NCBI RefSeq assembly: GCF_015100155.1
Contig: NZ_JACKZA010000008.1
Location: 62,001 to 126,000 of the forward strand
Origin: Acidithiobacillus sp. HP-2
GTDB lineage: Bacteria; Pseudomonadota; Gammaproteobacteria; Acidithiobacillales; Acidithiobacillaceae
Length of the DNA: 64,000 nucleotides
Direction: 5' to 3'
A program made the position numbers and the translations under genes. The notes below the pieces were generated by a model, which saw nothing but the letters and a program-made list of their open reading frames with translations, was not told where the DNA came from and did no database searches. Below are positions 1-64,000 of the stretch, piece by piece (within the stretch, counting starts at the first letter, position 1; each line of letters opens with the position of its first letter).

Positions 1-125
1 TCCAGAAGCATGCCTTCACCGTTATGCACAATCAGGAACTGATTAGCCTGAATCCCTTCGCCTTCCACCAGGTCGGTGAATGCTATGCATTTATGGATAC
101 CATTATCGAAAAGTAGTGTGCTCAA
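1..125 (-). CDS. Diiron beta-lactamase-fold (ODP/flavodiiron-like) protein, N-terminal part only
   Basis: Only the first 41 or so residues lie in the window; the rest continues past base 1. The N-terminus (FDNGIHKCIAF, then NQFLIVHNGEGMLLD) resembles the start of oxygen-binding diiron proteins and flavodiiron metallo-beta-lactamase domains, where a beta-hairpin leads into an LLLDPGG-type turn. I chose the TTG at 123-125 because AGAGGA lies 9 bases upstream; an in-frame ATG at 159-161 has no ribosome site. It follows a protoglobin and a roadblock/LC7 gene on the same strand. A plus-strand reading of the same bases (3-116) is open but looks like a shadow. The metal ligands are outside the window. 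Confidence 0.6.
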   Translation of the reverse strand, partial: MSTLLFDNGIHKCIAFTDLVEGEGIQANQFLIVHNGEGMLL

Positions 126-243
126 TTTTCTGAATCCTCTTTGCTTCCTTGAATGGCGCATTGTACTGCGATCGTCTGATCGCTTCGATTTTTTGTATGC
201 TGTTAGTGAAAACGGCCATCTTCCCGTTCACTATCCGTCCAGA

Positions 244-774
244 TTACTTCAATGTCTGCAGCCGATTGAGCAAGGCCGGGCTGATGCCGAGATTGTTCAT
301 CAGCGTTTCACTGTACTTGCGATCAATCAGGTAGTGACAGAGATCAAGCAGTTGCAGCAGGGCTTTGGTAGCCTGGCCCGCCTTGGCACTGTCATCGACT
401 TTACGCTGAATCAGTAGCGGCATGGCTGCGCGCAGGTGACTCATGCTGGAGGCCACAAAATGCGGTGGAATGCGCATTGTGACATGAACTTCGCCGATTT
501 TTTCCTGACGGCTGATAAAGGCTGCGTCGTGAACTCCGCCGACGAGGTCGCGTATCCAGGTTAAGTGGGTTTGCTTCAAAGCCTCTATCCGGCCTTCCAG
601 GTAAGGCGCTGTTTGTGCATCACCCAGCAACTGGCGATAGAACTCGTCGGTGAGTTGCGGAAGGTCTGCTTCGATCAGCAGAAATACTTCCGTGAGTGCG
701 CGTTGCTCTTCTTGGCACAGTCCGCTGATATTGCAGAAGGTACTGAGGTTTGCGTCGTGGTTATCCAGCTGCAT
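244..774 (-). CDS. Protoglobin / globin-coupled-sensor-type haem protein (single domain)
   Basis: The 176-residue protein is essentially one globin domain of the protoglobin/globin-coupled sensor type. The segment KIGEVHVTMRIPPHFVASSM (about residues 91-110) carries the family pattern G-x-x-H-x-x-x-x-x-x-P, with His as probable proximal haem ligand. There is no methyl-accepting, GGDEF or kinase output domain, so any signal must pass to a partner. AAGGA lies 8 bases before the ATG. It sits between a roadblock/LC7 gene 48 bases upstream and a diiron-type gene 118 bases downstream, all on one strand. Binding of O2 or NO is inferred from the family. Soluble cytoplasmic protein. Confidence 0.85.
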   Translation of the reverse strand: MQLDNHDANLSTFCNISGLCQEEQRALTEVFLLIEADLPQLTDEFYRQLLGDAQTAPYLEGRIEALKQTHLTWIRDLVGGVHDAAFISRQEKIGEVHVTMRIPPHFVASSMSHLRAAMPLLIQRKVDDSAKAGQATKALLQLLDLCHYLIDRKYSETLMNNLGISPALLNRLQTLK

Positions 775-822
775 GTGGCTTTTCCTTGAATGATTTTAGA
801 AAGGAAGGGCTGACTGCTTCAG

Positions 823-1185
823 TCAAAGCATCTTCTCAATGGCTTTTGCAGCCCGAGTCGCGTCCAGGAACACCAACCCCAGTTTGGCTTCTTTCCGAAT
901 AATGGTACTAAGAACGGCATCTGGCCCGGCATGTATCAACAGAACAAAGCCGTTGTCTCCCTTGATCATGACTTGCTCCAGATTGCCGCGTGCCAACTCC
1001 GTGGCTGTCCGTTCTCCCAAGGAGAGCATAGCCGCAGCCATGGCACCCACACGGTCTTCATCCATAGAAGCGGAAAGTAACGCAGCGATAGTCAGGCCGT
1101 CAGTGGAAATAATGGCGGAGGCCTCTATATCTGCGGAACTGCCATTGAGATCCGATAGCACCGACTTCATCATTTCTTCACGCAC
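823..1185 (-). CDS. Roadblock/LC7 domain protein (MglB-like)
   Basis: The 120-residue protein fits the roadblock/LC7 fold: helix, then strands containing ASAIISTDGLTIAALL, a helix with GAMAAAMLSLGERTATEL, and a final strand-helix pair. Such proteins are dimeric regulators, often of small Ras-like GTPases (MglB with MglA). No GTPase gene is visible in the window. The GTG at 1185 has GAGGGG 9 bases upstream; ATG codons at 1173 and 1170 are alternatives. As first gene of a likely three-gene unit with a protoglobin and a diiron-domain protein, it may belong to a gas-sensing module; that function is inference. Confidence 0.8.
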   Translation of the reverse strand: MREEMMKSVLSDLNGSSADIEASAIISTDGLTIAALLSASMDEDRVGAMAAAMLSLGERTATELARGNLEQVMIKGDNGFVLLIHAGPDAVLSTIIRKEAKLGLVFLDATRAAKAIEKML

Positions 1186-1505
1186 CAGGCACTACCCCTC
1201 TTTCATAATAAATAAAATAATAATATACGAATAATATAATAATAACACAGATTCCATAACGATATGAGCGGCACGACCATCGGGTAAAATTTTTGCTTAA
1301 GTTTTAGCGAACACATTATGTAAATGTCTTTATATGTGCCGATGATTTTTGATGTCTGCATGTAAATGCTGGCAGATTAACACCTGGCGATTGATATTTA
1401 ATAGGTATGGAAGCAAACCCTAAACACACTGGTAGCTGAATTTACGAAGGACTAGGATTCTCCAAGTCCTCTTCAGCCTTATCATGAGTTCATGTTCCTG
1501 AGCCA
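1186..1505. other. AT-rich intergenic region, divergent promoter region
   Basis: These 320 bases separate the minus-strand roadblock cassette from the plus-strand MFS gene. The part next to the roadblock gene (1200-1250) is extremely AT-rich, with runs such as AATAAATAAAATAATAATA, which suits promoter DNA. I see no ORF with coding character, no RNA gene and no clear terminator. Confidence 0.5.
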
Positions 1506-2822
1506 ATGCGCAAACAATCCCTGACTTCCAGCTCCCCGATTTCTGCAGCTTCCGCAAAAGACCCTATTCGTCACGGTACCCGCTCATTCCGAAAGATGAT
1601 CCTGGCGCTCTTCGCTGCAGGATTCGCTACATTCAGTATGATTTATTGTGTACAACCTCTGATGCCGGCCTTCAGCAGAGAATATGGCGTGACCGCCACG
1701 GGGAGTGCGCTTTCCCTGTCGTTGACGACGGGGATTCTGGCTTTCTCGATGCTCCTGGTCGGGAACTGGTCGGATCGTCTGGGGCGCAAGTCTATCATGG
1801 TCTGGTCATTGTTCACGTCCGCATTTCTGGTGCTCGCCACCGGATTCGCGCCCAATTGGGAGGTTTTTTTGTTGGAGCGGGCTTTGCTGGGCATCAGCAT
1901 CAGTGGCCTGCCAGCGGTAGCTATGACCTATCTCAATGAAGAAGTTCATGCGGACTCTATCGGCATAGGTATGGGGTTATATATCAGCGGTAGTGCAGTG
2001 GGTGGTATGTCAGGTCGGCTGATTGCCGGTGTTTTGGCCAATTATTGGGGTTGGCATGTTGCCCTGGCCAGCATCGGCGTCATCAGTCTGATTGCTGCCG
2101 TTCTATTTGTGCGCAGTTTGCCGGATTCCCAGCATTTTTCCCCGCAGCATGTGTCCTGGAACGGCAGGGTTCAGCAAATCGGTCGGCTGTTCAACGATCC
2201 GGGGCTTCCTTGGTTGTTTGTCGAAGGCTTTTTCCTGATGGGCATTTTCGTGACCTTTTATAATTATCTGACTTACCGGCTGATGGCCCCGCCTTACGAC
2301 TTCAGCCAAGCTCAGGTGGGGCTGATTTTTAGCGTCTACGGAGTGGGTATTTTCAGCTCTCCGGTGATGGGACATATTGCCGGGCGGATAGGGCGTCGAA
2401 AGGTCCTATGGATGGCTTTTGCGTTGCTGACTGTAGGGGCCCTGCTCAGTTTTGCGGGGGCTGTCTGGGCGATTCTGCTCGGCACCACATTGTTGACCTT
2501 TGGTTTTTTTGGGGGACATTCCATTGCCAGCAGTTGGGTGGGTCGCCGGGCACCTGGAGCCAAAGCGCAGGCCGCCTCATTGTATCTCTTTTTTTATTAT
2601 CTGGGTTCGGCGGTGCTGGGCAGTTCCGGGGGATATTTCTATTCGGGTTGGGGTTGGGAGGGTGTGGCGGAACTGCTGACTTTTCTGGCAGTCTCCGGAC
2701 TACTCATCGCCTGGAAACTGCGTGTGCTGCCGCCTCTGACTGCAATATCGCCAATAGCTGTCGGAGCAGCGGTGAATGGTCCATACAGCGGTAAACCACA
2801 TGGACATCAGAACGCGCACTAG
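1506..2822 (+). CDS. MFS transporter (drug/arabinose-efflux type)
   Basis: Inner-membrane secondary transporter of 438 residues with the 12-helix pattern of the major facilitator superfamily. After a hydrophilic N-terminal stretch, helix 1 contains ALFAAGFATFSMIYCVQPLM, and the loop between helices 2 and 3 has the signature GNWSDRLGRKSIM (about residues 94-106). A second-half copy reads GHIAGRIGRRKVLW. It resembles the YnfM/AraJ-type exporters; the substrate is unknown. A LysR regulator lies convergently downstream, and the last 119 bases overlap its 3' end, so the hydrophilic tail after WKLRVLPPL is probably read through the neighbour's coding DNA. No strong ribosome site precedes this ATG. 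Confidence 0.85.
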   Translation: MRKQSLTSSSPISAASAKDPIRHGTRSFRKMILALFAAGFATFSMIYCVQPLMPAFSREYGVTATGSALSLSLTTGILAFSMLLVGNWSDRLGRKSIMVWSLFTSAFLVLATGFAPNWEVFLLERALLGISISGLPAVAMTYLNEEVHADSIGIGMGLYISGSAVGGMSGRLIAGVLANYWGWHVALASIGVISLIAAVLFVRSLPDSQHFSPQHVSWNGRVQQIGRLFNDPGLPWLFVEGFFLMGIFVTFYNYLTYRLMAPPYDFSQAQVGLIFSVYGVGIFSSPVMGHIAGRIGRRKVLWMAFALLTVGALLSFAGAVWAILLGTTLLTFGFFGGHSIASSWVGRRAPGAKAQAASLYLFFYYLGSAVLGSSGGYFYSGWGWEGVAELLTFLAVSGLLIAWKLRVLPPLTAISPIAVGAAVNGPYSGKPHGHQNAH

Positions 2823-3630
2823 GGGAAGACAGCGGTAGGTAACACACGCTACCCTGCTGCAGGTGTGAATAGGAAACCGGAAGAATGGTAATCCCCAAGC
2901 CTACGGCTACCAATCCTATCATGGTCGATGCCTCCTGCACTTCCTGAACAATTTTGGGATTAAACCCGGCATCATGGCAAAGCTGATAAAACTGGTTGCG
3001 TATGCCAGTGCCAGCCGAGTCGGTAAAGATAATGAACGACTCGTGGGCCAGTTGCAGCGGATCAAGTGGTACAGACAGATTGGGGGAAGCCGGACAGAGC
3101 GGATGTTTGGCAGGTAGAACGGCTACGAGAGGGTCAGCGTAGAGCATATGGGATTGCAGCATTGCCGGTAAATGCTGAACCCGCATAATACCTACCTGTA
3201 TTTTTCCATGGATCAATGCATCTATTTGTTCGAGAGAGTTTAACTCTTCCAGATTCAGATGCACGGACGGAAATTGTGTTCGAAACTGGTATATGGCTCT
3301 GGGGACCTGTTCAGCCAACATGGTTGAGCGGGTCATACCGATGTGCAGTTCACCTTTCTCTCCGCGCTCCACACTGCGCACATGGTCGACGGCACGATCT
3401 ACCTGGAGAAGAATGGCACGGGCCTCTTTGAGAAAAGCATCCCCTGCATCGGTGAGGGCCACCCGGCGGTTAGTGCGTACGAACAGCCGGGCTCCCAACA
3501 TTTCTTCAAGCGTATGAATCTGATGACTGAGGGGCGGTTGGGAAATGCCCAAACGCTCTGCAGCGCGGCTGAAATGCAGCTCTTCAGCCACCGCGATGAA
3601 GTAACGAAGATGACGAAGTTCAAGTGACAC
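2704..3630 (-). CDS. LysR-family transcriptional regulator
   Basis: DNA-binding regulator of about 308 residues. The N-terminal winged helix reads ELRHLRYFIAVAEELHFSRA and ends in ARLFVRTNRRVALTDAG; the rest is a LysR substrate-binding domain with the conserved VAVGLGITILP. I prefer the GTG at 3630 because the family usually starts with M-x-L-R-H-L; the frame is open upstream to a TTG at 3666, and neither start has a clear ribosome site. The 3' end overlaps the convergent MFS gene by 119 bases. It may regulate that transporter, but the convergent arrangement does not show it. Confidence 0.85.
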   Translation of the reverse strand: MSLELRHLRYFIAVAEELHFSRAAERLGISQPPLSHQIHTLEEMLGARLFVRTNRRVALTDAGDAFLKEARAILLQVDRAVDHVRSVERGEKGELHIGMTRSTMLAEQVPRAIYQFRTQFPSVHLNLEELNSLEQIDALIHGKIQVGIMRVQHLPAMLQSHMLYADPLVAVLPAKHPLCPASPNLSVPLDPLQLAHESFIIFTDSAGTGIRNQFYQLCHDAGFNPKIVQEVQEASTMIGLVAVGLGITILPVSYSHLQQGSVCYLPLSSPSARSDVHVVYRCMDHSPLLRQLLAILQSEAAAHAVSRR

Positions 3631-3776
3631 GGATAACGTAACGCCAAGCACAAATCGAAAAAACAATAAGTTTCGGATTATATTATCTTGATGCCGGCAC
3701 CTGCCAAGTTATATGGACTCACCGTATCGGTGATGTTCATCATGCGATGACCATCACCGACCAACTGCTCCTGTTT

Positions 3777-4550
3777 TCAATGGCACATTTCGTGTGCAGA
3801 CAGACCTGTACGTTCGAATTCAGCAGAAGACAGATGCTGCGGAACATAGTCGACACTAAGCTTTTGTTTCCACCGGTAAAATGCCCGTAAGTGATTGCGT
3901 GAGCCCCGCTCTAATTCTGCATAGACCGCAAGGATTTCCGGTTTATTGGTGCGTCGGGCCACTTTTTGTAGGTCGGCTATATCGAGTTCTTCAATCAATA
4001 ACCCAACGCGAACGGCGTCTGCCTCGCTCCGTAGTCCCTGATTAATCAGATCATCATACAATGCTTGCAAATCGGCACGATAGAATTGTCCAACCGCCAA
4101 CCCCCGAACCGGATCAGATTCCCCATAATGCTCAAGCAAAGCCAGCATCGCGTCCATGTGCACTTGTTCCGAACCGGTAATATTTTGGAAAGGACGGATA
4201 CCCCAGCGCTCGTATAAGCGAATATAAACGTCTCGCGCAATTTTTTCCTCCTCTCGCATCAACAGCAAGTCGGAGCGTTCTTCGCTCGTCAATAGGCCAC
4301 GCGGTGAAGCAGCAATATCGGCACGAATTTGTGCAAGGTGCACTGGGCGCTGCTCCGCATGTTCATTTTCCATGAATTCAGACTCAGTAGATGTGTTTGT
4401 GCTCGCATTAAACCCGCGTTGATCCATTCGGCGGCCATTTCCACGGCCACCATTTCCACGACTGCCATTTCCACAGCCGCTTGACCTCATCCGGCTTTCA
4501 CCAGAACGCTGATCGCCGAACTGTGAACAAGACTTTTTATTTGTATTCAT
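3777..4550 (-). CDS. DUF2202 family protein, predicted ferritin-like diiron helical bundle
   Basis: The 257-residue protein has a disordered N-terminus rich in Gly, Arg and Asn (residues 1-50) followed by a DUF2202 domain. Carboxylate and His residues typical of ferritin-like bundles are visible: LMREEEKIARDVY, GSEQVHMDAMLALLEHYG, VGLLIEELDIADLQ and a final NHLRAFYRW. These would give E-x-x-H type metal ligands. The ATG follows AGGAG with 7-base spacing. A PadR regulator ends 33 bases upstream on the same strand, so the two are probably one operon. The cellular role of DUF2202 is not established; metal or oxidative-stress handling is only an inference from the fold. Confidence 0.8.
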   Translation of the reverse strand: MNTNKKSCSQFGDQRSGESRMRSSGCGNGSRGNGGRGNGRRMDQRGFNASTNTSTESEFMENEHAEQRPVHLAQIRADIAASPRGLLTSEERSDLLLMREEEKIARDVYIRLYERWGIRPFQNITGSEQVHMDAMLALLEHYGESDPVRGLAVGQFYRADLQALYDDLINQGLRSEADAVRVGLLIEELDIADLQKVARRTNKPEILAVYAELERGSRNHLRAFYRWKQKLSVDYVPQHLSSAEFERTGLSAHEMCH

Positions 4551-4583
4551 TATGTTACTCCTTTAAACATCTTCAGACCTAAT

Positions 4584-5099
4584 TCAGAGGGTCTGAATCT
4601 CTGTGAGTGCCTCTTCAAGAATCTTCTTGATCCTTTGGAACTGTTCCGAGACCAAAGGAGAGGCTTGTATTCGTTGACTAACGGCATCACGCAATAAATG
4701 GAGATGTTCGCGTATCTGTCGCGCGTCTTCACTGCATCGGGTCGCGATCCGTTCTTCGATTGCCACGACCATCGCGCGATTCTGTTCAAGAAACGCTTGC
4801 CCTTGTTCAGTGATGACGTAAAGTTTCTTGTTTCCCTCAAGAATTACAGAAACATGACCGAGATCTTCGAGCATTGCGAGCATCGGATAAATCATCCCGG
4901 GACTCGGACTGTAGATCCCCCCGGATTGTTGCTCTAACAGCTTGATCAGTTCGTATCCGTGGCGTGGGTGCTGGGCAATATGCTGCAGGACGATGTAACG
5001 CAGCATGCCCGGATCAAGCATACGGGATCTCCGTCGGCCTTGCCCTGATCTGTGGCAAGGTCCGGAACATTTTCCCTCTGGGTCATTGGATAGTTTCAT
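4584..5099 (-). CDS. PadR-family transcriptional regulator
   Basis: The 171-residue protein has an N-terminal basic stretch (to about residue 26) and then a PadR winged helix: LRYIVLQHIAQHPRHGYELIK, the recognition region GGIYSPSPGMIYPMLAMLEDLG, and the wing KKLYVITEQG. The remaining residues form a helical PadR-type dimerisation region. Ligands are unknown. It precedes the DUF2202 gene in a likely two-gene operon. Two copies of GATATATC, 7 bases apart, lie 16-38 bases upstream of the start codon and are the obvious candidate site for autorepression. Confidence 0.85.
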   Translation of the reverse strand: MKLSNDPEGKCSGPCHRSGQGRRRSRMLDPGMLRYIVLQHIAQHPRHGYELIKLLEQQSGGIYSPSPGMIYPMLAMLEDLGHVSVILEGNKKLYVITEQGQAFLEQNRAMVVAIEERIATRCSEDARQIREHLHLLRDAVSQRIQASPLVSEQFQRIKKILEEALTEIQTL

Positions 5100-5114
5100 G
5101 GGAACCGCCTTTTA

Positions 5115-5137
5115 GATATATCTAATTATGATATATC
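5115..5137. promoter_or_regulatory. Candidate PadR operator (two GATATATC copies)
   Basis: GATATATC at 5115-5122 and again at 5130-5137, separated by TAATTAT. Each copy is itself palindromic, so the whole is a symmetric 23-base element directly upstream of the padR-like gene. PadR proteins commonly bind AT-rich dyads over their own promoters. Assignment is by position and symmetry only. Confidence 0.55.
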
Positions 5138-5523
5138 TTATAGGATGCCGTGAAAAATACAAGATCATCACTTGGTTTTTTTGACCTGATTTTTTTGAGT
5201 CAGGAAATTATGGAAAGAGAACCTTCCAAACAGGATTTCGTTGTAGAGTCGGATCAGCGATACCCGGCAATAGCTGGGCGCAAAAACCATGCGTTCCGAA
5301 GTAAATGTGATGCTGATCTTCCAACACAGCCTCCGCCCATGTGGTCGCCCCACAGAACGGACGCACGAGTCCTCTGATGTTGCCCGGAGTAGGCAGCAAA
5401 GGTATACAGGTTTCACGCAATAGAGTAGCCTGACATTATCCCAGACAAAATATCCTCATGATTATGGATAGTGCTGATTGGTCCAAAAATCACAATCTCC
5501 AGTGTCAGAATATCTGGGCTACA
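5138..5523. other. Intergenic region with no supported gene
   Basis: About 386 bases between the PadR promoter and the 3' end of the persulfide dioxygenase gene. Several short open frames occur on both strands, but none has a recognisable motif, a ribosome site or a plausible composition. I see no terminator hairpin and no RNA gene. Confidence 0.4.
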
Positions 5524-6210
5524 TCAAGGGTTGGCACCACAAAGACGATTAGCCGGGACGGAGACATCTATCAATTTCGGAAGCGGCAGATTGAGTGCGG
5601 CCATGATAGCGATGAATTCCTCTCGCGATTTGTTGGCGAGGCGCGGGTTGCTCTGTTTTTCCTCGCCAATACAGCTCACCCGGCGACCACGATAGTCGTG
5701 ACCGGGATAAACCAACGTCTCGTCAGGTAAGGTGAAAAGTTTTGTGGTAATGCTGTCGTATAAGGTACCAGCATCGCCGCTCTGAAAGTCAGTGCGCCCA
5801 CAGCCGCCAATGAGCAGAGCGTCACCGGTAAAAACCCGATCATGCCAGCGAAAGCTTAGAGATTCAGGAGTATGCCCAGGGGTAGCAAGTACGCGAATAA
5901 CATCGTCTCCCAAGACCAGGAAATCGCCGTCATCCACCGCAATGTCGGCACAGTCGGCTTGAGCTCGGACACTGAGGACTACCTGTGCTCCTGTCTGCTT
6001 GCGGAGTTTGTGGGCAGCGCTGATATGATCGGCGTGCAAATGGGTTTCCAGAATATGAGTCAGGTGCAGGCCTTCATTACGCAAAATCTGCAAAACTTCG
6101 GCACTGTTCTCGGCCACCGCATCGATGACCACGGCATCGCGCCAGGTATTATCCGCGAGAATGTAGGTGTAGGTACTGCTCTCGATATGAAACAGTTGCC
6201 GAAAATACAT
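5524..6210 (-). CDS. sdo: ETHE1-like persulfide (sulfur) dioxygenase, metallo-beta-lactamase fold
   Basis: Predicted cytoplasmic non-haem iron enzyme of 228 residues that oxidises glutathione persulfide to sulfite. The family pattern is complete: THLHADH at 56-62, ATPGHTPES around 109-117, TGDALLIGGCGRTDFQSGD at 128-146 and the final YPGHDY at 168-173. The CGRTDFQ segment is typical of ETHE1/PDO proteins rather than glyoxalase II. It is the last gene of a minus-strand set cydA-cydB-orf-orf-crp/fnr, 100 bases after the regulator gene. A small inverted repeat (CCTAGC/GCTAGG, 6256-6280) lies in that gap. The neighbours suggest use in sulfur or sulfide oxidation linked to oxygen respiration. Confidence 0.85.
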   Translation of the reverse strand: MYFRQLFHIESSTYTYILADNTWRDAVVIDAVAENSAEVLQILRNEGLHLTHILETHLHADHISAAHKLRKQTGAQVVLSVRAQADCADIAVDDGDFLVLGDDVIRVLATPGHTPESLSFRWHDRVFTGDALLIGGCGRTDFQSGDAGTLYDSITTKLFTLPDETLVYPGHDYRGRRVSCIGEEKQSNPRLANKSREEFIAIMAALNLPLPKLIDVSVPANRLCGANP

Positions 6211-6310
6211 GACGTTATTCCTTTACCCGGAGGCTGCAGTGAATTCCGAATATGGCCTAGCGTGTCACAGCCAGGCTAGGGTCGCATTGAGAAAAATCAT
6301 TTAGAACCCA

Positions 6311-7027
6311 TCAATTCATGCCGCTGGCAATTTTTCGTAGCGACGCGCGCTGAACCATAATGCGCTGACCGGATTCACGCAGGTATCCCTGTCTCTTGAA
6401 ATCCGCCATGACTCTCGAAACATGTGCAGAAGAAAGCCCGAGATAACCGGCAATTTCTTTACGCGCCATCGGGAAAGGGACCCAGGCGCCATCGGGGAAC
6501 ACTCCGCACCAGTGGTATAAAAATGCCGCCAGGCAGGCATCGGCCTTCCCTGCCCCCACTTCCACAATATGGAATTCAGACTCTTCCAGGGCTCTCTGCC
6601 ATCGCTCCAGCAATGCGCGTCGCACATGGGGGAGGTCTTCTGATAAACGGTTTAATTCCGATATATCCAGCAAACATAAATCAGCGGCATCTAATGTTGT
6701 GGCGGTATGCGGATAACGGGGATGTGCATGATTCAAGCCCTCAAATCCCAACAGATCGCCATGACGCAATAGCCGAACAATTTTTTCCACCCCATGAAGC
6801 GGTGATTCCAGACTGAGTTTGATGACACCAGACCGCAAGGTAAACGCATGGCGGGCGCTTTCGCCCTGATGGTAAAGCACTTCTCCAGCAGGCAGATGAA
6901 TATCCTGTACGGTCATCCCCAGATTGTCTAATTCTTGCACAGTGAGTCCTGCAAAGATGCTTAACTGGCGCATGGGACAAAGCTGACAATCTGACTGGCC
7001 CGTCAGATTCCATGACGCTGAATGCAT
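6311..7027 (-). CDS. Crp/Fnr-family transcriptional regulator
   Basis: A 238-residue protein with a cyclic-nucleotide-binding-like beta barrel (residues about 25-150) and a C-terminal HTH of the Crp type: MARKEIAGYLGLSSAHVSRVMADF. An N-terminal C-x-x-C (SDCQLCPMRQL, residues 14-17) and the following FAGL resemble the N-terminus of Fnr proteins. A full set of four Fe-S cysteines is not obvious, so oxygen sensing by a cluster is uncertain. It lies between two small genes and the persulfide dioxygenase, downstream of cydAB, and may control this set. Its target site was not identified. Confidence 0.85.
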   Translation of the reverse strand: MHSASWNLTGQSDCQLCPMRQLSIFAGLTVQELDNLGMTVQDIHLPAGEVLYHQGESARHAFTLRSGVIKLSLESPLHGVEKIVRLLRHGDLLGFEGLNHAHPRYPHTATTLDAADLCLLDISELNRLSEDLPHVRRALLERWQRALEESEFHIVEVGAGKADACLAAFLYHWCGVFPDGAWVPFPMARKEIAGYLGLSSAHVSRVMADFKRQGYLRESGQRIMVQRASLRKIASGMN

Positions 7028-7039
7028 GAGATACTCCTG

Positions 7040-7255
7040 TTAGGCGATGCTGTCGGCATCCTCCAATTCCCAGAGCGGGATCTGGTTATCAGAGGCATCG
7101 GTTACCCAACGTCGCGCATAAATGCTGCGTTGGGCAGCCAACTCATTCAGAATACTCTGAATACGGTTCATCGTCAGGTGCAGGGTACAAGCCATCTCTA
7201 TGCTGGTCATCGGCCCGCCACGCAGGCAGTTCAGAATACGATTCGTGTCTTGCAT
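7040..7255 (-). CDS. Small winged-helix-like hypothetical protein
   Basis: I use the ATG at 7255 (71 residues, starting MQDTNRILNCLRGG), preceded by GGAG at 11-base spacing; the frame continues upstream to 7327 without a better start. The order of short helices in NRILNCLRGGPMTSIEMACTLHLTMNRIQSILNELAAQ followed by IYARRWV and LWELE looks like a small winged helix in which the second and third helices would bind DNA. No named family was recognised. It is 12 bases upstream of the Crp/Fnr gene and clearly co-transcribed with it. Confidence 0.55.
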   Translation of the reverse strand: MQDTNRILNCLRGGPMTSIEMACTLHLTMNRIQSILNELAAQRSIYARRWVTDASDNQIPLWELEDADSIA

Positions 7256-7332
7256 TATGAGGATATCTCCCGATGTCGTGTCAGGTTGTGCGCCATCCTG
7301 TATGCGCTGGTATGAAAGTCCCTCCATGGCAT

Positions 7333-7650
7333 TCAGCTCGTGTACAGCACGGGATAAGCTGCCCGGTTTGCCTTTTTGTGCAGCAGATTTTGCCGAAAAA
7401 TGCGAAAGAAGCGCTGATAACGCGATAATTCCTGCTCCATCAGCAAGCTATGATCGGACACCTTTTTTTGCGACTGGTTATCCAGCACCTGCTCTTCATT
7501 CAGGGTGGAGAGTTCTGCGCGTAGCGCATACCATTGTTCATTGACCAGATCGTGGCGTGTTTCCAGTACATCGAGAATATCCAGAATGGCACGGTCATCC
7601 AGCTGTGCTTCGGGTTCGCCCTGAACCGTTAAAGAAGATCTGATTTTCAT
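7333..7650 (-). CDS. Hypothetical 105-residue protein of the cydAB operon
   Basis: A soluble, mostly helical protein with an acidic N-terminal half (EAQLDDRAILDILDVLE) and a basic C-terminal half (RYQRFFRIFRQNLLHKK). There is no signal peptide and no recognised motif. The ATG follows GGAGTGATTT, a good ribosome site. The gene lies 81 bases downstream of cydB and 77 bases upstream of the small winged-helix gene. It is not related to CydX by length or hydrophobicity, having no transmembrane segment. Function unknown. Confidence 0.55.
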   Translation of the reverse strand: MKIRSSLTVQGEPEAQLDDRAILDILDVLETRHDLVNEQWYALRAELSTLNEEQVLDNQSQKKVSDHSLLMEQELSRYQRFFRIFRQNLLHKKANRAAYPVLYTS

Positions 7651-7731
7651 AAATCACTCCATGAATAGTTTCCGTCTGTTACACAGGAACTGGGGAAAGG
7701 ACAGCGAAAAGTCTGCCCTTCCCTTCAGGTT

Positions 7732-8814
7732 TTAATGACCGCCGTAACTGGCCATTTTTGTGGTGCGACCCCGGAACACCCAGATTTGATAAGCGTTGTA
7801 CATGATCATGATGGGTACAAACCCGGTCATGAACAAGGTAAACACGGCAATGGAGTTGGCCGGATTGGCGGCCGCCTGGATGGTCCAGGTTTCCGGAACA
7901 ATGTAGGGAAACATCGTGGCCCACATGGCAAACCACAGGAGAACCACCACCCCTTCACCCCACAGCAGGGCGGCGAAGTCTTTTTGCATGGAGTGGTTCA
8001 TCATGGATTTAAAGGCAAAGAACAAGACCACTAAGAGCCAGATGGCCCATACCCACCAATAAGGACCGGTCCATTTTGCCGCTGCCCAGGGGAATATGGC
8101 ATAGGACCATACCAGGGTGACGACGATTGCTGTCAAGGCCAGGTAGGAAAAAAGGGTGGTCCAGCGCTGTGCTTTGACATTGATCGGATCCCCCTTTTCA
8201 AAGCGTGCACTCAGGTAAAGACCGCCTGCCAGTCCGGCCGCAATGACCGCGCCAAAACCGGTGAAGATACTGAAAGGGGTCAGAAAAGTGAGGGCCGTCC
8301 CGGTAAAATGGGGAATGGGCGAATTCACAAACAGGCCCGGAGCCCCTTTGGCCATGGCCTCACCGGCCTTCATGGGGAAGCCCTGCAAGGTCGCCCCCAA
8401 AGCCACGCCCGCCCCGAAAGGCGCCATAAAACTCCCGACGGCAAAGGCCCAACCCCAAAAGCGCTTGCTTCCGGTTGCATGGACATGAAACTCAAAGGCT
8501 ACAGCCCGCGAAATGACGCCCCATAAAGCGAACATCAAAGGAATCATCAGATAGTTGAAGGCCGATCCATACACCAGCGGAAAAGCGCCAAACAGCACGC
8601 CGCCGGCAACGACCAGCCAGGTTTCATTGCCATCCCACATACCGGCCATGGAAGCCATAATGGCGCCCCGCTCCTGCTCCTCCGGAGAAAAAAGGGCAAA
8701 CACCCCGGCGCCGAGATCGGCACCGTCCAGGGCAATGAAGAAAAGAAACAGTAGACTGAGTAACAGCCACCACCACGTCGTTAGAGTGGTAGCGATTCTG
8801 GCGAGATCAAACAT
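7732..8814 (-). CDS. cydB: Cytochrome bd-type quinol oxidase subunit II
   Basis: Integral membrane protein of 360 residues with about nine hydrophobic segments. The N-terminal WWWLLLSLLFLFFIALDGADLGAG matches the CydB start, where the loop D-G-x-D-L-G-x-G is strongly conserved, followed by MWDGNETWLVVAGGVLFGAFP. It forms the heterodimer with CydA. The gene follows cydA by 89 bases containing a perfect stem-loop. The family includes both cyd and cyanide-insensitive (cio) oxidases, which I cannot separate here. Confidence 0.92.
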   Translation of the reverse strand: MFDLARIATTLTTWWWLLLSLLFLFFIALDGADLGAGVFALFSPEEQERGAIMASMAGMWDGNETWLVVAGGVLFGAFPLVYGSAFNYLMIPLMFALWGVISRAVAFEFHVHATGSKRFWGWAFAVGSFMAPFGAGVALGATLQGFPMKAGEAMAKGAPGLFVNSPIPHFTGTALTFLTPFSIFTGFGAVIAAGLAGGLYLSARFEKGDPINVKAQRWTTLFSYLALTAIVVTLVWSYAIFPWAAAKWTGPYWWVWAIWLLVVLFFAFKSMMNHSMQKDFAALLWGEGVVVLLWFAMWATMFPYIVPETWTIQAAANPANSIAVFTLFMTGFVPIMIMYNAYQIWVFRGRTTKMASYGGH

Positions 8815-8866
8815 ATTGTATTACTCCTTGAATCAAAATCCCGGGAAACCACTCCTGGCCTCCGGG

Positions 8867-8896
8867 CCATACCCCGCAGCGCGCTGCGGGGTATGG
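8867..8896. promoter_or_regulatory. cydA-cydB intercistronic stem-loop
   Basis: A perfect 14-base-pair inverted repeat (arms 8867-8880 and 8883-8896) with a two-base centre, starting 8 bases after the cydA stop codon on the minus strand. No U-tract follows in the transcript, so it is more likely an mRNA stabiliser or processing signal than a terminator; partial attenuation is possible. Confidence 0.6.
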
Positions 8897-8903
8897 ATAA
8901 CGC

Positions 8904-10358
8904 TTAATGGGTTTTCCCAAAGGTTGGTTTGGCAAAGGTCGGTTTGGCCAATCCACCACCGGCGTGTTCCTGGTCAGCAGACTGCTCTGGCGCCCCGGGT
9001 AAAGGACTTTCCAGATCCGGTCCCTTGCGGATCACGCGGGAGAAGAAATACCAGGCACCGGCCCAGACGGTCAGTTCAAAAACGCCATAGCCGAGAAACC
9101 AGACGATTTCCTGGCCAATCCCCATATGACTGGTGCCCTCATAGGTACGCATGAGGTTGTAAACCACCCAGGGTTGACGCCCTACTTCACGGGTCCACCA
9201 GCCGGTCCAGATGGCCAGATACGGTAAAAAAGCACTAAAGACCATGGCCCGCAAAAACCAGGGGCGCTTACGCAATCCTTTTACAGTCATTTGGCCGCGC
9301 AGGATGAGCATGGTGCCCCACAACGCCATAAAGAACAGGAAGAAACCAATGGCGACCATAACCCGGAAGGAATAGAAAGGGACCCATACGTCGGGGCGAT
9401 CGTTCGCCGGGAACTGGTCCAGACCGGAAACCACGCCATTCAGGGTGTGGGTTTCCAGGAGACTCAACACATAGGGGATCTTGATGGAAAACACACTCGC
9501 ATTATTCGCGGCATTGGGAATGGTAATCAGGTTCCAGGCACTGTTGACCTGACCGTTAGGCAAGTAGGTATGGTAATGCCCTTCCATGGCGGCCAGCGAG
9601 GTCGGTTCACTATGGGCCACATCGACCCCCAGACTATCCCCTAACCAGATTTGTATCGGCGTCGCAATCAATAAAGCCAGAATGGCCGGCTTCAACATCT
9701 TCACGAACAGGTCCGCATGACGATTTTTGAGAATAAACCAGGCACTGGTCCCGGCCAGTACAAAAAAGCCCAGGATCATGGTAGCCATCCACATATGGGG
9801 AAAGCCCCAGTCCGCGTTCGCGTTGAAAATGGCACTCCACCAATTCGTCACCTGAAACAGACCGTCTTTCAGCACGACACCATCGGGAGTCTGCATCCAA
9901 CTGTTGGCCACCAGAATCCAGTAGGCCGATAAGCTGGAGGCGATCGCCACGTTAAAGGTAGAAAACAAATGCATCCCTTTGCCGACTTTGTTCCAGCCAA
10001 ACACCATGAGGCCAATGAAACCGGCTTCATACATAAAGGCGGTAATGGTTTCAAAGCCGAGAATATTGCCGAAGAAGGGACCCACGGCCTGAGAGAACGG
10101 GCCATAGAGAATGCCGAAGGCCATTTCCATGGTGACACCGGTAGCCACACCAGCTCCGAAATTAATAATAAAGATTTTTTCAAAGAAGCGGTTCAAGCGA
10201 TACCATCGTTCGTCTCCGGAACGCAGCCAGGCTACTTCCAGCCCGAAAAGGATCCAGGACACCCCGATGGTTAATGGGGTCCAGAGGATATGCATGGAGG
10301 TAATCCAGGCAAAATCCAGCCGACTCAGAAGAATCGGCAAAGTGTTTTCCATGAGCAT
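8904..10358 (-). CDS. cydA: Cytochrome bd-type quinol oxidase subunit I
   Basis: The 484-residue haem-bearing subunit of the bd oxidase, which reduces O2 with quinol without pumping protons. The start SRLDFAWITSMHILWTPLTIG holds the haem b595 His region, and the segment NFGAGVATGVTMEMAFGILYGPFSQAVG is the family core. GRQPWVVYNLMRT near residue 405 is the conserved quinol-side motif. The quinol-binding loop is of the short type. The ATG follows GAGGAG with 6-base spacing. The C-terminal tail has a short repeat (AKPTFAKPTFGKTH). An ISL3 element has inserted about 245 bases upstream. Confidence 0.93.
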   Translation of the reverse strand: MLMENTLPILLSRLDFAWITSMHILWTPLTIGVSWILFGLEVAWLRSGDERWYRLNRFFEKIFIINFGAGVATGVTMEMAFGILYGPFSQAVGPFFGNILGFETITAFMYEAGFIGLMVFGWNKVGKGMHLFSTFNVAIASSLSAYWILVANSWMQTPDGVVLKDGLFQVTNWWSAIFNANADWGFPHMWMATMILGFFVLAGTSAWFILKNRHADLFVKMLKPAILALLIATPIQIWLGDSLGVDVAHSEPTSLAAMEGHYHTYLPNGQVNSAWNLITIPNAANNASVFSIKIPYVLSLLETHTLNGVVSGLDQFPANDRPDVWVPFYSFRVMVAIGFFLFFMALWGTMLILRGQMTVKGLRKRPWFLRAMVFSAFLPYLAIWTGWWTREVGRQPWVVYNLMRTYEGTSHMGIGQEIVWFLGYGVFELTVWAGAWYFFSRVIRKGPDLESPLPGAPEQSADQEHAGGGLAKPTFAKPTFGKTH

Positions 10359-10602
10359 GATAAACTCCTCGCTTCAAAAGCGGCGTTAAAAATTGCAGAT
10401 ATACTAGCGAAGATGAATATGCAATAAATATGCCTATTATCCACTCTAAAATTAATCAGTAAGTTACATTATAAAAATGATTTTTCGCAAAAAAATAATG
10501 GGGGATATAGCCCGTTAATATGGTTTATATCACCCGATTTATACGCACAAGGATCAAAAAATGACAAAACGCATTTTTATCTCATACTCACCGTCTAAAA
10601 GT

Positions 10603-11904
10603 GGCTCTTCGTCAGATTGAGTGGGTAGGGGGTAGAATGCTGTGGAGCGGTCGTGCCCTGAATAGGAGTTAGCTGATGGTCCCTGAAGAGCTGTTTTCTC
10701 TCGCGTTAGGATTGGTTCCGCCGTGGTTGGTGGATCATGTGACTTTCACGGTGGAGGAGAAACGCCTGGATCTGCACATCAACTTTCCCAAAGGTAGTCG
10801 CTTTGCTTGCTCCGTCTGTGGTGAGGAGTGTCCGGTACATGATACCCGTGACCATACCTGGCGGCACATGGATTTCTTCCAGCATGAAGCCTATCTCCAT
10901 GCCCGTGTACCTCGTGTGAAGTGCCAGGAGCATGGAGTGCATCAGATATCTGTTCCCTGGGCGCGGGAAGGCTCGCGTTTCACCCTGCTCTTTGAAGCGC
11001 TGATCATGACCCTGGTGCGGGAGATGCCGGTATTGACGGCAGCTCGCATGGTCGGTGAGACCGACAAGCTCCTGTGGCGAGTGATTGACCATTATGTGCC
11101 CGAAGCTCGTGCTGCGGTGGATATGGCCAATGTCCATGCCGTCGGCGTCGATGAAACCAGCAGTCGGCATGGACATGACTACATCACGCTCTTCGTGGAT
11201 CTGAATGCCCGGCGACTCTTGTTCGCTACTCCCGGCAAGGATGCCAAGACCTTTGAGAAATTCTCCGCAGATCTACAGGCCCATGGTGGTAGCGCGGAAG
11301 CGATCACCGATGTGAGCATGGACCTCTCGCCGGCCTTCCAGAAAGGGGCTGCCGAGCACCTGCCCAATGCGGAGATCACTTTCGATCGTTTTCACCTCAT
11401 GAAGCTCGTCAACGAGGCCGTAGACGACGTGCGCAAGGGGGAAGTCCTCACCCAGCCAAATCTCAAAAAGACCCGCTGGCTTTGGCTCAAGAACGATTGC
11501 AACCTCAAAATGAAGCAGAAAGAAAAGCTGCAGGAATTGCTCAAAGACCAGAACCTCAAGACGGCGCAGGCCTACCAGTTCCGCCTGACCTTTCAGGACA
11601 TCTTCACGATCAAGAATCGCCACCAGGGGGCTACCCTCTTGAAAGCCTGGTTGGAAAACGCCAGAACCAGCGATCTGCCGCCTATCGTCAGGGTCGCCTA
11701 CACCATCATGAATCACTGGGATGGCGTGCTCCGATGGTTCGAGAGCCAGATCACCAATGGAATTCTGGAAGGTTTCAACAGCCTCATTCAATCCGCCAAG
11801 GCCAAGGCTCGGGGTTACCGCACGCACAAGAACTTTATCAACATGGCCTACCTGATCCTGGGCAAGCTGGATCTCAGGCTACCCACTTGAAATGACGAGG
11901 AACC
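10603..11904 (+). mobile_element. Complete ISL3-family insertion sequence
   Basis: The element is bounded by imperfect 26-base inverted repeats. The left one, at 10603-10628, begins GGCTCTTCGTCA and ends GTGGGTAG; the right one, at 11879-11904, reads on the opposite strand GGTTCCTCGTCA and also ends GTGGGTAG, with 20 of 26 positions equal. It encodes one intact transposase whose stop codon lies inside the right repeat. I looked for the usual 8-base target duplication and did not find one (CTAAAAGT on the left, AAACTGGC on the right), so the copy may be old or rearranged. It lies upstream of cydA. Confidence 0.8.
10676..11890 (+). CDS. ISL3-family transposase
   Basis: Full-length transposase of 404 residues. 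The N-terminal zinc finger has CSVCGEEC and a later CQEHG; the DDE catalytic core includes VGVDETSSRHGHDYITLFVDL, then VSMDLSPAF and FDRFHLMKLVN, and the distal Glu in NGILEGFNSLIQSAKAKARGYR. All are typical of ISL3 elements. The gene fills the IS, and no frameshift or internal stop is seen, so it may be active. Confidence 0.93.
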   Translation: MVPEELFSLALGLVPPWLVDHVTFTVEEKRLDLHINFPKGSRFACSVCGEECPVHDTRDHTWRHMDFFQHEAYLHARVPRVKCQEHGVHQISVPWAREGSRFTLLFEALIMTLVREMPVLTAARMVGETDKLLWRVIDHYVPEARAAVDMANVHAVGVDETSSRHGHDYITLFVDLNARRLLFATPGKDAKTFEKFSADLQAHGGSAEAITDVSMDLSPAFQKGAAEHLPNAEITFDRFHLMKLVNEAVDDVRKGEVLTQPNLKKTRWLWLKNDCNLKMKQKEKLQELLKDQNLKTAQAYQFRLTFQDIFTIKNRHQGATLLKAWLENARTSDLPPIVRVAYTIMNHWDGVLRWFESQITNGILEGFNSLIQSAKAKARGYRTHKNFINMAYLILGKLDLRLPT

Positions 11905-12081
11905 AAACTGGCTTTCATGACGAATGTCAGCCCCAAAAATCAGGATTCAGGGCATCTCCCCTTTTATTTTGTAGTAAGCAGCGTTTTTTAAGGCCATATT
12001 TCGATGATTTTTCATATTACGGGCATACTAAGTATTCATAAATAAATTGTACTCACTATATAGCGGGTATAGTCTTGCGGC

Positions 12082-12540
12082 ATGGAAGCAGACGCACTGA
12101 TAGCCGCTCGACACCAAGCGCTCGAAGGGATACTGGATGAGCGGTAGAGACGGCTATATGCGGCAGTAGAAGCGAAGGTGCTGGGTCATGGCGGTGTCAA
12201 GCGGGTGAGTGAGGCCACCGGAGTCGCGCGGGGGTCCATCATGGCGGGTCTCAAAGAGCTCAAGGATCCGGAGAACAGGCTCCCGCAAGGCCGAGTTCGT
12301 CGATCGGGTGGCGGGAGAAAAAGGCTGGTGGATCGCGATCCGGACTTGCTGGTGGCCTTGGAGGGTTTGGTGGATCCTGCGGCACGCGGTGATCCCCAGT
12401 CACCGCTGCGCTGGACTTGCAAGAGCCTCAAGCAATTGGCACGGGAACTGGGCGAACAGGGGCACCGCATCAGCCATGTTTCTGTGGGCATTCTGCTCAA
12501 GGAATTAGGGTACAGCTTGCAAGGCAATCGCAAGACTGTA
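12082..12540 (+). pseudogene. Truncated ISAzo13-like transposase with internal stop
   Basis: From the ATG at 12082 the frame reads MEADALIAARHQALEGILDER, then a TAG at 12145, then continues RRLYAAVEAK and GGVKRVSEATGVARGSIMAGLKEL, the start of ISAzo13-family transposases. Homology continues to ISHVSVGILLKELGYSLQGNRKT and then stops near 12540, where the sequence passes into an oppositely oriented IS256-type remnant. Both a nonsense codon and loss of about two thirds of the protein make it dead. Confidence 0.75.
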
Positions 12541-12559
12541 GTGGCTACCGTTCGTGATT

Positions 12560-12866
12560 TGCATACATACGGAGGCGCCAGTACCGAATTGAATTTGATC
12601 CCCGATCCTGAGCGGTCCCGCACCTTGGGTACTTTGACGGGTACCGGACCCAGAGCGGTCATGATCTCGCGCTCCGGCAGATGCCCATTACGCACGACCG
12701 CCTGACGCCCATCAACCATCCGCACCGTCGCAAATTCTTCCAGCAATACCGCCACCTCTGCCTCTATGGCCTGCTCAATCAGAGAGCGTGCCGCGCGTCG
12801 AAGTATCCCTTCAATGCCCAGACCCAACTCTCCCATCCCACCTGCTATTACGGTATTCTTTTCCAC
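12560..12866 (-). pseudogene. IS256/mutator-type transposase, N-terminal remnant
   Basis: From a GTG at 12866 the minus-strand frame reads MEKNTVIAGG, then LIEQAIEAEVAVLLEEFATV, RQAVVRNGHLPEREI and TALGPVPVKVPKVRDR: the N-terminus of IS256-type transposases. Homology ends near 12560 after SVLAPPYV, so the DDE catalytic domain is absent. Its outer end touches the truncated cusA near 12970, suggesting that insertion of this element, followed by deletion, destroyed cusA. Confidence 0.75.
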
Positions 12867-12971
12867 GGCGTACTCCTTATGTTGCTCTTTGAGTCGGAAA
12901 CCCTTTGTAGCAACAGTACGCCACCTCATTCAAGCCAGTTGTAACGCGCCCGTACACCACTTTCGAGCATA

Positions 12972-13971
12972 GCTCGCGTTGAATCAGGGGGCGCTGGCTG
13001 TAAGTGGTCACTACCTTCACTCCAGCCGGCAGCGAGGCCTGCAAGCTTTTAAGTTTTTGTTGAATCTTTTGTATCAGGGCATTGGCGTTTCCCCCCTGAT
13101 TCATCATGACAATGCCACCGACCACTTGACCCTGACCATTCAGTTCGGCAATACCACTGGGTAGAACCGGGCCTAATTGTACCCGTGCCACTTGCTGCAG
13201 CGTCACGGGCACGCCGTCGCGCACACCAAGCGGGGTCTGTTGTAAATCTTTCAATGAGTGAATGTAGCCGGAGGTGCGCACTATGTAGCGCGACTCTCCC
13301 ATGTCCACGACGGAACCACTGGTTTCGCCATTGGCCGCACGAATAGCCGCTTCGACCTGTGGCAGGGTGAGGTTGTAGGCCAGCAGACGATTAGGGAAGA
13401 CAACCACCTGATACTCCTGCTCCATCCCGCCCACCGTCGCGACCTGGGCTACACCGGGAATACCTTGCAAGGCAAATTTCAGAAACCAGTTTTGCAGGGT
13501 AGTAAGTTGTGCAAGGTTCAGTGAACCACCGGGATCTGTGAGGGCATATTCATAAATCCAATCCACCCCCGAGCTATTCGGCCCCAGAGCCGGGGTTACC
13601 CCGGCTGGTAACTGACCCTGGGCCTGGTTGAGATATTGCAGGACCAGATTCCGTGCCTGATAAATCGGAGTACCTCCTTTGAACAGCACGTAAACATAGG
13701 AATCCCCGAACATGGAATAGCCACGTACGGCTTTGGCACCGGGTACTTCCTGCAAAGTCGTTTCGAGGGGATAGGTGATTTGATCCTGAATGATTTGTGG
13801 AGCCTGTCCCGGATAAGAGGTTTTGACAATGACCTGGGTCGGCGAAATATCAGGAAGCGCTTCCAGTGGAATGCTCAGGATGGAGAGGACGCCTGCAACG
13901 ATCACGACCAAGCTGGCAATGACCACCAACAATGGGTTGTTGAGACACCAACGCATCACGGCCTTAATCAT
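12972..13971 (-). pseudogene. cusA: cusA/czcA-type RND metal efflux pump, 5' third only
   Basis: The first 333 residues match heavy-metal RND pumps: WCLNNPLLVVIASLVVIVAG, IPLEALPDISPTQVIVKTSYPGQAPQ in parts, ITYPLETTLQEVPG, and MFGDSYVYVLFKGG. A CusA pump has about 1,030 residues; here homology stops at LIQRE (base ~12973) and 31 unrelated codons of IS DNA follow. The proton-relay and Met metal sites, which lie further downstream in the family, are lost, so the Cus complex cannot pump. The ATG overlaps the end of cusB by 8 bases. Copper rather than cobalt/zinc/cadmium specificity is inferred from the neighbouring copA and copZ. Confidence 0.85.
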
Positions 13972-15343
13972 GGCTTTTGCCTCCCATATTCATGTTGGCC
14001 ATGGACGCTGGAGTAGATTTTTTGGGTTTTTTCGATACAGGCGTTGACCGGTTCTTTGCCACAACGGGCGACGCAGAATCCACTCGGGCAGTATTAGCGC
14101 CCAACATGCGCGCCCGTACGGATTGGAATTGAGATTCGGAATAGAGCAGGAACTGCGCACTTTCCACAACCCGATCGCCTGGCCGGAGGCCCTTTGGGAT
14201 AGCTACCCATCCCCGGTACGCTGGCCCTAAGCGGACTTGTACCGGTAGGAAATGCCCATGGCCCTCGCCGAGCATCACGAAATCGCCCTGAGAGCCATGC
14301 AGTACGGCGCTGCTTGGTACGGCCAGCGACTTCTCAGGGCGGGCTAAAATAGTGGCATCCGCGTAGGTGCCGGGACGGAGTTTCCCCTCCGGATTGGGAA
14401 CGCTCAGGCGTGCTGTAACCGTCCGGTTTTGGGCATTCAGCGTCGGATACAGGAAGCTCAAAGACCCTTTCCAGCGCACCTCCGGGTAAGCAGGTAAATG
14501 CAGGCGGGCAGAGTCACCCGTGTGTATCCAGGGTAACTGATAGGTGTAGAGCGCCACGTTCACCCAAACCCGGTCGAGATTGGCAATTTGATAAAGTTCG
14601 GTCTGCGGTGCGATATAGCTGCCCTGATGCACGTTGAGCGTCTCGATGACGCCAGAAGCCGGCGCCCTTAATGCGACATCCCGCTCAGCATGACCGTGCA
14701 GGGCGAGTGCAGTAATCTCGTTTCTGGACATCCCGAGTAATTGCAATTTCGTCTGAGCAGCCGCCAGCAGGGCGGGATCTGCCGTTCGTCCCTGTTGGCG
14801 CCGCGCAATGAGATACTCCTGCTGGGCACTGTATAATGCCGGAGAATAAATCTCGGCAAGCACCTGGCCGCGTTGCACCGTGTCCCCCACCGCCCTGACA
14901 CGCAACTGTTCCACCCAACCGGAGAAGCGCGGGTTCACTGAATATACCCGGTTTTCGTCCACGGCCACGGTTCCTACGGTGTGAATGGAATGACCCATCT
15001 GCCGTTCCTGAACCTGTACAAGACGGACCCCCAGGTTTTGCGCCATCTGTGAATTGATATGCAATCCCGAGGGCTTTTGTGCATTGGTACCGGGAGCGTA
15101 GACCGGGGTATAGGCCATGCCCATGTTGTCTTTCATCGGGTGATTCGAATGAATCTTGGGATTCATGGGGGAAGCCCAATAGAGAATATGGCGCTGGTCG
15201 CTGCTGTTGTTCGGGGAAGGCCGTTGGCTTTTGGTGAGATTCGGCACGGCACTGGGCGTTCGTAACCACCAAGCCCCGCCGGCACCCAAGGCTACACCCA
15301 GCGCAAGGAGACCCACAGGGAGGGTCCATTGACGGAATTTCAT
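13964..15343 (-). CDS. cusB: CusB-type periplasmic adaptor of RND metal efflux
   Basis: The 459-residue membrane-fusion protein has an N-terminal membrane anchor (LPVGLLALGVALGAGGAWWL). A short heavy-metal-binding-like module follows (YWASPMNPKIH ... MGMAYTPVY, about 55-82) in which the usual cysteines are absent but Met and His remain. The barrel-sandwich and beta-barrel region has VGTVAVDENRVYSVNPRFSGWVEQL in parts and GDTVQRGQVLAEIYSPAL. It would link CusA to CusC. The start overlaps cusC by 4 bases and the end overlaps cusA by 8, showing one operon. With cusA broken, it is probably a relic of an efflux system, though the reading frame is intact. Confidence 0.88.
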   Translation of the reverse strand: MKFRQWTLPVGLLALGVALGAGGAWWLRTPSAVPNLTKSQRPSPNNSSDQRHILYWASPMNPKIHSNHPMKDNMGMAYTPVYAPGTNAQKPSGLHINSQMAQNLGVRLVQVQERQMGHSIHTVGTVAVDENRVYSVNPRFSGWVEQLRVRAVGDTVQRGQVLAEIYSPALYSAQQEYLIARRQQGRTADPALLAAAQTKLQLLGMSRNEITALALHGHAERDVALRAPASGVIETLNVHQGSYIAPQTELYQIANLDRVWVNVALYTYQLPWIHTGDSARLHLPAYPEVRWKGSLSFLYPTLNAQNRTVTARLSVPNPEGKLRPGTYADATILARPEKSLAVPSSAVLHGSQGDFVMLGEGHGHFLPVQVRLGPAYRGWVAIPKGLRPGDRVVESAQFLLYSESQFQSVRARMLGANTARVDSASPVVAKNRSTPVSKKPKKSTPASMANMNMGGKSHD

Positions 15344-16617
15344 GACGTTGTCCTCCCTTGCGTGGTGAGGAAATCCAGCTCCGCGACACTGAGAGCGAGA
15401 TCACGGCGATACTGCAGACGGGTCAGCGCATAGCGCAATACCACATTTTGGGTGCGCAACACCGCATCCATGTGGGCCTGTCCCGAGGTATAAGCAGCGA
15501 GTGTCGCAGAAAATGCCTGCTGTGCCTTGGGTACTAGACGCTCATCGGTCCGTGTCCATTCTTTTTTCAGCGCAGTATAACGGGCGAATGTGCTGCGCAG
15601 CTCCTGGATCAGCGCTAAATGCTGGTCGTCAAAACGATATTGGGCCTGCAGCGCCCGCGCTCGGGCGGCATCCACATTCTGATCCTGCCGGTCTTCCGGA
15701 AAGATGGGCAGGCTCAGGTTGACGCCTACAGACAACCAGTTCGGACTGCCCGGATAGAAATCCTGACCATAGGCAGCACTGACGGTAACATTGGGCCAAT
15801 AGCTCCGTTGAGCGACTTGTACCCCGATTTGCGCAGCGCGCGATTGCGCCTGTGCAGAGCGCAAGAGAGGCTGCCCCAAAAGACGGGTTTCTGCGGTTCG
15901 CAAGGTTTTGGGCGACGGGAGATGCGGCCATCGGTTTTGTATGGAAGGTGGCTGCGATAGATTCAGGATCTGGGCAATTTGTGCAAGATAGCGCGTTCGT
16001 TCGGCTTGTAATTTGCTGATGTCATTCGCAAGATCGTCTCGTGCCAGTTGGGCCCGGAGTACATTGGCCTCCGATCCCTGTGCAGATCGATAGAGCGCCA
16101 GTGCGGCCTGCACGCTCTCGGCTTGCAACTGTTCCTGATGCCGGACCGTCATTATGGCTTTGTCGGTATAGAGCGCTTGCAGCCAGGCGCGGCGTAACAA
16201 CAACACTAATTCGGCGGACTGGCCTTGCAGGGTGTCCGTAGCTGCTGCAGCTTCCACGCGCGTTTGTCGACCTTCCAGCCCCAGTTTACCGAAGGAGGGA
16301 AAAGTCTGACTCAGCCCCACACTCAGCATACTCATCTGCTGCTGATTCATGGAGAAACTGTTGAGGGGTAAATCTTCAGCACCCAGAGACAAATGCGGAT
16401 CAGGCAACTGGGCTACGGATACGGCCTGATGTTTTAATTCTACTATTTTCTGGGTCAGCGCGCCGAGCCCCGGGTTTTGACGCAAGGCAATGGCTTGCGC
16501 GTCCTGCAAACTTAACGGATCAGCGCATGCTGCGGCCGTTGAAAAGCACAGTAACATCCCGGCCAAGAGCCGCATGCTGTTCTTGGCTGATAATCGTTCC
16601 AATAGATTGGCATCCAT
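15340..16617 (-). CDS. cusC: TolC/CusC-family outer membrane efflux protein
   Basis: Outer-membrane channel protein of about 425 residues. I take the ATG at 16617, which has GGAGA 6 bases upstream, over the one at 16629. A signal peptide follows (MRLLAGMLLCFSTAAACA), then the two-fold repeated helical pattern of TolC-family proteins: LSLQDAQAIALRQNPGL and later AQIGVQVAQRSYWPNVTVSAAYG. It is first of the cusCBA genes, 69 bases after the Met-rich protein gene. Confidence 0.88.
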   Translation of the reverse strand: MDANLLERLSAKNSMRLLAGMLLCFSTAAACADPLSLQDAQAIALRQNPGLGALTQKIVELKHQAVSVAQLPDPHLSLGAEDLPLNSFSMNQQQMSMLSVGLSQTFPSFGKLGLEGRQTRVEAAAATDTLQGQSAELVLLLRRAWLQALYTDKAIMTVRHQEQLQAESVQAALALYRSAQGSEANVLRAQLARDDLANDISKLQAERTRYLAQIAQILNLSQPPSIQNRWPHLPSPKTLRTAETRLLGQPLLRSAQAQSRAAQIGVQVAQRSYWPNVTVSAAYGQDFYPGSPNWLSVGVNLSLPIFPEDRQDQNVDAARARALQAQYRFDDQHLALIQELRSTFARYTALKKEWTRTDERLVPKAQQAFSATLAAYTSGQAHMDAVLRTQNVVLRYALTRLQYRRDLALSVAELDFLTTQGRTTS

Positions 16618-16686
16618 GAAAATCTCCATAGCAAATCAATGACATTTCTCCTTTGAAAAAAGGAGTGCCTACTTGCTGAGGAGAAC

Positions 16687-17109
16687 TTAAATGGTCAATC
16701 GTATGTGAAGCAGCGGAGGTGGATGGTAAGAGGGTTCAGGGGAAAAAAGACCGGGACGATCCTTCGCAACGAACTGAGAGTAGGTCCATGTCACGGATCC
16801 AATCCACACGGGAGTCGGGACAGAAATTCCAGAAAAGCGCAATCCGCCAGGCGCATGCGTCTGTGCACAGATGGCCATACACTGACTACTCATTGCTTCG
16901 GAATGGGGATCCATCATCCGCATGTCCATGCCGGGGTTATCCCGGCAACAGGGCATGTTCGCCATGGACATTCCCATCATGGACATCCCGTGCATTTCAA
17001 CACAGGATATGCCCTGTGGCATCGCCACCGCAGCATTGCTCATCCAGGTTCCAATAAGGAACAAGGACAACATTGCCAGCGAACGAAAGTAGCGGCGAAG
17101 CTTTAACAT
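16687..17109 (-). CDS. Small Met/Cys-rich exported protein of the cus operon
   Basis: The start at 17109 gives a 140-residue protein with a signal peptide (MLKLRRYFRSLAMLSLFLIG, cleavage likely after AVA-MPQ). The mature N-terminal half is exceptionally rich in Met, His and Cys: MHGMSMMGMSMANMPCC, GMDMRMMDPH and CMAIC. This composition is typical of periplasmic Cu(I) binding. It is the first gene of the minus-strand cus set and diverges from copA across about 326 bases. No named family recognised. A role in periplasmic copper binding or delivery is inference from composition and position. Confidence 0.7.
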   Translation of the reverse strand: MLKLRRYFRSLAMLSLFLIGTWMSNAAVAMPQGISCVEMHGMSMMGMSMANMPCCRDNPGMDMRMMDPHSEAMSSQCMAICAQTHAPGGLRFSGISVPTPVWIGSVTWTYSQFVAKDRPGLFSPEPSYHPPPLLHIRLTI

Positions 17110-17130
17110 AATTCGACCAGAAGATCTCAA

Positions 17131-17148
17131 TCAGAGTAATTACTCTGA
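17131..17148. promoter_or_regulatory. Perfect 18-base palindrome, candidate copper-regulator operator
   Basis: TCAGAGTAATTACTCTGA is a perfect palindrome 22 bases upstream of the Met-rich protein start, in the divergent cus/cop intergenic region. Its position over the probable minus-strand promoter suggests an operator. No copper regulator gene is present in the window, so the binding protein is unknown. Confidence 0.55.
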
Positions 17149-17150
17149 CA

Positions 17151-17167
17151 ACATTTTTGAAAAATGT
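17151..17167. promoter_or_regulatory. Second palindrome in the cus/cop intergenic region
   Basis: ACATTTTT-G-AAAAATGT, a perfect 8-base-pair dyad around one central base, only 2 bases after the 18-base palindrome. It may be part of the same operator or the AT-rich core of the promoter. The remaining intergenic DNA to copA (17168-17435) shows TTGACC at 17311-17316, a possible -35 element for copA, but no clear MerR/CueR-type dyad. Confidence 0.4.
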
Positions 17168-17435
17168 AAAACAGAGCGCATGGAGGGTGTTGGTATTCGC
17201 TATGCAAAAATGGTCAAACTAACCTCATCTTCGTTCCACGGCGAAGACGTTTTCAGGGCTGTATCGGTGAGTCTGTGACAGAACGTGCAGTCCTAACACA
17301 AAAACCACGCTTGACCTTGCAGTGGGCCTTAATGTTTATCATGGACTGATGGTGGTGGTAGCAGGCTTTTACAGAAATCGTCTGTGAGAGGTAATCCACT
17401 GGACATAGCGGATATCACCGTGAGGGGGCATGTTT

Positions 17436-19946
17436 ATGGATGAAAAAACTCGTGGACAGCTTGAGATTGGCATAGACGGGATGACCTGCGCCTCTTGTAG
17501 CGCTAGGGTGGAGAGGGCATTGGGAAAGCTGCACGGAGTCACCTCGGCCAGTGTAAACCTGGCGACCGAGCGAGCCGAAGTATTTTTCGACCCACAGCAA
17601 CTCGATGCCGCCCGCATTGCCGGAGCGATCCGCGAGACCGGCTACACACCGGTGACCGATGAGATTGATCTTGTGGTGGAGGGCATGACCTGCGCTTCCT
17701 GTGTGGGTCGCGTAGAGCGTGCACTCAGAAAGCAATCTGCCGTGCTGGAGGCTGTGGTGAATCTGGCTACCGAGCGTGCGCATGTACGCTACATTCCAGC
17801 CATGATCAGTACGAACGAGTTGGCCAGCATTGTAAGCGCGGCGGGTTACGCCGCGCATCCTGTTCAGGAAGACGAGGGACAGGATGGCAATGAGACAGAC
17901 CAGCGCCGTGCGAGTTTGCGCGCCATGGGCCGTGATGTCATCGTCGCTGCAGTGCTGGCTATGGCGATTCTGGTGTTGTCCATGGGTGCCTCCTTCTTCC
18001 CCGCTTTTGACCGCGCCCTAATGATCACCAGCCCTTTTGCACATTTCTGGGAGTGGGTGCAGTTTGTGCTTGCCAGTATCGTGTTGTTCGGTCCCGGTAG
18101 GCGGTTTTTTAAGCCGGGACTGATCGCCTACCGTCACCTTTCGCCAGACATGAACTCCCTGGTGGCCACCGGCACGGGTGCCGCGTGGGCTTACAGCGCA
18201 TTGGTGTTAGTAGCACCCGCGTGGTTTCCGCTCAATGCACGACATGTGTATTTCGATTCAGCCGCAGTCGTTATCGCAGCCGTACTCGCTGGCAAGTACT
18301 TGGAGGGGTTAGCCAAGGGCCGCACCTCATCGGCCATTCGCAAGTTGGTCGGTTTGCAGGCAAAGACCGCGCATAGGCTGGATGCAAACAGTATCGAGCA
18401 CGAGGTACCGGTATCGCGACTGCGCACTGGCGAGCGCATCGTAGTGCGCCCTGGTGAACGCATTCCAGTGGACGGACGCGTAGTCGAAGGGCGCGCGCAT
18501 GTAGACGAGGCTATGCTGATCGGCGAACCACTGCCTTCGGTCAAGACCATGGATGACAACGTAGTGGGTGGCACCATCTGCCATGATGGGCGATTGGTCG
18601 TAGAGGCCACCTCCGTCGGCCATGATACGGTTCTGGCCCATATCATCCATCTGGTTGAGAGCGCCCAGACTGGCAAACTTCCAATTCAGGGGCTGACCGA
18701 TCGTGCGGTACGGGTATTCACCCCAGTCGTACTGGTCATCGCGTTGACAACCTTCGGCGTCTGGATTGCCTTGACGGGCAATGTCAGCATCGCACTGGTC
18801 GCGGCAGTCGCCGTGCTGGTGGTGGCTTGCCCCTGTGCCATGGGATTGGCAACACCAGCGGCGATCATGGTGGGCACCGGACGTGCGGCGGAGCTCGGCG
18901 TGCTGTTTCGCAAAGGCGAGGCACTGGAGACGCTATCGCATGTCGACACCGTGCTATTCGACAAGACCGGCACATTGACTGAAGGCCGTCCTGCCCTTGT
19001 TGATCAGGGTGGCCCCGATCCCGCTGAAGCACTACGTCTGGCTGCAGCGTTGGAATGGGCTTCCGAACATCCGCTCGGGCGGGCCATTGTCTCCGCAGCA
19101 GATGAGCGCGGTATGCACTTGCCTATGGTCAAAAATTTCCACTCTATTGCCGGCTATGGGATCGAAGGCGAAGTGGAAGGTCGTATGGTGCGTGTTGGTG
19201 CCCGACGTTTGATGGAGCGCGAAAATATACCTTTGGGAGATAGCGTCAAGACTACGGCACAAATAGAGAGTGACGGGCGCACCGTGGTATTCGTCGCGGT
19301 CGACGCAACGCTGATCGGATGGCTCGCCATAGCCGATCGCATCAAACCGGAGGCGTACGCGGTTGTACAGGCTTTACGCGCGCGTGGACTGCAGGTGGGC
19401 ATGGTCACTGGTGATGGACGGGCTACCGCCGAATCGGTTGCCAGGCAATTACATATTGAGCAGGTGCATGCCGAGGTCCTGCCCCAGGATAAGGCGAAAG
19501 TAGTCACCCAGTTGCAGGCGCAGGGCCGCCGGGTCGCCTTCGTCGGCGATGGTATCAACGACGCTCCAGCGCTTGCACAGGCCCATGTTGGTATTGCACT
19601 GGCTTCAGGCACGGACATCGCCATCGAAGCCGCAGACGTGACCCTCACGCGCGGGCAACTCGGCGAAGTGGTCACGGCGCTGACGGCCGCACGACGCACC
19701 CTGAGTAATATCCGTGGCAATCTGTTCTGGGCCTTTTTCTATAATATTCTACTGATCCCTGTTGCGGCTGGCGTGGCCGTGCCGATCGGCATCCATCTGA
19801 ATCCGATGGTGGCTGGGGTAGCCATGGGGCTGTCCTCCGTCTTCGTGCTCAGCAACAGCTTGCGTCTTAAACGGCTCAAGGCTTATGTACCAACGTTAAC
19901 GCCGGGTGCTGTACAGAATACCGCACTCAAACCTGCTCATTCCTGA
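17436..19946 (+). CDS. copA: Copper-translocating P1B-type ATPase
   Basis: Inner-membrane Cu(I) exporter of about 836 residues. Two N-terminal metal-binding domains carry GMTCASC, near residues 10 and 77. The membrane part has the CPC metal site ([14 protein letters not shown]); the catalytic part has DKTGTLTEG with the phosphorylated Asp, the HP motif (ASEHPLG) and [13 protein letters not shown]. These are diagnostic of CopA. The ATG at 17436 fits GAGGGG 8 bases upstream better than the in-frame ATG at 17430. It heads a plus-strand set with a DUF302 gene, copZ and a glutaredoxin, opposite the cus genes. With cusA broken, it is the remaining copper exporter visible here. Confidence 0.95.
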
Positions 19947-19973
19947 GCGATTGTTCAAACGAGGAGAATCCAT

Positions 19974-20369
19974 ATGAGCCAGTTCGTTTTCAGCGTATCC
20001 GCCAAGGGCGATTTTGATGCCACTGTAGGGCAGGTCACCGAGGCCCTCAAGGTGGAAGGATTTGGTGTGCTTACCACGATTGATGTGGCCGCGACGCTCA
20101 AGGCCAAACTGGGCATTGAAGGGAGGCCTTATGTCATTCTCGGTGCTTGCAACCCGTCCTACGCTCATCAGGCGTTGGAGGTCGATCCTGACATTGGTGC
20201 CTTGCTGCCCTGCAACGTGGTGGTACGCACCGAAGCCGATGGCAGCGTGAGTGTAGTATTCATGGATCCCGCCGCAGTGCTTGGCATGGTGGACAAGCCG
20301 CAAATTACCACGCTCGGCATTGAGGTGCGCGATAAACTCCAGAGGGTGGCTGACGCCATGCGCGGTTGA
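19974..20369 (+). CDS. DUF302 family protein
   Basis: A 131-residue soluble protein matching DUF302: a mixed alpha/beta fold with VTEALKVEGFGVLTTIDVAATLKAK in parts, then YVILGACNPSYAHQALEVDPDIGALLPCNVVV in parts, where the two cysteines (GACNP and LPCNV) are family-typical. The function of DUF302 is not established; such genes are common beside copper and sulfur genes. It starts 27 bases after copA with GAGGAG at an ordinary distance, so it is probably co-transcribed. Confidence 0.85.
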   Translation: MSQFVFSVSAKGDFDATVGQVTEALKVEGFGVLTTIDVAATLKAKLGIEGRPYVILGACNPSYAHQALEVDPDIGALLPCNVVVRTEADGSVSVVFMDPAAVLGMVDKPQITTLGIEVRDKLQRVADAMRG

Positions 20370-20430
20370 ATAATATCTATACGAGCTTATTAAATAGCCC
20401 TTTTACTACATTCGCAACAGGAGTGAACCC

Positions 20431-20637
20431 ATGAGTGAGATCCATCTGAAGATTACTGGCATGACTTGTGAGCATTGCGTTCGTGCCGTGACGAAGGCAC
20501 TGGAAAGCGTGCCCGGCGTGGAACATACGGATGTCACGCTGGAACCTGGAGAAGCCGTAGTGCGCGGTAAGGCCGAGATTTCCGCATTGATCGCGGCGGT
20601 CAAGGAAGAAGGTTATGAGGCGGAGGTGCGGGGCTGA
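20431..20637 (+). CDS. copZ: Copper chaperone, HMA domain
   Basis: A 68-residue single heavy-metal-associated domain. The Cu(I) site GMTCEHC is at residues 10-16, followed by the usual AVTKALESVPGVEHTDVTLE. It would carry Cu(I) to the metal-binding domains of CopA. It is the third gene of the copA set, with AGGAG upstream of the ATG. Confidence 0.92.
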   Translation: MSEIHLKITGMTCEHCVRAVTKALESVPGVEHTDVTLEPGEAVVRGKAEISALIAAVKEEGYEAEVRG

Positions 20638-20658
20638 AGCCCTGCACGCCGATCCGCT

Positions 20659-20925
20659 ATGTATGATCCTGTGCTGCTTTACACGAGTCCCGGCTGCCCC
20701 GACTGCGCTGCTGTGCGCCGTTACCTTGAAGAACACCATATCGCATATGCGGAACGTGACGTAACAGCTCCCGGCGTGGCTGAGGATGCTAAATCACGCT
20801 ATGGGGTACGGGTCGCGCCGATCACTGTGATCGCTGGCGAAGCGTTATGGGGAACGCTTGCCCATCAAAAGCCACGGCTTGATGAACTGCTGGCCAGGGC
20901 TCAAGGAGATGGGTGCGAGAGTTGA
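20659..20925 (+). CDS. Glutaredoxin-like protein
   Basis: An 88-residue thioredoxin-fold protein. The active site GCPDC is at residues 12-16 and the cis-proline segment GVRVAPITVI near 49-58. The length and the YTSPGCPDC strand-helix start fit the glutaredoxin/NrdH group. It lies 21 bases after copZ and is probably co-transcribed. A role in thiol redox balance or copper release during copper stress is inferred from context. Confidence 0.85.
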   Translation: MYDPVLLYTSPGCPDCAAVRRYLEEHHIAYAERDVTAPGVAEDAKSRYGVRVAPITVIAGEALWGTLAHQKPRLDELLARAQGDGCES

Positions 20926-21069
20926 AAATAAGTAGGGTTTGAAGGGGATTGGCGTAAATGCGTATCGATCGGGATATCGTACAAAACCGTCTGCGCCGGG
21001 TTGCTGCCCCGTTAAGAGATAAAGTAGGAGGCATATCCCCACACTAAGGATGCATTCTGTCCATTATGT

Positions 21070-21477
21070 TCAGCGGATCGCCTCGTTCTGATCTTGGAGG
21101 CGATTCTGCATTTGTTGATCCTGTAATTGTTGCTGTAACTGTTCATTCTGAATCTGCTCCTGATTTTCCTGCATCTGTGCTCTTTCTTTTTCTTGTTGTA
21201 ATTGATCTTGTTCCTGTTGCTGATTAAGACGAAGCTGATTTTGTTGTAGCTGTTCAGCATTCTGATCATTTTGAAGGAGTTGATTTTGTTGTGACTGCTC
21301 AGTATTCCGATTATTTTGAAGTTGTTGCTGAATGCTTTGCTCAGTACTATTTATCGGTGGATTTAGTAGCGGATTTTCGCTCGCGATCACTGATCCGGCA
21401 GCCGAGCATGTGCATACACTGATATAGAGGCCCATCGCAGCAATAATCTGTCCTGATATCCTGGTTATCTGATGCAT
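21070..21477 (-). CDS. Exported Gln/Asn-rich low-complexity protein
   Basis: The ATG at 21477 follows GGAGAAGG and gives a 135-residue protein. A signal peptide occupies the start (GQIIAAMGLYISVCTCSAAG), after which residues 45-130 are almost entirely Gln, Asn, Glu, Leu and Arg in a degenerate short repeat, predicted to be a charged helical or coiled-coil rod. No fold or family recognised. The composition resembles periplasmic or cell-surface coiled-coil or prion-like proteins. The gene is monocistronic, tail to tail with the copper genes. Confidence 0.6.
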   Translation of the reverse strand: MHQITRISGQIIAAMGLYISVCTCSAAGSVIASENPLLNPPINSTEQSIQQQLQNNRNTEQSQQNQLLQNDQNAEQLQQNQLRLNQQQEQDQLQQEKERAQMQENQEQIQNEQLQQQLQDQQMQNRLQDQNEAIR

Positions 21478-21662
21478 AATCCTTCTCCCCAATCATTGTC
21501 TTGAATAAAGGCGTCAAGAGAGTTCGCCCTAGACCAGATCCATATCCGGAGATTTTTACTGCTACTATTCAGCTGATCCAAGTCAGATTTCATAGCGCGC
21601 AGCGGTGAAACCGTGGTGCATGATGCTGCCTCAGGCGACCTTGTTCGTGAAGTGGCATTTTT

Positions 21663-24600
21663 TTAGCCACTGCTATCGTCACCTTCTTCAAAGAGAGGCA
21701 ACTGTTCTGAATCTGGTGAGGCTGGTTTCTTTGTCTTCCTTTTTGCTTGAGTGCCAGCGTGTTGGGTGTTGATTGAAGTCTTCTGCGGATGCGCATCGTC
21801 CTGCACCTGATTGACCATCTTGATGAGGCGTTGCATGACCTTTTCCTCGGATGTCTTGGTCATGTTCCGACCCCGGGTTTCTGGTATCGTTTTTTGCGAG
21901 GCACCGCCAGGGTTGGCCCGTGAGGTCCTGGTAGGTTTCCGATTTTTTATCGGACGCATGGAGGCGGGCGAGTCATCCAGCGGAGCTTGAGCGATGGTAA
22001 GCACTCTGTTGAGCACCGCCTTGCCGATCGGGAAGTGCTGTTCCAGAAAAGGCAGGTTATGGGCGAGGGTCCAATGCTGCCATTGCCCATCCTGCTCAGG
22101 ATCGCGGAGAAACAGGTCAGGCTGCAAAAGATACACTCCAGAGGCCACGCGCAAGAAAAGGTGGCGGTTATAAGCGTAGTCCCGCTGCACTTCATTGCGG
22201 GCCAGAATGGCCGAAATGTAGTTTCTTTTTTTACGAAAAGTTGGCAGTACCGCTTCAGGCAGGAATTCCCAGGCATGTTCAACGACCTCCCGGTTAAATC
22301 CCAGCACCAGAAGGTCCTCCACCGGAGTAATGGGAATCAGCGCCCAGATGCTCTGTACCAGAAAATACTCGGCTTGATGCCGCTCCAGACGCACCAGGCG
22401 ATCCCCGATGCGCAAATCCAGACTCAGGGGCGCAAGAACGGTCCAGAGGGCCGGTAAGGCATTCTGGGCAAATTGTGGATGGGCAAAGGCCTCACGCAGG
22501 GCGAGATGGGCGGCATTGCGACCCAGATGATCCGTAGCATCACGCCGTGCCCCCTTCTCCAAAAGGGCCTCCACCAGAGGGACATTTCCGGCCCGGGCGG
22601 CGGCCATCAGCGGGGTCTGATTCATGGGCGTGCGATGTTCCAGTCCATAACGATCACAATCTGCCCATACCTCATGAAACTGGCGACGGCTGTAAGCCGC
22701 CAAGCGATTGGTGACTATTCTGGGGCGTTGGGCCAGAAAATGTCCGGCAGGTTTGAAACGTCCTTCCACGGCCAGACGTTCACTCAATTCGGGCGCATCA
22801 TAGAAGGCGGCATACTCAAATAACTGTTGCCGCCATTTGTTCCCAACGACCTGATCGATGAAGATCTTCCGGGTCAGTTCCTCAACGCCCCGCGCATTAA
22901 ATACCGGCCAGGGTGGCGTTTGATCTTGCAGGATACGGCTACGGATGGCCTCCGCCTGTTCGGCTTTGCCCTGCAGTTCCAGCTTGCGCGCTTCCTTTTG
23001 CCAGTCTTCCCGGGAAGAGGCTTGTACCTGCACGCCCTCTTCTCCGCCGCTGCGAATATCCAGCAAATCCAATAGCGGGTGCTGGTCATCTGATTCCACC
23101 AGCAACACACTCTCCACCGCTCTGGTGATGGCCACATAGAGCGCGTTCACAAAGAACTTGTAGACCTCCAGGGACTTGTCTCCCTTATCCTTGGCACGAC
23201 GAAAAGTCAGTGTCTCCGCCCCCAGCCCTGCCTTACTGACCCCCTCACAGAGCGTAGCGAAAGGCGCACGGTGATCCGAGAGAAAGCGATACAGGACGAT
23301 GTGCGGATATTCCAGCCCCTTGGCCTCCTGGACCGAAAAAAGCAATGGGGTGGAAAATACCGCCCGTGCTGCGGCCTTGTCTTCTTCGCGGAGAACCAGC
23401 ACCGCATATTGGGTGGATTGGGAAATCTGCCGATTCAAGGCTTGCAACGCTGACGGTTTTGCGTCCAGCAAACGGATCTGTCCGGCGCTATCGCCTACCG
23501 GGTCCACCAGAAAATTGCTTTCCCGATCAATAGAACCAAAACGCTGCTGTTTGATCTCCAATAGACGATTGGCCATCCCGGTCACTTTACGGCCATTGCG
23601 AAAGTTATGGGTGAGCACCTGCAAGTCCTGCCCGCTGGTCATACGTGGGTCGGCCCAGAAAAGACTTTTGATCTGCGCCCAGGAGAAAAAATTGGGGTGG
23701 ACAATCTGGTTGGCGTCGCCGCCCAACACAAAGGCCCCCGGTGTGCGCAATGCCGCGAGGATGAGGGACAGTTGCACAGGCGTGAGATCCTGTACCTCAT
23801 CAATGACCACAAAATCATAGCGGGGGGACACCAGAGGCTTCCAGGCCTGGGCCACGAGATTCAGATCATACAATCCGGTACGACTCAGCCAGTCCTGATA
23901 ACGGACGAACAGTTCATAGACTTGATCGCGCTGCCCGGGGGTAAAAATGGACTGGCGGATGCCCAATTGCCGATAGGTGGCCACATCCATAATGCCTTCG
24001 GCCCGGGACGCGATGACCCCGCGAATTTCCTCAAAGGCCTGGTGGGCCTCAATCCCTTTGTAGTTCTGGCGGATGCGGGCGAACCACTGGGCAAAATCAC
24101 GCCATTGCGCCTCACGGCCGCTGGGAATACGCCAGGTTTCGAGATACTCACGATAGGACAGGAAAGCCACTTCCTGGTCCTCGCGCACGAAGTCGTGGGC
24201 GTAAAAGAGTTCCTTGGCATGTTCAGCCAGATAGGCCGAGTGGGTAATGTAGAGCACGTCCTCCGGAATGGTCTTGAGCTTTTCCAGCAGAAGGGCGGTT
24301 TTACCACTCCCTGCACCACCCACCAGAATCAGAGGTGCGGGCGCAGCAAAGAGCGCCGCCTGGGTATCATCGAAAGAAAGCGGTTTATCGAGGATATGAA
24401 TGGCGGTCCGGGATTCTGGCAGATAGCGTAATGGCGCGGCGTCCTTTCGGGCCTCATTCAGATCGGCATCCTGCATTTTTTCAGAGAGGACTTCCGCACC
24501 CCGCAAAAAGCGGGATCCCGCATAGTTATGCTGACGAATGACCTCCAGCATCAGCAGGGCGGTTTCCTCCTCGTGACGCACCAGCGAGAACAGCAGGCGG

Positions 24601-24776
24601 TCAGCATCATTCAGGCGTGCCCGGTAGAGTTTGCCATAGGTGACGTGCTGCAGTTTTTTGACCTGCGCCGCACGAAAATCCCCCTGTGCCAGGGCTTCGG
24701 CCACCTTGGCGTAAGAGCGCTCCACACCGTGGGCGCTAAATCCGGTATAGGTGAGAATGCGTAGGGGGCGGTTCAT
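21663..24776 (-). CDS. SF1 (UvrD/Rep-like) helicase with RelE-like N-terminus and ankyrin repeats
   Basis: A 1,037-residue protein with an unusual domain order. Residues 1-95 resemble a RelE/ParE-type toxin fold (QVKKLQHVTYGKLYRARL, then DRLLFSLVRHEEE). The helicase core follows: Walker A GGAGSGKT at 153-160, Walker B VVIDEVQDL at 323-331, GGDANQIVHP at 352-361, QEAKGLEYPHIVLY, and the motif VI region ALYVAITRAVESVLLVE. Two or so ankyrin repeats come next (NQTPLMAAARAGNVPLVEALLEKGA, then DHLGRNAAHLAL), and the C-terminus is basic and disordered. The architecture differs from housekeeping UvrD, Rep or PcrA. It lies beside a RES/Xre toxin-antitoxin pair in an accessory region, so a defence role is possible but unproven. 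Confidence 0.85.
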   Translation of the reverse strand: MNRPLRILTYTGFSAHGVERSYAKVAEALAQGDFRAAQVKKLQHVTYGKLYRARLNDADRLLFSLVRHEEETALLMLEVIRQHNYAGSRFLRGAEVLSEKMQDADLNEARKDAAPLRYLPESRTAIHILDKPLSFDDTQAALFAAPAPLILVGGAGSGKTALLLEKLKTIPEDVLYITHSAYLAEHAKELFYAHDFVREDQEVAFLSYREYLETWRIPSGREAQWRDFAQWFARIRQNYKGIEAHQAFEEIRGVIASRAEGIMDVATYRQLGIRQSIFTPGQRDQVYELFVRYQDWLSRTGLYDLNLVAQAWKPLVSPRYDFVVIDEVQDLTPVQLSLILAALRTPGAFVLGGDANQIVHPNFFSWAQIKSLFWADPRMTSGQDLQVLTHNFRNGRKVTGMANRLLEIKQQRFGSIDRESNFLVDPVGDSAGQIRLLDAKPSALQALNRQISQSTQYAVLVLREEDKAAARAVFSTPLLFSVQEAKGLEYPHIVLYRFLSDHRAPFATLCEGVSKAGLGAETLTFRRAKDKGDKSLEVYKFFVNALYVAITRAVESVLLVESDDQHPLLDLLDIRSGGEEGVQVQASSREDWQKEARKLELQGKAEQAEAIRSRILQDQTPPWPVFNARGVEELTRKIFIDQVVGNKWRQQLFEYAAFYDAPELSERLAVEGRFKPAGHFLAQRPRIVTNRLAAYSRRQFHEVWADCDRYGLEHRTPMNQTPLMAAARAGNVPLVEALLEKGARRDATDHLGRNAAHLALREAFAHPQFAQNALPALWTVLAPLSLDLRIGDRLVRLERHQAEYFLVQSIWALIPITPVEDLLVLGFNREVVEHAWEFLPEAVLPTFRKKRNYISAILARNEVQRDYAYNRHLFLRVASGVYLLQPDLFLRDPEQDGQWQHWTLAHNLPFLEQHFPIGKAVLNRVLTIAQAPLDDSPASMRPIKNRKPTRTSRANPGGASQKTIPETRGRNMTKTSEEKVMQRLIKMVNQVQDDAHPQKTSINTQHAGTQAKRKTKKPASPDSEQLPLFEEGDDSSG

Positions 24777-24925
24777 GGTTTCCTCGCTGCGGTGAACCGA
24801 TACATGGTACCGACAGTTAAGCTGGGGCGTCTAATGCGGTGGTGGGGGATCGTCTGGCATCCCTTCAGACAATCTGTTAGTGCACCCGCCCCATGAGTCA
24901 CGTATCACAGCATTGATACGGCATG

Positions 24926-25387
24926 TCAGCGTAAGCGCGCATCCCAGCGGAAGGGTTCTGGAAAACCAATTTCCAGCCGAGAAAAGTCTGGGTGCCCTGG
25001 GTGGATCAATATATTATGTTCTTGCGGAATCACTAACGACGGCACGCGAAGTAAGGCAGAGGTGTTTCCGTGTGCCCAGTCACTGCCGACATCCTGGGTA
25101 CTGGATGGGGGAGGCTCTCGCCGCCAGTCGGGTGGTAAGGCCCAAGTCGGCGTCGGCAGCGCGACCTCATCTGGCACGCTCGCCCGAAAGAAGACATAGC
25201 CTTGACTCAAATCCTCAGGTTGGAGATGGACCAGCGTTTCCAGCACTGCCAACGCGAGAGTCTCGCTGGTATAGACCATTGGTACGCCTGGGCGATTCCA
25301 GCGTCCGCCGAAGCGTTTGGCCCCTTCCCCCGAGAAAGCCTTGTCGGCATGCTGTTCAGGAACCAGGCGCCACAGAGTGTGGGGCAT
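24926..25387 (-). CDS. RES-domain toxin
   Basis: The 153-residue protein has the RES family layout: an N-terminal LWRLVPEQHADKAFSGEGAKRFGGRWN in parts (with the conserved Arg and Gly-Arg-Trp), then VPMVYTSETLALAVLETLVHL, and a C-terminal Ser/Asn region SLVIPQEHNILIHP. RES toxins are ADP-ribosyltransferase-like enzymes that deplete NAD+. Its start codon overlaps the stop of the upstream antitoxin gene by one base, so the two are translationally coupled. Confidence 0.88.
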   Translation of the reverse strand: MPHTLWRLVPEQHADKAFSGEGAKRFGGRWNRPGVPMVYTSETLALAVLETLVHLQPEDLSQGYVFFRASVPDEVALPTPTWALPPDWRREPPPSSTQDVGSDWAHGNTSALLRVPSLVIPQEHNILIHPGHPDFSRLEIGFPEPFRWDARLR

Positions 25388-25806
25388 CAGGAATAAACGC
25401 CGTAAGCGATTCGCCCCAACAGATCTTGGACCGCCTGGCTGCCCACTTCCGTGCGCAGCAGATGCAAAGGCAATTCTCCGCCCAAGCCGAACTGAGGCTC
25501 CCGTAACCAGCAGCGGATCCGATCAGAATCCGAAAAGGTCTCTTCCGCCTGCTCCAGGACTCGGGCCAGACGATAGAGCCGATCGCCGACCGACAAGGAA
25601 AGCTGTCCAGAAGGTTGTTTGGAAAGTCGGTGCAGGGTCCGGGGGCTAAGATCCAGCAGTGCCGCCAACTCGTAATCTGTGAGTCCCAAAGTCGCCTTAA
25701 TCGCTGTCAAGGCACTATTGGGTAAACCGGCCTCGATGCGTGCGGCAAGTTCCAGCGGGTTCACCGCACTTTCGGGAGCTAGGCCCATCAGGGTGGTATT
25801 CAGCAT
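25387..25806 (-). CDS. Xre/MbcA/ParS-type antitoxin of a RES toxin
   Basis: A 139-residue antitoxin with an HTH-like middle (TAIKATLGLTDYELAALLDLSPRTLHRL) and the C-terminal MbcA/ParS/Xre toxin-binding domain (LSVGDRLYRLARVLEQAEETFSDSDRIRCWL in parts), ending in a short segment that would plug the RES active site. It is encoded before the toxin, as is usual for this type, and probably represses its own promoter through the repeats directly upstream. Confidence 0.88.
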   Translation of the reverse strand: MLNTTLMGLAPESAVNPLELAARIEAGLPNSALTAIKATLGLTDYELAALLDLSPRTLHRLSKQPSGQLSLSVGDRLYRLARVLEQAEETFSDSDRIRCWLREPQFGLGGELPLHLLRTEVGSQAVQDLLGRIAYGVYS

Positions 25807-25827
25807 GGGAAGTCTCCACTATCTGCC

Positions 25828-25856
25828 ATTTGTCTGCAAAGTATAGGCTATTTGTC
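25828..25856. promoter_or_regulatory. Direct repeats upstream of the RES/Xre operon
   Basis: ATTTGTC at 25828-25834 and 25850-25856, with starts 22 bases (about two helical turns) apart, just upstream of the antitoxin start. A related sequence (CATCTGTC) lies further out near 25960. Spacing and position fit an autoregulatory operator of the Xre antitoxin, inferred only. Confidence 0.4.
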
Positions 25857-26320
25857 CGTGTCGGGCGATACCTTTTCCTGAGGATGAAGATCACAGGGAT
25901 AGCGGCTGGTCTGAAGGCAACTGCTTCCCGTGCGTGTTAATCAAAGTCATTTGTTAGCCATCTGTCAGCAGTAGGTTTTGCCCCATATCGCAGAATATGA
26001 AATATTGGCTCATTGAATGTTTTGTGTGTTAAAAAATGCTGATGTTTTCAAGAAGGTGGCCAATCCAGACGGCATCTTAATTTCTGCTGAATATCGGACA
26101 ATCACCACCGCTCTTCGACCCCTATAAATCACAAGATAGTGCGGCTAATGGTCAGAATCTTAAAATTTACATTTTCTCATTGGATCCTGTCAATTGACTG
26201 TATTATGTAACCTTAAGTGGCGATAATGGTGCCGGACAACCTGTGCAAAACAATTATAACACGCTGATTAATATTTATTAATGTGTATTAAAGCAGATCA
26301 ATGCTGACTATAGTATATGC
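25857..26320. other. Intergenic region, no gene seen
   Basis: About 460 bases between the RES/Xre promoter and the tRNA fragment. AT-rich and broken by stops in all frames; no protein, terminator or RNA gene recognised. Likely degraded DNA of a mobile-element boundary. Confidence 0.4.
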
Positions 26321-26366
26321 CCTCCGAAGCCGAAGGTCACTGGTTCGAATCCAGTACTGCGCACCA
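26321..26366 (+). other. 3' fragment of a tRNA-Arg(CCG) gene, probable attachment-site remnant
   Basis: The 46 bases contain the 3' half of the anticodon arm (CCTCCGAAGCCG, anticodon CCG), variable loop, T arm (ACTGG TTCGAAT CCAGT), the 3' acceptor strand and CCA. The D arm and 5' acceptor strand are missing, so it is not a functional tRNA. Such 3' ends are the usual core of tRNA-targeted integrase attachment sites. It abuts exactly the broken end of a MazF-like gene. No integrase is visible in the window. Confidence 0.75.
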
Positions 26367-26460
26367 TATTCATTCAAAAGATTAGACTGCACAATGACGG
26401 CGGAACGGGGTTTTCCATAGTCACCGTGCAGGGACACTGTGACCAAGTCCCCCGTTGCAT
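26367..26460 (-). pseudogene. MazF/PemK-type toxin, frameshifted N-terminal fragment
   Basis: The ATG at 26460 overlaps the antitoxin stop as TAATG, but after four codons the reading frame must shift to give GDLVTVSLHGDYGKPRSAVIVQSNLLNE, the unmistakable MazF/PemK start. One G appears to be missing from a run of Gs. Homology then ends precisely at the tRNA fragment, so about 70 C-terminal residues are absent. The toxin is inactive on both counts. Confidence 0.75.
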
Positions 26461-26681
26461 TATACCCATCCATCCATCTGCGCAGCGGATTCTTCGGTAA
26501 ACTGTAAAATATCCGCTTCGGTTGGATCATTGTTGAGTTTCAGGCACTGATGGCGAACTTGTGCAACAAATTCAGGGGAGCGGGTGTCTGGCACCCAGAA
26601 CTGAACAGGGCGTAAACCTGCAGCCTTCATTCTTTCGCGATGACGGGTAGTCTTGTCGGTTGAGGTGTGAAGAGATGACAT
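26460..26681 (-). CDS. Antitoxin MazE-family protein (DUF3018 type)
   Basis: A 73-residue protein with the family pattern RERMKAAGLRPVQFWVPDTRSPEFVAQVR in parts, followed by an acidic toxin-binding tail. It is intact although its partner toxin is broken, which is tolerable because an orphan antitoxin is harmless. An inverted repeat CATGT-N6-ACATG (26699-26714) lies upstream. Confidence 0.8.
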   Translation of the reverse strand: MSSLHTSTDKTTRHRERMKAAGLRPVQFWVPDTRSPEFVAQVRHQCLKLNNDPTEADILQFTEESAAQMDGWV

Positions 26682-26698
26682 GATACCTCCACTGGTTG

Positions 26699-26714
26699 CA
26701 TGTATAGTGACATG
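26699..26714. promoter_or_regulatory. Candidate operator of the MazE-type antitoxin
   Basis: Inverted repeat CATGT-ATAGTG-ACATG located 17 bases upstream of the antitoxin start codon, a usual position for autoregulation in this class. Confidence 0.4.
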
Positions 26715-27254
26715 TTACCTTGCGCGCAGGTGCCCGACAAAAGGCATTTGGGGTTAGCTTTCAGTCGCAAATGAAGCCATCGACTTTTGCGATGGAGAGT
26801 TCACTTTTTTCCGTCGAGATACGTCCTCCAATCGCTTGCCCTTGGTAACCTCACTAGTCCACCATAGGTCGCGTGTTTGTGGTACCATTCACCAGCAATG
26901 CCGGCCGCCAATATCCGGGAGGGGCGCTGGTCATACTGTCCGGTAAGCCTGGCTTCATAATTGAACAATGTTACTGCGTAACGTAGTTTTATCGTGATGA
27001 GTCGCCCAGGGTATTTGAGGCTTCACTTGGGCATTATTTGGGCAAAGCGCCTTTCGGCACGCTGCCCGATGAACCTACTGTGTTTACTGGATATCTAGTG
27101 GTCAGGCCAGCGGATTGTCGATCCGCGTGTCTCAAAAACAAGCCGTTACCGTAACGCAACAATGCGGCTGGTCACGCAATCTCAAAACCCGCTATTCGGG
27201 GTATGAAACCGAGAACCTGAATCGATGACGATTTTTGAGAACGGCAACCAGATC
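26715..27254. other. Intergenic region, possibly degraded coding DNA
   Basis: About 540 bases with no intact gene. A plus-strand stretch near 27006-27150 reads open and protein-like (VFEASLGHYLGKAPFGTLPD), and one near 26870-26980 likewise, with a stop between them. I could not assign either to a family, so decayed genes are possible but unproven. Confidence 0.35.
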
Positions 27255-27280
27255 AATGGTGGGCACAACGGCCCACCATT
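27255..27280 (-). terminator. Stem-loop downstream of the carbonic anhydrase gene
   Basis: Perfect 10-base-pair stem AATGGTGGGC / GCCCACCATT with a six-base loop, 56 bases after the carbonic anhydrase stop codon. No clear U-tract follows, so it may be a weak terminator or an mRNA 3' protecting structure. Confidence 0.4.
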
Positions 27281-27335
27281 CGCAGCTAATCCGAGCCGAA
27301 AAAACTCATTGATCGCGAACCGTTACCACATTTAG

Positions 27336-27920
27336 TTAATTTTTTGCGCGTCCAGCCCCAGTCGCCTCTGGCACCTCAACTAACTTCCCATTGTGCACGT
27401 CAAAGATGTATCCGTAGATTGGAATATCTGAAGGTACCAGCGGATGATGACGAATGCGTCGCACATCTTCCAGAACACTTGGCTCCTGTTTATCAATGGT
27501 GAGCCACTTAATGTAATCGCCTTCAGTAGAGCCGCCACCACCACCGGCATCATGCCAGCCACTTGCGTCAATACTTGCCGGGTTAAGACTGCTGTGCAAA
27601 AGGTCACACATAATCTTGTCTGTGAAGGTTTGCATGCCACAATCCGTATGGTGGATAACGAACCATTCTCGCGTGCCTAATAGTTTGTAGGAGATCACTA
27701 AAGAACGGATGGCATCATCACTTGCTCTCCCCCCAGCATTACGGATGACATGGGCGTCACCTTCGGCTAGACCCGCATACTTTGCCGGGTCCAAGCGGGC
27801 ATCCATACAAGTCAAAATGGCAAACCTACGACCAGGAGGCATGGGAAGATTGGCCTTGTCTCCAAAATTGTTGGCATATGCACTATTCGCTGATAAAACC
27901 TCATCATTGATTTTGCTCAT
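27336..27920 (-). CDS. Beta-class carbonic anhydrase
   Basis: Zinc enzyme interconverting CO2 and bicarbonate, 194 residues from the ATG at 27920; the upstream open frame to 27998 lacks family sequence. Ligands are visible: Cys38 with the Asp40-Arg42 dyad ([11 protein letters not shown]), then His91 and Cys94 ([10 protein letters not shown]). [17 protein letters not shown] is the usual core. No signal peptide, so cytoplasmic. It lies about 4 kb from the form II RuBisCO operon and 1 kb from a SulP-transporter pseudogene; carbonic anhydrases are commonly paired with SulP bicarbonate transporters. Supply of CO2 to RuBisCO is a reasonable inference. Confidence 0.92.
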
Positions 27921-28271
27921 GATTAATAACCTCCGTATCAAGTGCGAAACTACATTTGATTGTTTTAATATTTCTGTTTTCTTATAACACGATGACACAT
28001 GGAGTATAGATCAAGAATTTTAAAATTGTTTTATGCAGCTTTATTGCATAAAAAACTAATGAAAAAAGCAGTTAATTAAATAATAATTAAATAAAACTGA
28101 CGAAAGGATTAACGTGAGCAGTTTTTGAGGAGGTATGGAGGTATATTTAATTAAGACGGAATGCGCTATTCTGTCTCGTTGGCAGCAAACTCTGAACGAC
28201 AGATCGCCCAGTATTACTCAGTTCTTTTGTCACCCAGGAGGACCGATTATGGGACATTACGGCAACCGTAC
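27921..28271. other. Intergenic region upstream of carbonic anhydrase
   Basis: About 350 bases. The part next to the carbonic anhydrase (27930-28100) is very AT-rich with repeated TTAATTAAATAATAA-like sequence and probably contains its promoter. A plus-strand open frame from 28135 runs into the complement of the DUF29 pseudogene and is a shadow. No RNA gene or repeat recognised. Confidence 0.4.
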
Positions 28272-28733
28272 TTATTCTGGCCACCAGTTAGCCAGGATTT
28301 GCGTGTCGATATCCCAAGGGCACGACTCTGGAAAAGTGGAGATCGGTAGATCAGTTTCAAAAGCAGATTCGTCAGTAGCACTATCCCAAGCGTCCGGCAG
28401 CATTTCAGGAATCAGCCTCTTGAGACTTGGTGAATCCTTGAGGAGATACTTGAGATCAAGCCGTTGGTTTCTTATGGTGGTCGCCCAGCTCTTGCTCTGT
28501 TTTTGGGGCTGCCATTGCTATTTTATCAAGTGCATGAGCAATACGCGTAGATGGATTCTGAGGGCGTTTTTTTCACTTCTGCCCATGCTCTCCAATTCCT
28601 CCAGAATGTTGTCCCAATCCAGGCTGTTTGCCTTTCGGGTACGCAAGGCCTGAGCCTGGTCTTCTATCCATGCCAGAAAGTCCTTTTCGTATAGACCGGT
28701 TATTGGCTGCTCAAACTGTCTTGCCGTAGTCAT
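28272..28733 (-). pseudogene. DUF29 family gene with one in-frame amber stop
   Basis: The frame starts TGLYEKDFLAWIEDQAQALR and continues LDWDNILEELESMGRSEKNALRIHLRVLLMHLIK, the DUF29 N-terminus. A TAG at 28518-28520 interrupts it where the family has Trp, and the same frame then continues QWQPQKQSKSW and onward to ILANWWPE before a TAA at 28272. A single TGG to TAG change explains the break, so decay is recent or there is a sequencing error or suppression. Function of DUF29 unknown; common in accessory regions. Confidence 0.75.
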
Positions 28734-28903
28734 GAGGCACCCCCTTGTAAGACTATTCTGCGAGAATATGCGAACTAATTGATTATGAAAAGTAAAATCC
28801 TTCTATCATGTCAGTATTTCTTTGCGGATCACCCGTCGCAACACACGTTCCAGAGTCCTATCCTGCGCGGACATCTGTTCCCGTAAGGCGGCGTTAATAT
28901 CCG

Positions 28904-29499
28904 TTAGCTGATTTTATCATCAGCCACATGATAATGTGGATCTTCTGCCGGAAAGGCTTTGGTCAAGCGAGGAAACAGATAAATCACCAGCATGGTCAAG
29001 GCCACCAGACCAATCATGGTGTAAAGCTGCGTACCCTGCATCCAGTGCTCAGCACCTGTGGCGGAGGGGACTTTGAAATGATCCAGCTGTGCCAGAAAAA
29101 TCACAATGGCCAGACCATTAATGAATCCCAGATTGACCTGGTGGGGAATCATTCTTGCGTACTTGCTCAGTTTGGCGAGGGCAAAAATAATTTGCAGCAG
29201 CCCCATAAGAACCACAGCGGCAAACAGATACTCAAAGCCATGGGTCACCACCAGCGCCACCACATCACTACTGCCGTGGCACCACTGGCACCGGACACCA
29301 TGCCTGGTCGACCGCCCATGATGGAAGTAATCAAGACGAGAATAAAGGCAGCATATAATCCGGTTAGCGGCGGAACATGGGCGACAAAAGCAAAGGCAAT
29401 GGCTTCAGGAACCAATGCCAAAGCGACGACTATTCCACTCAGGATATTGGTTTTGTTTTCTTCAAATCGTGACATAGCACGCATAGATGTCTTCTCCAA
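28904..29499 (-). pseudogene. SulP-family anion (sulfate/bicarbonate) transporter, frameshifted and internally deleted
   Basis: Two overlapping frames make up one SulP N-terminus. The first reads [35 protein letters not shown] in parts and ends [10 protein letters not shown]. The second resumes as [23 protein letters not shown]. The break at about 29245-29263 is an extra TG in a run of GTG. The second frame stops after FPRLTKAFPAEDPHYHV, so the remaining helices and the STAS domain are missing, with an abrupt hydrophilic end. An out-of-frame tail (LREQMSAQDRTLERVLRRV, near 28806-28899) may be its former C-terminus. It lies between a carbonic anhydrase and the cbb cluster, which suggests a lost bicarbonate transporter. 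Confidence 0.8.
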
Positions 29500-29707
29500 G
29501 GCGAGAATGCGTATTCTGTATGTGGCAATCGGAGTTCAGCCCCGATTACACCAGCAAGAAGCAGCAAAACTTAAAAGATAACTACACAGATGAGATTTAT
29601 GGAAGCTTCTTCATTACATAATATCCTAATGGTTTCAAGGGCGGGCAACCCGAACGATCATGGGATAAGCAACGAACGATGAGGAAGGTTCAGAGCATAT
29701 GCCATGA

Positions 29708-30022
29708 TCATTCCAACAGGGAAGTCTGAATCTGAAAAACCGATGGTAAACGTTTAGGGCAGGGTATCCTGAGCTGTTTGTTCACATTCATTCGACCAAA
29801 TACGACTTCGATGGAAGAAGGGGGAACATCAAACTCCCGGGCTAAAAAACGCAGCATATGATCGGTGGCTCGACCATCCTGGGGTTTTGCGGTGACGCTG
29901 ACCTTGAGCTGGTTACCCTTGGGTTTGCCAATGACATCGCGGGAGGCGTTGGGTTTCCCCAAAATGTTGACCACCAGGACATCGCCTTCCCACCAAAAAA
30001 AATTTTGTGCTGATTCGGACAT
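29708..30022 (-). CDS. DUF167 (YggU-like) family protein
   Basis: The 104-residue protein matches the YggU/DUF167 fold: VLVVNILGKPNASRDVIGKPKGNQLKVSVTAKPQDGRATDHMLRFLAREF in parts, then IEVVFGRMNVNKQLRI. The conserved P-x-A-x-x-D and the A-x-P-x-x-G-x-A motifs are present. Conserved small protein of unknown role. It is alone between a SulP pseudogene and a ParD gene on the opposite strand; about 200 bases upstream of its 3' neighbour (29505-29707) hold nothing recognisable. Confidence 0.82.
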   Translation of the reverse strand: MSESAQNFFWWEGDVLVVNILGKPNASRDVIGKPKGNQLKVSVTAKPQDGRATDHMLRFLAREFDVPPSSIEVVFGRMNVNKQLRIPCPKRLPSVFQIQTSLLE

Positions 30023-30069
30023 CGGTTTCCTGTTTCCTCATCCGGGGTACGCAAAACGGTGAGTACATG

Positions 30070-30086
30070 GTAGGATTATATCCTAC
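30070..30086. promoter_or_regulatory. Palindrome upstream of parD-like gene
   Basis: GTAGGAT-TAT-ATCCTAC, a perfect 7-base-pair dyad 30 bases before the ParD start codon. Candidate autoregulatory operator, since ParD antitoxins bind short palindromes over their promoters. Confidence 0.5.
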
Positions 30087-30115
30087 TCAATACCAGCAGG
30101 AAGAGGCCCCTGACC

Positions 30116-30307
30116 ATGCGATCCACGCAGCAGATGAGCATTACCTTACCTCTGGAGATGGTTCGTTTCATCAAGGACAAGGTTGCTTCCGGTGAGTATG
30201 CCAGTGAAAGTGAAGTCATTCGCGATGGTTTGCGCACGCTCCAGACCAGGGATCGCATTATTGAAGAATGGCTACGTTCGCAGATTCACGTTGCCAGCCA
30301 GCGCTAG
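30116..30307 (+). CDS. ParD-like (ribbon-helix-helix) antitoxin without a toxin partner
   Basis: The 63-residue protein has the ribbon QQMSITLPLEMVRFIKDKV and the helices SGEYASESEVIRDGLRTLQTRDR of ParD/CopG antitoxins. The C-terminus (EEWLRSQIHVASQR) is shorter than the usual toxin-wrapping tail. No ParE toxin follows: the next gene, 48 bases on, is a spermidine-synthase-like gene. It is therefore an orphan, probably a remnant of a ParDE module; the tail may be truncated. Confidence 0.8.
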   Translation: MRSTQQMSITLPLEMVRFIKDKVASGEYASESEVIRDGLRTLQTRDRIIEEWLRSQIHVASQR

Positions 30308-30355
30308 AAACGAAAACATGCCCACTGATCATCAATCGCTACCCATCATCACCCC

Positions 30356-31144
30356 ATGAACCATCCCGCACAGTCCCAATATCCTACGGCTAAAAATTCA
30401 GAGGATAGCCATCAGAACGAGCCCATCGTCCAGGAAGATTATCGGCTGGTAACGCTCGGGTTCGACTATTCAGCAACGCAAAGCATGATGTATAAGCGCG
30501 ATCCGGATTGTCTCGTTCTGGGCTATACCCGAACCATGATGGGATTTCTGCTGTTTCACCCCAAACCCAAATACATTGCCATGATTGGTCTGGGGGGTGG
30601 GTCGATTGCCAAATATTGCCGGCGTTATCTACCCGACGCGCAGTTTACGGCGGTGGAAATTAATCCGGAGGTGATTGCATTGCGTGACCGCTTTCACATT
30701 CCACCGGATGGTCCCGGTTTTCAGGTGCTCTGCGCTGACGGTGCCGAGTATGTCAGAAAAAATCTAAAAACCAATGATGTTCTTTTGCTAGACGGTTTCA
30801 ATCGTGATGGTCAAGCCGAAGAATTATGTACTACCAGCTTCTATGACCATTGCTATGCCAACCTGCGCAATTACGGTGTACTGGTGGTCAATTTGCTCAA
30901 TAGTGATACGCGGATGGATGCCTATATCAGTCGTATTCAGACCAGCTTTGATGATCAGGTCATCGTCGTGGATGCCGAAAAATCCGGCAACAAGATTCTC
31001 TTTGCATACAAGGGGGATCAATTTCCACGGCTAGCCAGGAAAATATCCGAAAGGGCGCGGAGGATGAGTGCATTGCATGATGTTTCCCTGAATAGTACGG
31101 CCCACAAAATGATCCAAAAATTCAGTCGGCTATACGTGTTGTGA
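30356..31144 (+). CDS. Spermidine-synthase-like Rossmann methyltransferase-fold protein
   Basis: A 262-residue protein with the SAM/dcSAM-binding core of spermidine synthases: YIAMIGLGGGSIAKYCRR (GxGGG motif near residue 82), AVEINPEVIALRDRFHI, VLCADGAEYVRKN. The catalytic loop is unusual: polyamine synthases have an acidic D-S/T-T/S-D-P segment, here DGFNRDGQAEELCT. The gatekeeper region therefore differs, and aminopropyl transfer cannot be assumed; a methyltransferase or unknown activity is as likely. It lies tail to tail with cbbR, and its link to the cbb cluster is only positional. Confidence 0.7.
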   Translation: MNHPAQSQYPTAKNSEDSHQNEPIVQEDYRLVTLGFDYSATQSMMYKRDPDCLVLGYTRTMMGFLLFHPKPKYIAMIGLGGGSIAKYCRRYLPDAQFTAVEINPEVIALRDRFHIPPDGPGFQVLCADGAEYVRKNLKTNDVLLLDGFNRDGQAEELCTTSFYDHCYANLRNYGVLVVNLLNSDTRMDAYISRIQTSFDDQVIVVDAEKSGNKILFAYKGDQFPRLARKISERARRMSALHDVSLNSTAHKMIQKFSRLYVL

Positions 31145-31182
31145 TGGCATCAGAGCAGCACGGCCAGCATCACCAGCCACAA

Positions 31183-32109
31183 TCAGTTGATAATTTGTCC
31201 CTGCTCTTCGATGGTTCTGACATATTGATGCTGCAGTAGAAACTCTTTAAATGCCTGCGGTGCAGGGGCCAGATGCTTGCCTTTGCGGTGCACCAGATGC
31301 CAGGCTCTCTGCAAAGGAAACCCCTCCACAGAAAGTTCGCGCAGATAACCTGCTGCTATTTTTACCACGACACTGTGGCGCGCGAGAAAACCAATCCCCA
31401 TACCAACGGTCACAGCCTGTTTGATGGATTCATTACTGTCCATGATCACCCCTTCCTTGATATGCAATCCCTGTTCGGAAAAATAGCGCAATACGGTCTC
31501 CCGCGTTCCCGATCCAGGCTCCCGCAACACAAAGGGTTCCTTAACAATTTCAGCTTGCGGGATGTTTTTTTGCCAAGCCATGGGATGATTGGACGAAGCA
31601 ACCAGAATCAGATAATTACGATGAAAGGGCAGGGCAACCAGGTCCAGCGCCGGAGACGGCTCGCCCATGATGGCCATGTCTACGTCATTGCGTTCGAGCC
31701 CCGCGAGGACGTCTTTGCGGTTGGCAATGTTTAAATGGATTTTGACCCGGGGATGTTTATTCAAAAATCGGGAAAGCAATTCCACGGCAAAAGCATTAGC
31801 GGTGGAGGTCACGGAAATGCGTAGTAGTCCGTCTTCTATATCCCGTAAATGCTCCAGAGAGCGTTTCAGGTTTTCCAGTTCTGTACCGATTAGTGCGCCG
31901 GTGCGGAGAACCTGTGCTCCGGCATCGGTCAGATAGACTTTTTTGCCGACCTGCTCGGTTACGGGTAAACCAATTTCCTGTTCGAGTTTGCGCACTTGCA
32001 GATAAACCGCAGATTGGGTGAGATGCAACTGGTTGGCGGCTTTCGTGTAGGATCCAGTCGCTTCTACCATGCCCAGAATCTCCAGTTGGCGCAAGGTCAT
32101 GTTTCTCAT
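31183..32109 (-). CDS. cbbR: CbbR, LysR-type regulator of CO2 fixation genes
   Basis: A 308-residue LysR protein with N-terminal winged helix TLRQLEILGMVEATGSYTKAANQLHLTQSAVYLQVRKLE in parts, and an effector domain with the CbbR-like DMAIMGEPSPALDLVALPFHRNYLILVAS in parts. The adjacent divergent cbbM gene supports CbbR identity strongly. The ATG at 32109 has GGAG 8 bases upstream. It shares a 138-base intergenic region with cbbM that contains a T-N-A type dyad. CbbR proteins respond to metabolites such as RuBP, ATP or NADPH; which one here is unknown. Confidence 0.9.
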   Translation of the reverse strand: MRNMTLRQLEILGMVEATGSYTKAANQLHLTQSAVYLQVRKLEQEIGLPVTEQVGKKVYLTDAGAQVLRTGALIGTELENLKRSLEHLRDIEDGLLRISVTSTANAFAVELLSRFLNKHPRVKIHLNIANRKDVLAGLERNDVDMAIMGEPSPALDLVALPFHRNYLILVASSNHPMAWQKNIPQAEIVKEPFVLREPGSGTRETVLRYFSEQGLHIKEGVIMDSNESIKQAVTVGMGIGFLARHSVVVKIAAGYLRELSVEGFPLQRAWHLVHRKGKHLAPAPQAFKEFLLQHQYVRTIEEQGQIIN

Positions 32110-32176
32110 GGGTGGATCTCCAAAGTGCAGAGGCTGTGCCCTGAATAATATATTTCATCTATTATGTGTATATGAA

Positions 32177-32190
32177 TTAATCGTTTTTTA
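32177..32190. promoter_or_regulatory. Candidate CbbR-binding half-site in the cbbR-cbbM intergenic region
   Basis: TTA-ATCGTTTT-TTA fits the CbbR consensus TNA-N7-8-TNA and lies 58-71 bases upstream of the cbbM start codon, in an AT-rich stretch between the divergent genes. Assigned by pattern and location only. Confidence 0.45.
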
Positions 32191-32247
32191 TAATGATTTT
32201 TGTAGTGTACAGTCTGTTGACTTATCAATCAATTTAAGGAACGGAGC

Positions 32248-33627
32248 ATGGACCAGTCCTCACGTTATGCCGATCTCTCTTTGCGCGAAGAAGATCTGAT
32301 CGCCGGTGGCAAGCACATACTGGTTGCCTACAAAATGAAACCCAAAGCAGGATATGGCTATCTTGCATCAGCTGCGCACTTTGCGGCGGAATCCTCAACC
32401 GGAACCAATGTGGAAGTATCGACTACAGATGATTTCACCAAGGGCGTGGATGCTCTGGTTTATCACATTGACGAGGCCACTGAGGATATGCGTATTGCCT
32501 ATCCTATGGAACTGTTTGACCGCAACATTCTCGACGGGCGCATGATGATTGTGTCCTTTCTCACGCTGGCTATCGGTAATAACCAGGGCATGGGGGATAT
32601 TGCGCATGCCAAAATGATCGATATCTTTTTCCCGCCCCGGGCGATACAACTCTTTGATGGTCCTGCCAGGGATATTTCTGATTTATGGCGGATTCTGGGT
32701 CGGCCCATCAAAGATGGCGGTTATATTGCCGGCACCATCATCAAGCCGAAACTCGGCCTGCGGCCGGAACCCTTTGCGGAAGCCGCTTATCAGTTCTGGT
32801 TGGGCGGTGATTTCATCAAGAACGATGAGCCTCAGGGAAACCAGGTGTTTTCTCCCTTGAAAAAAACCATTCCGCTGGTTGCCGATGCGATGAAGCGTGC
32901 CATGGACAAGACCGGGCAGCCCAAGCTGTTTTCCGCCAATATCACGGCCGATGATCATTATGAAATGTGTGCCCGTGCTGACTATATTCTCGGTATTTTT
33001 GGTCCTGACGCTGATAAAGTGGCCTTTCTCGTGGACGGTTTTGTCGGTGGTCCCGGCATGATCACGACCGCACGTCGCCAATATCCCGGCCAATATCTCC
33101 ATTATCACCGGGCCGGACATGGCATGATCACCTCACCCTCAGCCCTGCGTGGATACACCGCTTTCGTGCTGGCTAAAATTTCCCGTCTGCAGGGGGCATC
33201 CGGCATCCACGTCGGTACCATGGGGTACGGCAAGATGGAAGGCGAAAATGACGATCGCAACATCGCTTACATGATTGAACGCGATGAGTGTCAGGGTCCG
33301 GTGTACTACCAGAAGTGGTATGGCATGAAACCCACTACACCGATCATTTCTGGTGGCATGAACGCACTGCGCCTGCCCGGATTTTTCGAGAATCTGGGCC
33401 ACGGTAACGTGATCAATACTGCCGGCGGTGGTGCTTATGGTCACATCGACAGCCCGGCGGCCGGAGCCATCTCCCTGCGTCAGGCCTATGAATGCTGGAA
33501 AGCCAAAGCGGATCCTATTGAATGGGCCAAGGAGCACAAGGAGTTTGCGGGTGCTTTTGCGTCCTTCCCGCAAGATGCGGATCAACTTTACCCGGGTTGG
33601 CGGGATAAAGTCGGTGTGCATCGATAA
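32248..33627 (+). CDS. cbbM: Form II ribulose-1,5-bisphosphate carboxylase/oxygenase
   Basis: Carboxylase of the Calvin cycle, 459 residues, the usual form II length. Active-site residues are in the Rhodospirillum-like positions: Lys166 in [10 protein letters not shown] and the carbamylated Lys191 with its acidic neighbours in [11 protein letters not shown]. Also visible are [10 protein letters not shown] and [14 protein letters not shown] (RuBP-binding loops). Form II enzymes have low CO2 specificity and suit high-CO2 or low-O2 conditions. AAGGAACGGAGC precedes the ATG. The divergent cbbR and downstream cbbQ and cbbO complete the operon; a strong stem-loop separates cbbM from cbbQ. Confidence 0.97.
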
Positions 33628-33664
33628 GGTATTGTTGTAGCGGTGAGTCATCACCCAATGCCGT

Positions 33665-33710
33665 AGGCCGAAATCTCGCCGTTCGCAGATTTCGGCCTGT
33701 TTTCTTTTTG
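33665..33710 (+). terminator. Terminator or attenuator after cbbM
   Basis: Perfect 12-base-pair stem AGGCCGAAATCT / AGATTTCGGCCT with a 10-base loop, followed by GTTTTCTTTTTG. This is a good intrinsic terminator. As cbbQ starts 37 bases later, it probably lets most transcripts stop after cbbM, giving far more RuBisCO than activase. Confidence 0.8.
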
Positions 33711-33746
33711 CGTGGTTCCAGCTACCGCTGGAATGGAGATCTGCAC

Positions 33747-34559
33747 ATGAATCCTGGTAATCCGGTATACGATTACATGGTCAACAAGGAACCTTATTAT
33801 CATCCTCAAGGGGATGAGATTGTCCTGTTTACCGCAGCCTATGCCCGGCGCTTGCCGGTCATGATCAAAGGCCCCACGGGCTGCGGCAAATCCCGATTCG
33901 TGGAATACATGGCCTGGAAACTGGGCAAGCCCCTGATCACGGTGGCTTGCAATGAAGATATGACCGCTGCAGATCTGGTGGGCCGCTGGCTCCTGGATGC
34001 AGAGGGGACCCGCTGGCAGGATGGTCCCCTCACGGTGGCGGCTCGCTATGGTGCCATCTGCTATCTGGATGAAATTGTCGAAGCCCGACAGGATAGTACC
34101 GTGGTCATCCACCCCCTGACTGACCATCGTCGCCAGCTCCCGCTGGACAAAAAAGGGGAACTGATTCAGGCGCACGCCGATTTCCAGCTGGTGATTTCCT
34201 ACAATCCGGGATATCAGTCCTTGATGAAGGACCTCAAACAGTCCACCAAGCAGCGTTTCGCCGCTTTTCGCTTTGATTATCCGGAAACAAAGGTGGAAAC
34301 AGAAATCCTGGTCCGTGAAGTGGGTATTCCTGAACAGACTGCGGAACAACTGGTTGCCCTGGCCAAAAGTTCCCGTAACCTGAAAGGACATGGCATGGAT
34401 GAAGGAATATCGACACGCTTGCTGGTTTACGCAGCATCTCTCATTGCCGATGGGGTGCCCGCAACACGCGCCTGCCGGATGGCGCTGATGGACCCGATTA
34501 CGGATGATGAGGACATACGCAGCACACTGGAGCATGCCATCGATGCCACCTTCAACTGA
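33747..34559 (+). CDS. cbbQ: RuBisCO activase AAA+ subunit CbbQ
   Basis: A 270-residue MoxR/NorQ-type AAA+ ATPase. Walker A is GPTGCGKS; Walker B is AICYLDEIVEA; KQRFAAFRFDYP and a sensor Arg follow. The ATG at 33747 has GGAG upstream; the frame is open to 33708 but lacks family sequence. With CbbO, CbbQ forms an activase that frees RuBisCO from bound sugar phosphates. Its 3' end overlaps cbbO by 17 bases. Confidence 0.93.
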   Translation: MNPGNPVYDYMVNKEPYYHPQGDEIVLFTAAYARRLPVMIKGPTGCGKSRFVEYMAWKLGKPLITVACNEDMTAADLVGRWLLDAEGTRWQDGPLTVAARYGAICYLDEIVEARQDSTVVIHPLTDHRRQLPLDKKGELIQAHADFQLVISYNPGYQSLMKDLKQSTKQRFAAFRFDYPETKVETEILVREVGIPEQTAEQLVALAKSSRNLKGHGMDEGISTRLLVYAASLIADGVPATRACRMALMDPITDDEDIRSTLEHAIDATFN

Positions 34560-36822
34560 CGCAGAAACCGGGTCAGCGATTCCGCCCGACGAGGACTACT
34601 GGCGGCGTCATCTGGACTGTGCTTTTAGCTCAGTGCAGGCGGTTTTTGCGGACTGCTTCACGATTGCCGGTGCGCAGTGGCAGGAGCAGGAATTGTTCGC
34701 TTATGTAGATGCTGCCCGCTTTTTGTGCAAATTGGGGCGGGGTGCCGAGCCGGTGATGGCCTTTCTGGAAGGCTGGCCGGAAGTGGTCGCTGCTGCCGGT
34801 CACGACTGTATCGATCCGGTTTTGCAGTGGGTGGCGAAAATCCAGCGTTCGCCCAATGGTGATGTTATCGGATTGTTTTTCCAGACGCTTCCTGCCGTTA
34901 CCCGGGCTTTGCCCAACCAGACGCTGCTTCGCGACTATCTCGATTTGCTGACGGATATTGCCGAGCGCAGCAGCACCTCCATCCATGGCCGCCACGCCAT
35001 TCTCCCCAGCCGTGCCTTGCCTGAATTCATTCGCCTGGCGGCCGAACTCCTGCAAAAGGTGAATCTGGAGGGACTGCAGACCTGGGCAGAATACGGGTTG
35101 CGCTATTATGCCAGTAACCCCGAACGTCAGGCGGATTATTTTGCCCTGCAAAGTGCAGACAGTCGGGCCATTTTTCAGGAACAGCGCGACGGTACCCTGC
35201 TGCGCACCCACGAGCGTGAGATGGACCTCTATCTGCGCGCCCTCTGGGATGAACCCGCCATGCTGGTTCCTTATTCGGAAGCTTTTGATCATCTGCGTCG
35301 GCCCCAGCCTTACCTGGATTCCCTGGGTATGCATCTGCCGGACCTGTACCATGATCGGGAGGGTATATCGGGCCTGGATCAATACCGTCTGGCCCTCGCC
35401 CATCTTGCCGCCCATCGCCGCTACAGTCAGGCGCTTCTTGCCGATAACTGGAGTCCCTTTCAGCGCTTATACATCGAATATTTTGAAGATGCGCGCGTGG
35501 ACACCCTGATTTTGCGGCGTTTTCCAGGTCTGCGGGCGCTGATGCTGCAATTACATCCCCATCCTCAGGAAGAGGCCTGCGATTCCGGACAGGAATCCTG
35601 CGTACGTCATCGTCTGACCCTGTTTTCCCGGGCCATTCTCGATCCTGAGCATGGTTACCAGAACCCCGTTCTCCGGCAATTTGTGCAGCGCTTTCACGAG
35701 CAAATGCTGAACAGCTCGGGCAGTACCCGCAGCATTGCGGAACTCGCCCTGGAATATCTCATTCAGACACGCCTGCCGAGTGACAGTTTTGCCAGGGTTC
35801 ATTTTACCGATACGGAAGTGTCCTACCGGGATGACAACCGCCACCTCTGGCAGTTCATTGATGGAGATCAGGAAAGCGAGGAGGAAAGCAGCCGGGCCGA
35901 AGCGGTATCGGAAAACGAATTGACGCTGGTCCGGCACTATCCCGAGTGGGATTACCGATCGCAACATTACCTACCGGATTGGGTCAGTCTCTACGAGCAT
36001 CTGCATCCACAAGGTTCTGCCAGCGATATCCTGCAGATATTGCAGAAACACGCTGCTTTGGCCAAGCGTCTTGAACGGCTGCTGGATATGCTGAAACCGC
36101 AGGATCGCGAACGCCTGCGCCGTCAGGAAGAAGGATCCGACCTGGATCTGGACTGGGCGCTGCGTTCCTGGGTAGATTATCGCTGCCGACAGAATGTCGA
36201 TCCGCGCATCAACGAAAGTTTCCGCCACGCCCGAAGGAACCTTTCGGTGAGTCTGCTGCTGGATCTTTCCGAATCGCTGAATGATCCGGTTGAGGGTACA
36301 GGCTCAGGACCTACCATCCTTTCCCTGGCCCAGGAAGCCGTTACACTGCTAGCCTGGGCGATTGACCGCCTGGGTGACCCCTTTGCCATTTCCGGCTTTT
36401 ATTCCAACACCCGTCATGAGTTGCGCTACTGGCATATCAAGGGATTTTCTGAACCTTGGCAGGATGCAGTCTACGCACGGCTCGCAGCGCTCCGTGCCGC
36501 CTATTCTACGCGCATGGGTGCGGCCTTGCGTCACGCCGGACACTATCTGTCCGGTCAATCTGCCGACAAGCGCCTGCTGCTGATCCTGACCGATGGACAA
36601 CCGGCCGACATCGATGTGGATGATCCGGATTACCTGCTGGCAGATACCCGTCGCGCCGTTCTGGAGCTGGAGGAGAAGGGCATTTTTTGCCATTGCATCA
36701 GCCTTGATCCGCATGCAGACGAATACGTACGAAAAATTTTTGGCAATCGATTCAGCATTATTGATCGGGTTGAATCGTTGCCGGAAAGATTGCCGGAGAT
36801 TTTTTTAAGCCTGACACGGTGA
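34543..36822 (+). CDS. cbbO: RuBisCO activase adaptor CbbO (VWA domain)
   Basis: A protein of about 759 residues. The ATG at 34543 has GGAG 10 bases upstream; starts at 34504 and 34534 are also in frame. The N-terminal three quarters are helical and family-specific. The C-terminal VWA domain has the MIDAS motif SVSLLLDLSESLND (D-x-S-x-S) and RLLLILTDGQPADIDVDD. CbbO binds RuBisCO through its VWA domain and is moved by the CbbQ hexamer. Length and domain order match complete CbbO proteins. No terminator hairpin of the ordinary kind follows, only the palindromic element at 36834. Confidence 0.92.
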   Translation: MPPSTDAETGSAIPPDEDYWRRHLDCAFSSVQAVFADCFTIAGAQWQEQELFAYVDAARFLCKLGRGAEPVMAFLEGWPEVVAAAGHDCIDPVLQWVAKIQRSPNGDVIGLFFQTLPAVTRALPNQTLLRDYLDLLTDIAERSSTSIHGRHAILPSRALPEFIRLAAELLQKVNLEGLQTWAEYGLRYYASNPERQADYFALQSADSRAIFQEQRDGTLLRTHEREMDLYLRALWDEPAMLVPYSEAFDHLRRPQPYLDSLGMHLPDLYHDREGISGLDQYRLALAHLAAHRRYSQALLADNWSPFQRLYIEYFEDARVDTLILRRFPGLRALMLQLHPHPQEEACDSGQESCVRHRLTLFSRAILDPEHGYQNPVLRQFVQRFHEQMLNSSGSTRSIAELALEYLIQTRLPSDSFARVHFTDTEVSYRDDNRHLWQFIDGDQESEEESSRAEAVSENELTLVRHYPEWDYRSQHYLPDWVSLYEHLHPQGSASDILQILQKHAALAKRLERLLDMLKPQDRERLRRQEEGSDLDLDWALRSWVDYRCRQNVDPRINESFRHARRNLSVSLLLDLSESLNDPVEGTGSGPTILSLAQEAVTLLAWAIDRLGDPFAISGFYSNTRHELRYWHIKGFSEPWQDAVYARLAALRAAYSTRMGAALRHAGHYLSGQSADKRLLLILTDGQPADIDVDDPDYLLADTRRAVLELEEKGIFCHCISLDPHADEYVRKIFGNRFSIIDRVESLPERLPEIFLSLTR

Positions 36823-36833
36823 ATGCCTTCATC

Positions 36834-37030
36834 CTAAAAACGGCAGTTGCCGTGGGTGCTTTTTGCTCCGTTGTTCCTCGCCTGTTGTTCTAGGGCTCAT
36901 CCTGCTGTCAGGGGAGAACTCGCCCTGCGGGCTCAGACAGCTCTCCTGACGGGCGCAGGATTTCGCCAATAACAACAACGGCTCAAAACAAAAGTCGCTG
37001 CAAAGCACCCACGGCAACTGCCGTTTTTAG
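36834..37030. repeat. MITE-like palindromic element between cbbO and the hyf-like operon
   Basis: A 29-base perfect terminal inverted repeat (36834-36862 and 37002-37030; ends CTAAAAAC...GTTTTTAG) encloses 139 bases that also pair imperfectly (ATCCTGC-TGTCAGGGGAG against CTCTCCTGAC-GGGCGCAGGAT). CTTCAT occurs just outside both ends (36827-36832 and 37031-37036), like a target duplication with one extra base on the left. There is no coding capacity. The RNA could fold as one long hairpin and separate the two operons transcriptionally. Confidence 0.75.
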
Positions 37031-37044
37031 CTTCATACGTTAAT

Positions 37045-37061
37045 ATGGACACGCCGTCCAT
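37045..37061. promoter_or_regulatory. Candidate operator of the XRE-cupin regulator
   Basis: ATGGAC-ACGCC-GTCCAT inverted repeat 20 bases before the regulator start; an overlapping GTCC-N8-GGAC (37056-37071) extends it. The position over the probable promoter of the whole regulator-hyf unit suggests autoregulation. Confidence 0.5.
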
Positions 37062-37081
37062 TTTAACGGACAATCCGGGGC

Positions 37082-37627
37082 ATGAAACAGCTTGCTCAAC
37101 GTTTGCGTCAGCTTCGCGAAGACCGACAACTTTCCCTGCGTGCCCTGGGAGAAATGGCCGGGGTCTCTTCCAGTGCGCTATCCCAGATTGAAGCTGAGCA
37201 GGTTTCCCCCTCCATTGCCACGCTTGAGAAAATTTGCACCGCATTGGGGCTCAGGATTGCCGCACTCCTGGATGAACCGGATAGTGAAGCATCCCCGCTC
37301 ATTCTCCGTGCCGGACAAAGACGTCGGGTCTATAGTTCAGGGTCGCATGCCACGATTGAACCACTGGCACGAGGATTTTCCCAAAAAAAAATGCAACCGC
37401 TGCTGGTCACGCTGGATGCAGGTGGAGAATGTGGAGACCACCCTTACAGCAGTGCCGATGGGGAAGAGTTCGCCATGCTCATCAAGGGAAGCGCGCGCTT
37501 TGAACAGCAAGGTTCCAGCTTTGATCTGGATGAGGGGGATGCCGTCTACTATGACCCGCGTCTTTCCCATAACTGGCATAATTTGCATGAATTGCCATCC
37601 GTGCTTTTGATTGTGGTGGCGCAATGA
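37082..37627 (+). CDS. XRE-family regulator with C-terminal cupin domain
   Basis: A 181-residue protein: HTH at residues 1-60 (QLSLRALGEMAGVSSSALSQIE) and cupin domain from about 95 (LVTLDAGGECGDHPYSSADGEEFAMLIKG, then LDEGDAVYYDPRLSHNWHN). Such proteins sense small ligands, often metabolites, through the cupin barrel; the ligand is unknown here. Its TGA overlaps the start of the first hyf-like gene as ATGA, so regulator and complex are one translational unit. A dyad lies just upstream of its start. Confidence 0.88.
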   Translation: MKQLAQRLRQLREDRQLSLRALGEMAGVSSSALSQIEAEQVSPSIATLEKICTALGLRIAALLDEPDSEASPLILRAGQRRRVYSSGSHATIEPLARGFSQKKMQPLLVTLDAGGECGDHPYSSADGEEFAMLIKGSARFEQQGSSFDLDEGDAVYYDPRLSHNWHNLHELPSVLLIVVAQ

Positions 37628-39615
37628 ACTCCGGCGACTGTCTGCTTTGGGTCTTGTATGCGTCACTGTTGGCTCTGTTGCCGACAGTGCTGGTAGCGAT
37701 TCCCGCATTGCCAATCCGCTGGAAACGTTCCCTGGGTTTTCTGCTGACCGTTGCATTTTGCCTGCTACTCATCGTGGTCGGCATACATGCGCTGGCAAGC
37801 CCTGCGCTCCATGCAAGTATCCCGGGGCCACTCACCGATCTTGCCTGGCAATTTACCCTCGACCCGCTCTCCGGTTTTTTTCTGTTGGTGCTGGGATCCG
37901 TAGGTTTTGCAGCGTCCTTGCATGCTATCGGCTATTTCTATCATGGCAGCCAGAGCAAGCTGAAACAGGTGCTATTGCCTTATCCGGTTTTTGTGACGGC
38001 CATGGTTTGGGTATTGCTGGCAGCCAATGCCTACACATTCCTTGTGGCCTGGGAACTGATGGCCCTGAGTTCAACATTTCTTATCCTGGTCGAAGGCCAG
38101 GACCAGCGTCGGCAACAAGCCGCCTATCTGTATTTACTGATCGCGCATATCGGTGCCCTGGCCCTTTTTGTCGCTTTTGCCTTGCTGAGTCATGGTGATC
38201 TGATCAGCAATGGGAATTTTCAGCGCATGGCACAATCGCCCTATTCTCCTGTGGTCGCCAATGCGGTTTTTGGCCTCACCTTGCTGGGCTTTGGTGCAAA
38301 ACTGGGGCTTCTGCCACTTCATGCCTGGCTTCCAGAGGCGCATCCGGCGGCGCCATCGCCGGTTTCGGCACTGATGAGTGGGGCCATGTTGCCCGTTGCG
38401 GTCTATGGCCTGCTGCGGATTGACTGGCAAATTCTTCCGGCGGGCGCGGGGTGGTGGGGTCCGCTTTGGCTGGGACTGGGTTTAAGCTCTGCACTTTTTG
38501 CCGTTTTGTATTCGGCATTGCAAACCGACATGAAGCGGCTGCTGGCTTATTCCTCCATGGAAAATATGGGACTCATCCTGATCGCTCTCGGTCTTTCCCG
38601 AATTTTTGCGGAGCAGGCACTATGGTCCCTGGCCGCTCTTGCGTTGGTAGCGGGTTTATTTCAAGTGCTGAATCACGCTTTTTTCAAGAGCTTGCTTTTT
38701 CTGGGAAGCGGCAGCGTTCTGCACGCTACAGGCACCCTGGAAATGTCCCATTTGGGTGGCCTGATTCGTTCCATGCCGCAGACGGCTTTTCTGGTGCTCA
38801 TTGGCATTTTTGCCCTTGCCGGATTGCCGCCGTTGAATGGTTTTGCTTCGGAATGGCTGTTACTTCAGGCCTTCCTGTTGGCCCCCAGCTTGCCATCAGG
38901 AATGCTGCGGGCCATTCTTCCCCTGGCCGCCGCAGGCGTGGTGCTGGTTACTGCTGTGGCGGCTTTTGCCATCGTCAAATTTTACGGGATCGCTTTTCTG
39001 GGGCGGGCGCGTAGTGCGGTCGCCAAACAAGAGGCAGGAATCTGGGAGCGCGCCAGCATGGCCTTTTTGGCCCTGTTCTGCGTCCTGCTCGGTGTGTTTC
39101 CGGGCCGCGTAGTAGACAGTTTGTCGCACATAACGGCTCTGTTGTTACATGGCAGCCAGATAGCCCACCAAAGCGCGCTGGCGCTCACGCCGATTTCGGC
39201 GCAGCGGGCCAGTTATCTCCCCGGCGTTTTTCTTTTGGGAATCGCACTGTCCATTGCGGTCGTTTTTGTACTGGTTTGGTGGCGTTTCGGTCGCTCCCTG
39301 CGCCGTGCCCCCGTATGGTCCTGTGGTTTTGCAGCAGATTATAGTGCCCAAACACAAGACAGTCCGACCGGTTTCAGCCAGCCTCTGCTTAGAATTTTTG
39401 GCGTTTCCTTAAGCACGCTCAGAAACCGCCAGGGCGGGAGAAACACCCTCCCGGTGCAAATTCCTGATCCTTTCTGGAAAGGTTTTTACCTGCCCTGGGG
39501 TCGTGTCACCCTGTGGATTGCCGAAGGGATCAGCAGATTACAGCATGGTCGCATCACCTCTTATCTGCTGTATTCTTTTCTGACCCTGATTGTCCTTCTG
39601 GTGTTTTTTCGGTGA
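37624..39615 (+). CDS. hyfB: HyfB/NuoL-type antiporter-like membrane subunit
   Basis: Polytopic protein of 663 residues of the Mrp/NuoL family, closest in type to hydrogenase-4 HyfB and HycC. LPLHAWLPEAHPAAPSPVSALMSGAMLPVAVYGLLR in parts and LLAYSSMENMGLI are the conserved proton-channel helices with Lys/His residues. The start overlaps the XRE-cupin gene. It would form a proton-pumping arm of the complex. The same family includes DabB of the DAB carbon-uptake system and NdhF of the cyanobacterial NDH-1 CO2-uptake complexes. Confidence 0.88.
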   Translation: MNSGDCLLWVLYASLLALLPTVLVAIPALPIRWKRSLGFLLTVAFCLLLIVVGIHALASPALHASIPGPLTDLAWQFTLDPLSGFFLLVLGSVGFAASLHAIGYFYHGSQSKLKQVLLPYPVFVTAMVWVLLAANAYTFLVAWELMALSSTFLILVEGQDQRRQQAAYLYLLIAHIGALALFVAFALLSHGDLISNGNFQRMAQSPYSPVVANAVFGLTLLGFGAKLGLLPLHAWLPEAHPAAPSPVSALMSGAMLPVAVYGLLRIDWQILPAGAGWWGPLWLGLGLSSALFAVLYSALQTDMKRLLAYSSMENMGLILIALGLSRIFAEQALWSLAALALVAGLFQVLNHAFFKSLLFLGSGSVLHATGTLEMSHLGGLIRSMPQTAFLVLIGIFALAGLPPLNGFASEWLLLQAFLLAPSLPSGMLRAILPLAAAGVVLVTAVAAFAIVKFYGIAFLGRARSAVAKQEAGIWERASMAFLALFCVLLGVFPGRVVDSLSHITALLLHGSQIAHQSALALTPISAQRASYLPGVFLLGIALSIAVVFVLVWWRFGRSLRRAPVWSCGFAADYSAQTQDSPTGFSQPLLRIFGVSLSTLRNRQGGRNTLPVQIPDPFWKGFYLPWGRVTLWIAEGISRLQHGRITSYLLYSFLTLIVLLVFFR

Positions 39616-39636
39616 ATACAAGAGGGCGAGGCTTCA

Positions 39637-40587
39637 ATGACTAGTCTGATTGGCTGGCGGGATCAATGCTTCCAGATCCTTTTTGTCGTCGCGGCGGCTC
39701 CACTTCTGGCGGGTTGGCTGCAGACGGTCCGGGCACTTTTGCAAAATCGGCGTTCTGCAGGGATTCTCCAGCCCTATCGTGATCTTTTTCGACTGTTTCA
39801 TAAGGAAACCCTGATCCCTGAACAATCTTCCTGGCTGTTTCAGTTTTCACCCTATGTCATGTTCGGAGCCAAGATCATGGCGGTGGCCATCGTGCCCATC
39901 ATTGCCAATGGCTTGCCTCTGGCCAGTGCCGCCGATGTCATTGCGCTGGTGGGTCTGCTGGCCGTGGCGCGCATTTTTCAGGTGCTGGCGGCCATGGATA
40001 CGGGAACAGCTTTTGGCAGTTATGGGGCGCATCGTGAAATGCTGATTTCCGCATTGGCAGAACCGGCCTTACTGGCGGCACTGTTTACCGCCTCTTTATT
40101 GGCCCGATCCACATCGCTTGTGCAGATTGTTCATCTGAGTCAAATACAGTTATTTTCCATTCATCCCAGCATGGTTTTTGCCGCCATCGCATTTGGCTTT
40201 GTTCTGCTCGTAGAAAACGCCAGAATTCCGGTGGACAATCCGGCAACGCACCTCGAACTGACCATGATTCACGAAGCGATGGTGCTGGAGTATTCAGGGC
40301 GGCACCTGGCACTGCTCGAATGGGCGGCACAACTCAAGCTGTTTTTATATATGACCATTGGTTTCGCCCTGTTCCTGCCCTGGGGAATTGCTGCAAAACC
40401 GTCGCTGACAAGCCTGGTCATTGCTGCAGGACTGGTTCTCGTCAAACTTTTTTTTGCGGTTGTGGTTCTGGCGCTGATTGAAACCTTACTGGCAAAAAAA
40501 CGGCTTTTTCGGGTCCCTGAGTTCGCCATCACCGGCTTTCTTTTCGGGGTCATCGGGCTATTGAGTCACTTCATGCTGGGGTCATGA
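39637..40587 (+). CDS. hyfC: HyfC/NuoH-type membrane subunit
   Basis: A 316-residue membrane protein with about eight hydrophobic helices. The conserved loop after helix 5 reads ARIPVDNPATHLELTMIHEAMVLEYSGRHLALLE in parts, typical of HycD/HyfC, which link the hydrophilic module to the pump module and hold acidic residues of the proton path. It starts 21 bases after hyfB and its stop overlaps hyfE. Confidence 0.9.
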   Translation: MTSLIGWRDQCFQILFVVAAAPLLAGWLQTVRALLQNRRSAGILQPYRDLFRLFHKETLIPEQSSWLFQFSPYVMFGAKIMAVAIVPIIANGLPLASAADVIALVGLLAVARIFQVLAAMDTGTAFGSYGAHREMLISALAEPALLAALFTASLLARSTSLVQIVHLSQIQLFSIHPSMVFAAIAFGFVLLVENARIPVDNPATHLELTMIHEAMVLEYSGRHLALLEWAAQLKLFLYMTIGFALFLPWGIAAKPSLTSLVIAAGLVLVKLFFAVVVLALIETLLAKKRLFRVPEFAITGFLFGVIGLLSHFMLGS

Positions 40588-41270
40588 TCATGCATTCCAT
40601 TCTTGCCCATAGCGCGATTATCAGCCCCGTGTTGAGAATTCTCGCGGCCTGGATGTTGGTACTCAGTTTCGCCCTGCTTGCGCAAAGACGGCTGCTGAGT
40701 CTTATTCGCCTGCTTGCCTGGCAGGGGGTCACCCTGGCGGTGGGTACGGCCCTCGTCGGGCAGTTGACGGGTGATCCCGTCCTCTGGGTTTCGGCAGTGT
40801 TGACCTTGTCCATCAAGGGGATTCTCATGCCCTATGTGTTGCATTACCTGTTGCGCCGTCTGCAGGTGCGCGGTGATGTCGAGATGACGCTCAATGTCCC
40901 TAGTACGCAACTGCTGGGTATTTTGCTGGTGGTATTTGCATTTTCCATTGCTGCCCCTCTGGATGGATATTTGCCTGCCGCGACGCATGGCATGCTGGGG
41001 ATTGCCCTGGCCGCATTTTTGCTGTCGTTCCTGATGATGATTACCCGCCGCAAGGCAATCTCCCAGATCGTGGGCTTTCTGGCCATGGATAACGCCCTGT
41101 TTTTCGCCGCCACCAGTGCAACACTGGGGATGCCGCTGATCGTCGAATTGGGTATTGCCCTGGATACCCTGATCGGGTTGGTGGTGATTGGCGTCTTTTT
41201 CTTTCAGATCCGCGACACTTTCGACAGTCTCGATCTGCATTATCTGGAACATATCCGGGAGGATAAATGA
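40584..41270 (+). CDS. hyfE: HyfE-type membrane subunit (NuoK-like N-terminal part)
   Basis: A 228-residue protein with about seven hydrophobic segments, related to HyfE. It includes the acidic NuoK-like stretch, and a C-terminal helix carries IRDTFDSLDLHYLEHIREDK. HyfE is found in hydrogenase-4 but not in hydrogenase-3, so the complex is of the hyf kind. The start and stop both overlap neighbours by 4 bases (ATGA). An ATG at 40590 is an alternative start. Confidence 0.85.
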   Translation: MIMHSILAHSAIISPVLRILAAWMLVLSFALLAQRRLLSLIRLLAWQGVTLAVGTALVGQLTGDPVLWVSAVLTLSIKGILMPYVLHYLLRRLQVRGDVEMTLNVPSTQLLGILLVVFAFSIAAPLDGYLPAATHGMLGIALAAFLLSFLMMITRRKAISQIVGFLAMDNALFFAATSATLGMPLIVELGIALDTLIGLVVIGVFFFQIRDTFDSLDLHYLEHIREDK

Positions 41271-42721
41271 TCATCTTCTGGGTGCTGGTTCTGGCTGGTG
41301 CCGGAGTTCCCTTACTGGCGTTTTTGGGCAGCGGGCGACGCGGAGCCAGACTGTTTCTGCTGCTTAATTTTCTGGTGTTGATCGCCTGTGTGGTTATGTC
41401 CGTGCAGGTGGCTACCCAGGGCATCATCCGGGCAGGCGGCGATGAATTCCGGGTGGACGCCTTTTCCCTGTTACTGGCACTGGTCAACAGTACGGTCGGC
41501 TTTTCCATTGCCTGGTTTTCACACAGCTACTTTCTGAAAGAAGTACAGCATCATGGCTTGTCCGCAGGGCAACAAAAGCTGTACCACAGTATGTTCCAGC
41601 TTTTTCTATTTACCATGTTGCTCGCTGTGCTCACCAACAACATGGGGATTCTCTGGGTGGCTCTGGAAGGGGCGACCCTGTCCAGTGTGCTGCTGGTCAG
41701 TCTGATGCGTAAGCCGCAAGGTCTGGAGGCCGCATGGAAATACTTCATTCTCTGTGGCGTCGGACTCGCCATGGCGCTGTTGGGAACGGTGTTACTGTAT
41801 TTTGCGGCGGAACCCGCGCTGGGTGCAGGCAGTGATGCCTTACTTTGGTCACAACTGCATGCCCATTCTGCCGCGCTCAATTCCGGGGTGCTGACCATTG
41901 CCTTTATTTTTGTGCTCGTGGGCTTTGGAACCAAGGTTGGTCTGGCCCCCCTGCACAGCTGGTTGCCGGATGCCCATGCGGCGGGTCCGAGCACCGCATC
42001 CGCCGCTTTATCTGCCTTGCTGCTGAACGTGGCGCTGTATGCCATCCTGCGTTTTAAAAGTCTCCTGTCCGGCCCTGTGGCCGGGCCTTTCGCGGCGCAT
42101 CTGCTGATGGGCTTCGGTCTTCTGACCCTGTTGCTTGCTGCCTTTTCCATGTTTCGGCAACAGGACGTCAAACGTCTTTTTGCCTACTCTTCCATGGAGC
42201 ACATGGCACTGATCACTTTTGCTTTTGGTTTGGGCGGTCCGCTGGCGATATTTGCGGGTATGCTCCACATGCTGGGACATAGTCTGGCAAAGTCCTCGGT
42301 ATTTTTTGCTACCGGGCAGGCCAGCCAGGAAGCCGGCACTCAGGACATTTCCGCACTGAACGGCTTGCTGCATTCCCGGCCCGTCCTGGGCTGGAGTGTG
42401 CTCCTGTCGGTGCTGGCGATTCTGGGTATGCCTCCGGGTTCTCTGTTTTTTAGTGAAATTCTGATTCTTGCCAGTGCGGTACAACAATCCTGGCAAAGCG
42501 TGCCTTTTCTGCTCGTCGGCCTGGGTACCGTATTTGCGGCAATATACCCGCGCCTGCAGGCCATGCTCCTGGCCCCCGCCAATTCCCTCCCCAACCGGCA
42601 AAGCGGGGTAGGCGGGCTTTTGCCGGTTTTTTTTCAAATATCCCTGGTGGTGATTCTGGGGGTGGCGATCCCCGGGCAAATAGAGCTATGGCTGCATGAC
42701 GTTGCAGGAATTGTCCAATGA
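41267..42721 (+). CDS. hyfF: HyfF-type antiporter-like membrane subunit (NuoN/NuoM family)
   Basis: A 484-residue second antiporter-like subunit: LAPLHSWLPDAHAAGPSTASAALSALLLNVALYAILR in parts and LFAYSSMEHMALITFAFG carry the conserved Lys, His and Glu residues of the proton channels. The complex thus has two pump-type subunits (HyfB and HyfF); a HyfD homologue is absent. The stop overlaps the next start (ATGA). Confidence 0.88.
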   Translation: MIIFWVLVLAGAGVPLLAFLGSGRRGARLFLLLNFLVLIACVVMSVQVATQGIIRAGGDEFRVDAFSLLLALVNSTVGFSIAWFSHSYFLKEVQHHGLSAGQQKLYHSMFQLFLFTMLLAVLTNNMGILWVALEGATLSSVLLVSLMRKPQGLEAAWKYFILCGVGLAMALLGTVLLYFAAEPALGAGSDALLWSQLHAHSAALNSGVLTIAFIFVLVGFGTKVGLAPLHSWLPDAHAAGPSTASAALSALLLNVALYAILRFKSLLSGPVAGPFAAHLLMGFGLLTLLLAAFSMFRQQDVKRLFAYSSMEHMALITFAFGLGGPLAIFAGMLHMLGHSLAKSSVFFATGQASQEAGTQDISALNGLLHSRPVLGWSVLLSVLAILGMPPGSLFFSEILILASAVQQSWQSVPFLLVGLGTVFAAIYPRLQAMLLAPANSLPNRQSGVGGLLPVFFQISLVVILGVAIPGQIELWLHDVAGIVQ

Positions 42722-44277
42722 CTGCACCTGACTCTGAAGCTTTATCATCTATGGGCCAGTGGCAACAAATTCTGACTGCGCCACCCGTCTGGCGGGTCAA
42801 GGTGCAGGCTGCATCCTGGACAAGCGCTGCGCTGGCGCTACGCGATCAGGGCGGGCGTTTGCTGGGATTGTGGGGAGAGGCGGGCCACGAGAACGCATTC
42901 TTTTACATACATGCGCTGGGCCTTGGTTCAACCGGATATGTGTGGATCACTCTGACGGTGCAATCCGGCGAGGGACAATTTCCCTCGCTGGCCGACATTT
43001 TTCCCGCTGCTTCGCGGATGGAGCGGGCCCTGTACGATCTTACGGGAATCAGAGCGACGGGGAATGCGGATACCCGGCCATGGCTCCGCCATCAGTGCTG
43101 GCCAGCAGGGATTTTTCCACTGCGGGAAGGTCAACTGGATGGCAGATCCTTCGGCGTGGATGGCGATGCCGATTATCCTTTTCAATTGATTGATAGCGTG
43201 GATGTCCACCAGATTCCAGTGGGGCCGGTACACGCGGGCACCATTGAACCCGGACACTTTCGTTTTTCGTGTATCGGTGAACAAATCCTCCGTCTTGAAG
43301 AACGATTGGGGTACACCCACAAGGGCGTCGAGCGCCTTTTCCAAGATCGGGATGTATTTGCGGGTGCGCGTCTGGCAGGACGCATCAGTGGTGACACCAC
43401 AGTGGGTTATGCCTGGGCCTACAGCATGGCGGTGGAATCCATTGCCCGATGCGAAATCCCGCCTCGTGCAGCCGCCTTGCGTGCTGTTTGCCTGGAACGG
43501 GAGCGCATGGCCAACCATCTGGGTGATCTTGCCGCTCTGGGAAATGACGCTGGCTTCGCCTTCTGTCAGTCACAATTTCTGTTTATCAGGGAAAGCCTGC
43601 TGCGCGAAAACCAGGAAATTTTCGGACACCGCTATTTGATGGACTGCATTATTCCCGGTGGTGTCGCTTTTGACTTGAACTCGGCGCAAATAGCCGCGAT
43701 TCAGCGTAACAGTGAATCCTGGCAACGCACAGTGCAACGCCTGGATCTCCTCTTGCAGGAGCATTCCGGTCTGCGGGATCGCCTGGTGGGTACAGGAAAA
43801 ATTGTGCCACCCCGTGCTGCAGCACTCGGTATGGCGGGGCTTGCCGGCCGCGCCAGTGGTCAGGCCTGGGATTTGCGGGTCCAGTTTCCCCACACTCCTT
43901 ATCAGAATCTGGACGTTTCCATCCAGCTTTCCCAAGAGGGCGATGTGGCCGCACGCTGGCAATTACGCTTTCGGGAATTCTATGAGTCTCTGCGTCTGCA
44001 GACCCGGTTGCTGATGGAACTGCCCGAGGGAGCAGTCAGCACAACCATTCCGGAAAGCATCCCCGATGGCGAAGGCTTGGGCATCGTCGAAGCCTGGCGC
44101 GGCGAGGTGTTTGTCGCACTGTCTGTGGAAAACGCCCGTATTAAACGCTGCCATCCCCACGATCCATCGTGGACCCTGTGGCCGGTTCTTGAGGAGGCCG
44201 TGCTGAACGATATTGTTGCTGATTTTCCCCTGATCAATAAATCGTTCAATTTGAGTTACAGCGGACATGATTTATAG
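42718..44277 (+). CDS. hyfG: HyfG-like large subunit lacking all NiFe-site cysteines
   Basis: A 519-residue NuoC-NuoD fusion of the HycE/HyfG type. The NuoC-like part covers residues 1-150 (FPSLADIFPAASRMERALYDLTGI in parts); the NuoD-like part starts DVHQIPVGPVHAGTIEPGHFRF. Group 4 hydrogenases have an N-terminal C-G-I-C and a C-terminal D-P-C-x-x-C. Here these are S-G-D-T (224-227, in GRISGDTTVGYAWAY) and N-L-S-Y-S-G (511-516), with no cysteine at any of the four ligand positions. The protein also ends right there, with no cleavable C-terminal extension, and no Hyp maturation genes are in the window. It cannot hold NiFe; it may act like NuoD, with another substrate at the pocket. Confidence 0.9.
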   Translation: MTAPDSEALSSMGQWQQILTAPPVWRVKVQAASWTSAALALRDQGGRLLGLWGEAGHENAFFYIHALGLGSTGYVWITLTVQSGEGQFPSLADIFPAASRMERALYDLTGIRATGNADTRPWLRHQCWPAGIFPLREGQLDGRSFGVDGDADYPFQLIDSVDVHQIPVGPVHAGTIEPGHFRFSCIGEQILRLEERLGYTHKGVERLFQDRDVFAGARLAGRISGDTTVGYAWAYSMAVESIARCEIPPRAAALRAVCLERERMANHLGDLAALGNDAGFAFCQSQFLFIRESLLRENQEIFGHRYLMDCIIPGGVAFDLNSAQIAAIQRNSESWQRTVQRLDLLLQEHSGLRDRLVGTGKIVPPRAAALGMAGLAGRASGQAWDLRVQFPHTPYQNLDVSIQLSQEGDVAARWQLRFREFYESLRLQTRLLMELPEGAVSTTIPESIPDGEGLGIVEAWRGEVFVALSVENARIKRCHPHDPSWTLWPVLEEAVLNDIVADFPLINKSFNLSYSGHDL

Positions 44278-44304
44278 CGCTTCAGCACCCGGAGGATATT
44301 GGCA

Positions 44305-44781
44305 ATGTATCGCATACTGAAAGAAATCTGGCGACTGGGGATACCGGGCAAAAAAATCATTCCCGCCAAAGGGCAGGGACCATTCCGCCGGAGTGCCGCC
44401 ATTCGCCATGTGGATGCAGGATCCTGCAATGCTTGTGAGCTGGAAATTCAGGCACTTTCCGGTCCACATTACGGCTTGGAGCAAGTCGGGTTGAACCTGA
44501 CCGCGTCGCCGCGCCATGCTGATTTATTGATGGTAACCGGCCCGGTTAGCCGACATATGGCGACGGCGCTGCAAGACACATTTTCAGCCATGCCAAATCC
44601 CAAAAAGGTGGTAGCCATAGGGGATTGCGCCTGTACGGGAGGCATATTCGCCGGGAGTTATGCCGTTGTGGGCGCTGTAGAAAAGGTGCTCCCCGTGGCT
44701 GGGCAATGTCCGGGCTGCCCACCTACACCCGAAGCGATTCGGCAAACATTGGTTCAGGTAGCCCGGCAGACACGATCCTGA
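44305..44781 (+). CDS. hyfI: HyfI/NuoB-type small subunit with intact 4Fe-4S cluster ligands
   Basis: A protein of about 158 residues. The ATG at 44305 has GGAGG 9 bases upstream; the frame is open to a TTG at 44299. Cluster ligands are present: Cys41 and Cys44 (DAGSCNACELEI), Cys108 (AIGDCACTGG) and Cys138 in the final QCPGCPP. These are the four ligands of the proximal cluster of group 4 hydrogenases (N2 in complex I). So an electron-carrying cluster is kept next to a large subunit without NiFe. It is the last gene of the unit; no ferredoxin-type subunit (HyfA or HyfH) is present. Confidence 0.9.
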   Translation: MYRILKEIWRLGIPGKKIIPAKGQGPFRRSAAIRHVDAGSCNACELEIQALSGPHYGLEQVGLNLTASPRHADLLMVTGPVSRHMATALQDTFSAMPNPKKVVAIGDCACTGGIFAGSYAVVGAVEKVLPVAGQCPGCPPTPEAIRQTLVQVARQTRS

Positions 44782-44870
44782 CGGGATTGGTGGTACAAGT
44801 GGTCCATCTTGTCTTTGCTCATGTCATCAATAAGGCACCGTGCCTTGCTTCAGCTCAATCAGAACACGTT

Positions 44871-45003
44871 CTAACTGCCACCAAACCAGTTATACCCTTG
44901 GTTTTCCCAATAACCACCGGGGTAAATATTTGTGATTTGAATAGCCTGCACATGCTTCGGGTTCTTGTAACCGAGCTTGGTGGGGATTCGTATCTTTAAG
45001 GGG
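44871..45003 (-). pseudogene. C-terminal fragment of an MsrP/YedY-like molybdopterin oxidoreductase
   Basis: The minus strand reads LKIRIPTKLGYKNPKH, then IYPGGYWENQGYNWFGGS and a stop at 44871-44873. This is the exact C-terminal pattern of YedY/sulfite-oxidase-like molybdopterin enzymes (P-T-K-L-G-x-K and G-Y-W-E-x-Q-G-Y-x-W). Upstream of 45003 the homology stops abruptly, so over 200 residues are missing. Confidence 0.75.
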
Positions 45004-45044
45004 AATCCGTATCGCGCCGGTAACGGTTGCCATCAAAACCCAGT

Positions 45045-45191
45045 GTCAGTTGGATTTGTGGGTGCAGTGCCGTGGCCAGTCTGCTCTGCCCTGAAATGGG
45101 CGCGCCGTTTATCGGCACCTGGTATTTACTCGGGATTTTGATTCCCACCGTGCTCGGTGCACTACTCGGGGAAACATTGTTGCGTTGGTAA
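45045..45191 (+). pseudogene. C-terminal fragment of a DUF1109/NrsF anti-sigma factor
   Basis: The plus-strand frame ending with the TAA at 45189-45191 reads CPEMGAPFIGTWYLLGILIP, then TVLGALLGETLLRW. This matches the last transmembrane hairpin of DUF1109/NrsF proteins, which hold SigF-type sigma factors at the membrane. No start or N-terminal helices are present. It lies opposite the molybdoenzyme remnant; the two families occur together in sigF-nrsF-yedY oxidative-stress loci. Confidence 0.6.
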
Positions 45192-45294
45192 TGCGCCTGT
45201 TGCCGCACAACCCCCAGGGGGCGGTATTGGGTAGCTTAATGGTGTCAGGCGTTTCCGTTCGGAAGCTTCTGGCCAGAAAAGTATGCACCACACC

Positions 45295-45687
45295 TCACAG
45301 CCAAAGTGTACGAATGGGATACTGCCTGATAGCGGGGTCAGGGGTGACCAAGGTCAGTCCACGTTCGATGGCCTGACAAATCAGCATGCGGTCGAAAGGA
45401 TCCCGATGAATGGGCGGTAGTTGCGGAAGATGACGCAGGTCGGTATCCGACAGCGCTATGCGTCGAAAATCCACTGCCTCGATTTGGCGGAGCATATAGT
45501 CAAAAACCGATTCGGAACCGCTTTCGATAATCAGCTTGCCGCTCGTGTGCTTCACCAGAATTTCCCAAATGGTGACCACGCTTATACAAACCTCCATATC
45601 CTCGGCGATATGGCTGCGCGCAGTAGCCAGAATCTTTTCTGTCTGTGCCAACCACCAGATCAGGGTACAAGTATCCAGCAGCAGCAT
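45295..45687 (-). CDS. vapC: PIN-domain ribonuclease toxin (VapC type)
   Basis: A 130-residue PIN protein with the acidic catalytic residues in place: LLLDTCTLIWW (first Asp), VVTIWEILVKHTSGKL (Glu), and HRDPFDRMLICQAIERGLTLVTPD with the conserved D-P-F-D-R-x-L and final Asp. VapC toxins cleave RNA, often tRNA. The start overlaps the antitoxin stop by one base. Confidence 0.9.
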   Translation of the reverse strand: MLLLDTCTLIWWLAQTEKILATARSHIAEDMEVCISVVTIWEILVKHTSGKLIIESGSESVFDYMLRQIEAVDFRRIALSDTDLRHLPQLPPIHRDPFDRMLICQAIERGLTLVTPDPAIRQYPIRTLWL

Positions 45688-45977
45688 CAGGTTTTGTCCG
45701 GTGTTGTCCCGAGCTGCAGCGGATCATTTCGATGGGTGTCATACCAATCGGCCAGCTCCGCGTCGGACAAGGGAGCAAAGGCATCTTCGGCCCAATGTAT
45801 TTTACCTTTAGCCAAGCCCATGGGCCGACTTTTCTTGGCCGGGATGGTTGCCGAAATCGGTCGCAACTCGGCAATCGCCTTGTTACGACGGGCAATAATC
45901 ACGGTCTCGCCTCGCTCTACCTTGCCGAGGTATACGGATAGCTGGGCTTTCACTACATGAATATTCACCACTTCCAT
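45687..45977 (-). CDS. vapB: Phd/YefM-type antitoxin of the PIN toxin
   Basis: A 96-residue protein with the Phd/YefM N-terminal DNA-binding domain (VNIHVVKAQLSVYLGKVERGETVIIARRNKAIAELRPI in parts). A longer acidic C-terminal part (WAEDAFAPLSDAELADWYD) would wrap the toxin. It is encoded first, coupled to the toxin. An intact pair in an otherwise decayed region, which is a common persistence pattern of addiction modules. Confidence 0.88.
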   Translation of the reverse strand: MEVVNIHVVKAQLSVYLGKVERGETVIIARRNKAIAELRPISATIPAKKSRPMGLAKGKIHWAEDAFAPLSDAELADWYDTHRNDPLQLGTTPDKT

Positions 45978-46019
45978 TGTTCTCGGACCTTATATCTGAC
46001 CAACTCACAATGATTCTAG

Positions 46020-46127
<108 letters not shown>

Positions 46128-46206
46128 GGTATCTTGAGTCTCGAGATGTGACCGGGAACGCTCGAAGCCGACCAGTCGCAACGGGTTACTTGCGCTGCGC
46201 TATTTT

Positions 46207-47121
46207 TTACAGCGGTTCCGGTATTCCCGTCGCGGCCTTCAGCCAGCGCCTGGCTATGTTCGAATCAATGGCTTTGCCGGCGGGCAAATGTTGGTTGAGC
46301 CAGTCTGTAAAGGAGCCCTGGACCTGCTCGAAAGGGCGATCGGTCATTTGCCCGTAAATCTGCAGGTAATCATGTCCGCCATCATGGCCCAGTAACCAGG
46401 GTTGATCGACAATCAGGACCGGGGTTCCTGCTGGAACGCGCGCAAATAGTGCTTCGATATTTTCTGGATAGAGGCGGATGCAGCCGTGACTGACGCGCAT
46501 GCCGACCCCCCAGGGCTTGTTGGTGCCGTGCAGCAGGTAACCGGGAATAGCCAGGCGCAGGGCAAACAGTCCCAGTGGATTGTCTGGACCGGCAGGAACC
46601 ACTGCTGGCAAAGGATCTCCGTTTTCTGCATGTTCCTTGCGAATGCTTTCCGGTGGTGTCCAGCTGGGATTTGCCACTTTGGCGGTAATGCGGGTCTTGC
46701 CCAGGGGTGTCCCCCAACCTTCGCGACCTATGCCGATGGGATAAGTGATTACTTCCGGGGCCTGTCCAGCGACAGTGGGCGGATAATAAAATAACCGCAT
46801 GGCCGCCAGATTGATCACTATGCCCTGACGCGGGGCATCGGGCAGCACATATTCGCTGGGAAGAATGATGCGGGTGCCAGCTCCCGGTAACCAGGGGTCC
46901 ACCTGTGGATTTGCGGCAGTAATCTGGTCATAGCCCAGGTCATATTTACGGGCAATGTCGGAAAGTGTGTCTTCATGTCGGGCGCTGATGCTCTGGATGG
47001 CGCCGACGATATTGTCTCCAGGGGGTGGCAGCAGATACGTGCTGCTCCAGGCGGGAGCACTCAAGACTGTCAGCATTAAACCCAAAAAAGACCGGATAAC
47101 TGCGGAACGATTTATGGGCAT
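46207..47121 (-). CDS. L,D-transpeptidase (YkuD) with LysM domain
   Basis: An exported 304-residue cell-wall enzyme. The signal peptide (IRSFLGLMLTVLSAPAWS) ends near residue 26; a LysM-type segment follows (SARHEDTLSDIARKYDLGYDQITAAN in parts). The YkuD domain (about residues 98-235) carries the catalytic motif HGTNKPWGVGMRVSHGCIRLYPEN in parts, with the nucleophilic Cys in S-H-G-C-I-R. It is the ErfK/YbiS type, which cross-links peptidoglycan or attaches proteins to it. The start overlaps the end of the FIST gene by 10 bases. Confidence 0.92.
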   Translation of the reverse strand: MPINRSAVIRSFLGLMLTVLSAPAWSSTYLLPPPGDNIVGAIQSISARHEDTLSDIARKYDLGYDQITAANPQVDPWLPGAGTRIILPSEYVLPDAPRQGIVINLAAMRLFYYPPTVAGQAPEVITYPIGIGREGWGTPLGKTRITAKVANPSWTPPESIRKEHAENGDPLPAVVPAGPDNPLGLFALRLAIPGYLLHGTNKPWGVGMRVSHGCIRLYPENIEALFARVPAGTPVLIVDQPWLLGHDGGHDYLQIYGQMTDRPFEQVQGSFTDWLNQHLPAGKAIDSNIARRWLKAATGIPEPL

Positions 47122-48188
47122 ATGTCTGTCCTTGAAAACAGGGTGTAAATTTTACCATAGCGCAAAAAATGACTGCGATGCTGATGTGGAAACAGTTCGC
47201 CCATGCCGTAGGCCCCCAGCATGGGCAAATCGGGATATTGCTCGCGCCAGATACACAGATCTTGATCTTCCTGACCAAAAAATGCCGCATCCCGACCAAT
47301 GGAGCTGGAAATCCAGGCAAAGGTGGGCTCTTGGGTGCTGGCGGATAATTGTTCCAGAGCAATGCGGGTGTCACGCTCGGCAATGGCCGGATCGCGCAGG
47401 CTGAGAAAGGCCCGTGAGTGTTCCGCCAGTGGTCTTTCCAGCCAGAGCCCGCTTCGATTCAGGTCGGTGGCGCTAATGTGCAGTAATTCCGGCGGAGCTC
47501 CAGGGGCAGCATCGGCGCGAATCTCCCCCATGAGCAGGCGCTCCAGGGGCAGGCGACTGTCCTTGCGGATACTGACCGGAATATTCTGGGCCAGCAGGGG
47601 GAGCGCCAGATAACGTTCCAGCTGCAGCAGCAAGCTGCCCTCCTGAAGATGGACCGGGAGTGGGGCACTCAGGGTGCGCAGTCCTGCGGACCAGACGCTT
47701 TGGGATGGCTGGATGCCCTGAAAGGCAATTTCCAGAATATTCCGTGGGCTGGCTTGATACCAGAAGCGCCCGCTGCGACTGCTGAGACTGCCAAAGCGCG
47801 GTGATTGCTGCAACCATTCGCCCTGGAGCTGCTCCAGTCTTCCCCAACTGAATGTCACCAAGTCGGGGTCGGGAATCTGGGGGGTAAAACCCAGCGGCGC
47901 GCTCAGGAGGAGAACGGCACAGGCATTTTCCCCCAACGCCGCATCTCTTTCGGTAAATATCCCCGGAAAAGTCCCTGTCGCAATTTGCAGGCAGGACAAT
48001 GCACGCATCTGGGACTGCAGTAATGCTGGACTCACCGGAGCAAGGGTGGGGCTGAACAAGAACAAAGCGGCAGTGATGGCTTCACCGGAGAGTTTTTCGC
48101 GGGCTTCGGCAATGGCCGATTGAAGCAGTTCTCCGGCGCGCCGATTACCGCGCGCGAAGCCGCTGGCTACTGGCTTTGATGGGCCCAC
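47112..48188 (-). CDS. FIST-domain protein
   Basis: A soluble 358-residue protein with FIST_N-like (AITAALFLFSPTLAPVSPALLQSQMRAL in parts) and FIST_C-like halves. The C-terminal AWISSSIGRDAAFFGQEDQDL and LPMLGAYGMGELFP match the FIST_C consensus (C-x-G-R-x-x-x-F-G-x-x and G-F-x-x-x-G-E). FIST domains are thought to bind small ligands such as amino acids for signalling; no output domain is attached. It overlaps nth by 22 bases and the L,D-transpeptidase by 10, so the three are co-transcribed. Confidence 0.75.
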   Translation of the reverse strand: MGPSKPVASGFARGNRRAGELLQSAIAEAREKLSGEAITAALFLFSPTLAPVSPALLQSQMRALSCLQIATGTFPGIFTERDAALGENACAVLLLSAPLGFTPQIPDPDLVTFSWGRLEQLQGEWLQQSPRFGSLSSRSGRFWYQASPRNILEIAFQGIQPSQSVWSAGLRTLSAPLPVHLQEGSLLLQLERYLALPLLAQNIPVSIRKDSRLPLERLLMGEIRADAAPGAPPELLHISATDLNRSGLWLERPLAEHSRAFLSLRDPAIAERDTRIALEQLSASTQEPTFAWISSSIGRDAAFFGQEDQDLCIWREQYPDLPMLGAYGMGELFPHQHRSHFLRYGKIYTLFSRTDICP

Positions 48189-48817
48189 AGTAGCTTGTCA
48201 GGCCAGGCGCAGCAACTGAACAGCGCGCAGCGTTCACAATGAGGACGACGTGCCGTACAGGTATAGCGGCCATGCAGAATGAGCAGATGGTGAGCATCCT
48301 GAATATATTCAGCGGGGACCTTTTTGAGTAGAGCCTGTTCTACGGCGAGGGGAGTTTTACCCGGAGCAATGCCAATCCGATTTCCCACCCGGAATATATG
48401 GGTATCCACAGCGATGGTGGGTTGTCCAAATTGGGTATTGAGTACCACATTGGCGGTTTTGCGGCCCACGCCGGGGAGTGCTTCCAGAGCGTGACGATCT
48501 GGGGGTACTTCGCCGTGATGCTGAGCAATCAGCTGCTCGGACAGGCCATGCACATGACGGGCCTTGGCATTGAAAAGTCCGAGGCGACGAATATGATTTT
48601 TAATGCCCCCTTCACCGAGTGCGGCCATGCTGAAGGCATCGGGCGCCTCTGCAAATAAAGTCGCCGTACACAAATTGACCACCTTGTCGGTGCTTTGGGC
48701 GGAAAGAACTACGGCTACCAGCAACTGAAAGGCGCTGGCGTACTGCAATTCGGTTTTGGGTTCGGGGATGCTGGCGCGGAGCGCGACAAAGCACTGCCTG
48801 ATGTGTTTGGCATCCAT
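48167..48817 (-). CDS. nth: Endonuclease III (DNA glycosylase/AP lyase)
   Basis: Base-excision repair enzyme for oxidised pyrimidines, 216 residues. LSAQSTDKVVN, the helix-hairpin-helix LPGVGRKTANVVLN with catalytic Lys, the catalytic Asp in VDTHIFRVGNR and the C-terminal cluster C-x6-C-x2-C-x5-C (CTARRPHCERCALFSC) are all present. First gene of the nth - FIST - L,D-transpeptidase unit. Confidence 0.95.
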   Translation of the reverse strand: MDAKHIRQCFVALRASIPEPKTELQYASAFQLLVAVVLSAQSTDKVVNLCTATLFAEAPDAFSMAALGEGGIKNHIRRLGLFNAKARHVHGLSEQLIAQHHGEVPPDRHALEALPGVGRKTANVVLNTQFGQPTIAVDTHIFRVGNRIGIAPGKTPLAVEQALLKKVPAEYIQDAHHLLILHGRYTCTARRPHCERCALFSCCAWPDKLLWAHQSQ

Positions 48818-48871
48818 AGCTAATTTGAAAACCGGGGGCTGAACCGGTGATCCGGCCCCCGATTATTGGGC

Positions 48872-49288
48872 TCAGACGTGACGATAACGACCGATTTCGG
48901 GCGCTTCGGCACGGGGATGGTTGGCTGCTACGGCATTGGCTGCGGCAATCCATTCTTCATGATCGTGTTCCAGAGCGTGCAGCATATCATGGTCCAACTT
49001 GGGTAAAATGCTGCCTTTGATGAGTTCACCCAGATCCAGCATGCGCGTGGCAATGGCATAACCATGCAGGTGGAAGTCATGATCGGCGTGGGTACCGAAA
49101 TGATCACTAGCGAAAAGCACACCCTTGGCGGCGTTGAGGTCGGCGTCGTTCATGACGTAATCCTTGGCCCACTTATACCATTCTTCAAAGTATTTTTCCT
49201 GGGCTTCAAGACTCCAGTTGTGGGCTTCAAAAAAGGCAAACACAGAAACGCGGTTGGCTTTGCCGGAAAAGGGAAAATGACCTGACAT
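48872..49288 (-). CDS. His-rich hypothetical protein
   Basis: The ATG at 49288, with AGGAG 7 bases upstream, gives a 138-residue soluble protein. It has no family I recognise. The middle is dense in His and Asp (SDHFGTHADHDFHLHGYAIA, then LDHDMLHALEHDHEEW), suggesting a metal-binding helical protein, perhaps a haemerythrin-like or other diiron bundle, but the H-x-x-x-E haemerythrin motif is not clear. Monocistronic, between nth and glgA. Confidence 0.6.
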   Translation of the reverse strand: MSGHFPFSGKANRVSVFAFFEAHNWSLEAQEKYFEEWYKWAKDYVMNDADLNAAKGVLFASDHFGTHADHDFHLHGYAIATRMLDLGELIKGSILPKLDHDMLHALEHDHEEWIAAANAVAANHPRAEAPEIGRYRHV

Positions 49289-49430
49289 CGTGCGACTCCT
49301 CATGCATGTGGGAAAAAAGCCATCTGGTCATTGTAGCGGTTTATGGCTACGGTGCAACGCAAAAGCTTTTTTGTGGGGATAATGATCTCCAATGACCCCT
49401 TGATTCTTCTCAAAATGAATAAGCCGGAAT

Positions 49431-50894
49431 TTACTGCGCAGATTTGCGGCGCTCCATAATCCGGTGATAAAACTCCAGGTAGGACAGTGCGGCGTGTTCC
49501 CAACTATGGTTCGCGGCCATGGCCTGTTTCTGGAGATGTCGCCATGCGGCTTTTTCCCGATGCAGCGCTGCAGCCCGGAGGACTGCATGGTGAAGATCAT
49601 CACTATGGGCAAAGCTGAATACGAAGCCGTTGCGTTCTTCATCCCGGGCAAAGTCGCCGGCATCGACGACGGTGTCGGCCAGTCCGCCGGTATGATGGAC
49701 GATGGGTAGCGTCCCATAACGCAAGCTGTACATTTGGTTGAGGCCACAGGGCTCAAAGCGCGAGGGCATGAGAAAAGCATCCACACCCGCTTCAATCCGG
49801 TGTGACAACCCTTCGTCAAAGGCGATGCGCACGGCGAGACGACCCGGATGAACAGCAGCCAGTTCCTGGAGCCGCTCTTCAAAGTATTTCTCGCCACTGC
49901 CCAGAATAATCACCTGCATCCCACGCTGGAGTAAATCGGGCAAAATATCCAGAACCATATCGACGCCTTTTTGCTCTACCAGCCGACTGATCATGCCCAG
50001 CAGAAAAACATCGGGCTGGGCTTCAAGCTCGAGACTTTGCTGCAGTTGGGCTTTGCATTGACTTTTTCCGACCAGGCTGCGGGCATTGTAGTGCGCCGGA
50101 AGATAAGGATCAGCCCGGGGGTTCCAGTGGACTTCATCTATTCCGTTAAGAATGCCGGTGAGTTGCGCGGAGCGCTGCTGCAGGAGACCTTGCAGTCCCA
50201 TGCCAAAGGCCTCAGTCTGAATTTCCCGGGCGTAGGTAGGGCTCACTGTGCTGATCTGGTCGCTGTAGATCAAGCCCGCCTTGATGAAGGAAAAAGCCCC
50301 GTACAGTTCAGTTCCCTGCCAATGAAAATCTTCGGCGGGAAGATGTAATTCTGCCATGATGGCGGGATCAAAACGGCCCTGATAGGCGAGGTTGTGAATA
50401 GTGAACAGTGTGGCCGGTCGCGGGCTTCCTATCCGGGTTTCAAGATTCAGCAAATAAGGGACGAGGCCGGTCTGCCAGTCATTCAGATGGACCAGATCGG
50501 GCTGCCAGTCGAGACCGGATACGCGACCTTGCGCCATTTCTACGGCTACTCGATTCAGTAAAGCGAAGCGGCGCGGATTGTCCGGCCAATCCTGACCCTG
50601 CGCATTTTGATAGGGCCCGCCATCCCGTTCGTAATAGTCGGAATAACGCAGAAAAAAAATACCTGGCCGGTCCGGCATTATCCAGAGTTCGGCAGCTTCC
50701 TGGCTATAAGGCGTATTCACCGAACAGAACCAGTGCATTTCATTCATATCCGGACGGCCATACCAGGGGACCAGTATCCGTACATCAACGCCCAGTTGCT
50801 GCAAAGCCAGTGGCAAAGCGCCTCCGACGTCGGCCAGACCGCCAGTTTTGGAGTAGGGAACCATTTCGGAGAGCACGAACAGGACTTGCAACAT
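49431..50894 (-). CDS. glgA: Glycogen synthase (ADP-glucose type)
   Basis: GT5 glucosyltransferase of 487 residues. The N-terminal YSKTGGLADVGGALPLAL is the ADP-glucose-binding K-x-G-G-L motif; FTIHNLAYQG and ISRLVEQKGVDMVLDILP in parts are standard. The C-terminal acceptor motif FEPCGLNQMYSLRYGTLPIVHHTGGLADTV in parts is complete. Makes glycogen from ADP-glucose in the cytoplasm, a carbon store in autotrophs. Other glg genes are not in the window. Confidence 0.95.
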   Translation of the reverse strand: MLQVLFVLSEMVPYSKTGGLADVGGALPLALQQLGVDVRILVPWYGRPDMNEMHWFCSVNTPYSQEAAELWIMPDRPGIFFLRYSDYYERDGGPYQNAQGQDWPDNPRRFALLNRVAVEMAQGRVSGLDWQPDLVHLNDWQTGLVPYLLNLETRIGSPRPATLFTIHNLAYQGRFDPAIMAELHLPAEDFHWQGTELYGAFSFIKAGLIYSDQISTVSPTYAREIQTEAFGMGLQGLLQQRSAQLTGILNGIDEVHWNPRADPYLPAHYNARSLVGKSQCKAQLQQSLELEAQPDVFLLGMISRLVEQKGVDMVLDILPDLLQRGMQVIILGSGEKYFEERLQELAAVHPGRLAVRIAFDEGLSHRIEAGVDAFLMPSRFEPCGLNQMYSLRYGTLPIVHHTGGLADTVVDAGDFARDEERNGFVFSFAHSDDLHHAVLRAAALHREKAAWRHLQKQAMAANHSWEHAALSYLEFYHRIMERRKSAQ

Positions 50895-51017
50895 AGAGGT
50901 TTCAGGTTCTTCAGTGAGTGACTTGTTGCTAACATATCACAAAACACTTTTTGAATGATGGCTTCAGGTCGCCTATGATCCGTGAATACATAAATCCGCA
51001 GGTAAGGAGTGCGTAGT

Positions 51018-51584
51018 ATGGAATGGTGCGAACGCTTTAAGGAATATCGGGATCGGGGACGCTGTGTGGTGTACTTTCCCAACTTGCACGAAGGCGAGGA
51101 CGCCGAAGCCTACGGAGTTTTTCTGTCCCTGATGCGGGTGAAAATGGGCATCATGATTCTTGCCCCAGATCGTGAAGAGCGTTATGAACCGGTATACCGC
51201 GACGCGATCAAGTATCATCTCCAGACTATTCGCCACAGCCGCCTGTTTACCAGTTATGTCCCGTTGAAGACGCGGGTGTATTTCGTAGAAACAGTCGATG
51301 TTCGCGATGCCTTTTATCCCTGCGCCGATTTTTGTGTGCCTGGAGGTACGCTGATGGGTGGAGCTGTGGACCTTACCAGACCCATTGCCGATGGCTGCCC
51401 GCTGATTCTGGGTCCAAAAATGCCGGATAATGCTTTACGTCAAGGATTGCTGGCCGCAGGTGGAGCCGTTTGGGCGCAGGATAATAATCAGTTGATTGAC
51501 CTTGCCAAGGCGTGGCTGACTGATCCCGCTGCGGCAAAAACGGCGGCTGAAAAAGCGCGGGAGTGGTGGCAGCAGCACGGTTAA
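51018..51584 (+). CDS. KDO-transferase-like GT-B C-terminal half protein
   Basis: A 188-residue protein; the ATG at 51018 follows AAGGAG at 8 bases. The segment FCVPGGTLMGGAVDLTRPIADGCPLILGPKMPDNALRQGLLAAGGAVWAQD in parts resembles the donor-binding half of WaaA/KdtA (3-deoxy-manno-octulosonate transferase), with the G-G-x-x-x-x-G-G-x-x-x-x-x-P-x-x-x-G-x-P pattern. The acceptor-side half and membrane anchor are absent; a complete WaaA is about 420 residues. It may be a stand-alone relative or a partner subunit. Activity unknown. Confidence 0.65.
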   Translation: MEWCERFKEYRDRGRCVVYFPNLHEGEDAEAYGVFLSLMRVKMGIMILAPDREERYEPVYRDAIKYHLQTIRHSRLFTSYVPLKTRVYFVETVDVRDAFYPCADFCVPGGTLMGGAVDLTRPIADGCPLILGPKMPDNALRQGLLAAGGAVWAQDNNQLIDLAKAWLTDPAAAKTAAEKAREWWQQHG

Positions 51585-51617
51585 GTATATTTCAGGATGG
51601 CTGCCTGCTTATCACTG

Positions 51618-51992
51618 CTAGTGAAGACGCCATCTTATATCGCTGGACCAACTGATCATCCACAAAAAAATGAGTTGAAAAACGAGCCGGGCGTTGAGTA
51701 TCCAGGGAGCTATATCTGGATATTTTGATGCATGCATTGCCATATAAACATTGGCCGGCGTCACGGCAATGGTTAAACAAAAAAGACCAAACCCGGCATA
51801 AGGCCTGGTCTTTTTTGATAGCAACCCCAAGGCTCCGAGCATTTCAAGAAAACCGCTCACATAAACGTCGGCCATATGCCAGGGGATGTAGTCCGGAATT
51901 ATTTTTGCTTCGCTGCCTGTAAAGATAAAATGTGCCAGGCTACCGATAAAAAACCATATGAATACAAAACTCAAAATTATCTTTTTCACCAA
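51618..51992 (-). CDS. DoxX-family small membrane protein
   Basis: A 124-residue protein with four hydrophobic helices: ILSFVFIWFFIGSLAHFIFTG in parts, YVSGFLEMLGALGLL, FGLFCLTIAVTPANVYMA and LVFQLIFLWMI. Charged residues between them fit the DoxX/DUF4267-type family. Related subunits occur in thiosulfate:quinone oxidoreductase (DoxD/DoxA), but the fold alone does not prove that. A terminator-like hairpin lies inside the coding sequence. Confidence 0.7.
   Translation of the reverse strand: MVKKIILSFVFIWFFIGSLAHFIFTGSEAKIIPDYIPWHMADVYVSGFLEMLGALGLLSKKTRPYAGFGLFCLTIAVTPANVYMAMHASKYPDIAPWILNARLVFQLIFLWMISWSSDIRWRLH
51779..51816. terminator. Terminator-like hairpin inside the DoxX gene
   Basis: AAAAAAGACCA (51779-51789) and TGGTCTTTTTT (51806-51816) form a perfect 11-base-pair stem with a 16-base loop ending in a T-run on both strands. 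It could end transcripts of the plus-strand KDO-transferase-like gene 195 bases upstream, and possibly attenuate the DoxX gene itself. Confidence 0.5.
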
Positions 51993-52181
51993 TGCTCCCT
52001 GCTCTGGCGATTTTTTCAGGCCAGATAGTCATATTTCTGTCATGGCAATGATTACGTGGAATATGCTGACCTGGATGCAAAAAATCCTGCTGCATCCGTC
52101 TGCGCAAAAAATACGTATTCATTATATGTTGAGGCTGTTGCCTCCCTGTATGAAGCTGAAAACGGTGTTAAGGAGAATTTA

Positions 52182-52676
52182 ATGAAATATTTTAGATCAG
52201 GAATTGCGGTGTTGATGGCAGGATTGGCTGTGAGCCTCGTGGCGCCTTTGGCTGAGGCCGCTCCGAGTGCTGCATCGGTGCAGCGGGCAGATATCAAAAT
52301 GCCGATTCAAAATCATATTGATGCTTTTGGTGGCAAGTCCGGGGTTAAAGCGCTCATTAATACGTTTGTTGGTTATGTGGCGGCAGATCCCCATATCAAC
52401 TATTATTTTGCCCATACCAACATCAAGGCCCTTAAATATAATCTGACGCAACAGGTTTGCGAAGTGGTTGGCGGGCCCTGTACCTACACTGGCCCGACCA
52501 TGACTGCAGTACACAAGGGCTTGCACGTTACCACAGCAGCATTTAATTATCTGGCACAGGATATGATCAAGGCGATGGATCAGCGCGATATTGCCAAACC
52601 GGCGCAGAACTATCTTTTGGCGCAACTGGCAGCCATGGAACCACAAATCGTTACGGCCAATGGCCCGTTGGGTTAA
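52182..52676 (+). CDS. Exported group I truncated haemoglobin
   Basis: The ATG at 52182 follows AAGGAG and gives 164 residues. A signal peptide (AVLMAGLAVSLVAPLAEA) is likely cleaved near residue 26. The globin part has the group I pattern: the haem-pocket segment QQVCEVVGGPCTYTGPTMTAVHKGL in parts contains the probable proximal His111. Truncated haemoglobins are usually cytoplasmic, so export to the periplasm is unusual. Roles may include NO or O2 binding or electron transfer. It stands alone between DoxX and an esterase lipoprotein; two haem-globin genes of different kinds lie in this window. Confidence 0.88.
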   Translation: MKYFRSGIAVLMAGLAVSLVAPLAEAAPSAASVQRADIKMPIQNHIDAFGGKSGVKALINTFVGYVAADPHINYYFAHTNIKALKYNLTQQVCEVVGGPCTYTGPTMTAVHKGLHVTTAAFNYLAQDMIKAMDQRDIAKPAQNYLLAQLAAMEPQIVTANGPLG

Positions 52677-52759
52677 TACACGAGCGATTGGTTATTCAAC
52701 CAGGTCCTGAAGACTGGGTTTACTTTTAAATTTTCGGTGTTATCTGTGGATGACCAATC

Positions 52760-53662
52760 ATGTCCTTAGCTGTGAGAATGAGCAAGTTATTCATTGCCGG
52801 GATGACAGGCGTTATTTCCGCCTGTTCTCCGTTGCAAATTATCAATCGTCTTACCCCGACAAACACCTATAAGGTCACTCAGGGTATTCTTTATCAACAT
52901 CAGGCACGCGGGCATCTGGATGTATATGAACCCGTTCCCAAGGATGATTATCCTGAACCAGCGGGAGGCTATCCCGTGGTGCTGTTTATTTACGGCGGTG
53001 CCTGGGATAGTGGCACCCGGCAAGAATACAAGTTTGTAGGAGAAGCTCTGGCCGCCCGTGGTTTGGTGGTGGTCATACCCAATTATCGCATTTATCCACA
53101 GGTACGTTATCCTGCTTTTTTAAGAGATAATGCACGTGCTGTAGCCTGGACTTATCAGCACATCGCCGCTTTCGGTGGCAATATCCGGGATTTTTATATC
53201 ATGGGCCATAGTGCAGGGGCCTATAATGCCGCCATGTTGGTGATGGATCCGCGCTGGCTGCAGGCAGTGGGACTCAAGCCGGATATTTTTAGTGGCTGGA
53301 TAGGATTGGCGGGACCCTACAATTTTTATCCAATTACTTATAAACCGGTCCGTCCCATATTTTTCTACCCGGATTATCCCCCCAATAGTATGCCGATTGA
53401 TTTTGCCGATAATGCGGATATTCCCCGAACTTTTTTAGGGGCTGCAGTGCATGACAATCTGGTGAATCCGAAAGTGAATACTGAAGTATTGGCGACCATG
53501 CTGAAAAAGGCGGGGGTCAGTGTCGAGTTGAAAATGTATCGCGGTGTAAACCACGAAACCTTGATTGGCGCTTTTGCCAAGCCATTACGCTGGATGGCCC
53601 CGGTGCTGGACGATGTGGTGGCTTTCATCAAAGAGGGTCACGATGAGCGCGTCCATCCCTGA
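52760..53662 (+). CDS. Alpha/beta-hydrolase (carboxylesterase) lipoprotein
   Basis: An exported 300-residue esterase. The N-terminus has a lipobox-like VISAC near residue 22, so it is probably a membrane-anchored lipoprotein; the in-frame ATG at 52778 would give a more standard lipoprotein signal. The hydrolase part has the oxyanion region VVLFIYGGAWDSG, the nucleophile elbow GHSAGAY (Ser) and a late GVNHETL (His), with a probable Asp in between. It resembles the BD-FAE/kynurenine-formamidase-type esterases; substrate unknown. A terminator hairpin follows. Confidence 0.85.
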   Translation: MSLAVRMSKLFIAGMTGVISACSPLQIINRLTPTNTYKVTQGILYQHQARGHLDVYEPVPKDDYPEPAGGYPVVLFIYGGAWDSGTRQEYKFVGEALAARGLVVVIPNYRIYPQVRYPAFLRDNARAVAWTYQHIAAFGGNIRDFYIMGHSAGAYNAAMLVMDPRWLQAVGLKPDIFSGWIGLAGPYNFYPITYKPVRPIFFYPDYPPNSMPIDFADNADIPRTFLGAAVHDNLVNPKVNTEVLATMLKKAGVSVELKMYRGVNHETLIGAFAKPLRWMAPVLDDVVAFIKEGHDERVHP

Positions 53663-53669
53663 TCATTAA

Positions 53670-53701
53670 AAAGCCCCGGTCTGACAACAGACCGGGGCTT
53701 T
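53670..53701. terminator. Bidirectional terminator between the esterase and DUF1641-like genes
   Basis: Perfect 14-base-pair stem (AAAGCCCCGGTCTG / CAGACCGGGGCTTT) around ACAA, between convergent genes. The A-run and T-run serve both directions. Confidence 0.85.
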
Positions 53702-53725
53702 CATGAAGCCAGAATGATGAAATAC

Positions 53726-55429
53726 TTAGCTGGATTTCAGCGACTTCATGAAAATCGTCGCAAAACGGATGAAGAATTTGAGCAGGTATTGGGTATCTTT
53801 GGCGAAGACAATTTTCATCAGGCCAAAAATACCGCCACCCTTGTTGGCTTCATTCTGCATTTCGGTTTTGGTCAGTTCCAGCGCCTTTACAGCCTTGTCA
53901 ACGCCACTGGCAAATACCGCATCGGAAGGGATCATGGGCACTACCTTGCTCATGACCATGTTGATTTTACCAACCAGACCGGCCTTCTGCAGGTTGCCGA
54001 CCAGGGCAAATACTTCAGGTAACATGTCGATCAGATGGGCATCATGGAGGCCCTGAACAATACCTTTGATCCGATGGTTGATGCTTTCTGCATCACCCTT
54101 GAGCGCTTTGGAACCAATCTGGGCAATTTCCATCCAGATCAGGGCGCCCTGGCTGATGCTGCTGCCAATGTGCTGGATGGTGCCGTCATGCCACAGTTCG
54201 GCAACAAAATCTGCACCGGTACCGAAGGCAATATTCAGATCGCCGCGCGGGGTCAGGATTTCTTCCAGACGGATGCCCTTGGCCTCCAGGGCCTTGGCGG
54301 CAGCCTGCAGGGAACCCCCTACTGTTTCGGCCACTTTGAGCAGTGAGCCTACGCGATCGGCAAGGCTGTCTGCATCACCCTGGGCTAGATCTTTGGCGCG
54401 CATGGCAATTTTCAGCCATTTTTCGGCCTCTTCGGCAATATCATCCAGCTTGTCCGGAAGGTCGAGGTCGGAGATGATGCCTTTTACGGCACCAAGGCCA
54501 TCTTTACCCGCCTGAACAAAAAATCCGGCACTGGCCGCATAACCAGCCAGATGTTCTACCTGATCCAGCAAGCCCTCAACCCGACTGACCATATCCACTG
54601 AGCCGTCACCCTGGGTTAGATGCTTGACGCGCATGGCCACCTGCATCCAGCGGTTGCCGCCCGAACCGATGCTGGCCAACGCATTACCCATATTGGCGCT
54701 TTCCAGAACTTCAGGCATGGTGTCGCGCAGGGTGCCAATGGCAATATTCATCTGCCCGCCCAAAATTTCCGCCATGTCGAGCATGCCGCTCAGGCGGGTC
54801 TGCAGATCGGGAGCGTCACCCTGAATCAGGCGCTGGGCGCGCTTGGCCATCTGGATCCACTGGTCGGCCATTTCCTGAATTTCATCAAGGCGATCCGGCA
54901 GGTCCAGTTGCCCAACCATGTTGCCGACAACGCCTACACCCTGCTTGGCGCTTTCTAACCAGTACTGGATGGTGGCCGTGCTGCTATGGATTTTCTGGAC
55001 CATTTCTTCGGGATTTTCACCGATGATGGGGCACTTCAACTCCGCGCTGAGCGCCGCGATGGAGCTGAAAAAACCGGAGCGCTGCAGATTGCCGAGAAGT
55101 TGCAGGACTTCCTTGAGGGTTTTGTCCAGTTCGGCCTGCTGGGCGTCATTGATGAGCGCACGCAGGCGATCCAGCGGTTCTTCATCGGAGTTGCCCTTGA
55201 CGAAAGATTGCAGGGATTCGGAAATGCCCTGCAGTTTTTCCATGTAGGGCTGCATGGTTTCCATCAACTTGTCTGTGTCGATGGCCTGAGGGAGTTCATT
55301 CAGGACGTCGCGCAGCATCTGCAGCATGTTTTGCACCTGCAGGGCGGCTTCGCCGACTTTTCCGAGCCCTTCCCACTGGCGTTCGTTGAGACTTACTACT
55401 GCTGCTGGTACCGTATTCGCGTTGGCCAT
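53726..55429 (-). CDS. Repeat-built helical protein, DUF1641-like
   Basis: A soluble all-helical protein of 567 residues with Gly-rich turns. A unit of about 90-110 residues recurs at least three to four times, each with a W-x-x-x-A-x-R/K core: MADQWIQMAKRAQRLIQGDA, then NRWMQVAMRVKHLTQGDG, EAEKWLKIAMRAKDLAQGDA, and LIWMEIAQIGSKALKGDA. Each core is followed by a helix such as RVGSLLKVAETVGGSL and a LDLPDKLDDI-type linker. Single units resemble DUF1641, found near redox and sulfur genes, but I recognise no function. The N-terminal helices (WEGLGKVGEAALQVQNMLQML) look coiled-coil. Monocistronic; no signal peptide. Confidence 0.6.
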   Translation of the reverse strand: MANANTVPAAVVSLNERQWEGLGKVGEAALQVQNMLQMLRDVLNELPQAIDTDKLMETMQPYMEKLQGISESLQSFVKGNSDEEPLDRLRALINDAQQAELDKTLKEVLQLLGNLQRSGFFSSIAALSAELKCPIIGENPEEMVQKIHSSTATIQYWLESAKQGVGVVGNMVGQLDLPDRLDEIQEMADQWIQMAKRAQRLIQGDAPDLQTRLSGMLDMAEILGGQMNIAIGTLRDTMPEVLESANMGNALASIGSGGNRWMQVAMRVKHLTQGDGSVDMVSRVEGLLDQVEHLAGYAASAGFFVQAGKDGLGAVKGIISDLDLPDKLDDIAEEAEKWLKIAMRAKDLAQGDADSLADRVGSLLKVAETVGGSLQAAAKALEAKGIRLEEILTPRGDLNIAFGTGADFVAELWHDGTIQHIGSSISQGALIWMEIAQIGSKALKGDAESINHRIKGIVQGLHDAHLIDMLPEVFALVGNLQKAGLVGKINMVMSKVVPMIPSDAVFASGVDKAVKALELTKTEMQNEANKGGGIFGLMKIVFAKDTQYLLKFFIRFATIFMKSLKSS

Positions 55430-55590
55430 GTTGCGCTAATCTCCCGCTGAAATAATGCTGCGATAAGTGCTTTTAATAGAACAAAGCAAGCTTTGTTAAG
55501 ACTTGCCTTATTTACCACAAAAAGCGTCCCTTTCCTACCCATGTCAGTGTGCCCTATCATCGTCAACGAGGCTTTTGCAGGCTAATTATT

Positions 55591-56034
55591 ATGCTTTATG
55601 GCAGTAAACGAGAAACATATCGGCAGATCTTTCTGGACAGTTGGCAAGCTTTTCGCGAGGGGCGGCCCCTCGAAGGCGTGCAGACCAGGATTGTGGCCGC
55701 CATTCTGGATCACCCCGAGTATCAGGCCTTGCTGGAAGATGCCGAACGAGGATTGTACCAGGACTTTTCCCCTGAACAGGGGCAAAGCAATCCCTTTCTG
55801 CATATGTCTCTGCATGTGGGGCTGGCAGAAATGTTGGCAATGAATCAGCCACAGGGTATCGTCCATCTTTACACGATCGCCTGCGAAAAGCGGGGTGAAC
55901 ATGATGCCGAACATCTTTTTGTCGACTGTATGGGCGAGATGATGTGGCAGGCACAGAGGGCGGGGGTGCCTCCGGATATGGGTACCCTGCTGGCTTGTGT
56001 GCGGCGCGGACTGGCGTTGCCAGATCCGGCTTGA
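55591..56034 (+). CDS. DUF1841 family protein
   Basis: From the ATG at 55591 the product is 147 residues (MLYGSKRETYRQIFLDSWQA...). The DUF1841 pattern is visible: REGRPLEGVQTRIVAAILDHPEY in parts, NPFLHMSLHVGLAEMLAMNQPQGI in parts and GEHDAEHLFVDCMGEMMWQAQRAG in parts, with several conserved His. Function unknown. It precedes pepF by 32 bases, so the two are probably co-transcribed. Confidence 0.85.
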   Translation: MLYGSKRETYRQIFLDSWQAFREGRPLEGVQTRIVAAILDHPEYQALLEDAERGLYQDFSPEQGQSNPFLHMSLHVGLAEMLAMNQPQGIVHLYTIACEKRGEHDAEHLFVDCMGEMMWQAQRAGVPPDMGTLLACVRRGLALPDPA

Positions 56035-56066
56035 TACGGCCCTGAGGGGCATTTGGGAGAAAATTC

Positions 56067-57863
56067 ATGGTAAAAGCAGTGCAATCGACAACAACCGGCG
56101 CTGAAAGTATTCACTGGCGTTTGCAGGATCTTTATGCGGGTTCGGACGATCCGCACCTGGAAGCCGATATGCTTTGGGCCAGCAGCGCAGCAGAAGATTT
56201 TGCCCGGCAGTATCGACCGGGTTTGGGCGATCTGGATGCAGCTGCCCTGGCCACAGCCATGCAAAGTCTGGAGGCCATTCGTCAACGGTTGGGTCGGGTA
56301 GGGACTTTTCGTTATCTGAGTTATGTCACTCATGCCGACCAGCCTGCGTATGGGGCGGCGTTGCAGGCTTATGAAGAAGCCGCGACTCAAGTCAGCAATC
56401 AGTTGATATTTTTTGATATTGCCTGGAATGCGGTCGATGAGAATCGCGCTGGACAGTTACTTCAGGATCCTGCTCTCGCCCACTGGGCGCATCTGCTGCG
56501 CAACTGGCGGCAATATCGCAGTCACCTGCGGAGTGAGAGCGAAGAACAGATTCTTTCGGAAAAGCGGGTAACTGGTCGGGCACTCTGGGAGCGCCTTTTT
56601 GACGAAACGCTGACAGAGATGCGTTTCAATCTGCGCGGTAAGGCTATGACCGAGCAGGAAGTGCTGACCCTGCTGTCCAATCCTGACCGGACATTGCGTC
56701 ATGATGCGGCAGAGTCCCTGAGTACGGGACTGGAAAGCCGCCTGCACACTTTGACCACCTGTTTTAATGCCATTCTGGCCGATAAGGCCCTGGATGACCG
56801 GCTGCGTTCTTATCCCCATTGGCTCAGTGAGCGCAATCTGAGTAATGAAATTTCCGACAGTATGGTCGAGGCCCTGGAGGCAGCCGTGGTGTCCCGCTAC
56901 GCTCTGGTGGCCCGCTATTATCGGCTCAAGGCCAAACTGCTGCGGGTAGCGCCGCTGATGGACTATGACCGCTATGCGCCGATCTCCAGTGCGGCGCGGC
57001 GTTACGACTGGGCGGAATGTCAGCGCATTGTGCTGGCGGCGGTCCACGATTTTTCGCCGGAGCTGGGTGCCATCGGTCAACGTTTTTTTGACGAACACTG
57101 GATTGATGCGGCTCTGGCACCCGGCAAACGGGGTGGGGCTTTTGCTCATCCGGTGACTCCCGACGTACATCCTTACCTGATGGTCAATTATACCGGTACG
57201 GTGCGCGACGTGATGACCGTGGCCCACGAACTGGGGCACGGCATCCATCAGTATCTGGCGCGTGAGCAGGGCTACCTGAATGCCGATACGCCGCTGACTA
57301 CAGCGGAAACAGCCTCGGTGTTCGGAGAAATGCTGACTTTTGAACGGCTGATGCGCGAGGAGCAGGACCCGCAGCAACGTCTGACCTTGCTCTGCGGCAA
57401 AATTGAGGACACCTTTGCCACGGTATTCCGGCAGATGGCCATGCATCGCTTTGAGGTGGTAATGCACAATGCCCGTCGTTGCGAGGGCGAACTCAGCAAG
57501 GAAAGGCTCGCAGAGCTGTGGATGCAAACCCAGACTGAGCAGTTTGCCGACAGTATCCAGTTCAGTCCCGGATACCGCTGGTGGTGGAGTTATATCCCGC
57601 ATTTTATTGGCTCTCCCGGCTACGTGTACGCTTATGCTTTTGGTGAATTGCTGACTTTGGCTTTAATTCAGCGTTATCGGGAAAATCCCCAGGGCTTTGT
57701 GCCGGGATATGTCGCCATGTTGAAGCTTGGGGGCAGCAAAACGCCTGCCGAGGTGGTGGCAGAAACGGGTGTTAATCTCGAAGATCCGGATTTGTGGTCA
57801 AAAGCCCTGGATTATCTTGCCAGTATGGTGGATGAGGCGGAATCCCTGGCCGGAGTCCGTTGA
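56067..57863 (+). CDS. pepF: Oligoendopeptidase F (M3 family zinc metallopeptidase)
   Basis: A cytoplasmic peptidase of 598 residues, the usual length. The zinc motif VAHELGHGIHQYLA has H-E-x-x-H, and the third ligand Glu lies in the following TAETASVFGEMLTFE. C-terminal SPGYVYAYAFGELLTLAL is typical of M3B peptidases. Degrades oligopeptides. The stop is followed after 2 bases by the fumC start. Confidence 0.92.
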   Translation: MVKAVQSTTTGAESIHWRLQDLYAGSDDPHLEADMLWASSAAEDFARQYRPGLGDLDAAALATAMQSLEAIRQRLGRVGTFRYLSYVTHADQPAYGAALQAYEEAATQVSNQLIFFDIAWNAVDENRAGQLLQDPALAHWAHLLRNWRQYRSHLRSESEEQILSEKRVTGRALWERLFDETLTEMRFNLRGKAMTEQEVLTLLSNPDRTLRHDAAESLSTGLESRLHTLTTCFNAILADKALDDRLRSYPHWLSERNLSNEISDSMVEALEAAVVSRYALVARYYRLKAKLLRVAPLMDYDRYAPISSAARRYDWAECQRIVLAAVHDFSPELGAIGQRFFDEHWIDAALAPGKRGGAFAHPVTPDVHPYLMVNYTGTVRDVMTVAHELGHGIHQYLAREQGYLNADTPLTTAETASVFGEMLTFERLMREEQDPQQRLTLLCGKIEDTFATVFRQMAMHRFEVVMHNARRCEGELSKERLAELWMQTQTEQFADSIQFSPGYRWWWSYIPHFIGSPGYVYAYAFGELLTLALIQRYRENPQGFVPGYVAMLKLGGSKTPAEVVAETGVNLEDPDLWSKALDYLASMVDEAESLAGVR

Positions 57864-57865
57864 GC

Positions 57866-59239
57866 ATGCGTCAGGAAAAAGACAGCATGGGTCTGGTGGA
57901 GGTGGAAGATACCGCACTGTGGGGGGCGCAAACCCAACGCTCCCTGAATTACTTTGCCATCGGCAGCGAACGGATGCCCATGGCGGTCATTTATGCCCTG
58001 GCCAGAATCAAGCGTGCTGCTGCTCAGGTCAACCACGAATTGGGCCTTTTGGGCAAGGATATTGCCGATTATATTCAGCTTGCCGCCAGCGAAATCATCG
58101 ATGGACGCTGGGATGAACAGTTTCCGCTGCGGGTCTGGCAGACGGGTAGCGGCACCCAGAGCAATATGAATGTGAATGAAGTGATTGCCAATCGTGCCAA
58201 CGAGCTGGCTGGTCAGGTCCGGGGCACGAAAAACCCCGTGCATCCCAACGATCATGTGAATCTTGGTCAGTCTTCCAATGATACTTTTCCGGCGGCCATG
58301 CATATTGCCGCAGCATTGGCGGCGCAGCAAAATCTGCTGCCCACGCTGATCCATCTGGAAAGCCTGCTGGCGGCTAAAAGCCAGCAATTTGCGGCACTGA
58401 TCAAGGTCGGACGCACGCATCTGATGGATGCTGTTCCGCTGACCCTGGGTCAGGAGTTTTCCGGGTACCAGGCGCAGTTGCAGATGGGTATTCAGGCCAT
58501 TGAGCAGGCTTTGCCCGGACTGTACGGACTGGCTTTGGGGGCTACGGCGGTGGGCACGGGCCTTAACTGTCATCCAGATTTTGCCAGACAGGCTTGTGCG
58601 CACCTGCATGCTGAACTGGGCTTGCCTTTTCATCCGGCAGCCAATTTTTTCGCGGCGCTGGCGGGCCATGAAGCCCTCCAGCAACTGAGCAGCAGTCTGC
58701 GCCTGGTCGCCATGTCCTTGCTGAAAATAGCCAACGATATTCGCTGGATGGCATCCGGCCCCCGGGCGGGTCTGGGCGAACTGCAACTTCCCGAAAATGA
58801 ACCGGGGTCTTCCATTATGCCCGGCAAGGTGAACCCCACCCAGGCTGAGGCGCTGACCATGGTTTGCGTGCAGGTTTATGGAAATGACGCAGCCATTGCC
58901 TTCGCCGCATCCCAGGGTAATTTTGAACTGAATGTTTACAAGCCACTGATTGCATTCAATGTTCTGCAGTCCATCGAGCTGCTGGGGGATGCGGCCCGGT
59001 CTTTTGCCGAGCATTGTCTGCAGGGGCTGGAGCCGGTTACTGAACGCTTGCAGGAAAACATGGAAAAATCTCTGATGCTGGTGACTTGCCTGACCCCCGT
59101 GATGGGTTATGAGCGCGCGGCGGCCGTGGCCCAGCACGCCCACCGCAATCATTGTACACTCCGCGAGGCGGTGATTCAGCTGGGTTTCCTCGCGGGAGAA
59201 GACTTCGACGCGCAGGTGCAGCCGCAGGACATGTTGTAA
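57866..59239 (+). CDS. fumC: Fumarate hydratase, class II
   Basis: Iron-independent fumarase of 457 residues, interconverting fumarate and malate. The signature GSSIMPGKVNPTQAEA is complete; VWQTGSGTQSNMNVNEVIANRA in parts and the catalytic His region GRTHLMDAVPLTLGQEF are present. The ATG at 57866 overlaps no gene; an alternative TTG is at 57860. It lies directly after pepF and may be translated in coupling with it. Confidence 0.96.
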   Translation: MRQEKDSMGLVEVEDTALWGAQTQRSLNYFAIGSERMPMAVIYALARIKRAAAQVNHELGLLGKDIADYIQLAASEIIDGRWDEQFPLRVWQTGSGTQSNMNVNEVIANRANELAGQVRGTKNPVHPNDHVNLGQSSNDTFPAAMHIAAALAAQQNLLPTLIHLESLLAAKSQQFAALIKVGRTHLMDAVPLTLGQEFSGYQAQLQMGIQAIEQALPGLYGLALGATAVGTGLNCHPDFARQACAHLHAELGLPFHPAANFFAALAGHEALQQLSSSLRLVAMSLLKIANDIRWMASGPRAGLGELQLPENEPGSSIMPGKVNPTQAEALTMVCVQVYGNDAAIAFAASQGNFELNVYKPLIAFNVLQSIELLGDAARSFAEHCLQGLEPVTERLQENMEKSLMLVTCLTPVMGYERAAAVAQHAHRNHCTLREAVIQLGFLAGEDFDAQVQPQDML

Positions 59240-59347
59240 AGCCAGGCATGCTGATGCGCTGCTGTTATGGAGGATCATCGCCGGATCATGTTATCCTTTG
59301 GTCCGGCTAATCCATCAGCATTCAGACAGCGCAAGAGGACTTAGAGC

Positions 59348-60469
59348 ATGATCCTGATTTTAGAAGCAGATCTGGCGGAGCAGTCGCCCGTTTTTCAACA
59401 GTTGCTGACCCGTCTCAAGGCCATGTCTGATATCCAGTACCGGATTCATCAGGAACAGGGTATCGAGCAGTTGCTCAGCGAAATTTATCTGATTGGCAAT
59501 ACCAAATCGTTGCGGGTGGAAGACATGGAAGCCTTGCCCGGCGTGAAGCAGGCTATTCGGGTTTCCAGGGAGTACCGGATGCTCGGGCGGCATTCCGGCG
59601 ATCATCGCACTCAGGGCTTTGACTACAACGGCGTTCATTTTGGGCAGGATAACCTCAATGTATTCGCGGGTCTCTGTGCGGTAGATACGCCCGAGCACGT
59701 TGAGCAGATGATGAAAGCACTCCAGGAAAACGGTCAGGTCTGCACGCGTATGGGCGCCTACAAGCCACGGACCAGCCCTTATGCCTTTCAGGGGCATGGC
59801 CAGGCCTGTTTACCCTATATATTTGAGCTTGCAGGCAAATATGGAATGCGGGTGATTGCCATGGAAATCCTCCACGAGTCGCACATGGATGAGATCCGTG
59901 AGGCTTTGGAAAAAACCGGACATCCAACCGGGGTGATGCTCCAGATTGGCACCCGTAATACCCAGAATTTTGAACTCCTCAAGGCCGTAGGAAGGCAGAC
60001 CGAGTTTCCGGTGCTCCTCAAGCGTGGTTTTGGCATCACCCTGGAAGAGTCCCTCAACGCAGCAGAATATCTGGCCTCAGAGGGGAATACCAAGGTGGTG
60101 TTTGGCTTGCGTGGCATGAAAACCAACCTTGGTGATCCCCATCGCAATTTTGTGGATTTTGCCCAGGTGCCCACCGTGAAGCGTCTTACCCGGATGCCGG
60201 TCTGCATTGATCCCTCTCACTCCGTGGGCAGTCGTGATGCCGGCCCGGACGGAATCCCTGACGTTTTTCACGCTACCGCAGAGGGGGTTGTGGCGGGGGC
60301 CAACATGATCCTGGTGGATTTTCATCCGGATCCGGCAACTGCGCTGGTGGATGGCCCTCAGGCCTTGCTGCTGAAAGAGTTACCCTGGTTTCTGGAAGAT
60401 GTCCGGCTGGCTCGCGAAACCTACGAAGAGCGGGTGCTTCTGGCCGCTGCTCAGGGTGTTGCTGAGTAG
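59348..60469 (+). CDS. DAHP synthase, type I beta (shikimate pathway)
   Basis: A 373-residue enzyme condensing PEP and erythrose-4-phosphate. An N-terminal regulatory-type extension of about 65 residues precedes the barrel (MLGRHSGDHRTQGFDYNGV in parts). The barrel has ICTRMGAYKPRTSPYAFQG-type phosphate binding (here VCTRMGAYKPRTSPY), LQIGTRNTQNFELLKAVG, FPVLLKRGFG and metal-binding IDPSHSVGSRDAGP. The short ferredoxin-like N-terminal extension fits AroA/AroG type I beta. Its stop is 10 bases from the convergent metG stop. Confidence 0.9.
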   Translation: MILILEADLAEQSPVFQQLLTRLKAMSDIQYRIHQEQGIEQLLSEIYLIGNTKSLRVEDMEALPGVKQAIRVSREYRMLGRHSGDHRTQGFDYNGVHFGQDNLNVFAGLCAVDTPEHVEQMMKALQENGQVCTRMGAYKPRTSPYAFQGHGQACLPYIFELAGKYGMRVIAMEILHESHMDEIREALEKTGHPTGVMLQIGTRNTQNFELLKAVGRQTEFPVLLKRGFGITLEESLNAAEYLASEGNTKVVFGLRGMKTNLGDPHRNFVDFAQVPTVKRLTRMPVCIDPSHSVGSRDAGPDGIPDVFHATAEGVVAGANMILVDFHPDPATALVDGPQALLLKELPWFLEDVRLARETYEERVLLAAAQGVAE

Positions 60470-60479
60470 GGCCGCAGCC

Positions 60480-62537
60480 CTACTTCACACGCATGCCGGG
60501 TTCGGCGCCGGCATCCGGAGACAGGAGGAAAGGCCCCCCCGCCGGACCACTGGCGGCCATGACCATGCCTTCAGACAGGCCAAAACGCATTTTGCGCGGC
60601 GCAAGATTGGCCACCATGACCGTCAGGCGTCCCACCAGACTGGCTGGATCGTAGGCACTTTTGATACCCGCAAACACTGAACGGGTTTTTTCTTCGCCAA
60701 TATCCAGGGTCAGATGCAGTAACTTGTCCGCACCTTCCACCGCTTCTGCCGCAACAATCCGGGCAATGCGCAAATCGACCTTGCTGAAATCCTCAATACT
60801 GATGGTGCTGCTTTCCGTGCCGGGCGCAGCGGCTGCTTTTTTTTCTGTGTCGGCATGTTCGGGCTTTGTTGCTGCACCATGGGTACCGGGTGCTTCTGTG
60901 GGGGCTTGAATCAAGGCGTCCACCTGGGATTTTTCCATACGTTGCAATAAATGGGTGTAGGGCTGAATGTTGTGCTTCAGCAGGGGTTGGCTGAGTCCCG
61001 ACCAACTGAGCTCCGTTTGTAAAAATGCCAGCGATTTGCGCGCCAGTTCGGGAATGACCGGGCTGAGTAAAGTCACCAGAATGCGGAAGCCATTCAGAGT
61101 CACAGTGGCAACGCGATGTAATGCTTCGCGCTGTTCAGGATTTTTGGCCATCGCCCAGGGGGCATTCTGGTCTACGTAGGCATTAATCTGGTCGGCAAGC
61201 GCCATGATGTCGCGCATGGCTTTGCCATATTCGCGACTTTCATAAGCCTCGCCAATAGCTTCCTGACTGTCCAGCAGATTATCGTAAAATGCCTGATCGG
61301 ATCCCAGTGATGGGGCCAGTTGCCCGGCAAAAAAGCGATGAATGAATCCCGCCGCCCGCGAGGCCAGATTGACGACCTTGCCAACCAGATCCCCGTTGCC
61401 TTTCAGCAGGAAATCTTCAAGGTTGAGGTCAATGTCTTCGACATGACTGTTGAGTCGGGTGGCAATGTAATAGCGTAAAAATTCGGGATTGAGATGTTGC
61501 AGATATTGTCCGGCAGTGATGGAAGTCCCCCGGGACTTGCTCATTTTGGCACCGTTTACGGTCAGGTGTCCGTGAGCAAAAATACCGGTAGGCAGACGAT
61601 GTCCGGAGCCCTTGAGCATCGCCGGCCAGAACAGGCCATGAAAATAAATAATATCCTTGCCAATGAAATGATAAATTTCGGCGCTGGCGTCGGGTCCCCA
61701 GTAATCACTGAAATCACGACCATGACTGGCACACCAGTGGCGGGTGGCTGCCATGTAACCGGGCAGGGCATCCAGCCAGACATAAAAAAACTTGCCCGGC
61801 GCATCGGGAATGGGGATGCCGAAGTAAGGTGCATCGCGGCTGATGTCCCAGTCGGCCAGCCCAATACTGAACCACTCATCGAGCTTGTGGGCGACTTCTT
61901 CCTGGAGGGTGCCGCTGTGAATCCATTGTTTGAGGAACCCGGTAAAATCCCCCAACTGGAAAAAGTAATGCTCGGATTGGCGACGTTCGGGTACTGCACC
62001 CGATACGGCAGACACCGGATTGATCAGGTCGGTGGGGCTGTATGTAGCGCCACAGACCTCGCAGCTGTCTCCATATTGATCGGGTGCCTGGCAACGGGGG
62101 CAGGTCCCGCGTATAAAACGATCCGGTAGAAAGATGCCAGCAACGGCATCATAAGCCTGTTCGATTTCGCGGATGTTGATGAAATCGGCACTGCGCAAAG
62201 CCCGATAAATCTCCTGCGATATTTCGAAGTTTTCCGGTGAGTGGGTGCTATGGTACAAATCAAAACCGATGCCAAAGCCAGTAAAGTCGCGCAGATGCTC
62301 TTCATGCATGCGTGCTATCAAGGCTTCCGGCGTGATGCCTTCACTCTGGGCGCGCAGCATGATGGGCGTGCCATGGGCATCATCGGCGCAGACGTAAACG
62401 CAATCATGACCCCGCAGGCGCTGATAGCGGGCCCAGATGTCGGTTTGGGTGTATTCAACCAGATGGCCAAGGTGAATCGGACCATTGGCGTAGGGCAGGG
62501 CGCTGGTAATCAGGATGCGTTTAGTCATAGTAGCCAT
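60480..62537 (-). CDS. metG: Methionyl-tRNA synthetase
   Basis: A 685-residue class I synthetase. The HIGH-like motif is HLGH near residue 24, the KMSKS motif is KMSKSRGTS, and a zinc knuckle [18 protein letters not shown] lies at about 150. The C-terminal EMAP/Trbp111-like tRNA-binding domain ([20 protein letters not shown] in parts) is present, so this is the long dimeric form. An ATG three codons downstream (62528) is also possible; neither has a clear ribosome site. Confidence 0.97.
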
Positions 62538-62647
62538 AAATTACAGGGGAAGCGCTTGTCAGGCAATGCTGTTGAACGATTTTTGATGCTGGCAGTCACT
62601 GCTGATCCATGGTATAAAGGGCGCCATTTTTCAGGGAGATTTATCTG

Positions 62648-62884
62648 ATGTCCAGAGTTTGCAAGGTGACCGGCAAAAAGCCTATGGCCGGAAACAATGT
62701 TTCGCACGCCCACAACAAGACCCGTCGGCGTTTTCTGCCCAATCTCCAGTATCATCGTTTCTGGGTAGAAAGTGAAAATCGCTGGGTGCGTATGCGGGTG
62801 AGCACCAAGGGTATTCGTACCATCGACAAAAAAGGTATTGATGCGGTTCTGGCTGAACTGCGTGCTGCCGGCGAAAAAATCTGA
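62648..62884 (+). CDS. rpmB: 50S ribosomal protein L28
   Basis: A 78-residue basic ribosomal protein: [36 protein letters not shown] and [17 protein letters not shown]. The length is complete. GGGAG precedes the ATG. It forms the usual pair with rpmG, 11 bases downstream. Confidence 0.97.
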
Positions 62885-62895
62885 GGATTTAACTG

Positions 62896-63051
62896 ATGCG
62901 CGACAAAATCAAATTGGTTTCCACGGCCGGTACCGGTCATTTCTACACCACGACCAAAAACAAGAAGACCACACCGGACAAGCTGGAAATGAAAAAGTAC
63001 GATCCCAAAGTCCGTAAGCACGTGGCTTACCGGGAAGACAAAATCAAGTAA
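62896..63051 (+). CDS. rpmG: 50S ribosomal protein L33
   Basis: A short 51-residue gene reading [20 protein letters not shown] and ending [10 protein letters not shown] before TAA. It has the L33 pattern, including TTTKNKK and [16 protein letters not shown] in parts. The zinc-binding cysteines of C+ forms are absent, so it is the C- form. Part of the rpmB-rpmG operon. Confidence 0.96.
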
Positions 63052-63107
63052 TTTTCTGTGCCTCCCTGCGGTCTGCCCTGAATCTTCAGGAGAGGCCGGT
63101 TGGTTCT

Positions 63108-63136
63108 TTGCTCAACCATCATTATTTTGCTAAGTT
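63108..63136 (+). promoter_or_regulatory. Probable hrcA promoter
   Basis: TTGCTC at 63108-63113 and TAAGTT at 63131-63136 are spaced 17 bases apart, matching sigma-70 -35 and -10 elements. The CIRCE operator follows immediately, so it would overlap the start of transcription, as is usual. Confidence 0.5.
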
Positions 63137-63137
63137 A

Positions 63138-63164
63138 TTAGCACTCCTGATGGTTGAGTGCCAA
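63138..63164. promoter_or_regulatory. CIRCE operator (HrcA-binding site)
   Basis: TTAGCACTC-N9-GAGTGCCAA matches the CIRCE consensus TTAGCACTC-N9-GAGTGCTAA with one mismatch. It lies 107 bases upstream of the hrcA start, so HrcA represses its own operon here. Confidence 0.93.
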
Positions 63165-63271
63165 GGACCCCATTTCAATCATATGTGCATCGTCCACAAT
63201 TTCTTGTTCTCCGGATATTCATGCGGCCTGGCAACAGCACAGGATAATCTCGTCTGTTGGGGACAAATCTG

Positions 63272-64000
63272 ATGGCTATGGATGAACGTGCGCGGCACCT
63301 GCTCAAATCCCTCATCGAGCAGCATATAGCCAATGGTGTACCGGTCGGCAGTCGCCAGTTGGCCAAGGGCGCCGGTCTCAATATCAGTCCTGCTACGGTC
63401 CGTAATGTCATGGCGGATCTTGAAGATGAAGGTTATCTGATTTCCCCCCATACTTCTGCCGGACGCATTCCTACCCACGTCGGTTACCGCTTTTTTGTGG
63501 ATGCGCTGCTGCGGGTGGTGCCGCTGTCTCCCGAGTCCCATCAACTGCTGATTCATCGGTTGGGGCACTACATTCCGGATACCGAGCAGGTGCTCCATGC
63601 GGCCACGGAGGTGCTTTCGGAGTTGACCCACATGGCGGGGTTTGTCCGCGTGCCCCGGCGCGCCAATCGAACGTTGCGCCATGTGGATTTTCTGGCGCTG
63701 CGCGAAAAGGAAGTGCTGGCCATTTTTGTAACCGATAAGGGCGATGTCGAAAACCGCCTGATTCGCACCGAGCATGCCCTCAGTGCCGCTGAACTCAATC
63801 AGGCGGCCAATTTCTTCAATGAAAGTTATGGTGGTCGCCCCTTGCAGGAAGTCATCCAGCATTTGCAGCGCGATCTGCAGCAATCCCGTCACGAAATGGA
63901 CCGCATATTGCGCAGTGCCATGGAGCTGGGTGAGGAAATGCTGGAAGAAGATCAGCAGCGCATGCTTATTGAAGGGGAGTTTCAATTGCTGGACCTGCCG
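63272..64000 (+). CDS. hrcA: Heat-inducible transcription repressor HrcA, 3' end beyond the window
   Basis: The frame is open from ATG 63272 to the last base (243 codons) and continues outside. The N-terminal winged helix reads MAMDERARHLLKSLIEQHIA, then GVPVGSRQLAKGAGLNISPATVRNVMADLEDEGYL in parts and SAGRIPTHVGYRFFVD, which are diagnostic of HrcA. It represses heat-shock genes through CIRCE and needs GroEL for activity. grpE-dnaK-dnaJ probably follow beyond the window. Confidence 0.95.
   Translation, partial: MAMDERARHLLKSLIEQHIANGVPVGSRQLAKGAGLNISPATVRNVMADLEDEGYLISPHTSAGRIPTHVGYRFFVDALLRVVPLSPESHQLLIHRLGHYIPDTEQVLHAATEVLSELTHMAGFVRVPRRANRTLRHVDFLALREKEVLAIFVTDKGDVENRLIRTEHALSAAELNQAANFFNESYGGRPLQEVIQHLQRDLQQSRHEMDRILRSAMELGEEMLEEDQQRMLIEGEFQLLDLP

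Follow-up and report, generated by a model that had tools for sequence, protein, structure and literature searches.

A probable MITE-like palindromic element of Acidithiobacillus that lies mostly behind stop codons and carries its core in either orientation

The palindrome that separates a cbbO-like gene from a hyf-like unit in Acidithiobacillus sp. HP-2 is quite probably a copy of a non-autonomous, MITE-like element, which is the best explanation for the observed and the inferred parts taken as a whole. Copies of this family have WTNAW insertion sites, duplicate 5 bp on insertion, lie for the most part directly after stop codons and occur with either core orientation at the same site. The window is the whole stretch of 64,000 nt that was analyzed, and the genome it comes from is designated G000.

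The element and its fold

The features of the locus are as follows (window coordinates).

34504–36822, + strand: cbbO-like gene, upstream, after the RuBisCO large chain and CbbQ genes; named from gene order and the first-pass annotation
36828–36832, no strand: target duplication TTCAT, left copy, 5 bp; from the sequence, the WTNAW consensus and the empty sites of five other copies
36833–37031: whole element, 199 bp; ends set by family comparison
36833–36857, + strand: left outer arm, the terminal inverted repeat; self-palindromic CGGCAGTTGCCG, A5 tract outside
36834–36862, + strand: perfect 29-base inverted repeat, left
36858–37006, + strand: conserved core, about 149 bp; at 16 of 28 insertion sites shared between genomes, its orientation within the flanks differs
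36877–36983, + strand: inner 107-nt module R1; same interval as the match of model R1 at L001 1545–1651; covariation
37002–37030, − strand: perfect 29-base inverted repeat, right
37007–37031, − strand: right outer arm; T5 at its end on the + strand; terminator-like site 37011–37024 plus tail
37032–37036, no strand: target duplication TTCAT, right copy; from the sequence and the WTNAW consensus
37082–37627, + strand: HTH plus cupin regulator gene, downstream, first of the hyf-like unit

The first-pass annotation had described an element with perfect 29-base inverted ends, imperfectly paired internal arms and CTTCAT just outside both ends, and these features were confirmed. In a scan of the window for perfect pairs of at least 14 bases starting up to 500 bases apart, the 29-base repeat was the longest pair apart from one spacerless palindrome, and no other spaced pair exceeded 14 bases. 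The spacerless one is a 30-bp perfect palindrome at 8867–8896 (CCATACCCCGCAGCG/CGCTGCGGGGTATGG). As single-stranded DNA, positions 36810–37050 fold at −66.8 kcal/mol, versus −32.7 ± 3.7 for 200 shuffles (z = −9.1). Element ends resemble CCTRAAAACGGC, and module R1 comprises, in order, an outer stem, a TCTAGGGCTC loop, a stem, the AACTCGCCCTGCGGGCTCAGACAG apical loop, a stem, a TTTCGCCAA loop and the outer stem again. The sole ORFs to overlap the element are two mechanical ones, of 62 and 103 aa.

The hexamer CTTCAT does start at 36827 and 37031, but also at 22 further places on the + strand of the window, so that taken alone it is weak evidence of a duplication. Because family ends are usually CC...GG and the target is WTNAW, the duplication here is the 5-bp TTCAT, and the C at 37031 is read, from this comparison, as an altered terminal base of the element.

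Copies and distribution

A 198-base query located the element at 30 separate places in G000 (65 matches at E 10, in which the same palindromes are partly counted again as mirror matches); at two of these places, L019 and L020, the copy is broken by an insertion. Matches were also found in eight of the 39 other genomes of the relatives set (9/40 with its own), from two genera; copy counts in this set are lower bounds, with at most 20 candidates scored per genome. A covariance model of the inner module, R1, retrieved at E 1e-4 30 copies in G000, 45 in G001, 39 in G003, 38 in G004, 21 in G010, 12 in G017, 29 in G020, 7 in G008, 8 in G016 and a single one in G435; the remaining 47 of the 57 genomes gave no match. 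The plasmid and phage collections gave no element match at E 1e-5.

No description of the family was found in the titles, abstract beginnings and selected passages of the literature searched, nor, judging by titles, any paper with its motif strings in a bacterial-repeat context; the word "MITE" does not occur in the text of a survey of Acidithiobacillus insertion sequences (PMC10214660). Multicopy class 4 of Geobacter metallireducens was rejected as a candidate, as its description gives CCYTC pentanucleotide repeats. Figure S8 of the same paper is described as holding further multicopy families, including a palindromic one and another whose ends are inverted repeats, and an earlier sighting among them is possible on the comparison of these descriptions.

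Insertion sites, target and search for a parent

For ten copies, the flanking sequences were looked up across 17 genomes of the genus, G000 included. Relatives had empty sites for five of these ten insertions, each with one copy of the duplicated bases; the sites were clean at L007, L010, L012 and L014, and one base differed at L023. A duplication of at least 5 bp flanked 24 of 112 copies, compared to a mean of 6.1 and a maximum of 12 in 200 re-pairings of the flanks, and the remaining 88 had no intact 5-bp duplication under the same rule. The five bases outside 96 canonical element ends gave the consensus WTNAW (T or A in 74, T in 81, A in 82 and T or A in 80 of the 96); copies at shared sites are not independent in these counts or in those of position given below. 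Multicopy state, empty sites for other copies and target duplication thus agree with the MITE-like character proposed in the first-pass annotation.

At three sites the relatives carry short terminator-like hairpins in place of the element (the L010 site in G004, L021 in G004 and G003, and L027 in G004 and G010), and these short palindromes consist of the element's own ends (L314; L307 and L308; L310 and L311). Because the ends are retained, the short forms are best read, from their sequences, as core deletions by which some copies would have shrunk to a short palindrome.

The parent transposon envisaged in the first-pass annotation was not found. A search confined to the canonical end, with up to three mismatches, gave 29 end matches in G000 and 42 in the single-contig genome G004, with no transposase gene between element ends in either; the matches delimited only short or broken copies plus one copy split by an IS110-family element. 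The latter was the only parent candidate, a long end-pair of about 1.06 kb in G004, and was discarded. An IS110-family element lies at L057 1015–2235 (− strand), its protein matching DEDD_Tnp_IS110 and Transposase_20, and such an element occupies one and the same place of the core in the C22 copy, in the broken C4/C25 copy and, in shortened form, in the G004 copy (L057, L058, L067, L332). It looks like a site-specific hitchhiker in the element core, and the flanks suggest recombination between two IS110-split copies.

Core inversion and concerted change of the arms

Grouping 122 copies by both flanks identified 28 insertion sites common to at least two genomes. Both core orientations occur at 16 of these sites, and 22 of 43 pairs are inverted; at the window site the core is oriented in G001 as here and is inverted in G004. 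Orientation is unambiguous, because comparison of the core with its reverse complement gives only 61–65% identity in the five copies tested. Like G000, most relatives have draft assemblies, in which a short-read assembler could in principle flip the core between arms of 25–29 bp; G004 is a single contig. In many cases a core is at least as similar to paralogs of a genome as to the ortholog in that genome, and so conversion between element copies may also be at work.

The arms vary between copies around a constant core, many in the common form (C)CTRAAAACGGC. Over 24-nt arms from 109 copies (L019, L020 and L132 omitted), an arm matches its own partner at 21.9 of 24 positions, versus 15.7 between copies, and the own partner is best or tied in 72; among 58 copies with unusual arms the values are 21.4 versus 13.0, with the own partner strictly best in 42. 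At shared sites, 27 ortholog pairs (of 30 listed, three being skipped as gapped) showed 29 positions changed in both arms, 40 changed in one, 2 other and 523 unchanged, and one indel is common to both arms (L025/L135). Mean identity there was about 0.95 for the core, 0.90 for the flanks and 0.86 for the arms (38 pairs, after omission of two of the 40 listed for their short core). Read on the core's + strand, arm mismatches comprised 30 G-T, 40 A-C and 49 other.

We propose that a putative transposase, cutting with a 5-bp stagger, would move the element. In an extruded or single-stranded hairpin, the two arms would undergo exchange or template switching, a process that would both flip the core and copy changes from arm to arm, and would explain core inversion and concerted arm change alike.

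Position relative to genes

Copies lie at a median of 11 bp from gene 3′ ends and 102 bp from gene starts; within 30 bp of them fall 98 of 133 neighboring 3′ ends, versus 11 of 69 start ends. Genes in these counts are crude longest-ORF calls, with both neighbors assigned for 101 of the 112 copies (48 convergent, 37 tandem and 16 divergent settings); 20 of the 112 copies fall within a mechanical ORF of at least 100 aa. A run of at least four T at both tips was present in 66 of 109 copies, versus 5.1% of 867 control windows, and these A/T tracts could simply be inherited element ends. Judged by position and structure, the likeliest role at gene 3′ ends would be that of a terminator, possibly two-way, or a 3′-end stabilizer.

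The window copy starts 10 bases past the cbbO stop codon and ends 50 bases ahead of the regulator start, in a tandem setting. Pfam models matched the RuBisCO large chain, CbbQ, the HTH-cupin regulator and antiporter-like and NADH-dehydrogenase-like membrane proteins of the locus; none matched the cbbO-like protein (772 aa) at E 1e-5. A simple promoter scan found no promoter-like site inside the element and only one, at 37046–37074, between it and the downstream gene. Terminator-like sites were reported on the + strand only (two, versus 0.7 expected); the mirror site of the left arm is absent from that report, so the case for two-way terminator action is weaker than that for one-way action. Position and structure suggest an insulator or terminator activity: the cbbO transcript would be ended here and kept apart from the regulator/hyf-like unit, whose promoter would lie within 37037–37081. 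A dyad, ATGGAC-ACGCC-GTCCAT, lies at 37045–37061, just 5′ of the regulator gene and overlapping the −35 part of the promoter-like site, and is a candidate operator of the HTH-cupin regulator. Among 30 cbbO-like loci from 17 genomes of the genus, the regulator adjoins only in G000, G004 and G001.

An inner module shared with other phyla

The apical 24-base motif of the core occurs in at least 114 stretches from other bacteria (L190–L303), sits inside a palindrome in the folds listed and is accompanied, in a subset, by the whole inner module. An alignment of twelve modules (A1), from acidophiles, a Nitrospirae genome, Desulfobacterales, Syntrophaceae, Geobacter and other deltaproteobacterial genomes, has 97.1% paired cells; 17 of 26 pairs show changes in both partners. 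The covariation score of this alignment is 0.612, versus 0.195 when shuffled (0/500 as high) and at most 0.178 for slid structures. Its rows are a subset of 15 matches, chosen by a pattern that fixes loop letters, so that loop invariance in A1 is partly due to selection; the outer-stem TCT/AGA was likewise selected, and the variable stem letters were free of selection. For 38 matches (A2), aligned to the model and leaning towards it, the score was 0.726 versus 0.222. Paired cells amount to 96–97% across A1 and A2, and a measure of further pair types was reached by 83/500 (A1) and 11/500 (A2) shuffles.

Eight genomes outside Acidithiobacillus, from Nitrospirae, deltaproteobacteria and Geobacter plus one unplaced, hold 16, 4, 4, 16, 8, 15, 27 and 47 copies at E 1e-6 (the genome with 47 is labeled only Proteobacteria); since they were picked as module carriers, these figures are copy numbers and not a frequency. 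By eye, the outer arms of several Geobacter and Syntrophaceae loci also have GGCAGTTG ... CAACTGCC-like letters. All Rfam matches to the window were far below the gathering score, and L001 and six module loci matched only tRNA and the c-di-AMP riboswitch, elsewhere in those loci.

The apical motif by itself seems to mark a looser relation than the whole module. In 95 matches unlike those of Acidithiobacillus, its 10-nt stems match at 6.5 of 10 positions, versus 3.4 when cross-paired, and at eight or more in 49; there is no clear preference for 3′ ends (within 60 bp, 23/79 3′ ends and 18/65 5′ ends). Three genomes that bear the motif, G255, G374 and G402, gave no match to model R1 at E 1e-15. 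The looser motif occurred in four of 398 genomes of a phylum sample, G000 among them, and a reversed-pattern control gave one match.

Three observations concern single loci. In a Desulfobacterales genome (L242, 5903–6053), the same loops enclose one more stem, nested within the inner stem of the module, and elements may grow by nesting. In another locus from a Desulfobacterales genome (L337, about 1430–1680), an 11-base direct repeat, TTGATGATTGA, seen by eye, flanks a relative of the element and is longer than the 5 bp of the Acidithiobacillus copies. Large palindromes near AAAGAAGGCGACCC-type sequence (L190, L210 and L249 from Zoogloea, L212 from Gallionella, L248 from Rhodoferax) share mainly the apical AACTCGCC-GGCTCARACAG loop and form a second, broader palindrome class.

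A tentative reading, to which we give clearly less than even weight, is that of a superfamily of mobile palindromes, present at the least in Pseudomonadota, Desulfobacterota and Nitrospirota, in which a hairpin-reading enzyme would recognize the folded structure and not the sequence. The loop motifs (TCTAAGGCTC, AACTCGCC-hairpin-GGCTCARACAG and TTCGCCAAGA) would be kept, and the stems, matched by flipping and arm copying, would change only on both sides together. If this were true, the superfamily would be the counterpart in DNA of a covarying RNA, and its mobility would depend on such an enzyme.

Alternative explanations

The most serious alternative to copying between arms is that arm complementarity comes mainly from selection on a hairpin RNA, terminator or stabilizer. 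The location at 3′ ends, the T tracts and the covariation of stems between phyla, with nearly all cells paired, are in its favor; however, double changes at shared sites are nearly as frequent as single ones (29 and 40), one indel is common to both arms, and wobble pairs are not dominant among the arm mismatches, though the core's + strand is not transcribed in every copy. We regard this explanation as possible but doubtful, and selection on the RNA hairpin may add to arm-to-arm copying. An origin of the outer arms as two sides of a host terminator hairpin, with the core inserted in its loop, is improbable. Such an origin would suit variable arms around a constant core and the short terminator-like hairpins found at three loci in relatives, but the five empty sites lack both arms and have one copy of the duplication, which led to the rejection of a host-terminator target as the source of the variable arms; moreover, many arms have the recognizable form (C)CTRAAAACGGC and diverge in concert at shared sites, and the short forms keep the element's own ends, for which core deletion is the better fit.

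Movement of a REP/RAYT-type element by a Y1 (HUH) transposase acting on single-stranded hairpins is very unlikely. The element is indeed palindromic and intergenic, and Y1 matches number 14 in G000, with at least one in seven of the nine carriers of the relatives set, but two carriers, the 100% complete G016 and the 71% complete G020, lack a match at E 0.001, and non-carriers such as G005, G006, G007 and G013 have three to six. A Y1 link was accordingly discarded, there being no clear correlation between Y1 matches and element carriage, and a duplication with a WTNAW target is not expected of Y1 enzymes. Last, the first-pass annotation had considered that a single-copy structure conserved at this locus in all relatives, with no empty site, would be a fixed regulatory structure and not a mobile element. 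For the family this is refuted by its multicopy state and by empty sites elsewhere. At the window locus itself no empty site was found among the three genomes with this gene order (G000, G004 and G001), which are all filled, but the core is inverted in G004 at the same site, and the chance that a fixed structure of the cbbO/hyf-like locus is the explanation appears negligible.

Comparison with known systems

To our knowledge, bacterial MITEs have usually been followed within one genus; the inner fold described here is common to several phyla and has no Rfam match. Spacer inversion, arm change and hairpin collapse are mostly known from plasmid assays, and the 28 shared sites offer a natural, countable record of such palindrome dynamics, from spacer inversion and concerted arm change to collapse to short hairpins. 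If the elements end transcripts, a mobile element would be spreading terminators behind genes of sulfur-oxidizing acidophiles; the copy in the window lies between two clusters, one for carbon fixation and one of respiratory type.

YPAL, as De Gregorio reportedly described in 2006, inserts closely downstream of stop codons, and the present element also lies just behind them, a likeness and not a membership. According to the description in PMC2229807, YPAL (RU-2; Yersinia, ~168 bp) is likewise palindromic, intergenic and abundant, with filled and empty sites and target duplications, and may affect the RNA of upstream genes; the same description gives duplications of 3 to 26 bp and internal inverted repeats, whereas here they are 5 bp at WTNAW and terminal. 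Correia elements (CREE/NEMIS, Neisseria) resemble ours as MITEs with ~24-bp terminal repeats (PMC2229807) and a conserved core, and their inversion is reported in a review (PMC10969869), which cites Elbeyioglu 2017 for it. They are described, in contrast, with TA termini and usually TA target sites (PMC2229807) and as lying mostly upstream of genes, with promoters (PMC10969869), whereas the present element has WTNAW outside CC...GG ends, lies at 3′ ends and has no promoter-like site inside. SPRITE of pneumococcus contains a terminator-like sequence, and ERIC, where it lies at the 3′ ends of genes in Yersinia, changes transcript levels (PMC10969869); going by its description, ERIC differs in its 7-bp terminal repeat and TA ends (PMC2229807). 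REP and BIME sequences, the GTAG- and CGTC-tagged palindromes, are also short intergenic palindromes, but are described as being of 20–40 bp with a tagged end (PMC3733652, in whose text the words Acidithiobacillus, Geobacter and Nitrospira do not occur), versus 199 bp here, and the complete carrier G016 has no Y1 match.

Because inversion of a MITE is known from Correia, and palindromes at 3′ ends from ERIC and, reportedly, YPAL, the element adds a variant to a type already known. It stands out by the way four traits come together: the core is often inverted, the arms change in concert, copies insert just behind stop codons, and the inner fold crosses phyla.

Follow-up and report, generated by a model that had tools for sequence, protein, structure and literature searches.

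Energy-converting-hydrogenase-related (Ehr) complexes are defined by group-4-like subunits devoid of the Ni/Fe-coordinating residues (PMC6349859), and carry Mrp/NuoL-like antiporter subunits in the membrane. The group 4 [NiFe] hydrogenases proper are recognized by four cysteine ligands, Hyp genes, a HyfH/HycF-type 2x[4Fe-4S] subunit and a cleaved C-terminal tail, and E. coli hydrogenase-4 and formate hydrogenlyase (Hyf and Hyc; 7z0s) are built from subunits of the B, C, E, F, G and I types. In Acidithiobacillus, a hyfBCEFGI or 'fdh-mhy' cluster was described in sister species of the present host (PMC2621215, PMC6002666, PMC7735108). These papers already report the SGD[TS] and NLSYSGHDL motifs, the classification of the cluster as non-hydrogenase by HydDB and, in 2018, the loss of the NiFe motifs in this genus; in the portions consulted, neither a linkage to RuBisCO nor the family outside the genus is discussed. 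The Cupriavidus hyfBCEFGI genes (Rmet_4666-4671 and H16_A2196-2201) were described as an incomplete hydrogenase-4 operon (PMC2864759). Literature searches under the H16_A/Rmet and AFE locus tags returned genome papers only, and no paper discussing a hyf-RuBisCO link was found.

The cluster analyzed here, the same as that of the sister species, lies in a 64,000-nucleotide stretch of Acidithiobacillus sp. HP-2 DNA (the window), downstream of form II RuBisCO genes, in the following arrangement:

31183-32109, minus strand: cbbR-type LysR regulator, divergent from cbbM (assigned from sequence; conserved beside cbbM)
32248-33627, plus strand: cbbM, form II RuBisCO (Pfam PF00016/PF02788)
33708-34559, plus strand: cbbQ, AAA+ subunit of the RuBisCO activase (Pfam CbbQ_C)
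34504-36822, plus strand: cbbO, VWA-type subunit of the RuBisCO activase (weak VWA match; order with cbbQ conserved)
36823-37081, no strand: intergenic stretch from cbbO to the XRE gene, with terminator-like hairpins at 36840 and 37011 and a promoter-like site at 37046
37082-37627, plus strand: XRE-cupin regulator (Pfam HTH_3 and Cupin_2), overlapping hyfB by 4 bp
37624-39615, plus strand: hyfB, NuoL/M-like antiporter subunit, 663 aa (Pfam PF00361; NCBIfam NF005086 'hydrogenase 4 subunit B' above cut-off; residue check)
39637-40587, plus strand: hyfC, NuoH-like subunit, 316 aa (Pfam PF00146; alignment)
40584-41270, plus strand: hyfE, HyfE/NuoK-type membrane subunit, 228 aa (NCBIfam NF008556 below cut-off; alignment with E. 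coli HyfE)
41267-42721, plus strand: hyfF, second antiporter-like subunit, 484 aa (Pfam PF00361; NCBIfam NF005045 above cut-off; residue check)
42718-44277, plus strand: hyfG, fused NuoC/NuoD-like large subunit, 519 aa, NiFe ligands replaced (Pfam, alignment, AlphaFold model)
44305-44781, plus strand: hyfI, NuoB-like small subunit with four [4Fe-4S] ligands (Pfam PF01058; homologue starts and cysteine alignment)

The first-pass annotation had described six overlapping HyfB, C, E, F, G and I genes placed directly after cbbO. The identity and order of the six genes at 37624-44781 were confirmed; the overlaps are restricted to the XRE gene/hyfB pair and the hyfC/E/F/G chain, since short gaps separate hyfB from hyfC and hyfG from hyfI, and direct succession to cbbO was contradicted by the XRE-cupin gene, which precedes hyfB in most Acidithiobacillaceae modules. 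The hairpins and promoter-like site upstream of this regulator are suggestive only, because their counts are near chance for the region. Based on the starts of homologues and on the start codon region, hyfI most likely begins at the ATG at 44305 instead of the TTG at 44299. The reported lack of HyfA/HyfH ferredoxin, HyfD and Hyp genes was borne out by tblastn searches of the window, in which the E. coli HyfA, HyfH, HyfJ, HycI, HypA-E and NuoI queries gave zero matches and HyfD matched nothing but the antiporter subunits HyfB and HyfF.

The large subunit diverges from the hydrogenases at every ligand position. Alignment with E. coli HyfG/HycE placed S-G-D-T (224-227) against C-G-I-C and N-L-S-Y-S-G (511-516) against D-P-C-Y-S-C, and the protein ends where the hydrogenases are cleaved, a point beyond which the E. 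coli protein continues with an extension; thus, the claim that all four NiFe cysteines are replaced and the C-terminal extension is absent was sustained. Moreover, the four-cysteine set was found in none of 115 distinct HyfG relatives, of which a few keep a single cysteine. Wherever the column is present, R222, D226, H267, D270, D277, R305, N507, K508, S509, N511, Y514, G516 and D518 are invariant in these relatives. No Zn-type carbonic anhydrase ligand set (Cys/His) was invariant in the same alignment. The motif changes are common to the whole family, and this, together with a dN/dS of 0.14 for HyfG against a close species, indicates that they are not due to chance. The AlphaFold model of HyfG (pLDDT 84.7, pTM 0.89) had E. 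coli HycE (7z0s_E, TM 0.89) as its closest solved fold, the nearest solved relatives being the E. coli formate hydrogenlyase large subunit and MBH, followed by complex I NuoD.

As first proposed, HyfI keeps all four Fe-S cysteines (C-x2-C and two further ones), with a CxxC and not the adjacent Cys-Cys N2 ligand pair of complex I NuoB. In HyfB the TM5 Glu, the TM7 Lys, the H338/K342-type residues and the TM12 Glu are kept, the pump residues of HyfF are likewise kept, and HyfC carries PATHLELTMIHEAM-LEYSG, the family form of the FD-AEAEQEL-EG-EYSG loop. The complex is thus probably still coupled to ions. All six genes are under purifying selection (dN/dS 0.02-0.16). Broken copies occur in some strains, with hyfE interrupted in G017, hyfB interrupted in G003 and hyfE frameshifted in G028, so that the module is dispensable there. 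The suggestion that the locus is a decayed hydrogenase-4 heading for loss, to which these broken copies lend some support, has next to no probability in view of this selection, of the invariant replacement site in the 115 HyfG sequences and of the lack of any four-cysteine relative nested within the family; recent decay is refuted for the family as a whole. A functional [NiFe] hydrogenase was also rejected, because the ligands are replaced and hypD is absent from the whole host genome, where no such enzyme can therefore be matured; hypD is missing in 25 of 44 hyf-positive genomes.

About 300 loci of the family were matched in 84,980 species genomes, and its members repeatedly show the same six genes, with HyfA/HyfH missing; in many genomes, including those of heterotroph genera, this cluster stands alone. 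The Cupriavidus genes are members of this family, with no RuBisCO neighbour at the loci examined. Outside Acidithiobacillales, no conserved functional neighbour emerged: judging from sequence reading, recurrent neighbours were limited to a small ribbon-helix-helix-like protein (23/80 loci) and to housekeeping genes in synteny (metG and panBC, for example). In Acidithiobacillaceae, by contrast with the loci elsewhere, 15 of 18 modules lie next to RuBisCO genes, which are of form I in G019/G020; three gene orders occur, so that the adjacency survives rearrangement. Outside this family, one clear RuBisCO-linked case (G385, a distant hyf) and one loose case were observed, and none of about 70 further hyf loci, including those of Cupriavidus and Paraburkholderia, had cbb genes within ~10 kb. 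RuBisCO itself occurs in 23/44 hyf-positive versus 159/325 hyf-negative genomes (Fisher p 0.75), and cbbM showed a mild co-occurrence with hyf outside the order (13/64 versus 30/304, p 0.03, uncorrected for kinship). The RuBisCO-hyf link is therefore real but local. The carbonic anhydrase noted near the cluster is indeed present in the window (27336-27998, opposite strand), ~4 kb upstream of cbbM and ~10 kb from hyfB; it is not at the corresponding place in the closest relative, and its proximity to hyf is not conserved.

The cluster had been proposed to form either a CO2/bicarbonate-supply complex or a new redox-driven pump, and the latter fits better. On balance, with moderate confidence, we favour hyfBCEFGI as a NiFe-free, ion-coupled oxidoreductase of the Ehr kind; in fold and subunit composition it matches a small group-4 complex, with one [4Fe-4S] site in HyfI and no built-in ferredoxin subunit. 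As in Ehr complexes, the Ni/Fe-coordinating residues are missing and HyfB and HyfF (PF00361, residues kept) supply the antiporter subunits; unlike them, the complex comprises only six genes, lacks a ferredoxin-type subunit, and has its own invariant site and a RuBisCO linkage in one bacterial family. It also differs from E. coli Hyf/Hyc in the absence of HyfA/D/H/J. A soluble electron carrier would dock straight onto HyfI, and an electron would move to or from a small substrate in a putative HyfG pocket around D226, D270, D277, H267, K508 and N511; HyfC and HyfE would link this transfer energetically to the movement of protons in HyfF and HyfB. In Acidithiobacillus, the complex would be expected to be driven by the large proton gradient naturally present there and to be expressed together with form II RuBisCO, its likeliest role being reductant supply or redox balance for the Calvin cycle rather than CO2 carriage. 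Against this, a single cluster without a ferredoxin subunit offers no obvious electron route, and the RuBisCO adjacency could equally be compatible with a carbon role; the broken copies in some strains and the failure to detect any subunit in H2-grown A. ferrooxidans (PMC7735108) also count against it. A bolder and rather doubtful proposal is that, in a widespread complex I relative, the NiFe site has given way to a new one made of these same HyfG residues, either polar or binding a metal without cysteines, and that the complex catalyzes a reaction novel for the superfamily; in Acidithiobacillaceae it would have been recruited to provide form II RuBisCO either with CO2/bicarbonate or with reductant generated at the expense of the proton gradient.

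Other explanations share parts of this evidence. A small quinone-linked complex I, passing electrons between quinone at the changed HyfG site and a soluble carrier, seems unlikely. Complex I has in common with the locus a homologous core (NuoB, CD, H, K, L/M/N), the pump residues and a D160-type Asp; in Pfam and NCBIfam, HyfG and HyfI come closest to NuoD and NuoB, and the HyfG model also matches the NuoCD fold. D277 is the bovine-D160-type quinone-site Asp, kept here; G225 and I176 stand at the positions of the quinone Tyr and His, and the loss of these two residues, together with the hydrogenase-type GPVHAG-EPGHFR loop seen in the alignment, argues against quinone binding, and the locus has, unlike complex I, no NADH arm, no tandem cysteine pair in the small subunit and no NuoI-type subunit in the window. 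A non-redox proton or cation transporter, whose Fe-S arm serves just as a redox sensor or as a structural support, would agree with intact pump residues and the loss of both known catalytic sites, but more than 10 invariant polar HyfG residues in 115 sequences point to binding or catalysis more than to a remnant, rendering it quite improbable. The formate hydrogenlyase-like, formate-linked complex proposed for A. ferrooxidans (PMC2621215, PMC7735108) has homology to FHL in its favour; nevertheless, it is very improbable, as fdhD is absent from the host genome and from 26 of the 44 hyf-positive genomes and the window showed no formate dehydrogenase next to the cluster.

Inorganic-carbon supply, in which the proton gradient drives CO2 hydration or bicarbonate import for RuBisCO like DAB or cyanobacterial NDH-1MS, draws on the Acidithiobacillaceae linkage, the independent G385 case, the mild cbbM co-occurrence and the relationship of the hyf antiporter subunits to DabB and NdhF. 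However, as a general function it is opposed by the wide occurrence of hyf without cbb linkage, also in heterotroph genera, and by the absence of overall RuBisCO co-occurrence. The conserved Fe-S ligands of HyfI imply redox, HyfG has no Cys/His Zn set, and the carbonic anhydrase adjacency is not conserved. Unlike DAB/NDH-1MS, which likewise have NuoL-type subunits, the cluster contains an Fe-S redox arm and neither DabA (PF10070) nor ChpXY/Cup; the genome already encodes DabA, a component of an energy-coupled Ci pump (sole copy, on another contig, C46), and lacks ChpXY (PF10216). In addition, higher CO2 raises, and does not lower, cbbM transcripts (PMC6458275), and in H2-grown A. ferrooxidans CbbM was the most abundant RuBisCO while zero subunits of the hyf cluster were detected (PMC7735108). 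This reading is accordingly improbable in our estimation, and a CO2-supply role is possible but not well supported.

Members are labelled 'hydrogenase 4' or 'formate hydrogenlyase' in annotations, which encourages the mistaken attribution of H2 metabolism to Acidithiobacillus, Cupriavidus and other organisms. The RuBisCO linkage provides a concrete phenotype for testing, and Cupriavidus necator H16, which carries the same six genes (PMC2864759), is a tractable host. The hyf machine is widespread and well conserved, and since it is a small relative of complex I that has a single cluster and a putative active site of its own, identification of its substrate would bear on the relationship between complex I and the hydrogenases.

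The observations of the first-pass annotation on hyfBCEFGI (window 37624-44781) were confirmed and its interpretation was partly supported. All six ORFs were intact, and Pfam and NCBIfam assigned them, in order, as NuoL/M-, NuoH-, HyfE-, NuoL/M-, NuoCD- and NuoB-type subunits, HyfI most likely starting at ATG 44305. Alignment with E. coli HyfG/HycE bore out the proposed loss of the NiFe ligands from the 519-aa HyfG, in which SGDT (224-227) stands for CGIC and NLSYSG (511-516) for DPCYSC, and that of the cleavable extension, since the protein stops where the E. coli tail begins. HyfI retained, as claimed, its four 4Fe-4S ligands (CxxC and two later cysteines), and the reported lack of ferredoxin and Hyp maturation genes held, none of HyfA, HyfH, HyfJ, HycI, NuoI and HypA-E being found within the 64-kb window. 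The cluster follows cbbM-cbbQ-cbbO, though not directly as had been stated, because an XRE-cupin regulator gene (XRE) lies between cbbO and hyfB, overlapping the latter. Just 3′ of hyfI, the opposite strand carries a PIN-domain gene together with an antitoxin-like gene of the Phd/YefM type (45295-45977), and a spermidine-synthase-like gene was observed upstream of cbbR (30356-31144); homologues of the latter occurred near hyf in 14 of 80 loci, from Cupriavidus, Paraburkholderia and Pseudogulbenkiania.

HypD is required for the NiFe(CN)2CO centre in hydrogenase maturation, and hypD was not found in the window's genome, rated 100% complete, which therefore cannot make this centre; among the 44 genomes sampled that carry a family member, 25 were missing it as well. 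Moreover, the four-cysteine set was found in none of 115 distinct family sequences, with only single cysteines at 224 (n=5), 227 (n=1) and 513 (n=3), and on these grounds a hydrogenase identity was rejected. A decayed hydrogenase was likewise rejected, given dN/dS values of 0.02-0.16 for the six genes against the genome G006 and the invariance, where the column was present, of R222, D226, H267, D270, D277, R305, N507, K508, S509, N511, Y514, G516 and D518, most of which differ in E. coli HyfG. The anticipated conservation of the replacements was thus upheld, and they fill two HyfG clades, one ending in NLSYSGxDL and the other in VNGSYSGxDL.

A single-chain AlphaFold model of HyfG, built from 39 family sequences (pLDDT 84.7, pTM 0.89), matched E. 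coli HycE best (TM 0.89), followed by NuoCD, and sequence similarity ranked HycE above MBH and NuoD. HyfG shares the hydrogenase-type GPVHAG-EPGHFR loop. From alignment, the Asp that in complex I lines the quinone site is kept as D277, whereas the Tyr and His of that site are missing (G225 and I176). Judged from homologous positions, the invariant residues would cluster in one pocket. HyfB and HyfF retain the TM5 Glu, TM7 Lys, H338/K342-type pair and TM12 Glu. By its residues, the complex carries the parts for ion coupling and one-cluster electron transfer, with both known catalytic sites absent. The retention of these parts, together with a strictly conserved third, polar residue set, points to a redox- or proton-gradient-driven complex.

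HyfG of this family occurred in 18 of the 31 genomes of Acidithiobacillales, and RuBisCO genes adjoined hyf in 15 of these 18.

Gene arrangements at the hyf loci of Acidithiobacillales
cbbM-Q-O then XRE-hyfBCEFGI (type 1, as in the window): 7 genomes
hyfBCEFGI then cbbM-Q-O (type 2): 6 genomes, some split over contigs
hyfBCEFGI next to cbbR and to form I cbbL-Q-O genes: 2 genomes
RuBisCO adjacency not seen: 3 genomes (G002, only cbbR kept; G004, cut by a contig end; G028, none nearby)

Within the order, hyf co-occurred with form II RuBisCO (14/15 versus 4/16, p 0.0002, kinship ignored). The order's HyfG formed one clade (93/98) subdivided by gene arrangement, and therefore the adjacency survived at least one rearrangement. 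The cbbO-XRE gap was about 46-49 bp in three type 1 lineages (G017, G025/G022 and G026), a spacing compatible with a single transcript, and about 260 bp in the window. Broken copies were also observed: hyfE of G017 (insert of roughly 1.1 kb, L042:11554-12658), hyfB of G003 (roughly 1.5 kb, L048:3425-4966) and hyfE of G028 (frameshift, L050 about 8503).

The suggested linkage to cbbM thus stood within the order and in G385, an outside genome carrying cbbM (87%)-cbbQ-cbbO, a regulator, one further gene and hyf consecutively, whose HyfG is distant and belongs to the second clade. It did not stand more widely: when 84,980 species genomes were scanned, 301 relatives emerged, and among the best 80 of these some 70 loci fell outside the Acidithiobacillus group, none of which had cbb genes within up to 10 kb a side; they include Cupriavidus, Paraburkholderia, Herbaspirillum, Rhodoferax, Nevskia and Rhodanobacter. 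In G338, form I cbbL lay about 6 kb from hyf in opposite orientation. A MAG labelled Thiomonas (L061, JAGDVQ010000181.1) carried a type 2 block with its HyfG inside the Acidithiobacillus clade, reflecting mis-binning, mislabelling or gene transfer. Outside the order, 13 genomes had both cbbM and hyf, linked in 1/13, a lower bound because in most others they lay on separate contigs. The expected co-occurrence with RuBisCO failed across 369 sampled genomes of the class (23/44 with hyf, 159/325 without; p 0.75). The carbonic anhydrase gene is present in the window, but its position was not kept in the closest relative.

The window's genome also carries a second NiFe-less Hyf-like cluster (G000:C22:132000-151900, = L056:6198-13541), ordered C-E-F-G-I-B, in which HyfI is fused to a ferredoxin-like 2x[4Fe-4S] domain and the large subunit has VSGVGSAC/FGLTIAGCDR; G001 has two of this kind in tandem. 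A further divergent cluster, convergent to the family cluster, was seen in Rhodoferax MAGs (L110:12481-18009, L126:13370-15769), its large subunit terminating in DFPICNKSFDLSYCGNDL. DabA, present in 28/31 genomes of the order, lies at G000:C46:90036-93011, about 13 kb from form I cbbL.

This cluster is best read as a variant within a recognised yet uncharacterised class, that of the energy-converting-hydrogenase-related complexes (PMC6349859, PMC10284858). In earlier work, AFE2149-54 was called a group 4 hydrogenase with formate proposed (Valdes et al. 2008, PMC2621215), SGD[TS] and NLSYSGHDL motifs were reported in all Acidithiobacillus and a novel complex suggested (2018 A. thiooxidans pan-genome, PMC6002666), and HydDB was noted not to class the cluster as a hydrogenase, while the cluster itself was not detected in H2-grown cells, where CbbM was the main RuBisCO (PMC7735108). 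For Cupriavidus, the same six genes were listed and likened to an incomplete operon (PMC2864759), and a hyfBCEFGI operon was listed in Nitrospira (PMC5596200). In A. ferrooxidans, cbbM bears the tag AFE_2155 (PMC6458275), whose number directly follows those of AFE2149-54, so that the adjacency is visible in annotation; no discussion of it was found in the literature searched, which covered few subscription papers, and novelty is unproven. The chief interest lies in a non-NiFe site that is strictly conserved although the complex is widespread and misannotated as a hydrogenase, and in the repeated positioning of this complex next to RuBisCO in acidophilic autotrophs.
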